Shown here in pieces: positions 1-26,870 of a DNA stretch of 26,870 nucleotides (positions are counted from its first letter, which is position 1; each line of letters starts with the position of its first letter). This stretch comes from a virus. The stretch covers positions 1-26,870 of IMG/VR virus record IMGVR_UViG_3300008267_000296. One strand, given 5' to 3'. Both the position numbers and the translations under genes were made by a program. The notes under the pieces were generated by a model, which saw nothing but the letters and a program-made list of their open reading frames with translations, was not told where the DNA came from and ran no database searches.

Positions 1-38
1 AAATTTTAATTTAAAGACAACTTTTTTTTTTAATAATG

Positions 39-50
39 TATTTATTAATA
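39..50 (+). promoter_or_regulatory. Putative phage late promoter box for the 76-426 gene
   Basis: The box TATTTATTAATA begins 37 bases before the start codon. It matches the TATTTATWWAA pattern found before seven other transcription units in this window. By analogy with T4 late promoters (TATAAATA just upstream of the transcription start), the mRNA would begin near base 52, leaving a leader of about 24 bases. The functional role is inferred from recurrence and position. Confidence 0.55.
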
Positions 51-75
51 AAATTAACATAAAAAATTAAAAACA

Positions 76-426
76 ATGAAAAGAAAAATAGGACTTTCAG
101 AATCAGATCTTTATAGAATTGTTAACCGTGTTATATATGAACAAGGTAAAGGTGAACCGGATATTGAAGATGATGGGGACATGATTGATATTGATGGCGA
201 AGAAGAAGTCATTGCAGATTATAGTGAAGACGAAATTGAAGATAAACAAGACGAGTGCGAAAATATTGTTAATATGTTAGAAGATTTATTAGATGATTTA
301 AAGTCAATGCGTGATAGTGATGACATATTTAATGAACTTTCTTCTAGAGTTGACGACATAAAAGATGTTTGTGATATGTTGGATACTTTTGTTGATGGAA
401 TAGAATCAAACCCTTTTGATATTTAA
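76..426 (+). CDS. Small acidic protein with head-targeting-like N-terminus
   Basis: This is a 116-residue protein I cannot assign to a named family. Its N-terminus is basic and amphipathic, with LSESDLYRIVNRVIYE at residues 7-22, and it ends in I-Y-E followed by Q23. This fits the L/I-x-E cleavage rule of T4-type prohead proteases. The rest is strikingly acidic (residues 27-60 are mostly D and E) and then helical and coiled-coil-like to the C-terminus. A removable basic tag on an acidic helical body resembles small head-core or internal head proteins of T4-like phages, which is my inference. It has its own late-type promoter box and an A-rich AATTAAAA leader, and is followed by a terminator hairpin, so it is probably a single-gene unit. 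No membrane segment is visible. Confidence 0.7.
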   Translation: MKRKIGLSESDLYRIVNRVIYEQGKGEPDIEDDGDMIDIDGEEEVIADYSEDEIEDKQDECENIVNMLEDLLDDLKSMRDSDDIFNELSSRVDDIKDVCDMLDTFVDGIESNPFDI

Positions 427-449
427 TTAACAAATATATTGAAATACTA

Positions 450-480
450 AAACCCTACATATGTGGGGTTTTTTCTTTTT
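450..480 (+). terminator. Intrinsic terminator after the 76-426 gene
   Basis: AACCCTA and TGTGGGGTT form a hairpin (arms near 451-458 and 463-470) followed by a T-rich run at 469-480. It lies 25 bases after the stop codon and directly before the next late-type promoter box, so it separates the two units. Confidence 0.7.
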
Positions 481-484
481 ATGA

Positions 485-496
485 TATTTATTTAAT
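485..496 (+). promoter_or_regulatory. Putative late promoter box abutting the neck gene start
   Basis: TATTTATTTAAT ends on the base before the ATG at 497. If transcription starts about 12-13 bases after the box begins, as at T4 late promoters, the message would be leaderless and start at or beside the ATG. The spacing of 12 bases is the shortest of the set (others are 19-22 or 37-40). Confidence 0.5.
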
Positions 497-1012
497 ATGC
501 CACAAAATAAAGTTCCAATTACCAGGTTAAATAAGTTTTTCTCAGAAGAGGATTTCAATTTAGAAATTGAAATGGGTATGGAATGGCAAATGGGTGACAT
601 GAACTTCACAGTTGTTTTATATCGAGTGGATAGACAAAGAACAAATAATGATGACGTTTATGGTGAGGCAATGAGTGAAGGAATCCAATTTTTAGCACCA
701 ATAGAGGTTAAAGGTTTAGTAAAAATTGATGCCCCAACTAACTCAGATTATGGTTCATCTAAACTATCACAACTTGAACCCGGAAATATGACCTTTAGTG
801 TTTATCAATCTCATTTAGATCAGTTGGCTATTGAAATTTCTTTGGGTGATTATTTAGCATATTACGAAACAGAAGATAGAGTTAGATATTATTCTGTCGT
901 TAATGATGGTCGTGTAACATCTGATTTAAAACACACATACGGAGGTTACAAAAAATATTATAGGACAATAATTGCAACACCTGTAACTAATGACGAGTTT
1001 AATGGATTATAA
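497..1012 (+). CDS. Neck / head-completion protein, T4 gp14-like
   Basis: This 171-residue protein probably joins the head portal to the tail. The recognisable core runs from a beta-rich segment (FTVVLYRVDRQ, residues 38-48) through DDVYGEA at 53-59, where T4 gp14 has a comparable D-x-x-x-GE stretch. It then continues to a series of strands ending in the YYSVVNDGR region (about residues 132-140). T4 gp14 is 256 residues, so this is a short version. The main support is position: it lies 2 bases before a gp15-like tail terminator, reproducing the T4 order 14-15. The start follows a promoter box directly. I see no Shine-Dalgarno sequence and no tag. Assignment as another connector or stopper protein remains possible. 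Confidence 0.5.
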   Translation: MPQNKVPITRLNKFFSEEDFNLEIEMGMEWQMGDMNFTVVLYRVDRQRTNNDDVYGEAMSEGIQFLAPIEVKGLVKIDAPTNSDYGSSKLSQLEPGNMTFSVYQSHLDQLAIEISLGDYLAYYETEDRVRYYSVVNDGRVTSDLKHTYGGYKKYYRTIIATPVTNDEFNGL

Positions 1013-1014
1013 AA

Positions 1015-2244
1015 ATGGCATTACCAAAACAAAATAAAAAATACCTTCCTTTAGTTCCTGAAAAAGTAGGAAAGGAAAGAAGACAACAAATGTTGGATGA
1101 CATAACTGATGGTGGGACATACTTACCTAAAGGAGTATTACATGCCGATATGGACAGAGGAGTTTTAGATTTTATTAAAAATGATTTAAAATTGGTTGTA
1201 GACGGGAAAACAGTACCTACTGTTGATAAAATCATTACAACACAAAGTTGGACTCAATTTACCGAAACTTGGAAATTCCAAGATTTGGACAAAAATGTAT
1301 CATTACCATTTATAATAACTGTAAGAGAACCGACAGTAAAATATGGTAAAATAACTAACGGTGCATTTAACATACCTGAAAGGTTGAGGTTTCATTACTA
1401 CACAGTACCAACATGGGACGGTCAAAGAAAAGGTGCAAATGTTTATAAAATACCACAACCCGTTCCTGTTGACATTACTTACACAATTAAGATTTTTTGT
1501 AACAGAATGAGAGAAGTTAATGAATTTAACAAAATCATGATGCAAAAATTTACATCTAAACAGGCATACACACAAATAAAGGGTCATTACATGCAAATGA
1601 CATTAGAAGACCCAACAGATGAATCTGCAAAAGAAATTGAAAAAAGGAAGTACTACATACAAAGTTATAAAATAACACTGAAAGGTATGTTAATAGATGA
1701 AGAAGAGTTTCAAGTTTCACCTGCAATTTCAAGATATTTAACTATGTTTGAAGTCGATTTAATTAATAAATCCAAAAGAGTTAAAATTGAACCCCCTAGA
1801 CCTGACAATTTTGATTTAGATTTACTATTTGTTTCTGGTAATACACAACTTCAAGAAGTTTTTAGATACGACGCTGATATTGTTATAGATAGTGTTACAA
1901 ACGTAACTAATTGTTATAATGTTAATTATACCTCAACAACTAATAATAATTTAATTTATGTTAATTGTTCCGGGGTCACTGTAACAGGTTCAACAATTGC
2001 CGGAAGTCAGGGTTCAGTATGTGTTAAAAGTACTACATCACCATTTTTTACCATTTCTTCAGGTGGAACATTAAATTCAACTAGTAGTTGTTCATCTTCT
2101 TATTCCGTATTTATAAATAATAATTATTTAGGTGATAATTTGGATAAAATACAAATAAATAATGGGGATATTTTAAAAGTCATAGTCTATAAAGATGACC
2201 CAAATCAGGATTCTATTATTAAAACAACCGCATTTTTACAATAA
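1015..2244 (+). CDS. Tail terminator / sheath-stabiliser, T4 gp15-like, with extra C-terminal domain
   Basis: This 409-residue protein probably caps the finished tail and joins it to the neck. The gp15-like part covers about residues 60-245. A beta segment with PVPVDITYTIKIFC leads into a helix (MREVNEFNKIMMQKF), then a block rich in charged residues and YYIQSYKITLKGMLIDEEEFQ. T4 gp15 has the same succession of P-x-P strand, helix, variable loop, then strand plus acidic tail. T4 gp15 is 272 residues; here residues 282-409 are an added Ser/Thr/Asn-rich beta domain with four cysteines, possibly Ig-like or a surface decoration. It follows the neck gene by two bases and shares its promoter. It converges with the small minus-strand gene, with one base between the stop codons. 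Confidence 0.6.
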   Translation: MALPKQNKKYLPLVPEKVGKERRQQMLDDITDGGTYLPKGVLHADMDRGVLDFIKNDLKLVVDGKTVPTVDKIITTQSWTQFTETWKFQDLDKNVSLPFIITVREPTVKYGKITNGAFNIPERLRFHYYTVPTWDGQRKGANVYKIPQPVPVDITYTIKIFCNRMREVNEFNKIMMQKFTSKQAYTQIKGHYMQMTLEDPTDESAKEIEKRKYYIQSYKITLKGMLIDEEEFQVSPAISRYLTMFEVDLINKSKRVKIEPPRPDNFDLDLLFVSGNTQLQEVFRYDADIVIDSVTNVTNCYNVNYTSTTNNNLIYVNCSGVTVTGSTIAGSQGSVCVKSTTSPFFTISSGGTLNSTSSCSSSYSVFINNNYLGDNLDKIQINNGDILKVIVYKDDPNQDSIIKTTAFLQ

Positions 2245-2245
2245 A

Positions 2246-2395
2246 TTATTCACCATAAATATCTTTTTCTTTTTCACAAGTTTTTTTAATAAGAGTTTCT
2301 AAAAATTTGTATATTTTTAAACCCTTTTCATCACAATATGTTTTTAATAGACGATGTGTGTCTTCAGATATTTTAATATTTTTTATTTTTTTCAT
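2246..2395 (-). CDS. Small ribbon-helix-helix-like DNA-binding protein (49 aa)
   Basis: On the minus strand, an ATG at 2395 opens a 49-residue frame ending in TAA at 2246-2248. The protein starts MKKIKNIKISEDTHRLLK and continues with a helix, a KGLKIY turn and a second Lys/Glu-rich helix. A short N-terminal strand (IKNIKIS), a helix beginning near EDTHRLL, a turn with glycine and a second helix (FLETLIKK) is the layout of ribbon-helix-helix repressors of the Arc/CopG type. It is the only minus-strand gene I can support in the window. It sits exactly in the 288-base gap between the tail terminator and the sheath. Two perfect 11-bp tandem repeats lie just upstream of its start, in a suitable place for an autoregulatory operator. 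It is short, so it could be missed or fortuitous, but the residue pattern argues for a real gene. Confidence 0.7.
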   Translation of the reverse strand: MKKIKNIKISEDTHRLLKTYCDEKGLKIYKFLETLIKKTCEKEKDIYGE

Positions 2396-2412
2396 TTTTT
2401 TTAATCAGATTT

Positions 2413-2434
2413 AAGGCAGAAAAAAGGCAGAAAA
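2413..2434. repeat. Two perfect 11-bp tandem repeats, candidate operator
   Basis: AAGGCAGAAAA occurs twice head to tail (2413-2423 and 2424-2434). It lies between the divergent start of the ribbon-helix-helix gene (2395) and the sheath promoter box (2493). An 11-bp repeat places both copies on the same helix face, which is how ribbon-helix-helix dimers commonly bind side by side. Binding is inferred. Confidence 0.5.
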
Positions 2435-2492
2435 TAGTATCCTATATCTTAAATAATTATATTTCAGGTTAGTTTTTTGCAATAATACTTGG

Positions 2493-2504
2493 TATTTATA
2501 TATA
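2493..2504 (+). promoter_or_regulatory. Putative late promoter box for the tail sheath
   Basis: TATTTATATATA lies 40 bases before the sheath ATG. Together with the tube and 76-426 genes it belongs to the long-spacing class (37-40 bases). The leader contains AATTAAAA at 2514-2521 and no Shine-Dalgarno sequence. Confidence 0.6.
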
Positions 2505-2532
2505 AAATAAATTAATTAAAACTTTTTAAAAA

Positions 2533-5500
2533 ATGGCTTCAACAAATAAAGTTTTTGTATCTCCAGGTGTCTATACATCAGAAAGAGATTTAACTTTTGT
2601 GGCTCAAAGCGTAGGTGTTACTACTTTAGGTATAGTAGGTGAAACATTACAAGGACCCGCTTTCGAACCAATCTTTATTACAAATTTTGATGAGTACCAA
2701 GTTTATTTCGGTGGTACTAGTCCTGAAAAATTTGTAAATACTCAAATACCTAAATATGAGTCATCATATATTGCAAAGGCGTATCTTGCTCAATCAAACC
2801 AATTATTTGTAACGAGAATATTAGGTTTATCGGGTTACGATGCTGGACCTTCTTGGTCTATCGCAACAATTGCAAACCCTGATCCGGCAACAATTTCCGC
2901 AACTGGAAATATATCAGCACAGATATTATCCTTTACGGCGACTTCAGCAAGTACTACAGTAACTGCGGTTCCTGCTTTATTAAATTCACTGTTTTATAAT
3001 CAGTATACAACAAACGATGGTGGAACATCTTCATTAAACGAAGATTTTCAATCTTTTATATCATCACAAGTTACTAAATTTATAAATAGTGGTTCAGGAT
3101 CAACAGGTGGAAATGCGGTATTTTGGGGAACAGTTAGTGGTGGAACATTTAACCAAGTTACAGGTACTACTATTTTTGGTAACTCTATTTCAGCAACAAG
3201 CGAAACATTTGGTGTTAGTAATGTAATTTTAGCAAACGCTACATTATCCGCAACAACAAACGACGCATGGTATTATGGATTATTCGATTATTCTAAAGTA
3301 TCAAGTGTTGGAAGTTACTATGGTTATGGATTTGGTGCTGCTTTAAGTGCTATCGGTACAGGTGCAACTTCTACAACATATACAGGTACATGTACTATTT
3401 ATGGTACACAATATTCAGGAACACCATATACAACTTATGATGATATGGTTGTTGCAACACTTAGGTCAAGAGGTATTAGTACATATTCAGCATCACAAAG
3501 TGGGCCAAGATATGAAGTTTCTGCCACAACAGACGCAAGTATGATTTGTACTGGTTCATATTCGGCGGTTACAAAAGACCCATTTGCAACATTTGTTATT
3601 ACGGGGACTACTTTTGATAATGACACATTTAGTTTTGAAACTTCTATGGAATCTGCAAGTACAAATTACATTTCTAAAGTATTTGGAAAAAGTAATTTTG
3701 GTAAAGATAGGACTGAGGTTCCTCTTTTTGTTGAAGAGGTTTATCCAAGTTTGTTACTTAGTACTTATAGACAAGGAAAAATAAGAGGATTATATTGCGA
3801 CTTCATTGAACTACAAGAGGCTAGATCTTTAAATACCGAATCAATTGGGTTTTATTTGGAGCAATACCAAACACCTGAAACACCTTATATTGTTTCTGAA
3901 CTAAGAGGTAATAAAGTTTATAAATTATTCAAATTTGTTTTAATTTCTGACGGTAACGCGGCTAATAGACTTGTTAAAATTTCTATCGCAAACATTTCAT
4001 TTAATAATGGAACTTTTGATTTATTGGTAAGAGACTATTTTGATAATGATCAAAATGTAAGAGTCATTGAAAGTTTCACAAATTGTTCACTTGATCCTAA
4101 TTTGAATAATTATGTGGCAAATAAAGTAGGTACATCTAATGGTGAATACCAAGTAAAATCAAAATACATAATGTTAGAGATGAGTGACGAGGCACCAACA
4201 GACGCACTTCCTTGTGGTTTTGAAGGTTACAATATGAGAAAATACTCAAATGCCACGTCTCCTTTCATTATTTATAAAACAAAATATAACCAACCAGGGG
4301 ATGTGTTATATAATCCTCCTTTTGGATCATCAAATGGTGGAGATAATCCTGTTATTTCAAATGGAGAAAATCCAAGAAAAGTTTATTTAGGTGTTTCAAA
4401 TATAACAGGAATTGATAGTGACTTCTTCGAATACAAAGGTAAAGTGTTACCGGCGAATTTAGGAACAGACACAACAGGATCTGCATGGGGTTATATGACA
4501 AAAGGTTTCCACATGGACGTTAACGCAAGCGTTATAACAATTCCAAATGGTTTTGTGACTTCAGGTCAACCATATTTTGAAGTGGGAGTTTCACCGTTCA
4601 ATTCTGAACCAACAGATTCAGATAATGCGTATTATAGACTTAACACTCGTAAATTTACAGTTTTGGCTTACGGTGGTTTTGACGGATGGGACATATATAG
4701 AGAATATAGAACAAACCAAGATAATTTCCAATTAGGTCAATCAGGTTATAAATTTGGGGCTGAAGCGTCTATAACATACCCAACAGCTTCAGGTTGGGGA
4801 GCATTTAAACAAATCACAGGACCTAACCAAGAAGTGTGGGCAAATTCTGACTATTATGCTTACTTATGGGGTCAGTCTACATTTGCAAACCCTGAATCAA
4901 CAAACATAAATGTTTTTGTTACTCCTGGTATTGACTATAAAACAAATAGTAACTTAGTTGAAAGTGCTATTGATATGGTTGAAACGGATAGGGCAGACTC
5001 AATTTATATTTGTACAACACCTGACTTTAATTTATTTTTACCATCATTTGCTGATGTGTCTGAAGGTTTAGTGTTTCCACAAGAAGCAGTAGATGAGTTA
5101 GAAAATACAGGAATTGATTCTAACTATACCGCAACTTATTATCCTTGGGTTTTAACAAGAGACTCAGTTAATAATACACAAATTTATTTACCGGCAACCG
5201 CTGAGGTAACTAAAAATTTGGCATTAACGGATAATATCGCATTCCCTTGGTTTGCATCCGCAGGTTACACAAGAGGTTTAGTAAATGCCATCAAGGCAAG
5301 AAAGAAACTTACTCAGGATGATAGAGACACTCTTTATAAAGGAAGAATTAACCCTATTGCGACATTCTCAGATGTAGGTACCGTAATTTGGGGTAATAAA
5401 ACTTTACAAATTAGAGAGTCGGCACTTGATAGAATTAATGTGAGAAGATTGTTACTACAAGCAAGAAAACTAATTTCGGCAGTCGCAGTAAGGTTACTAT

Positions 5501-5739
5501 TTGAACAAAATGACGATAAAGTAAGACAAGATTTCTTAGACTCAGTTAATCCAATATTAGATCAAATAAGAAGAGATAGAGGTCTGATTGATTTCCGTGT
5601 GACTGTTTCAAACACTCCTGAAGATTTAGATTCAAATACTCTAACAGGTAAAATTTATTTAAAACCAACAAGGGCGTTAGAATATATAGACATCGAGTTT
5701 GTAATCACACCAACGGGAGCATCTTTTGATGACATTTAA
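2533..5739 (+). CDS. Contractile tail sheath protein (T4 gp18 family)
   Basis: This 1068-residue protein polymerises around the tail tube and contracts to drive the tube into the cell. The N-terminus carries the sheath signature FVSPGVYTSERDLTF (residues 8-22), followed by GIVGETLQGPAFEP. The C-terminal third is typical: an AFPWFASAGYTRG segment, NPIATFSDVGTVIWGNKTLQ, a helix-rich NVRRLLLQARKLI block and a final strand ending near ITPTGASFDDI. It is much longer than T4 gp18 (659 residues). The extra length lies mostly at about residues 110-370, a Ser/Thr/Gly-rich beta region expected on the outside of the sheath. It has its own promoter box and is followed by a terminator, so it is expressed as a single-gene unit, as expected for an abundant protein. 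Confidence 0.95.
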   Translation: MASTNKVFVSPGVYTSERDLTFVAQSVGVTTLGIVGETLQGPAFEPIFITNFDEYQVYFGGTSPEKFVNTQIPKYESSYIAKAYLAQSNQLFVTRILGLSGYDAGPSWSIATIANPDPATISATGNISAQILSFTATSASTTVTAVPALLNSLFYNQYTTNDGGTSSLNEDFQSFISSQVTKFINSGSGSTGGNAVFWGTVSGGTFNQVTGTTIFGNSISATSETFGVSNVILANATLSATTNDAWYYGLFDYSKVSSVGSYYGYGFGAALSAIGTGATSTTYTGTCTIYGTQYSGTPYTTYDDMVVATLRSRGISTYSASQSGPRYEVSATTDASMICTGSYSAVTKDPFATFVITGTTFDNDTFSFETSMESASTNYISKVFGKSNFGKDRTEVPLFVEEVYPSLLLSTYRQGKIRGLYCDFIELQEARSLNTESIGFYLEQYQTPETPYIVSELRGNKVYKLFKFVLISDGNAANRLVKISIANISFNNGTFDLLVRDYFDNDQNVRVIESFTNCSLDPNLNNYVANKVGTSNGEYQVKSKYIMLEMSDEAPTDALPCGFEGYNMRKYSNATSPFIIYKTKYNQPGDVLYNPPFGSSNGGDNPVISNGENPRKVYLGVSNITGIDSDFFEYKGKVLPANLGTDTTGSAWGYMTKGFHMDVNASVITIPNGFVTSGQPYFEVGVSPFNSEPTDSDNAYYRLNTRKFTVLAYGGFDGWDIYREYRTNQDNFQLGQSGYKFGAEASITYPTASGWGAFKQITGPNQEVWANSDYYAYLWGQSTFANPESTNINVFVTPGIDYKTNSNLVESAIDMVETDRADSIYICTTPDFNLFLPSFADVSEGLVFPQEAVDELENTGIDSNYTATYYPWVLTRDSVNNTQIYLPATAEVTKNLALTDNIAFPWFASAGYTRGLVNAIKARKKLTQDDRDTLYKGRINPIATFSDVGTVIWGNKTLQIRESALDRINVRRLLLQARKLISAVAVRLLFEQNDDKVRQDFLDSVNPILDQIRRDRGLIDFRVTVSNTPEDLDSNTLTGKIYLKPTRALEYIDIEFVITPTGASFDDI

Positions 5740-5767
5740 TTAAAAAACATAAAAAACAAAAAAAACA

Positions 5768-5800
5768 AAAGGGGAGTAGTAATATTCCCCTTTGTCTTTA
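5768..5800 (+). terminator. Intrinsic terminator after the tail sheath
   Basis: AAAGGGGA (5768-5775) pairs perfectly with TCCCCTTT (5786-5793) across a 10-base loop, and T-rich sequence follows. It ends immediately before the next late-type box at 5801, so termination and re-initiation are packed together. Confidence 0.75.
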
Positions 5801-5812
5801 TATTTATTTTAA
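5801..5812 (+). promoter_or_regulatory. Putative late promoter box for the 782-residue protein
   Basis: TATTTATTTTAA lies 21 bases before the ATG at 5822. By T4 analogy this would leave a leader of only about 8 bases. Confidence 0.55.
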
Positions 5813-5821
5813 AAGATTTAT

Positions 5822-8170
5822 ATGGAAAAAAATATATTAGAAGAAATTTTTAGAATTAAATCAATGATGGGTATTAATGAAAGTAAAATCTTGTTGACCG
5901 AGAATATATATGATCCAATTGTTGATGCACTCGTTAGATTATTAAGAAAACAAGTGGTTCTTGATGCGTTTGTAACTGCGACAACAACAGCAAAAGCTGC
6001 CGGAAAAAAAATAGTAAAAGTTGGTAGTAAGTCCATTGAGGTGACTAATGACGAATATAACGAAATAGTCAAATTTATGAAAAATGAAATTGATTTTAGT
6101 GGTCTTACGTCTAGTGCAAAATCAAAAGTAAGAGGGTTCATATTAGAATTAGGAGAAAGTGACATTGCAATTAAAAAAGAATTAGAAACATTATATGATA
6201 AAGCCTATGAAGCAGGGGTTTTGAATTTGTTGAGAAATTATGGTGATGAAACTATTGGTTATACAGAAAAACAACTTTTAGCATATATCAAACAACAAAT
6301 GAAAAAAAATAGAGCTCTAGATGATATAATGGGAGAACTTTTTCCTGATTCTGACGAAACAATAAGAAGTTTTTTATCTAAAAAAATAAGTAGTAAACTT
6401 GTTGATTTAGGAGACGAATTGGATACCATGGTTTATACCGGTGGAAAAAGTGTTGATGAATATCTAGCGGGATTATCGCCAGAAGAAATAAATAGAATTA
6501 AAGGAGCTAAATTAACTCCCGACATGATTGAAGAATGGGCAAATGCTGCTAAAAAAGACGTTGCATTTTTGTCGGAATTTGCCGATGCTATTAGAAAATC
6601 AAAAGAAGAATTAATTCAAGAAATGAACGATCTAGCGTTTAATTTTAAAAAATTAACAGAATCTGATGAATTTTTAAAAATGACAGATGATGCGAAAGCA
6701 AAAGTCATGCAGGCGTATACCACTAAATTGGCCGCTAAAATGAATTCTCTTGAAACAAAAATTCCTGGGATTGGTAAGAAAATGATAAAAGAAGGGAATT
6801 ATCCTCCAGAAATGATAAGTTTTTTGGAAGGGGCAAAAGATAGTGATGTTCTTTTATATTTAAAAAGATTTTGGGGATTAAGAGATGAAACAACACAATC
6901 GACCATAAATATAGTTAAAGATCACGGTAAAAAGATTGCAAAAGATTTAGCGGCAGCATACACGACTATTTTTAAATTGATAGCAAAAACTTTTTTTAGT
7001 AATGAGGGTGGTTGGAAAAAAGGTATGTTAGCAAGGGCTAAATCTTCAACAGCTGCGTTAGATTTAAGAGGTAATGTTGGTTGGTATTTTTTTACAGATC
7101 AATTTTTATCAGTAAAGTCATTTACGGATTTTGCAATTAAAAAAAGTATTTTTAGACCGAATCAAAAAAACTTTGATAAGTTTAAATCTTTTGCTGGTCT
7201 GCTTGGGTTGGCATATGTCGGATATGTTTTTTTTGGTGTAATTAAATATGGAATTTTTTTAGCGGAAGACTTACTTAAAGGTTTGTGGAATTTTGGAATG
7301 GAAGGTTTACAAAATTTAGGTTTGGAAAGTTTTGAAAAGGCTGAGTTTAAGATGGAAGATTATGAAGACTTGGAATCTAGTTTTGGTGAAATATTAGGGG
7401 TATGGTTAGCAAGCAATGCTATCGATGCGTTTGTTGGGGATCTTAGTGAAGACCCTACTGCAGGTGAGGTAATAAAAAATATGATTTTAGGTTCTTTACC
7501 CACTCTTGGTTTATTATCATATCAAAAATCAATGGCCGCGAATTTCATAGAGACATTTGGGTTAGAGGTTAAAGGTATTGCGCAAGATCCGATAGATATT
7601 GTACAAGGTATTTTTAAATATTTTAATTTTTCAAGTAAAAAAGAAGAGGCAAAAAAAGAATTAGAAGAAGCGACCGGAAATGCAGTACCTGAAATATCAC
7701 CTGAAGAAAAGTATAATGCCGAAGTCGAGAAAAAAAGATTAAGTGTTTTTAATCAGATAGATAAGTACTATTTTAGAACACAAAAAGAAATAGGAGTATT
7801 TTCAGATGAATCAGAGAAAAAAAAGTTACTCGAAAAGATTAAGTATGGTGGGACTTATGATGAAAAAAACCCTTCAGTCGACGATACAAAATTTTATATA
7901 GAATCAGGAGGTAAAAAGTACAATATTCCAAAAATTTCAGATGTAACTGGAAAAAAATGGACTTCGGATGGTAAAGAAGTTAATTGGGAGACAGACCCAA
8001 ATTTAGGTAAAAAATTATGGGAGGAAAATTATATGAAAAAATTAGAAAAAAAAATTATTAATGAAGTTTTGAATTTGAATAAATCATACAAAAATACATA
8101 TTCAAATAAAAAACAAAATATTATTTTGACTGAAAATCAATTACAAAATTTAATGTTAAGATTGAAATGA
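5822..8170 (+). CDS. Large tagged, probably head-internal or ejected protein (782 aa)
   Basis: I do not recognise a named family. Residues 1-27 form an amphipathic tag (ILEEIFRIKSMMG at 5-17) ending in L25-T26-E27 before N28, which matches the T4-type prohead protease rule. The tag resembles that of the protein at 25929. The body is long and helical, rich in Lys and Glu. There is a hydrophobic segment at about residues 457-481 (GLLGLAYVGYVFFGVIKYGI) and a weaker one near 551-566. The last 15 residues contain ILTENQLQNLMLRL, which resembles the N-terminal motif of the 76-426 protein. A large, proteolytically matured protein with a potential membrane segment could be an internal protein ejected with the DNA; this is inference. 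Its stop overlaps the next gene's ATG (ATGA), so the two are translationally coupled. Confidence 0.7.
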   Translation: MEKNILEEIFRIKSMMGINESKILLTENIYDPIVDALVRLLRKQVVLDAFVTATTTAKAAGKKIVKVGSKSIEVTNDEYNEIVKFMKNEIDFSGLTSSAKSKVRGFILELGESDIAIKKELETLYDKAYEAGVLNLLRNYGDETIGYTEKQLLAYIKQQMKKNRALDDIMGELFPDSDETIRSFLSKKISSKLVDLGDELDTMVYTGGKSVDEYLAGLSPEEINRIKGAKLTPDMIEEWANAAKKDVAFLSEFADAIRKSKEELIQEMNDLAFNFKKLTESDEFLKMTDDAKAKVMQAYTTKLAAKMNSLETKIPGIGKKMIKEGNYPPEMISFLEGAKDSDVLLYLKRFWGLRDETTQSTINIVKDHGKKIAKDLAAAYTTIFKLIAKTFFSNEGGWKKGMLARAKSSTAALDLRGNVGWYFFTDQFLSVKSFTDFAIKKSIFRPNQKNFDKFKSFAGLLGLAYVGYVFFGVIKYGIFLAEDLLKGLWNFGMEGLQNLGLESFEKAEFKMEDYEDLESSFGEILGVWLASNAIDAFVGDLSEDPTAGEVIKNMILGSLPTLGLLSYQKSMAANFIETFGLEVKGIAQDPIDIVQGIFKYFNFSSKKEEAKKELEEATGNAVPEISPEEKYNAEVEKKRLSVFNQIDKYYFRTQKEIGVFSDESEKKKLLEKIKYGGTYDEKNPSVDDTKFYIESGGKKYNIPKISDVTGKKWTSDGKEVNWETDPNLGKKLWEENYMKKLEKKIINEVLNLNKSYKNTYSNKKQNIILTENQLQNLMLRLK

Positions 8171-9045
8171 ATATAAAAAAACATATATATAATCAGATAA
8201 GAAAAAGAAATCTATTAGAGGGTATTACTGATGAAGGTCGCCCTGATTTGAAATACTATGCTTTTGATTGGGACGACAACATTGCATTTATGCCAACTCA
8301 AATTATGGTATTAACAGAAAATGAAGATGAGGTTGGTATGTCAACAGAAGATTTCGCAGAACATAGACACCAAATAGGTGTTGAACCTTTTAATTATAAA
8401 GGAACCACAATTGTTGGTTATGCTCCCAATCCATTTAGAAATTTTAGAGAGGAGGGGGATAAAAGATTTGTTATCGATTCTATGGTTGCATCACCGGGGC
8501 CTTCTTGGAATGATTTTGTCGAATGTATTAATGGAGGGTCTATTTTTGCTATTATCACCGCCAGAGGTCACAACCCTGAAACACTTAAAGAGGCGACATA
8601 TAATTATATCGTATCAAGTCACAATGGTATAAATATGAAAACATTAGTGGAAAATTTAAAAACTTATAGAAATTTAGAATCACAGGAAAATTTAGATGAG
8701 GGATTTGATTTAAATTTTACAGACAAAGATTTAATTGAAGAATATTTAGAAATGTGTAAGTTTTATCCGGTGTCTTTTGGTGAGGGTAGTGCCGCTAATC
8801 CTGAAGAGGGTAAAATAAAGGCAATGAGGGAATTTATAAGTTATTGTAAGGAATTAGCCCAAGAAATTGGACAGAAGGCGATATTTAAAAATGATGTAAC
8901 AAATCATGAAATTATACCAACAATTGGTTTTTCAGATGACGACCCAAGAAATATTGATAAAATGAAAGAATTTTTATCTAGTGAATATGAAGAAAGTCCA
9001 GTAAGAACATATTTAACTAAAGGTAATATTAAAAAAGAATTATAA
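8167..9045 (+). CDS. HAD-superfamily hydrolase with head-targeting-like N-terminus
   Basis: This 292-residue protein has the haloacid dehalogenase catalytic motifs in order. Motif I is D34-W35-D36-D37-N38 (nucleophile D34, acid/base D36), motif II is the T131 of IITARG, the motif III lysine is K216 or K218, and motif IV is the acidic SDDD at 256-259. All key residues look intact, so a phosphatase- or nucleotidase-type activity is plausible; the substrate is unknown. Residues 1-18 form a basic tag ending L16-L17-E18 before G19, so cleavage by a prohead protease would leave the full catalytic domain. It overlaps the upstream tagged gene by four bases (ATGA) and lies between sheath and tube genes. 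The context suggests an enzyme carried in the virion rather than a cytoplasmic one, but that is an inference. Confidence 0.8.
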   Translation: MNIKKHIYNQIRKRNLLEGITDEGRPDLKYYAFDWDDNIAFMPTQIMVLTENEDEVGMSTEDFAEHRHQIGVEPFNYKGTTIVGYAPNPFRNFREEGDKRFVIDSMVASPGPSWNDFVECINGGSIFAIITARGHNPETLKEATYNYIVSSHNGINMKTLVENLKTYRNLESQENLDEGFDLNFTDKDLIEEYLEMCKFYPVSFGEGSAANPEEGKIKAMREFISYCKELAQEIGQKAIFKNDVTNHEIIPTIGFSDDDPRNIDKMKEFLSSEYEESPVRTYLTKGNIKKEL

Positions 9046-9110
9046 CCGGATTTAATATGAATTTATTTTAAATTAAAAAAAAGTAAATAGAAAAAAAATA
9101 AACAACACAA

Positions 9111-9122
9111 TATTTATATAAT
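9111..9122 (+). promoter_or_regulatory. Putative late promoter box for the tail tube
   Basis: TATTTATATAAT lies 39 bases before the tube ATG, in the same spacing class as the sheath promoter. The leader carries AATTAAAA at 9132-9139. The stretch from 9046 to 9110 is AT-rich and shows no gene. Confidence 0.6.
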
Positions 9123-9149
9123 AAATAAAACAATTAAAAAATAGAAAAC

Positions 9150-9638
9150 ATGGCTGATTTACTAATGAAAATGCCTTTTCAGTATGAACCTAAAAGAAAA
9201 AATAGGTTTATAATGACGTTCCCTTCGTCTTTGGGAATTAATTCTTGGTACGTTGAAAGTGCATCAAGACCAAGTATAACTATCGGTAGTAAAGAAATAA
9301 AATTTTTAAATACTGAAACTTATGTTGCAGGATCTTTCAAATGGGAAAATATTACAGTGAAACTTAGAGACCCAATCGGACCTTCAGCTGCACAAGCGGT
9401 TATGGAGTGGGTAAGATTACATGCCGAATCAGTAACTGGTCGTATGGGATATGCCGCGGGTTACAAAAAAGACCTTGACTTAGAAATGTTAGACCCAACA
9501 GGCGTTGCTATTGAAAAGTGGATTTTACAAGGTTGTCAATTAACTGCCGCTAAATTTGGAGACTTAGCTTATACTGGAGACGATCTAGCAGGAATCGATT
9601 TAACAATTCAACCGGATAGATGTATATTAGTTTATTAA
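9150..9638 (+). CDS. Tail tube protein (T4 gp19 family)
   Basis: This 162-residue protein is almost exactly the length of T4 gp19 (163). It forms the stacked hexameric rings of the inner tube. The N-terminus (PFQYEPKRKNRFIMTFP) and the following SWYVESASRPS segment are typical of the gp19 family. So are the middle VKLRDPIGPSAAQAVMEWVRLH block and the C-terminal strands from LDLEMLDPTGVAIEKW to LTIQPDRC. It is a single-gene unit with its own promoter box and a strong terminator, consistent with high expression. In T4 the tube gene directly follows the sheath gene; here two tagged cargo-like genes are inserted between them. Confidence 0.95.
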   Translation: MADLLMKMPFQYEPKRKNRFIMTFPSSLGINSWYVESASRPSITIGSKEIKFLNTETYVAGSFKWENITVKLRDPIGPSAAQAVMEWVRLHAESVTGRMGYAAGYKKDLDLEMLDPTGVAIEKWILQGCQLTAAKFGDLAYTGDDLAGIDLTIQPDRCILVY

Positions 9639-9663
9639 TTTTTCATAATTAATTTTTTAAAAG

Positions 9664-9690
9664 ACTCACCCAAAAGGTGGGTTTTTTTAT
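9664..9690 (+). terminator. Intrinsic terminator after the tail tube
   Basis: ACTCACC (9664-9670) pairs with GGTGGGT (9676-9682), with one T-G wobble, across the loop CAAAA, and is followed by a run of T. It argues against using the ATG at 9677, which lies inside the hairpin, as the start of the next gene. Confidence 0.85.
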
Positions 9691-9708
9691 TTACAAAAGG
9701 TTTAATAA

Positions 9709-9720
9709 TATTATTTTTAA
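9709..9720 (+). promoter_or_regulatory. Degenerate late-type promoter box before the gp26-like gene
   Basis: TATTATTTTTAA lies 22 bases before the ATG at 9731. It is a weaker match to the box seen elsewhere, but it has the same spacing as the 19-21 base class and follows a terminator, where a promoter is needed. Confidence 0.35.
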
Positions 9721-9730
9721 AATAAAAAGA

Positions 9731-10480
9731 ATGGATAACGAAGAAAAATACGGACAAAGTAATTTTAATTTACCACATGATGTGATCAAATTACCATCTA
9801 AAGGTTTATTTTACAAACCAAAAAAAGAATCAATTAAAGTTGGGTATCTAACCGCTTCTGATGAAAATATTTTAATGTCTGAAAACAATAGAGATGGGAT
9901 AGTTAAAAGTTTATTAAGACAAAAAATATACGAACCAGGGTTTTCTGTTGAACAATTATTAGATTGTGATGTACAAGCTATTTTAATCTTTTTAAGAAAT
10001 ACAGCATTTGGGTATGAATATAATTTTAATATAGTAGACCCAATGACGATGAAAAAATTTGATGCAACAATTTTGTTGGATGAAATTGATTATATCGATT
10101 CTTTACATAAACCAGACGAAAATGGACTTTTTTCTTATAAATTACCAAAAAGTAACGTTGATGTAAAAATAAAACTTTTAACAATTGGAGACCAACTTCA
10201 ATTAGATAAAATAAAAGATCAATACCCTCAAAACATGGTTGCTCCTGTTGCCACAAAAAAGTTGGAATTACACATAGAAGAAATGAATGGGGATAAAGAT
10301 AAGGGTAAAATATCACAGTTTATTTTACAAATGCCAATAGCAGATTCTAAAAGTTTGAGAAAATTCATTACAGAGTGCGAACCAAAGTTAGATCTTAAAC
10401 GTGAAATTATAGCCCCGTCAGGAGAAAAGGTAGATGTTACAATCGCCTTTGGGGTTGAATTTTTTCGGCCTTTCTTCTAA
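9731..10480 (+). CDS. T4 gp26-like baseplate / tail-assembly protein; likely chaperone
   Basis: I place the start at 9731, giving 249 residues. An in-frame ATG at 9677 lies inside the tube terminator. The N-terminal half has the hallmark of the phage T4 base plate protein family (gp26, Pfam T4_baseplate): LPSKGLFYKPKKESIKVGYLTASDENIL, then a helical DGIVKSLLRQKI and a CDVQAILIFLRNTAFGYEYNF segment. The family often has zinc-type cysteine pairs in the middle; they are absent here. The gene lies between tube and tape measure, where other tailed phages encode tail assembly chaperones. The last codons overlap a +1-frame ORF, and a TTT CGG pair at 10463-10468 could allow some ribosomes to shift into it. 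Confidence 0.8.
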   Translation: MDNEEKYGQSNFNLPHDVIKLPSKGLFYKPKKESIKVGYLTASDENILMSENNRDGIVKSLLRQKIYEPGFSVEQLLDCDVQAILIFLRNTAFGYEYNFNIVDPMTMKKFDATILLDEIDYIDSLHKPDENGLFSYKLPKSNVDVKIKLLTIGDQLQLDKIKDQYPQNMVAPVATKKLELHIEEMNGDKDKGKISQFILQMPIADSKSLRKFITECEPKLDLKREIIAPSGEKVDVTIAFGVEFFRPFF

Positions 10481-10625
10481 CTATCAAAAAAATTTATTAG
10501 ACGAAATATATTATTTAATCAAATATGCTAATTTTTCATATTTTGATTTAAAATTAATGCCGACTTATGAAAGAAAATATTTTGTCAACCAATTAATCAA
10601 AGATTTTGAAAAAAATAATAAATAA
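10434..10625 (+). CDS. Overlapping +1-frame ORF, probable frameshift extension of the gp26-like protein
   Basis: The open frame overlaps the end of the gp26-like gene in the +1 frame. The part beyond the presumed shift site is 52 residues, with a helical core LLDEIYYLIKYANFSYFDLKLMP and ending near QLIKDFEKNNK. An aromatic-rich helix followed by a short MP-x-x-E-R segment and a second helix resembles the C-terminal parts of tail assembly chaperone fusions. If produced by a +1 shift at 10463-10466 the fusion would be 297 residues. Alternatively it starts at its own ATG at 10434: an AGGAG at 10420-10424 has Shine-Dalgarno-like spacing, which is the one such site I noticed in the window. The tape measure follows directly with its own promoter box. 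I am confident that the frame is coding and less sure how it is reached. Confidence 0.65.
   Translation: MLQSPLGLNFFGLSSNYQKNLLDEIYYLIKYANFSYFDLKLMPTYERKYFVNQLIKDFEKNNK
10460..10468 (+). other. Candidate +1 programmed frameshift site
   Basis: The zero-frame codons are TTT TTT CGG. A phenylalanine tRNA reading TTT at 10463-10465 can slip forward one base to TTC, a better match for its anticodon, while the ribosome waits at CGG, expected to be a slow codon in this AGA-preferring genome. The next codon in the +1 frame is GGC at 10467. The zero frame ends only four codons later, at the stop codon 10478-10480. Confidence 0.5.
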
Positions 10626-10626
10626 C

Positions 10627-10638
10627 TATTTATTTAAA
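10627..10638 (+). promoter_or_regulatory. Putative late promoter box for the tape measure gene
   Basis: TATTTATTTAAA starts one base after the preceding stop codon and 20 bases before the ATG at 10647. Confidence 0.55.
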
Positions 10639-10646
10639 AAGTAAAT

Positions 10647-12695
10647 ATGTATTGGTTAAGTACCACTGAATCGGATCCACTAAATTTACCAAATGTAAAA
10701 GGAACAAAGGATTTTGTTACTGATTTTGCTAGTGCCTTAAAAACCGCATTTGACCCATTAATAACTGAAAAATTCTTCTTAAAGTTAGAGTCTGATGCTA
10801 GAGCGGCAAGTTCTAAAATGGGAAATCAGTTTGCTTCAAATGTCGGATACATTCAAGACATGATGGTCGATCTCTACACTGAAAATTTAAAACTTGGTTT
10901 TGAATATAAAGACACTGGTGATTTTTTAAAGGGACTTTCAAGTGAGATGGGTAGAATGGTATCTTTTACCGAAAAAAGTACAAAAGAGGCGATTCTTTTA
11001 TCTAAGGCTATGGGTACAAGCGCCGAAGAAGTTGGTAAAATGTATGCTTCTTTTGTTAAGTACGGTATGAGCCAACAAACCGCTGAAAAAGTGTTGGGTA
11101 AAACTTTTGAAATGGCTAGAAAGTACGGAGTCGATGCGGCAAAACTAACTAAAACTGTTTCAGATGACATATATAAAGCACAAATTTATGGATTTAAAGA
11201 TGGTGTAGAAGGACTAACCAAAATGGCAATACAAGCACAAAGATTAGGTGTTGAAATGAAAATCGCCGCTGGTGCCGCTGATAAAGCGTTTGACCCTGAA
11301 GGTGCGATTGAAATGGCTTCAAGTTTACAAATGTTAGGTGGTGCCATGGGTGGTATGACAGATGTTGGTCAATTAATGTATATGGCACAAAGTGACGTTG
11401 GGGCACTTCAAGACTCTATTTTAAAATCTACCGCAAGTATGGTTGATTTTAATAAAACAACTGGTGAATTTAAAATTAGCCCCGAAATGAGAAGAAACAT
11501 GACGGATTATGCAAAATCAATTGGGTCTACTTATGAAGAAGTTGCAAAAAATGCAGTTAAAGCAAGAAAAGAACAAGAAGTTTTATCAAAATTACCAATG
11601 ACCGGAGGTTTTTCTGAAGAAGAAAAATCGATGATCGCATCACTTGCAGAAATAGGCCCTAACGGACAAGTCCAAATAAAACTACCCGGTACCGATAAAT
11701 TAATTGATGTTAGTGAATTAAAAGGTGGTTCCGCTCAAATGGCTGAATTGAAAAAGGCACAAGAAGAAGCATCTAAAAGTTCAGAGGAGGTTGCAAAAGA
11801 TCAATTAGGTGTTTTAAAACAGGTTTCTAATACTTTACAGGATATAAAATTACAGGGTGTAGTTGCCGGAGGAAAAGTAACCTCACCTGGTAAAAGAACT
11901 TCCGATGAAATGATTGAAAATGTTCAAAAAAGAACAAATGAAGAAGGTATGGGTTATGATCTTCTTAAAAATCAAATGCAACCTGTATTACAGGCCGAAT
12001 TGGAAGCTTTTTCCTCAACAGTGACTCTTGTCACAAACGAATTGGCTGGCGCACTTAAAAGTACCGAACTTTCAACAGGTTTAGAAATAATGGGTGAAGC
12101 CGCAAAATTAGCATTTCAAGGAATTGAAACTGCGGTTAAGGCACTGGCGGATTTACTAAAGGGTGATGCTAAGGCCGCTGCAAATGAATTTAAAACGGCA
12201 ATTGAAGAAGCAACAAAAACTGTAGAGGCTATGTTTACTAAAATGGGTTTTGATCCTAGTAACATTGAAAAGTGGAAAGAATCCCTACCTAAATTTAGTG
12301 TAGAAAGGTTGGAAGAAAATTCAACAAATACTGAAGAGATCCCAACATATAAAAAAATAACAGATAATGAGCTTACCACCTCCAACGAATTAAAAAATCA
12401 AACCACAAATATACCCCCAACTAATGAAAATTTAACAACTCAAATTGTTACGCCAAGTAATGTAAATCAAAACATAGATTTTGAAAATAAAAAAAGTGAA
12501 GGTACTTTAACATTCGCTGGTGAATCAAAAATTACAATAGAATTAAATTCTAACATACCAAGTAATATACTAGATAAAGTTTTGGATGAAGAACAAATTA
12601 CAACACTAATTAAAGATGAGATGAGAAATGCTTTTAATAAATCTACAAATAATAACATATTAAACGCAATACCATTAGACATAAATTATGGATAA
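10647..12695 (+). CDS. Tail tape measure protein
   Basis: This 682-residue protein sets tail length and occupies the tube lumen. The sequence is almost entirely helical, with Ala/Lys/Glu/Met-rich segments typical of tape measures, for example SFTEKSTKEAILLSKAMG, then YGMSQQTAEKVLGKTFEMA. A Gly/Met-rich patch follows (MLGGAMGGMTDVGQLMYMA, about residues 229-247), and then a long charged helix with KKAQEEASKSSEEVAKDQ. The last 150 residues are Asn/Thr-rich and less ordered. At about 0.15 nm per residue the tail tube would be near 100 nm, close to T4, whose gp29 is 590 residues. Its place directly after the tube and the putative chaperone genes supports the assignment. I see no transmembrane segment and no peptidase or lysozyme motif. 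Confidence 0.85.
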   Translation: MYWLSTTESDPLNLPNVKGTKDFVTDFASALKTAFDPLITEKFFLKLESDARAASSKMGNQFASNVGYIQDMMVDLYTENLKLGFEYKDTGDFLKGLSSEMGRMVSFTEKSTKEAILLSKAMGTSAEEVGKMYASFVKYGMSQQTAEKVLGKTFEMARKYGVDAAKLTKTVSDDIYKAQIYGFKDGVEGLTKMAIQAQRLGVEMKIAAGAADKAFDPEGAIEMASSLQMLGGAMGGMTDVGQLMYMAQSDVGALQDSILKSTASMVDFNKTTGEFKISPEMRRNMTDYAKSIGSTYEEVAKNAVKARKEQEVLSKLPMTGGFSEEEKSMIASLAEIGPNGQVQIKLPGTDKLIDVSELKGGSAQMAELKKAQEEASKSSEEVAKDQLGVLKQVSNTLQDIKLQGVVAGGKVTSPGKRTSDEMIENVQKRTNEEGMGYDLLKNQMQPVLQAELEAFSSTVTLVTNELAGALKSTELSTGLEIMGEAAKLAFQGIETAVKALADLLKGDAKAAANEFKTAIEEATKTVEAMFTKMGFDPSNIEKWKESLPKFSVERLEENSTNTEEIPTYKKITDNELTTSNELKNQTTNIPPTNENLTTQIVTPSNVNQNIDFENKKSEGTLTFAGESKITIELNSNIPSNILDKVLDEEQITTLIKDEMRNAFNKSTNNNILNAIPLDINYG

Positions 12696-12753
12696 ATAAT
12701 GTTTGACTTTCATTATTATCTTCAGTAATCAAATAAAAAATCATACAAATACC

Positions 12754-12765
12754 TATTTATTTAAA
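12754..12765 (+). promoter_or_regulatory. Putative late promoter box for the baseplate operon
   Basis: TATTTATTTAAA lies 21 bases before the ATG at 12775 and is identical to the box before the tape measure gene. It would drive the three tightly packed genes up to 25665. Confidence 0.55.
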
Positions 12766-12774
12766 AAACAATAA

Positions 12775-15700
12775 ATGGAAAGTCCGTTATCTTTTAACTC
12801 GTCAGAAAACTTTAGAAAAAAACTTTTAGTAAGAAATCTTAAACCTTACAAAGTTGATGGTAGTTTTACTTCTAACGATACAAATATAGTAAAAGAATAT
12901 CAAATTGTTGATTATTCTGTAATCGATTCTGAAAGTATTGAAATAATTGGAAACAAACAAGAAATAATATTATACCCAAAAAACAAGTACGGACCAACAA
13001 ATACTAATTCTACTTACGGTAATATTGTAAATATTAATTTAAATTTAAACACAGAATCAAATCAAGGAACATATGGTTATGATAAAACTATAGATTCTAA
13101 GTTAGAGCAAATAGGTAACCAGAGAGAAATTTTTTCTAAAATTAAAAATGTATATAAATCATCGGGCGACGATTATGGTATACCTGTTTATACTATAAAT
13201 AATGATAATATTATTTTAACAAATGGTACAGGCATATATGATATATCAGATACATTTGGTAGTTATTTAGAACAAATAGGTAACCAACAAGAAGTAACAT
13301 TAAGGGTTAAAAACAAATACACACCAGAAGGTGGAAATGATTACGGTAACACAAGATACTCTATTAATGATATTTTATCTATAGGTTCAAACGAAGGTAG
13401 TTACACTTTTGTTGATAGTGTTGGAAGTAATTTAGAAGTAAAAGGTTTAGAAAAAAGAAATGAAACCTTTCCAAGTAACCAATACGGACCAACAAATGGA
13501 CAAAGTTTGTTTGTTGTTGAACCGTTCATTAACCAACAAACAAACGCACCTGAAGGTAACTATGGTTTTGATGATACGTTTAATAGTCCTTTAGAAATAA
13601 TAGGAAACCAACAAGAAATTGTTTTAAGAGTTAAAAATAAATACACACCAGAAGGTGGTACCGATTATGGTCAGACAAGATATAGTATAAATGATTTATT
13701 ACCTATAGGGTCAAACGAAGGTGAATATAATTTTGCAGATACTGTCGGAAGTAAATTAGAAACCGATGGGTCGTTATTTAGAAATCAATTATTTCCTATT
13801 AGTCAGTATGGTCCTGAAGGAGAACAAAGTCAAAATACCGTTAATCCTAATGTTAATCAACAAACATTTTCCAATGAAGGAAATTACGACTATAACGATA
13901 CTTTAGGTAGTCCATTAGAGGTATTTGCCGAGAATTCTTTAAATTTTCAAATAAATCAGTATGGCCCACAAAGTCAACCAGGAAACGCGGCCGATGAAAA
14001 CATCAATATACAAACCAAACCATTTGAAGGTGAGTATGATTTTTCAGACACTGTTGGTAGTGAGTTAGAAATTATAGGGAAAATAGAATCAAACGATGCT
14101 TATGTAATTAATAAATACGTTACTGGTGACGGAGATTATGACACCATAACTATTGATGATATACAAACACAAACAACAGGTCAGAGATATTATAACTCCT
14201 CTCAATCCTTTTCTTTTTTACCGTCAGATTATTTACCAATCAATATACTTTTGAGTAATAATCCTAATGGTTCAAATGGATCATTATCACAAGATTCAGA
14301 TTTGGCTAAAATTGCAGCAAAAAGATTACAAAAAGAATTTAAATATAGAGTTGCTGCTGAGTTGTTATCAGAAACATTAGGAAGATTAAATGTCGTTAAC
14401 TCATCAATTGATCCTGATAGTGGAGAAATATCGGTTAAACCAAAACTAGACCCATTTAATGCTTTAGGAATCCTAAGTGGAAACGTACCACTTATTCAAA
14501 GAAATTATAAAATAACAGACTCAAACAATATTATAGGGAAGGCGATTGGTTTTGTTGCTAATCTTACGGGTCTGTATTCACCTTACTCATTGATACCGGG
14601 TGAATATTTTGATTACCCAAAAAAGAGATTATTAAATAGATTGATTGATAATCCATTTGAACCTTTAACGACAGGTGTAATGGGAGCAATAACTAAAATA
14701 ACATCACCACCAAACCAAACAGGATCTGAAAGATTTGTTGCATTTACATCAAACGCAACGCAAAGTTTGATTTTTAATCAGATTTCTTTAAATGAATTTA
14801 GGCCTAAATATACTGCAGGTTTTGTTGATAGTGCGGTAAATACATTAACCGGTGTTAATTTGTCGGCACCTGATGGTAGTTTTTATATTGGTAGTAGAAA
14901 AAACACAATAACTGAGATTGTTTCTCCTGTTAATGCTCTTCCTGTATATAAAGATGGTGAACCATTTAACATGGCTGTTTATAGTTATGGTGAAGTTGCT
15001 AAAGAATATGAGGGTGAAAAAATAAATGATTACTTTTTTGGTTTAAACACTAGACCATTGTATGATGGAAAATCACAAATAACAGGAGATTTTAGTTGGA
15101 CGACAAAGAAAAGTTTTTTCAAACCAGGTAGAAAGGTAGGTCCTGGAGGTAAACAAGAATATAAACAAAACGAAGTTTTTGATGCAAATATAAAAAGAGC
15201 GTTTGAAGATTCCGTATCTTATTCTTTAGATTTTAAAGAAGGATCTATTTTAGATGTAACACAAAAAATAGTAGATGCCGGTTCTAAAAATGGTGTTTAT
15301 TATTTGAAACACGTAGGAAATGCAATTAACCAAGTAAGTAAAGTCTTTAATGATGGGTATATTGAAATAACTAAAGGGTCTAGAGTTATTAAATATAAAA
15401 CAAAGAATTCGGTAGAATCCACATCAAAAAACTTTGAGGGTCTTGAATATTGTAGATTATTTACAAAAGATAACCCATACTATACTTATTCACAATTACA
15501 AAAAACCGATGGAAATATAAGAAAGTCCACTTATTCTATTTTTGACAACACTTACAATTTGAATATTGCACCAATGAACGATAAGAATGGTCAATCAACA
15601 AATATTCAAGAAGGTAAAGTAAAAAAATATATGTTTTCATTAGAAAACTTGGCTTGGAGAACTTCAAATAAAAAAGGTTTCACAGTTGACGATTTACCAA

Positions 15701-18700
15701 GTTGTGAAAAAGGGCCTAATGGGGGTAGAATTATGTGGTTTCCTCCGTATGATTTAACTTTCAATGAATCAGTTAAACCTGATTTTGATAGTATTAATTT
15801 TTTAGGTAGACCCGAACCAATATATACGTATAAAAATACATCTAGAACTGGAAGTTTATCGTGGTCTATAATTGTAGATCACCCCTCAATATCTAATCTT
15901 TTAATAGAAAAAGAATTAGAAAACGTAACACCCGACTCTGAAATAACAAAAATAATGGATTCGTTTTTTGCTGGGTGTTTAAAATATGATCTATATGAAT
16001 TAGCAAAAAAATTCGTTCAATTCACACCAAACGATATACAAGAAGCGATTAGTTTAGTCAAAAATAAAGAAGACGCTAAAAAAGTTGCAACTGAAACTTC
16101 ACCTGAGCCCGAAGCCATAGTTGAAACACAAGATGGTTTAACGGATGATGAAAAAGAAAAATTTAAAGAAATATATTTGTTTTTTGAAAATGCGCTACCT
16201 GACGATTCAGACACAACAACAACCTCAAAAAATTATAAACAATGGTATGATGTTTATACAAAACAAAGCATTAAAGATTTATATACGGGTAATAATAGTT
16301 TAATAAAAGATAAAATTTTTAATTATCCATTAAAAACAAATGTTACTCCTAAAATTTTAGATAACTCAACTCAAGACTTTGATTATAAAAGTTATATAGA
16401 TACAAGAAAAACGGCCATATCAAGTTTTTATAATGATAGAATAGTTACCGCTATTAATATTTTAGATGAGTTTAAAAATAAAATAGCAAAAGTTTTAGAT
16501 TCTGGAGGTAAAGTTTCGTTTAGTCTTTTAGGAACTGCAAGTAGTGTTAGTGGCGTTGATTATAATAAAAGACTATCATCAAGAAGAATTGATTCTGTTA
16601 AACAATATATTTTGGATTTTGAGTATAATGGAAAAAAATTAAAAACTTATTTAGATAAAACATTAATAATAAAAGAAGACCCACAAGGTGATAGGGCTGA
16701 AAATATAACTGACGAAAGTTTAAAAGACATCAACTGCTCCGAACCATTTAAGACTGTGGTTAATGGTGTTACTGTTGGGCAAAATAGTTATGAAGGGACA
16801 TTTTCAGTTCAAGCAATGGCGTGTAGAAGAACCAAAATTACAGATTTATTAGTTGAGCCAGTACCTAAACCTAAAGAATCCGAGCCGACATCTGATGGGC
16901 AATTAACCGAAACAGAACAAAAAGACAATCAAACGATCACACCCCCAAATATAGGAAGTAGCCCAACAGACATACAAGAAACTCCCGTATATCAAGGACT
17001 TGCAAAAAAATTAATTAGAAACTTATTAAGTGAATGTGATTATTTTGAAATGTTAAACGACCAACAACCAATGGTGTATGATGGAATTAAAAGTAAATTT
17101 AAAAATTTTCACCCAATTTTCCATTCAATTACACCTGAAGGTTTAAATTCAAGACTTACATTTTTACAGCAATGTATGAGACCTGGTGATACCATACCTA
17201 CGGTGACTCAATCTGACACAGGAACTCTTTCATTGAACTATCAAGACGCATTTAACAGTGCATTTGGATCCCCTCCTGTTTTAGTTTTAAGGGTTGGAGA
17301 TTTTTACCACACTAAAATTATACCAACAAACTTAACAATAAAATTTGATAAAGGGGCTCTCTTTGATATTAACCCAGAAGGAATAGGAGTACAACCAATG
17401 GTTGCAAGTATAGATTTATCTTTTAACTTTATTGGAGGACAAGGAATTGCGGCACCTGTGGCTAAATTACAAAACGCATTATCATTTAATTATTATGCAA
17501 ATACCGAATTATATGATGAAAGAGCGGAAGTAACTGATGAAGATTTGACAAAAAAATATGATGCAGAATTCTATGAGGCGGCAAAATTAAATACCAAAAA
17601 TAAAAAAGACGAAAAACCGCAAAATGAATTAGGTAAAACTATTGGTGAAATTAAAACATCAACAACTGATCCAAGTGGATCAACAACAGGGACAATTTCA
17701 TATGAAAAAAATATGAAAACATTAATAGAGGTCACATCATCGTATGTTAATAATGTGACAAATACCCTTAAAACGATATCGGATAGTTATGGTTTAGGTG
17801 GTTTATATATTACAAATACCGATAGAAAATACCAAGAAGGGAATGTTTATACTACGGACGTTAAAATTTATGGAAAATCGGAAAATTTTCAAAATAAAAT
17901 AAGTTCATTGTTTTCCACTTTTAAAGATGATATTGAAAATGAAATAACACCATTATTGGCTGATTTAGGGTTAGAAAATTTTAAAAACAACCAAAAAAGA
18001 AAAATCAAAAGACAACTTAAAAAAATGGCAAACGATAGAAAAACAATTTATTTGAATTTTATTGATGAGCAAAATAATAAAATAGTTGTAGAAGAATTAA
18101 ATTTTATGAAACAAGTGGATCAATTAAATTTTGTTTCAGATGCTAAAGACGGTTTTATAAATTCAAGAGGACGAACAATAGTATATGACGTTTCAGGAAC
18201 TGCAGATGTAGACCCATCATCAAGTGGATACCCCAATACTTTACAAGAATTAAGGGGTGATTATCTTATAGTTGCAGACGACATAAATAATTTTATAACA
18301 AACCTTGAAACAGAAAAAATCATATCAACCACAGAAGATGAAAAATGGGTAGATACTTTTGATTTTAATTTATATATCGGTGAAAATCAAACAAGTCAAG
18401 ACAATAGATTGAATATGGTTTTTGGGACTGAAATAGTTAATAACATAGATGGATTTGTAAATGAAATAGTTGAACCTATTAATAACAATGAAGATAAAAC
18501 TAAATGGATAATTTATTTAAGAAAAAACTTAGGTAATCAAACAACGGGAGCCATTTCAGCAAATGGAATTTTTAATAATTATAAAAAACAAAAAGAAATT
18601 ATAGTAAAAAGATTTGAAGATTTTAATGTGAATTATTTTGGTGATAGATACAGACAATACAGACCTTATTCAGATACTAAAAAAAGAATTTGTGATTTTG

Positions 18701-18810
18701 TTTCTCAAATACCTGTTAATGATACGGACTCTGAAAAATTACAAAAAATCGCATCAAAAACTAATACTGAAGGTGATAGGTTTAACTTAAAAAACAAAGG
18801 ATTTAATTAA
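12775..18810 (+). CDS. Giant baseplate/tail protein with N-terminal repeats and an OmpA-like domain (2011 aa)
   Basis: The function is unassigned; it is probably a baseplate or tail-tip structural protein. Residues ~55-468 contain about eight imperfect repeats of ~50 residues, recognisable by an NKY-GP or NKYTPEGG turn, an EG-x-Y-x-F/Y-x-DT-x-GS stretch and LE-x-IGNQQE. Residues ~1195-1360 look like an OmpA/MotB C-terminal domain: SGGKVSFSLLGTASS at 1243-1257 and N1264-x2-L1267-S1268-x2-R1271-x3-V1275. The Asp that usually binds the peptidoglycan peptide is missing (GTAS instead of GHTD), so binding is uncertain. Residues ~1500-1583 form a beta-rich block (RVGDFYHTKIIPTNLTIKF to SFNFIGGQG) resembling tube-like folds of tube-initiator proteins such as T4 gp48 or gp54. 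T4 also has genes 48 and 54 just after its tape measure. The next gene starts two bases after its stop codon. Confidence 0.65.
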   Translation: MESPLSFNSSENFRKKLLVRNLKPYKVDGSFTSNDTNIVKEYQIVDYSVIDSESIEIIGNKQEIILYPKNKYGPTNTNSTYGNIVNINLNLNTESNQGTYGYDKTIDSKLEQIGNQREIFSKIKNVYKSSGDDYGIPVYTINNDNIILTNGTGIYDISDTFGSYLEQIGNQQEVTLRVKNKYTPEGGNDYGNTRYSINDILSIGSNEGSYTFVDSVGSNLEVKGLEKRNETFPSNQYGPTNGQSLFVVEPFINQQTNAPEGNYGFDDTFNSPLEIIGNQQEIVLRVKNKYTPEGGTDYGQTRYSINDLLPIGSNEGEYNFADTVGSKLETDGSLFRNQLFPISQYGPEGEQSQNTVNPNVNQQTFSNEGNYDYNDTLGSPLEVFAENSLNFQINQYGPQSQPGNAADENINIQTKPFEGEYDFSDTVGSELEIIGKIESNDAYVINKYVTGDGDYDTITIDDIQTQTTGQRYYNSSQSFSFLPSDYLPINILLSNNPNGSNGSLSQDSDLAKIAAKRLQKEFKYRVAAELLSETLGRLNVVNSSIDPDSGEISVKPKLDPFNALGILSGNVPLIQRNYKITDSNNIIGKAIGFVANLTGLYSPYSLIPGEYFDYPKKRLLNRLIDNPFEPLTTGVMGAITKITSPPNQTGSERFVAFTSNATQSLIFNQISLNEFRPKYTAGFVDSAVNTLTGVNLSAPDGSFYIGSRKNTITEIVSPVNALPVYKDGEPFNMAVYSYGEVAKEYEGEKINDYFFGLNTRPLYDGKSQITGDFSWTTKKSFFKPGRKVGPGGKQEYKQNEVFDANIKRAFEDSVSYSLDFKEGSILDVTQKIVDAGSKNGVYYLKHVGNAINQVSKVFNDGYIEITKGSRVIKYKTKNSVESTSKNFEGLEYCRLFTKDNPYYTYSQLQKTDGNIRKSTYSIFDNTYNLNIAPMNDKNGQSTNIQEGKVKKYMFSLENLAWRTSNKKGFTVDDLPSCEKGPNGGRIMWFPPYDLTFNESVKPDFDSINFLGRPEPIYTYKNTSRTGSLSWSIIVDHPSISNLLIEKELENVTPDSEITKIMDSFFAGCLKYDLYELAKKFVQFTPNDIQEAISLVKNKEDAKKVATETSPEPEAIVETQDGLTDDEKEKFKEIYLFFENALPDDSDTTTTSKNYKQWYDVYTKQSIKDLYTGNNSLIKDKIFNYPLKTNVTPKILDNSTQDFDYKSYIDTRKTAISSFYNDRIVTAINILDEFKNKIAKVLDSGGKVSFSLLGTASSVSGVDYNKRLSSRRIDSVKQYILDFEYNGKKLKTYLDKTLIIKEDPQGDRAENITDESLKDINCSEPFKTVVNGVTVGQNSYEGTFSVQAMACRRTKITDLLVEPVPKPKESEPTSDGQLTETEQKDNQTITPPNIGSSPTDIQETPVYQGLAKKLIRNLLSECDYFEMLNDQQPMVYDGIKSKFKNFHPIFHSITPEGLNSRLTFLQQCMRPGDTIPTVTQSDTGTLSLNYQDAFNSAFGSPPVLVLRVGDFYHTKIIPTNLTIKFDKGALFDINPEGIGVQPMVASIDLSFNFIGGQGIAAPVAKLQNALSFNYYANTELYDERAEVTDEDLTKKYDAEFYEAAKLNTKNKKDEKPQNELGKTIGEIKTSTTDPSGSTTGTISYEKNMKTLIEVTSSYVNNVTNTLKTISDSYGLGGLYITNTDRKYQEGNVYTTDVKIYGKSENFQNKISSLFSTFKDDIENEITPLLADLGLENFKNNQKRKIKRQLKKMANDRKTIYLNFIDEQNNKIVVEELNFMKQVDQLNFVSDAKDGFINSRGRTIVYDVSGTADVDPSSSGYPNTLQELRGDYLIVADDINNFITNLETEKIISTTEDEKWVDTFDFNLYIGENQTSQDNRLNMVFGTEIVNNIDGFVNEIVEPINNNEDKTKWIIYLRKNLGNQTTGAISANGIFNNYKKQKEIIVKRFEDFNVNYFGDRYRQYRPYSDTKKRICDFVSQIPVNDTDSEKLQKIASKTNTEGDRFNLKNKGFN
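13271..13745 (+). repeat. Internal duplication in the giant baseplate gene
   Basis: The segment starting near 13271 and the one near 13595 are close copies at the DNA level, including an identical stretch around 13319-13334 and 13643-13658. They are exactly 324 bases (108 codons) apart. This indicates that a two-unit block of the ~50-residue repeats was duplicated recently relative to the other, more diverged units. Confidence 0.7.
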
Positions 18811-18812
18811 TT

Positions 18813-19130
18813 ATGCAATATTACAATAGATACCAAAAGTTTTTAATAGATGGACAACAAACTGTCGTACCATTTGTTTCTATAGGGATTAGAACAACAG
18901 ATCAAAACTATGTTTATATAAAAAATAAATCTAGGTTAGATAAAATTAGTTACGAAAAATATGGGACACCTTATTTTGATTGGTTGATTTTAGCTGCTAA
19001 CCCATTATACGGTGGTTTAGAAACGGAAATACCTGACGGAGCAGTTTTAATTATACCATTTCCTTTAATAAACGCATTGAAAGACTACAAAAGTGCTGTA
19101 GATACACATATTTTTTATTATGGCCGTTAA
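18813..19130 (+). CDS. LysM-like baseplate protein, P2 gpX / T4 gp53-like
   Basis: This is a 105-residue protein. Residues ~38-90 form a LysM-like module: SRLDKISYEKYG, then YFDWLILAANPLYGG, and a PDGAVLIIPFPL end. This is the order seen in phage tail LysM proteins (loop with D-x-I-xx-x-x-YG, a helix with W and N-P, a proline-rich final strand). In P2 gpX and in the C-terminal part of T4 gp53 such a module sits in the baseplate. The first 30 residues (YYNRYQKFLIDGQQ) resemble baseplate wedge N-termini. It is embedded between the two giant baseplate genes, starting two bases after the first and overlapping the second by 11 bases. That places it in the same complex and indicates coupled translation. 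Confidence 0.7.
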   Translation: MQYYNRYQKFLIDGQQTVVPFVSIGIRTTDQNYVYIKNKSRLDKISYEKYGTPYFDWLILAANPLYGGLETEIPDGAVLIIPFPLINALKDYKSAVDTHIFYYGR

Positions 19131-22100
19131 TGATCCAAACAAATTTAGACAGATATATAATCTTGAAAATCAAATATTAGTCGAAGCCGACTACGATAAT
19201 ATAATTATTATCGACCCAAATAAAGTAGTAGATAACCAAAAACAGGTAAAAGATAGGTTTGTACAACAAGAAAATTTTGTTATGTATGCTAATTTGGAAA
19301 CTAAAATTATTCCAAGAACAAAATTAGCGATTGGTGAAAGTTTTGATTCACCAGTAAATAATACAACAATTGCATCATTAGGAAGTGGTGACGACGATTT
19401 AAATATTAATTTTTTAAAACCAAAAGGAAAACAGTACTTCGATACTAGTTGGTCAGACGAATTTACAGGTAGAGGTACAAGACAAGGGAGGGGAACAAAT
19501 CAAAACGCTCAATATGAAACCAAACAAGATGGTGGAGGATCTACGTTTAAAAGTAAAGTTTTAAATTTTGAAGATACACAAACTTTAGGTATAGAATCAA
19601 TAAGGGTAAAAATATCATCAATAGGTACACCTACAGTTGATATTGATTTAACGGACATTAGAGGAAGGGCGTTATTTGAACAGGGAGAAAATTCTTTGTA
19701 TTCAGTCTTTTTCAATTTACCATACCCAACATTTTATTTGGTATTGAAAGGTTACTACGGTAAGGCTATAAGGTATCAACTTACATTACTAAGTTTCAAT
19801 GCAAAGTTTTCACCTGAAAGTGGAAATTTTAATATCAGTTTGAAATTAATGGGTAGAAATAGTGCGATTTTAGCTGACAGTTTAATATCCTTTGCTAAAC
19901 ATTCACCAAAAATGTTTAGAACAGAAGTAACCACAAATAAAAAAACATCAACATCAAGTTCAAGTAGTTCAAATTCAACAACAAAAAACGTTACAAACGA
20001 TACGGTAGGGTTGCAAAAACTAAGGGAGGTATATAAAATATATGAAAGCAAGGGGTTAATCAAAGACTTACCTGTTACCACTATGGAAGATTTTATTATT
20101 AAATGTAATAGTTTCGATAAAAACGTACAAGATAAAATAAAGGGTGGTGACTTTGATGTTATAAATGATGTTGCTGATTATAGAAAAAACTTGGATGATT
20201 TAAAACAAAGAGTTTTTTTTAATTCTATATCCGATTTTTTAGATACATCAGAAAAGTTATATATTGATGGTAAAATTTATTATCCTTATTTAGAGAGTTT
20301 TAATTTAGAAAATAGAAATAAAAAAAGAGAAGCAGTAAAGTCAGATTTTGACGTATTAGTAAAAAGATTAAATGAAAACACAAGTTTTGGTAAGGGAGGA
20401 AAATACAAATTACCCGGGAAAGCAAAAGAACAAAGTGGAGAGATTACAAATAAACTTAATTTTGATGAGATAATAACAAATTCAATAGACTATAATGGAA
20501 TCTCTAATGAAAATTTTAAAAAAACATACGAATTAAATTATGGATCTGCACCGTCAGATGAAGAATTAGAAAAATTTATAATTGATTTTAAAACACTAAA
20601 TAAAACAAAACAAATTATAATAGATTCAAAAGGAAACCAAGTACAGTCAAACCCAACCCTATGGTTTTTTGGTGATAAGGTTTCTAATACTTCAGAATAC
20701 TTTCCTGATAGTTTTTTAGATAAAATTAATAAAATGACTTTAGATGTTGAAAATAAAAGAAAAGTCATTGAACAGGCGTTAACCGATGAGTTAAAAAACA
20801 TTTTAGTGGATAGTAAATCGGGTTTAGGGTTTACACCGACCATTAGAAATGTTTTTGCAGTATTATTTGGTGGGTTAGATGCTTTCTATAGAATGATGGA
20901 GGACACCCATACAAACGCATGGAAACAAAGAAAAAACCCAATAAGACTTGATGTAATTTTACCTCCAGGAAAAAATGTTGGGGTGGACACAGTGGAAGTC
21001 GTTAATGGAACTGCAGAATTAAATAAAGAAAACACTGTATATCCTTGGCCTCAATATTATGAATTAGAAAGACAGAATGATGGAAGTGAACAATACACAA
21101 TAAAATATCCTGGTGACGCATTATCTGTTGCTGCAACAAAAGGGTTTAATCAAGTTATATGGCCTGAAATTGCATTCACCGAAGAGTACATTGCTGCATC
21201 ATTAGAGAAAGAATCACCACAAACACCACAAGTAACTGGTAATGAAAAAAAAGACACAGATTATGTGTCAGTATCCGCAATAGAATTTCCCTTTAAAACT
21301 TTACCTTACCAAGACATATCCGAGGTTAGTTTTCTGTATGAAATTTTTGAAAGATCTTACCTTTCGACACATTATAGTAAAATAAATAGGGGTAATTATA
21401 AAACAGATCAAATTGATAAATTCCTTAGCGACATTGAGGGGGAAAATATCAAAACATCGATAACCAGTAATTTAAGCCCAGTACTTAACAATATTTTAAA
21501 AAACTCAAAACCTATTTTTACTGAATATTTAAAAAATCTAAAAGAGATATCATCAAAAGGTACAGGACCTAGTTGGGTGAATTATTCAAACTCTAATTAT
21601 AATTTAAATTACATTAAAAATTATATAGATTCCGGTTATAATAAAATTTACAGTATAGATACATTAAACGGAACATCGATTGCAATTGCAGGAAATATTC
21701 CATTTAAAGATAAGATAAAAGATTACATTAATAATACAAAATCTTCTGAAGAATTTTTTCTTGACCCATACCCATTAAATGATATTAATTGGTTAAAAAA
21801 TAATCTTCAAGACGGACAATCATTGACCACGGTAAATGACTTTTTTAACACTAAAAGTCTTCTATTTTTAGACGATAAAAAAACAATTGCAAGACTTGGC
21901 GAAAATGAAACTATAACTAATGTTAACTTATTTGTTGATAAATATGGTTTTGAAAATTATACAAGTACTAATTATTTATTAGACCAACAAAATCAAGTAA
22001 CAGTTAACAGTAGAGATTCTTTAAAAAATTATTTCTTAAATAAGAAAAATGAATATCTGTATTTAACTGAATCTTTTATTGAATATGGTAATAATTATTC

Positions 22101-25100
22101 TGGAAATGTCGGTACAAACATACAAACAACTTCATTGTTGAACACACCTTATTTTATAAACGCAATATTAGATGGGGTAGAAAAATCAAAAAACCCAAAT
22201 GAAAAAACTCCATATACTTCTTTAGGTTATTTGTTTTTAAATTCATTACCACTTATTACAACAAAAGAAAAAATAAAACAAACCTCATCAAATAACGCAG
22301 CACCAACAGACTTAGATTATTTGGCAGCAACATTCAATAAATTTTCCGCAATACATAAATTACCATATGCTTGGGTTTTAAAATATGGATCTATTTGGCA
22401 CAGATATAAAAAATATATTGAAGGTAGTGGTGATATTTTAGATAGTGTTTGGAAAGATTTTGATTATTTAGGGAATTACGATCCGATTAATTCTGCGGCA
22501 ACCACTTCATATTCAGGTACATGGATTGGAAACATTACATTACAACAATCAACATTAGTACCTAACTTAACAAACGTAACTTTAGATACAATAACAACTG
22601 GGTTTTACCCAAAAGTTATTAACAATTTATATAGGTTTTTTTATAACAACGATTTAAGTATACTGCAAACCCCAACATATAATAACTTCGTATCCATAAC
22701 TAATAATTTTGGATTCAAAGCTGTTAATTCTTACAGTAGATTTTTTGATGTGGGGTTTGATACTCAATCACCTAACAGGCAATTTACTATAAAAAACTAC
22801 CACCAATATTTTGAAAAACCAAACGGAGACGATACCAAGATATTAGTTATACCTAGTATGGGTAGTATCGGGTTTAACCAATCCGAGTTTGAGTGTTTTA
22901 ATAGTAATGATAAAAAAACTGAAGAAATGTTTAATAACAAATCAGTTTACAACGGATCTGTGAGATCTTTATGGTCAGCACCTAATTTTGGATACTTCGA
23001 TAATAGTTTAATAAAAAAACCAAAGTATAATGAGTACATCAAAAAAATAGACACAACACAAAATAAAAAACAATCGGCGTTTAATTTAAAAAATAATCAA
23101 GACACATACTCTTCAATAGAAGAAATTTTTGCTTTATTTGAACCAAGTATACTCGATGAGTTTGAAAATAGATTTTTAGCTTTTTGTAATCCAAACCCTA
23201 ATGCGAGTGATTTAAAATTATTAGAAGAGCAAACCAATTCAACACAAACAACATCAGGACAAGTACCCAATATTGAACAAAAAAGACTTTTCAATCAGAT
23301 AGAATCTTTATTTTTAATACCTAAAAATTCAATAGATTTATCTGGAGATGATTCATCTGATGCTAAAAATATATCAAACGCTCAGTTAAATAACTTCGCA
23401 ACTTCACTAATAAAGTTTTTAAATTTTGACTGTATATTAAAACTTGGTAACCCATCTAATTTTGAAAGAAAATCATTTAATTATTTTACAGACAATCAAC
23501 AATTTAAACCAATTGCCGGTGTTAAACCTTCAGGTTACGTTAAAGGTTCGTTACCTGGAGATTCATTAAATACAACATTAATTAATAGTCAAATAGCAAA
23601 TAAAACAGAGTGGGAAACTTTAAAAAAATACGTTGGAGAGTTTACACAAAGTGGCATTGACTATCAAAATAGTGGATCATCAATAACTGATTTTTTTATA
23701 AAAAATAATATTGGATTTACACAAACAAATATTGAAACACTCTACCCTTTAATAAGGTTATACGCTAAAGAAAAATTAAAAGACAATACATTTAATGGAC
23801 CTAAATTTATTCAAAAAATAAATACTTTTATGGTTGAACAAAGAAGTTTTAATTCAGATGTGTTAGATGGTACGATTAGATATCTTAATAAAAATTTAGA
23901 TGAAACTAAAGTTAAAACGAATACCATTAATAGTTCATTAAGTGGTAACATTGTAAAATTAGAATATTATACAACATTAAAAACTTTAAACGATAAATGG
24001 ATTGCGGGTACTGATTTTACAAACAAAACTATATTTGAAGATTTTTTATTTTTAGATAGGGCTAATAGGGACATAGGGGATGAGTTTACAATAGATGTAA
24101 GTGAAATGGCAACTTTACTTTCTAATCCTAATAAAAATTATTTAGATTTAATAAGCGGTATTTTAGAAAAAAATTATTTTATATTTTTTGCAATGCCAGC
24201 ATACTTTAATTTTTACGGATTACAAGACGCCGTATCAAGTGGTAAACCAATCCCTGTCGATATTCCTAACTCACTTTTTGGTACTTATTTAGACGTTGAT
24301 TATATAGACTCAAGACCTAAATTCCTTTGTGTTTATGTGGGGAAACCTTCAGAATATCCTGCAAGTGATGCTTCTTATGTTAGGTTTAAAGACGATGCAT
24401 TTGACTTGAGAAAATATGATAACCCACTTAGAAAAGAAGATAAAGATGGAACAGACTTCTCTAAAAAAAATAAAGTAGTTGGATTTGCGGTTGATTACGG
24501 AATACAAAACCAAAGCATTTTTAAGGGAGTCGATTTAGATATGTCTGAAAAAAAGAACACTGCGGAATCAAATAGACTGGTTTCTCAAATAGGTCAGTCA
24601 GCATCGGGAGATAAAGTTGCACAACAAACGGTTTCATTATATAGTATTTATAAGGCTAGATCTTATACTGCTACAGTAAAATCTGTAGGTAACGCAATGA
24701 TACAACCAACAATGTATTTTAATTTAAGACACATACCATTATTTTATGGGCCTTATTGGATTATGTCTGTTGAGCACAGTGTTAGGCCTGGTAATTTTGA
24801 CACAACATTTAAAGGGGTTAGAATGCCAATTTATAGTTTACCTAAACCAAACTCTATGATTGAGGCGGTAAATAAAAACTATACAGAATATTACAAAGAT
24901 TTAATAGTAAAATCTAAAAAAGTAAACGAGTCGACTAATGAAAAAAATCTTAGTGATGAAAATGCAAATAAAAACGAAGAAACAGGACCGGTTATTGGTG
25001 AAGAAAATAGTTGTAAAAACGCTATTCCTGAACAATATAACACTTTAGAATTAGTAGACCTTAACCTCACAAATATTACTCAAAGTGAAATAAAAGATAA

Positions 25101-25665
25101 AATAAATAATTTAACCACAGGTGCGATATTAAAACCACTTTATTATGGGATAGTAAATAAAAAATATTTTAATAAAAACCAGGGAGTAATGATATCAACA
25201 CCAAATAACAATTTATATGGTATTAATGCCCTTACTTTATATAATAAGACATTAACAGACAATTACTCACTAAAAATAGTTTGTTTAAAAGGAGATAATG
25301 AAAGAACTTATCCATATTTTGCATTTCAAAAAATAGATGACAGTTTAAATTTTTATAACGAAATAGTCAAACCTTTTGAACCGATACTTGAAGAAATAAA
25401 AAATAGAAGTACAAAAACTGAAGTTAGTGAAAAATATGCAGAGGCATTTACTATGTTTACATTATTTTGGGATCAATCAAGATATGTTGATCCTAATGGT
25501 CGTGTTGGGTATTACCCTACATTACCAAAAAGTGCAGATGACTTTATAAAAAGATATGATGAAAAATTTTTGAGAGTAATAAATGAAAGTAAAAATAATT
25601 TTGTTAGTGAAACTAAGAATTATTTAATATCCTATAATAACTATTATAAACTTTTTTTCAATTAA
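19120..25665 (+). CDS. Giant baseplate hub-like protein (2181 aa)
   Basis: This is probably a baseplate hub or central tail-tip protein. Residues ~150-250 have hub-like strands: GIESIRVKISSIGTPTVDID, then FFNLPYPTFYLVLKGYYG and GNFNISLKLMGRN. A Ser/Thr/Asn linker follows near 270-290. Residues ~1845-1911 contain RSYTATVKSVGNAMIQP, then HIPLFYGPYWIMSVEHSVRPG and FKGVRMP. This is the pattern of the last beta domain of hub proteins of the gp27/gpD kind, which ends a tube-like fold. About 215 further residues (1965-2181) form a separate domain with YGINALTLYNK, YPYFAFQKIDDSLNFYNEIV and EKYAEAFTMFTLFWDQ. Its layout reminds me of peptidoglycan-hydrolase-like tail domains, but no catalytic motif is certain. 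T4 gp27 is about 390 residues, so most of this protein is extra. The start at 19120 overlaps the previous gene. Confidence 0.65.
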   Translation: MAVNDPNKFRQIYNLENQILVEADYDNIIIIDPNKVVDNQKQVKDRFVQQENFVMYANLETKIIPRTKLAIGESFDSPVNNTTIASLGSGDDDLNINFLKPKGKQYFDTSWSDEFTGRGTRQGRGTNQNAQYETKQDGGGSTFKSKVLNFEDTQTLGIESIRVKISSIGTPTVDIDLTDIRGRALFEQGENSLYSVFFNLPYPTFYLVLKGYYGKAIRYQLTLLSFNAKFSPESGNFNISLKLMGRNSAILADSLISFAKHSPKMFRTEVTTNKKTSTSSSSSSNSTTKNVTNDTVGLQKLREVYKIYESKGLIKDLPVTTMEDFIIKCNSFDKNVQDKIKGGDFDVINDVADYRKNLDDLKQRVFFNSISDFLDTSEKLYIDGKIYYPYLESFNLENRNKKREAVKSDFDVLVKRLNENTSFGKGGKYKLPGKAKEQSGEITNKLNFDEIITNSIDYNGISNENFKKTYELNYGSAPSDEELEKFIIDFKTLNKTKQIIIDSKGNQVQSNPTLWFFGDKVSNTSEYFPDSFLDKINKMTLDVENKRKVIEQALTDELKNILVDSKSGLGFTPTIRNVFAVLFGGLDAFYRMMEDTHTNAWKQRKNPIRLDVILPPGKNVGVDTVEVVNGTAELNKENTVYPWPQYYELERQNDGSEQYTIKYPGDALSVAATKGFNQVIWPEIAFTEEYIAASLEKESPQTPQVTGNEKKDTDYVSVSAIEFPFKTLPYQDISEVSFLYEIFERSYLSTHYSKINRGNYKTDQIDKFLSDIEGENIKTSITSNLSPVLNNILKNSKPIFTEYLKNLKEISSKGTGPSWVNYSNSNYNLNYIKNYIDSGYNKIYSIDTLNGTSIAIAGNIPFKDKIKDYINNTKSSEEFFLDPYPLNDINWLKNNLQDGQSLTTVNDFFNTKSLLFLDDKKTIARLGENETITNVNLFVDKYGFENYTSTNYLLDQQNQVTVNSRDSLKNYFLNKKNEYLYLTESFIEYGNNYSGNVGTNIQTTSLLNTPYFINAILDGVEKSKNPNEKTPYTSLGYLFLNSLPLITTKEKIKQTSSNNAAPTDLDYLAATFNKFSAIHKLPYAWVLKYGSIWHRYKKYIEGSGDILDSVWKDFDYLGNYDPINSAATTSYSGTWIGNITLQQSTLVPNLTNVTLDTITTGFYPKVINNLYRFFYNNDLSILQTPTYNNFVSITNNFGFKAVNSYSRFFDVGFDTQSPNRQFTIKNYHQYFEKPNGDDTKILVIPSMGSIGFNQSEFECFNSNDKKTEEMFNNKSVYNGSVRSLWSAPNFGYFDNSLIKKPKYNEYIKKIDTTQNKKQSAFNLKNNQDTYSSIEEIFALFEPSILDEFENRFLAFCNPNPNASDLKLLEEQTNSTQTTSGQVPNIEQKRLFNQIESLFLIPKNSIDLSGDDSSDAKNISNAQLNNFATSLIKFLNFDCILKLGNPSNFERKSFNYFTDNQQFKPIAGVKPSGYVKGSLPGDSLNTTLINSQIANKTEWETLKKYVGEFTQSGIDYQNSGSSITDFFIKNNIGFTQTNIETLYPLIRLYAKEKLKDNTFNGPKFIQKINTFMVEQRSFNSDVLDGTIRYLNKNLDETKVKTNTINSSLSGNIVKLEYYTTLKTLNDKWIAGTDFTNKTIFEDFLFLDRANRDIGDEFTIDVSEMATLLSNPNKNYLDLISGILEKNYFIFFAMPAYFNFYGLQDAVSSGKPIPVDIPNSLFGTYLDVDYIDSRPKFLCVYVGKPSEYPASDASYVRFKDDAFDLRKYDNPLRKEDKDGTDFSKKNKVVGFAVDYGIQNQSIFKGVDLDMSEKKNTAESNRLVSQIGQSASGDKVAQQTVSLYSIYKARSYTATVKSVGNAMIQPTMYFNLRHIPLFYGPYWIMSVEHSVRPGNFDTTFKGVRMPIYSLPKPNSMIEAVNKNYTEYYKDLIVKSKKVNESTNEKNLSDENANKNEETGPVIGEENSCKNAIPEQYNTLELVDLNLTNITQSEIKDKINNLTTGAILKPLYYGIVNKKYFNKNQGVMISTPNNNLYGINALTLYNKTLTDNYSLKIVCLKGDNERTYPYFAFQKIDDSLNFYNEIVKPFEPILEEIKNRSTKTEVSEKYAEAFTMFTLFWDQSRYVDPNGRVGYYPTLPKSADDFIKRYDEKFLRVINESKNNFVSETKNYLISYNNYYKLFFN

Positions 25666-25669
25666 ACAA

Positions 25670-25681
25670 TATTTATAAATA
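25670..25681 (+). promoter_or_regulatory. Putative late promoter box for the 75-residue and proline-rich genes
   Basis: TATTTATAAATA begins 19 bases before the ATG at 25689 and includes the exact T4 late box TATAAATA in its second half (25674-25681). It starts five bases after the hub stop codon. Confidence 0.6.
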
Positions 25682-25688
25682 AAAGCAT

Positions 25689-25916
25689 ATGAAAAATGTT
25701 AAAAACTTATTAGATGAATATCTAAAAAAAGATACTAAAGTATCTGAAAAACAAATAGACCAAAACCATAAACAAGTTTGTGATTTGGACACAGGTGATT
25801 GTTATACTATAAGAATGAAAGATGGGTTAATTGAAAGAGTTGACAACACAATCAATACAAATAGAACTTTGAAAGTTGAAACTCCGACAGGGGTAAAAAC
25901 ATTATTGAATGGTTAA
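25689..25916 (+). CDS. Small conserved-looking protein of unknown function (75 aa)
   Basis: I do not recognise this protein. The first 25 residues are a Lys/Asp-rich helix (NLLDEYLKKDTKVSEK). The middle has a short loop with two cysteines, C-D-L-D-T-G-D-C-Y at about residues 31-39, and then strands (YTIRMKDGLIERVD and TLKVETPTGVKTLLNG). A TG-D-C-Y turn followed by a D-G-x-I-E strand looks like a small beta sheet possibly closed by a disulphide. It has no head-targeting tag and no L/I-x-E site near the N-terminus. It is 12 bases upstream of the tagged proline-rich gene and shares its promoter box, so it may belong to the same virion module. Confidence 0.6.
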   Translation: MKNVKNLLDEYLKKDTKVSEKQIDQNHKQVCDLDTGDCYTIRMKDGLIERVDNTINTNRTLKVETPTGVKTLLNG

Positions 25917-25928
25917 AAAAAATATAAA

Positions 25929-26663
25929 ATGAAGGTTGATAAAAAACTATTAGAAGAAATTAAAAGAATAAAAGAAATTAGTGGATATATTCTTAACGAA
26001 CAAGACCCTGCGGCAGGAGCACCACCCCCACCACCGGCAGATGCAGGAGCACCACCAGCAGATGCAGGAGCACCACCAGCAGATGCAGGAGCACCACCGG
26101 CAGAAGGAGGGGCACCACCAGCAGATGCGGGAGCACCACCAGCAGAAGGTGGTACCGAAATACCTGAACCTGTGGATATAGAAAACGATCCTGATGTAGA
26201 AGAAGTAGATACTGACAAACCTGAAGAAGGTGAGGAAGAAACTGAAGAAATTGATATTACAGATTTAGTTACAACACAACAAGAAATAAAAGATAAACAA
26301 GATTCTTTTATGGATGATATGATAAGTAAATTGGAAGATTTACAAAACAAATTATCATCAGTTGATCAAATAATAAATAAAATTGAAAGTTTAGAAACTA
26401 AGTTTGATAGATATAGAGAAAAAACTCCCGAAGAAAAATTAATGTTAAGATCTTTAGACTCTTACCCGTATAATCAAAAATTGACCGATTTCTTTGATGA
26501 CAAAAAAGTTGACATGGAAAAATCTGGTAAAAATGAATACGTCTTAACATCCGATGATGTTGAGAATTTTTCACCAAATGAGATAAAAAAAACTTTTAAT
26601 ATTTTTGACGAAGAAGAAGAAAATATTAAAGAAAGTTACAAAAGAAGACGTAGATTTTTATAA
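25929..26663 (+). CDS. Tagged proline-rich, acidic coiled-coil protein, probably head-internal or core
   Basis: This is a 244-residue protein with four parts. (1) Residues 1-24 are a basic amphipathic tag with LLEEIKRIKEISG, ending L22-N23-E24 before Q25. It is closely similar to the tag of the 782-residue protein and fits prohead protease cleavage. (2) Residues ~30-75 are six tandem copies of a GAPPADA/GAPPAEG heptad. (3) Residues ~76-115 are strongly acidic. (4) From ~116 there is a coiled coil (EIKDKQDSFMDDMISKLEDL and DQIINKIESLETKFDRY), then a charged C-terminal domain ending in RRRRF. A cleavable tag plus flexible linker plus acidic coiled coil suggests a head core/scaffold or internal protein. 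I cannot name it. Followed by a strong terminator. Confidence 0.65.
   Translation: MKVDKKLLEEIKRIKEISGYILNEQDPAAGAPPPPPADAGAPPADAGAPPADAGAPPAEGGAPPADAGAPPAEGGTEIPEPVDIENDPDVEEVDTDKPEEGEEETEEIDITDLVTTQQEIKDKQDSFMDDMISKLEDLQNKLSSVDQIINKIESLETKFDRYREKTPEEKLMLRSLDSYPYNQKLTDFFDDKKVDMEKSGKNEYVLTSDDVENFSPNEIKKTFNIFDEEEENIKESYKRRRRFL
26016..26150 (+). repeat. Six-copy 21-bp tandem repeat encoding GAPPADA
   Basis: Units of GGAGCACCACCAGCAGATGCA start at 26016 (first copy 9 bases longer), 26046, 26067, 26088, 26109 and 26130, all in frame. Two copies (26046 and 26067) are identical. The region is far more GC-rich than its surroundings. Such an in-frame repeat can expand and contract without breaking the gene. 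Confidence 0.9.
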
Positions 26664-26670
26664 AAATATA

Positions 26671-26695
26671 AGGGACCCAAAAGGTCCCTTTTTTA
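26671..26695 (+). terminator. Intrinsic terminator after the proline-rich gene
   Basis: AGGGACC (26671-26677) pairs perfectly with GGTCCCT (26683-26689) across CAAAA and is followed by a run of T. It closes the late-type unit just before a promoter of a different kind. Confidence 0.9.
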
Positions 26696-26696
26696 T

Positions 26697-26724
26697 TTGA
26701 CATTCTACCAAATTCACTTATAAT
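26697..26724 (+). promoter_or_regulatory. Sigma70-like promoter, unlike the late boxes
   Basis: TTGACA (26697-26702) and TATAAT (26719-26724) are perfect consensus hexamers 16 bases apart. The same DNA also fits the Bacteroidota pattern reasonably: a TTG near -33 and TATAATTG against TAnnTTTG, one mismatch. It therefore looks like a promoter for host-type RNA polymerase, suggesting earlier expression than the virion genes. A second box, TATAAATTA at 26742-26750, lies 22 bases before the ATG and might add late expression. Confidence 0.6.
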
Positions 26725-26763
26725 TGTTATAGATAAAAGAGTATAAATTAAAAACAAAAATCT

Positions 26764-26870
26764 ATGGCAAATTCAATTGACGCAGTACTAGCACAGTACG
26801 AAAAGAACTCAACACCAAGTAGTTCACCGAGACAAAACATCTCACAAGAAGACAGAATGAAAAGATATTT
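26764..26870 (+). CDS. N-terminal fragment of an unidentified gene, possibly a gp32-like ssDNA-binding protein
   Basis: Only 35 codons are present before the window ends, starting MANSIDAVLAQYEKN and ending near QEDRMKRYF. The leader is A-rich with AATTAAAA at 26746-26753, as in the sheath and tube genes. Codons are notably C-ending (gac, tac, aac, atc), which suggests a highly expressed gene. The short helix followed by a Ser-rich linker and a D-R-x-K-x-YF start of a domain reminds me of gp32-type single-stranded DNA-binding proteins in T4-like phages. The promoter change to a sigma70-like type would fit a replication protein. The fragment is too short to settle this; a major capsid or other abundant protein is possible. 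Confidence 0.5.
   Translation, partial: MANSIDAVLAQYEKNSTPSSSPRQNISQEDRMKRY

Follow-up and report, generated by a model that had tools for sequence, protein, structure and literature searches.

We propose that a HAD-type phosphatase encoded in the tail gene cluster of an uncultured virus is probably packed in the phage head and injected into the host together with the DNA, a proposal that concerns uncultured giant phages of fresh water. The gene lies in a window, by which we mean the whole stretch of DNA that was analysed (26,870 nucleotides of IMG/VR record IMGVR_UViG_3300008267_000296), and on balance an active HAD phosphomonoesterase carried as head cargo is the best overall explanation of what we observed. 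Taken by itself, the part of this explanation that would make the protein head cargo with a cleaved tag is very likely, and as judged from conservation there is little doubt that the enzyme would be catalytically active. To our knowledge head-injected enzymes come from only a few cultured phages, and the signature described here, which is uniform and testable, marks a widespread enzyme as predicted head cargo without the need for culture and flags dozens more ORFs in a related genome.

The HAD gene and its N-terminal tag

The predicted HAD-type hydrolase was confirmed with regard to its ORF, its tag and its location in the tail cluster, and the features of the locus are given in Table 1. The start codon overlaps the stop of the preceding ORF in an ATGA at 8167-8170, and the protein begins with MNIKKHIYNQIRKRNLLE↓GITDEGRPDLKYYAFDWDDN, where the arrow here and below marks the predicted or known cut. 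Residues D34, D36, R133, K216 and D257-D259 were invariant in 56 relatives as well as in a set extending down to 28% identity, and the HAD superfamily motif residues D34, D36, T131, K216 and D257-D258 were invariant or nearly so. The original prediction had described all four HAD motifs as intact, which holds for the catalytic residues, all of them being conserved, although position +4 of motif I is occupied by Asn where canonical HADs have Thr or Val. In an AlphaFold model of the window protein T131 closes strand 127-131, K216 lies early in helix 212-237 and D257 closes strand 252-257.

Table 1 Features of the HAD locus in the window
Feature	Position	Strand	Evidence or remark
Tail sheath gene, conserved upstream neighbour	2533..5739	+	Domain searches and locus comparison
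782-aa ORF whose N-terminus looks like a tag (MEKNILEEIFRIKSMMGINESKILLTE); an orphan inserted between the sheath and HAD genes	5822..8170	+	Locus comparison
Conserved 45-aa micro-ORF, MKKLEKKIINEVLNLNKSYKNTYSNKKQNIILTENQLQNLMLRLK, both halves of which resemble tags	8033..8170	+	4-nt overlap with HAD start; lies within the 3' end of the 782-aa ORF, in the same frame
HAD-type phosphatase gene, tagged, 292 aa	8167..9045	+	262 related loci with one query; at least 589 with an alignment query
N-terminal tag, 18 residues, MNIKKHIYNQIRKRNLLE; predicted prohead-protease cut after E18	8167..8220	+	Alignments, dN/dS; modelled with low confidence and outside the domain
Linker, residues 19-27, from cut site to domain	8221..8247	+	Alignments and model
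HAD catalytic domain, residues 28-292	8248..9042	+	Alignments and models, including homologue model
HAD motif I codons	8266-8280	+	D34-W-D36-D-N38
HAD motif II, T131 codon	8557-8559	+	IIT-ARGH
HAD motif III, K216 codon	8812-8814	+	Lys
HAD motif IV, D257-D258 codons	8935-8940	+	GFSDDD
Tail tube gene, conserved downstream neighbour	9150..9638	+	Domain searches and locus comparison

The 18-residue tag, which ends in L-L-E and is followed by Gly, is present as claimed; it does not however stop exactly where the domain starts, as residues 19-27 form a linker and the first strand of the model covers residues 29-33, with residues 6-18 having pLDDT values below 50. In its length and its ending the tag corresponds to T4-type propeptides, which are about 10-20 residues long with an L/I-x-E end. 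In T4, gp21 cleaves after L/I-x-E, and internal proteins are directed to the head by propeptides 10-20 residues long (PMC9026906, PMC5694885). In a set of 87 distinct near relatives the cut site E18-G19 with Leu, Ile or Val at P3 was found in all 87 (64, 19 and 4 sequences, respectively), while the remaining tag columns had an entropy of about 2-3.4 bits, illustrating the hypervariability of the tag body. The ratio dN/dS was 0.36 for the tag body and 0.084 for both the cut site and the domain, and the cut site is thus constrained as strongly as the catalytic domain. The position of the start codon is itself fixed by an overlap of 1 or 4 nt with an upstream micro-ORF in 143 of the 177 loci that carry the latter.

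Tag exchange and the head-maturation machinery of relatives

When the comparison was extended to 170 distinct homologues, [LIVF]xE preceded the domain in 166, across several unrelated tag types. The same domain was found behind MKRIIVTEKQIRGVISSIVSE↓S (L194), MKRSLILTERQLTKLIKE (L201), MSKIIITAKQLEHLSNVVKE (L208), MKDYHKVIVKEIINE (L200), MIKKFNHFISE↓S (L183) and MKLIVENWNKFVSE↓G (L202), and some of the tag types recur on further ORFs that such phages encode. With the tag residues left out, a tree of 40 domains requires a minimum of 10 switches between tag types, losses included, and such repeated replacement on one enzyme suggests selection on packaging itself. The MIKKF-type tags of distant homologues resemble T4 IPI, which in the T4 record starts with MKTFKEF and has TITE↓A. 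Homologues in megaphages occupy another genomic position, yet most of them are tagged.

The cut site is absent from four viral homologues (L085, L186, L195 and L198) and a bacterial homologue (L159, 1739-2566) likewise has no tag. The latter comes from a Gracilibacteria MAG, in a contig translated with genetic code 25 (TGA=Gly), close to genes resembling RsmI and RNase R; in looking for a bacterial origin we found that, of 379 genomes of the phylum, a single one had a homologue. The original prediction had placed relatives in which the gene is untagged and located among metabolism genes among the observations that would speak against it; these five are in part such relatives, but as the enzyme is evidently able to exist without the tag we read them as showing the tag to be an add-on rather than meaningless. 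Tag-like C-terminal extensions were seen in L193 and L187 (EELNEGIIIENLINRIVSK and MEHLNNFSKFNE, respectively), and as L187 is without a clear N-terminal tag its tag may have shifted to the opposite end.

The window is a 26.9-kb fragment and the protease and capsid evidence comes from contigs of its relatives, G001 and G004. Peptidase_S77 (PF03420, the gp21-type protease) was detected in relatives' contigs with values of 5.5e-26 (G001, 292 kb, where the gene lies at 154799-155509) and 5.3e-23. A capsid protein of the gp23 type was detected with 3.6e-64 in G001 and up to 2.5e-64 among relatives' contigs. Both proteins are encoded in G004 too, which places T4-type machinery in two relatives. The capsid protein of a relative has its site at residue 60, in the sequence ASHLINE↓AASTD, which matches L-N-E↓G. 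Across 286 ORFs of G001 the motif [LI]xE was 2.15x denser at positions 2-24 than at positions 41-90 (P about 1e-21), and about 50 other ORFs of this genome (291,867 bp; L168-L182) have recognisable tags of several classes, their Pfam matches including lysozyme, PAP2 phosphatase, GNAT acetyltransferase and pterin dehydratase. These tagged ORFs may be taken as a list of candidate head cargo. In G001 the bS21 gene is on one strand and the protease and capsid genes are on the other, the same layout as in huge phages of freshwater Bacteroidetes (PMC9723584), which suggests a Bacteroidetes host; the available part of that report mentions neither the HAD nor the tags.

Head packaging, as put forward in the original prediction, is therefore strongly favoured by comparative evidence, namely the invariant cut site, the repeated tag swaps, a T4-type protease and a capsid protein with the same site in related genomes, and dozens of tagged ORFs. 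The T4 internal head proteins (IPI, IPII, IPIII and Alt) share with the HAD a short N-terminal propeptide, its L/I-x-E end and a gp21-type protease site, and the HAD, as predicted cargo, may be likened in particular to Alt, an enzyme cargo injected with the DNA. It differs from the T4 proteins in that the cargo would be a HAD phosphatase, in that several interchangeable tags are used on one enzyme and in the location of the gene between sheath and tube. The tag would carry newly made HAD into the prohead core and, as the site implies, the phage's gp21-type protease would cleave after [L/I/V]-x-E, taking off the tag and leaving a free enzyme starting at G19. As in the case of T4 Alt and IPI, the enzyme may then stay with the DNA and be ejected into the host. 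Our guess is that it would there act on nucleic acid or nucleotides in the manner of a 3'-phosphatase, taking off a terminal phosphate, and that this would help the phage against nucleases or nucleotide signals of the host at a time when its own genes are still silent.

Packaging in the virion has been argued from gene context for ADP-ribosyltransferases, Macro and Nudix enzymes (PMC9503650), and we found no report of a packaged or virion HAD phosphatase in the literature searched. As T4-type head cargo is already known, we rate the enzyme family and its interchangeable tags as the new elements.

Fold, structural neighbours and RNA-repair context

Searches of Pfam, NCBIfam and PHROG yielded only scattered weak matches and no entry that describes the HAD protein family, and a PDB sequence search with the family gave nothing credible. 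A first model of the window protein, based on 56 close relatives (pLDDT 79), failed to distinguish the HAD families from one another and gave a tie with an unrelated dehydrogenase, whereas a wider alignment, used to model the untagged homologue L198 (pLDDT 93), did separate them; the fold comparison accordingly refers to L198 and not to the window protein. The best VIA-align match of this model was the T4 Pnkp 3'-phosphatase 5uj0 (Z 10.9, 130 of 142 residues, rmsd 3.2), followed by Pnkp1 4xrp and T4 Pnk 1ltq (Z 10.2 for each). The top four rows were all Pnkp (Z 9.6-10.9, 130-135 residues) with the first other protein at Z 8.8 and the rest at 8.6 and below, and most of the top rows were HAD phosphatases, which argues for a Rossmann-like HAD core in L198. 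A structural comparison that included polynucleotide 3'-phosphatases had been suggested as a check in the original prediction, and it is these that ranked highest. Foldseek searches of the PDB gave E-values that were not significant for either model and hhalign gave no sequence link to T4 Pnkp (probability 0.2), with Pfam HAD_PNKP also unmatched, so that the likeness to Pnkp is one of resemblance and not of membership. T4 gp30.2 was also considered as a possible relative and the comparison gave nothing.

The 3'-phosphatase domain of T4 Pnkp and bacterial Pnkp1, the closest solved folds, have in common with the present HAD a DxD motif I, an S/T-G/A-R motif II, the Lys and an acidic motif IV. 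The present HAD differs in being stand-alone, with an extra insert after motif I, a DxDDN motif and no profile similarity to them. T4 Pnkp is moreover an early gene product (PMC3014915) and is not known as head cargo, whereas the present HAD is predicted cargo.

That the substrate is a nucleic-acid end or a nucleotide is a guess to which we would give somewhat less than even chances. The invariant R67 and R133 (TARGH) would be well suited to a substrate that carries negative charge beyond the scissile phosphate. T4 repairs PrrC-cut tRNA with Pnkp and RNA ligase (PMC3014915). In G001 genes for an RNA ligase, an AAA_33 kinase and a SAK HAD (L181, 6017-6598, 9760-10878 and 15022-15414) are found within about 9 kb, the kinase being stand-alone, and in G002 as well about 5 kb separates a ligase gene from a kinase gene. 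The presence of these three genes in a related genome indicates that RNA repair belongs to the gene set of the phage. We had considered whether these phages might have no other RNA-repair phosphatase, a notion that was dropped upon finding the SAK HAD; the present enzyme, if a 3'-phosphatase, would thus not fill a gap and is not the sole candidate phosphatase. SAK (Swiss Army Knife) HADs (PF18143) are HAD phosphatases linked to RNA repair in phages (PMC9503650), while the present family has no Pfam match to PF18143. If the 3'-phosphatase reading were true, healing of nucleic-acid ends would be carried in the particle and not made after infection. The fullest version of this reading, a virion-delivered polynucleotide 3'-phosphatase that is made together with a tag-only micropeptide, starts end repair at injection and has been re-addressed to the head by tag swaps across huge phages, seems to us doubtful as a whole.

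Gene neighbourhood and alternative explanations

The HAD gene is located between the sheath and tail tube genes in nearly every near relative, even where sheath identity is 44-57%. This position, away from the head genes, counts against head cargo and would agree with the HAD being a tail or neck component or an assembly factor, the N-terminal peptide of which is a tail assembly signal. We consider this improbable given that the T4 protease works inside the prohead while the tail is assembled separately (PMC9026906), that the distant homologues located elsewhere are still tagged and that the N-termini of the window's sheath and tube proteins have no such tag. It is very improbable indeed that the N-terminal segment is the natural start of the HAD fold in an ordinary cytoplasmic late protein, with an L-x-E that is incidental. 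Short L-x-E motifs are admittedly common, at about 1.4% of positions, and some homologues presumably function without the segment (L085, L159), but in the model the segment lies outside the domain, its variability spares the cut site, and unrelated segments have been swapped in many times with [LIVF]xE kept in all but a few. A different kind of alternative accepts packaging and takes the substrate to be a phosphoprotein or a small metabolite. This is a minority possibility of some weight, as Lem4, Ceg4, MDP-1 and AphA are among the structural neighbours of both models, although the better model gives them Z 7.8-8.3 as against 9.6-10.9 for the four Pnkp rows.

Directly upstream of the HAD gene, 177 of 233 loci, many of which are near-copies, have a conserved micro-ORF with a product about 45 aa long, such as MKIEKKLIKESLGYTQQGKKTFSNKKQNIIITEAQLEKLLEKLKK. 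Both halves of the micro-ORF resemble tags used elsewhere, and in the window its ATG is preceded by GGAGG; its product is possibly a core peptide, a decoy or cargo. The coupling of the HAD gene to a large tagged protein, as originally claimed, does exist in the window in the form of the ATGA overlap but is peculiar to it, the conserved partner being the micro-ORF. No relative of the 782-aa ORF was found in viral contigs and it is missing from the loci of HAD relatives, and on these grounds a functional pairing of its product with the HAD was rejected.

In one clade (L020-L028) about 1.5 kb separates the HAD gene from the tube gene, and the micro-ORF is longer where seen. Elsewhere in the window the ORFs at 76-426 and 25929-26663 also start with tag-like segments (MKRKIGLSESDLYRIVNRVIYE and MKVDKKLLEEIKRIKEISGYILNE, respectively).

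Follow-up and report, generated by a model that had tools for sequence, protein, structure and literature searches.

We analysed a 26,870-nucleotide stretch of viral DNA (hereafter the window; a fragment), which very probably carries a tail assembly chaperone gene of the gp26/gp51 type, with programmed +1 frameshifting giving rise to the long form of the protein. From the sequence comparisons described below, we put the probability of this reading at roughly 0.92. The homology of the gene to gp26/gp51, its location in the tail module, and the overlapping open frame at its 3' end all agree with this assignment.

The gp26-like gene and the overlapping +1 frame

The window contains one gp26-like gene, and a small T-like C-terminal domain (the T domain) lies in an overlapping +1 frame, unlike the two-gene layout of T4. 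The features of the locus are as follows.

2533-5739: tail sheath gene, 1068 residues, in the T4-type tail module of the window
9150..9638, + strand: tail tube protein gene, upstream (phrog_4542, E 4e-27)
9731..10480, + strand: gp26-like gene, putative chaperone short form, 249 aa, C-terminal end EFFRPFF
10412..10455, + strand: candidate 5' stem, GCCCCG (10412-10417) with TGGGGT (10450-10455), inner pairing of 10429-10433 with 10443-10447
10421..10426, + strand: GGAGAA in the loop of the candidate 5' stem, invariant in 16/16 sequences, synonymous positions included; overlaps a proposed Shine-Dalgarno sequence
10434..10436, + strand: ATG of the rejected independent-start model, position not conserved
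10460..10468, + strand: proposed +1 slip site TTT TTT CGG (TTTCGG itself at 10463-10468)
10467..10625, + strand: T-like C-terminal domain in the +1 frame, 52 codons from GGC (10467) to TAA (10623-10625)
10478..10480, + strand: 0-frame stop of the short form, 12 bases past the slip site (CCT TTC TTC TAA)
10647..12695, + strand: probable tape measure gene, downstream, 682 aa, identity by position

A first-pass annotation of this DNA had ended the gp26-like frame 12 bases after the TTT CGG at 10463-10468 and had the +1 frame open for 52 codons, and these coordinates were confirmed. The 0-frame finishes as GAA TTT TTT CGG CCT TTC TTC TAA, and a +1 slip at the second TTT leads into EFF-GLSSNYQK..., such that the long-form junction and the short-form end are predicted to yield the tryptic peptides VDVTIAFGVEFFGLSSNYQK and VDVTIAFGVEFFRPFF, respectively. 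The gp26-like protein matches phrog_150 (E 8.7e-12) as well as PF12322, the latter with E 4.2e-5 and 23.8 bits, slightly under the cut-off of 24.5. Its match to phrog_150 ends at position 233 of 282, whereas that of the +1 fusion reaches 279 (E 1.3e-12, positions 10-279 of 282). Family searches gave no match for the product of the downstream gene at 10647..12695; it is related to the product of the equivalently placed gene of Microcystis phage Mel-JY01 (26% identity, 251 columns, E 4e-8), and a tape measure is annotated in the corresponding place in the phages immuto, SP-15, and LIS04. The first-pass annotation also had a tape measure promoter just after the +1 frame, but no sigma-70-like promoter was found in 10626-10646, ahead of that gene. 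The sole terminator-like hairpin nearby (ACCCAAAAGGTGGGT, then T6) is at 9668-9682, between the tube and gp26-like genes and thus 5' of the latter. Elsewhere in the window, known sheath domains are matched by only the last ~280 residues of the sheath gene product, and the probable tape measure gene is followed by two very large ORFs at 12775-18810 (2011 residues, without a PHROG match) and 19120-25665 (2181 residues).

Structure prediction gave a model of the fused window protein with pLDDT 85 and pTM 0.82. The T domain (pLDDT about 90) was modelled as a helix, a short helix, and a long helix, and the order of C-terminal elements in a model of T4 gp51 matches it. When 979 PDB chains were structurally re-aligned, the HK97 tail assembly chaperone 2OB9 (gp13) ranked first with a middling Z of 5.4 (rmsd 3.8, 94/104 residues). 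A PDB Foldseek search returned nothing significant and the T4 gp51 model had no chaperone match; given the middling Z and these empty searches, we take the 2OB9 match as supportive only.

Slip site conservation and frame-specific selection

Within the window, TTTTTTCGNCC occurs once (0.13 expected from shuffles), and the slip site is the only in-frame TTT CGN among the main ORFs. The earlier guess of a rare arginine codon proved correct, as CGG occurs once in ~8,480 codons of the main ORFs, precisely at the slip site, while AGA is used 193 times. A DNA-level search against named phages returned no match for the window. Using single proteins as queries for the locus searches, one scan identified 38 related loci with 59-74% protein identity, 37 of which span the gene end. 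All 37 retain the slip site together with an open +1 frame, and the 21 distinct close loci without exception read TTT TTT CGN CCN. There are no synonymous changes at TTT TTT in either the window clade or its sister clade. Over 16 divergent sequences of the window clade, dN/dS upstream of the site is 0.26 in the 0-frame and 0.82 in the +1 frame, which contains stops there. Downstream, it is 0.142 in the stop-free +1 frame, compared with 1.0 and 0.96 in the 0-frame and -1 frame, both of which have stops; the control frames overall range from 0.82 to 1.9, with stops. An open frame in 37/37 relatives together with a dN/dS of 0.142 versus the control frames indicates that the overlap is not due to chance, and this candidate explanation was ruled out. 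The proposal of a +1 shift at a TTT CGN like that of influenza PA-X is thus borne out to the extent that the site is conserved in relatives and selection changes frame at it. The alignment that the first-pass annotation had suggested likewise gave the expected pattern: TTTCGN and the overlap geometry are conserved, whereas the +1-frame residues N-terminal to the slip are not.

The sister clade was collected by a protein search with Mel-JY01, which returned at least 599 relatives among at least 600 stretches listed, 80 of which were fetched. Among these 80, 65 of the 66 distinct complete loci have a TTT-TTT-type site followed by TGG, TAC, or TTC and then CC, nearly always as TTT TTT TGG CCT. 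The +1 frame is open in 65/65, with a pN/pS of 0.26 versus 1.2-1.6 in the other frames. Synonymous changes are absent from TTT TTT (0 observed vs 25.8 expected) and from the CCT codon (0 vs 18.4).

A different way to produce the T domain would be from a separate gene, in which the ATG at 10434 and an AGGAG ribosome binding site direct synthesis of a small free-standing protein, in line with the annotation of KVP40 gp51. The ATG and AGGAG of the window are suitably spaced, public records carry short separate ORFs for the T domain, and in the distant relatives LR756511 (L045 3769-3771) and Cygsa01 (L233 2807-2809) the domain is indeed encoded by its own gene, with a TAATG overlap, the slip-type overlap being absent at the end of gp26. 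In 13/20 distinct close loci, the window included, the +1 frame also contains some ATG ahead of the domain, so a second route is possible for those loci. However, the position of the window ATG is not conserved, and no ATG, GTG, or TTG precedes the conserved domain in the +1 frame in five of the 20 distinct close loci (L004, L005, L006, L008, and L012) or in 25 of the 66 distinct sister-clade loci among the 80 fetched. The upstream +1 frame, at a dN/dS of 0.82, evolves like non-coding DNA and appears unconstrained, while GGAG, and indeed the whole GGAGAA, is kept even in sequences without a downstream start codon. The annotated ORFs immuto gp038 and SP15_046 start within the conserved domain and would lose its N-terminal half. 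With start codons missing in many loci, an independent gene is not the general explanation; we rejected the start at 10434, which the first-pass annotation had offered as its alternative, and consider this route very improbable for the window.

Transcriptional slippage on the T6-T7 run could create the same fusion through mRNAs with an altered number of U, and six or seven consecutive T are found in the window and most relatives. Six T are nevertheless short for efficient polymerase slippage, and the +1 layout occurs with T runs of ≤3 in GXN1 (TTC TTT CGT), immuto (TTT CTT TGG), and LR756508 (TTT CTA TTC). As three +1 phages have no long T run, slippage seems, if anything, even less probable than a separate gene. 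Least credible of all is that the short form, which is a separate gene in T4, functions alone and that the downstream frame is the decaying remnant of a once-fused gene, since purifying selection acts on the +1 frame (dN/dS 0.14), which no stop interrupts in the related loci examined. Judged on sequence, +1 frameshifting would be by far the best explanation, and a gp26/gp51 chaperone with a forward-direction shift is well supported.

Shift direction in the gp26/gp51 family

The +1 layout was also found in several named phages, including Microcystis Mel-JY01, Flavobacterium immuto, GXN1 (a Streptococcus record), Bacillus SP-15, Listeria LIS04, Rhodothermus RM378, and the LR756508 megaphage. At nearly all +1 sites, the P-site tRNA-Phe would be able to re-pair (UUU to UUC or UUU). 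The GXN1 site contains an exact TTT CGT, immuto would use a CUU to UUU re-pairing like that of prfB, and LIS04 (TTT TTT AGT) is compatible with re-pairing only if the first TTT slips. It should be noted that the public annotations of immuto, SP-15, and phiAS5 place the start of the T domain at an internal Met, so that its N-terminal portion is lost, while the LIS04 and GXN1 records have no feature there; the misannotated loci are L042 3860-3970, L047 3312-3431, L054 4262-4384, and those after the gp26 gene in L048 and L043. The T domain can therefore be re-annotated in immuto, SP-15, phiAS5, and LIS04, where the public records truncate or miss it.

Other members of the family have the opposite arrangement. 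In S-SM2, P-SSM2, KVP40, phiAS5, Atu_ph07, and IC12, the T domain is in the -1 frame after xxT TTT TTC, and Rhizobium RL38J1 has TTT TTG at its -1 site. All 85 classified loci, nearly all of them cyanophage-, Aeh1-, or Atu-type, fall into the -1 class, in which TTT TTC has 0 synonymous changes vs 29.6 expected and the -1 frame has a pN/pS of 0.15. The cyanophage, KVP40, Aeh1, phiAS5, Rhizobium, and Atu_ph07 pairs share with the window the two domains, their order, and the Phe-Phe junction, along with, in nearly all of these pairs, the TTTTTTC run. They differ in that the predicted shift is -1 at U UUU UUC and, in most, the 0-frame stop comes one codon later. Many -1 loci have an ATG near the stop, and two of the four distinct phiAS5/Aeh1-type loci have no start of any kind; where an ATG adjoins the stop, coupled initiation may operate alongside the -1 shift. 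Thus, the forward direction claimed by the first-pass annotation holds for the branch of the window, but not as the sole mode of the family, the cyanophage/KVP40 branch being of the -1 type. Cyanophage and marine vibriophage gp51 have been described as lacking approximately the first 200 residues (Sullivan et al., PMC3037559).

In T4, genes 26 and 51 are separate and divergently transcribed, so the short and long forms come from two genes, whereas both would come from one gene via a +1 shift in the window. The N-terminal part of T4 gp51 is a paralogue of gp26 (hhalign E 1.8e-17, 190 columns) and is followed by the T domain; phrog_150 and PF12322 each cover gp26 as well as the first 200 residues of gp51, with PF12322 spanning gp51 residues 1-201 and the T domain outside. 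The cyanophage T domain is homologous to the T4 gp51 C-terminus (hhalign E 4e-8), and that of the window clade to the KVP40/phiAS5-type T domain (E 2.1e-5). Direct comparison of the window T domain with T4 gp51 is weak (hhalign probability 14%), the link going via KVP40-type sequences, and neither T4 gp26 nor T4 gp51 gave a significant result when aligned directly to the window clade by hhalign. When the window T domain was searched against all phage records, KVP40-type gp51 loci ranked best by E-value, at E 0.1. In one T4-type locus (L229 2501-3246), the gp51 frame breaks after ~120 residues although the similarity goes on, probably due to a sequence error or mutation. T4 gp51 is reported to be absent from the particle (PMC3004832).

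In an unrooted 50-row tree, the T4-type gp26 and gp51 clades form a sister pair (93/88) that falls among the -1 phages, while the +1 phages group with LR756511, and Atu_ph07 (-1, on a long branch) is found at their base. Because the tree is unrooted, any direction of change is inferred. We lean only slightly toward a history in which the shift switched between +1 (UUU CGN/UUU UGG) and -1 (U UUU UUC) at a single Phe-Phe junction, an ancestor of the Tevenvirinae dropped shifting through the gp26/gp51 duplication, and a 5' hairpin in the window clade may push the ribosome forward.

The link between gp26-type proteins and tail assembly chaperones, which the first-pass annotation had presented as new, stands, but its novelty does not. 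According to the articles that cite it (PMC10885494, PMC12846349), the T4-like tail assembly chaperones were named by Vladimirov, Gautam and Davidson (Virology 2022, 566:9-15), and the chaperone identity of gp26/gp51 and the T4 duplication are already published there. As cited from the same study, some T4-like phages have separate short and long chaperone genes (PMC10885494) and poly-T -1 sites are known in other T4-like phages (PMC12846349). No description of a +1 shift in a gp26/gp51 chaperone turned up in our searches of the open-access literature. The +1 class, the direction switch at the Phe-Phe junction, and the conserved 5' stem in the clade of the window seem to be new.

Candidate signals, proposed mechanism, and implications

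A block that lies 40-50 nt 5' of the site (CCCCGTCnGGAGAA) and CTTTGGGGT are conserved beyond the need of the protein (z -4.6), and this holds solely in the window clade. Together they can form the candidate 5' stem, which has a consensus fold of -9.9 kcal/mol and closes 7 nt ahead of the P-site codon, with 97.6% of cells paired vs 41-57% in slid controls, while the single-sequence fold of the region is unexceptional (z -1.7). Two inner pairs show compensatory change; there is very little variation in the outer ones, and for this reason the stem is suggested rather than established. It may act as a frameshift stimulator in the window clade, as judged from these alignments. We also considered that GGAGAA might pair with the downstream TTCTTC, but each side is doubly coding and varies little or not at all, which leaves the comparison uninformative. 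The GGGG could be viewed as a Shine-Dalgarno-like stimulator, yet it lies 8 nt from the P-site codon, unlike the prfB spacing. No 3' stimulatory structure was found in the window clade (consensus -1.1 kcal/mol).

In the mechanism that we propose, most ribosomes would read through to the TAA at 10478 and produce the short protein of 249 residues. A fraction of them would instead slip +1 while UUU occupies the P site and the very rare CGG is still to be decoded in the A site; the peptidyl tRNA-Phe would re-pair from UUU to UUC, and decoding would continue at GGC to give a 297-residue long form bearing the small helical T-like domain. If lambda gpG/gpGT is taken as a guide, the short form might coat the tape measure protein while the T domain recruits tube subunits. 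What the comparisons show is the conservation, the frame-specific selection, the lack of alternative starts in many relatives, and the gp26/gp51 homology; the occurrence and rate of the shift, the role of the 5' stem, and the function in assembly are inferred. The slip would be in keeping with the reported tendency of UUU_Ynn to undergo +1 shifting in bacteria (PMC5009743).

The resemblance to lambda gpG/gpGT consists in the location between the tube and tape measure genes and in a short and a frameshifted long form, neither of which is expected in the virion. The lambda shift differs in being -1, and the likeness drawn here is one of layout. The chaperone frameshift has been described as conserved in long-tailed phages 'except T4' and the chaperone shift of the haloarchaeal virus HSTV-2 as 'very likely +1' (both PMC5009743), and 350 forward sites are counted among the annotated SEA-PHAGES frameshift genes, mostly chaperones (PMC10885494). 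The HSTV-2 and SEA-PHAGES sites are likewise forward shifts in a chaperone gene, although in other phage groups and likened here by description only. Influenza PA-X and other UUU_CGN +1 sites have in common with the window the UUU to UUC re-pairing and the rare A-site arginine codon; they belong to eukaryotic viruses with no common descent, and the window has no UCC codon 5' of the site.

From these comparisons, a large and mostly uncultured part of the T4 superfamily would make its gp26/gp51 pair from one gene through a forward shift. To our knowledge, few +1 sites are known in bacterial systems, and the loci described here supply hundreds of natural candidates. As another part of the superfamily would shift backward and T4 has two genes, the family offers a testable case of the direction of recoding changing while the product is kept.
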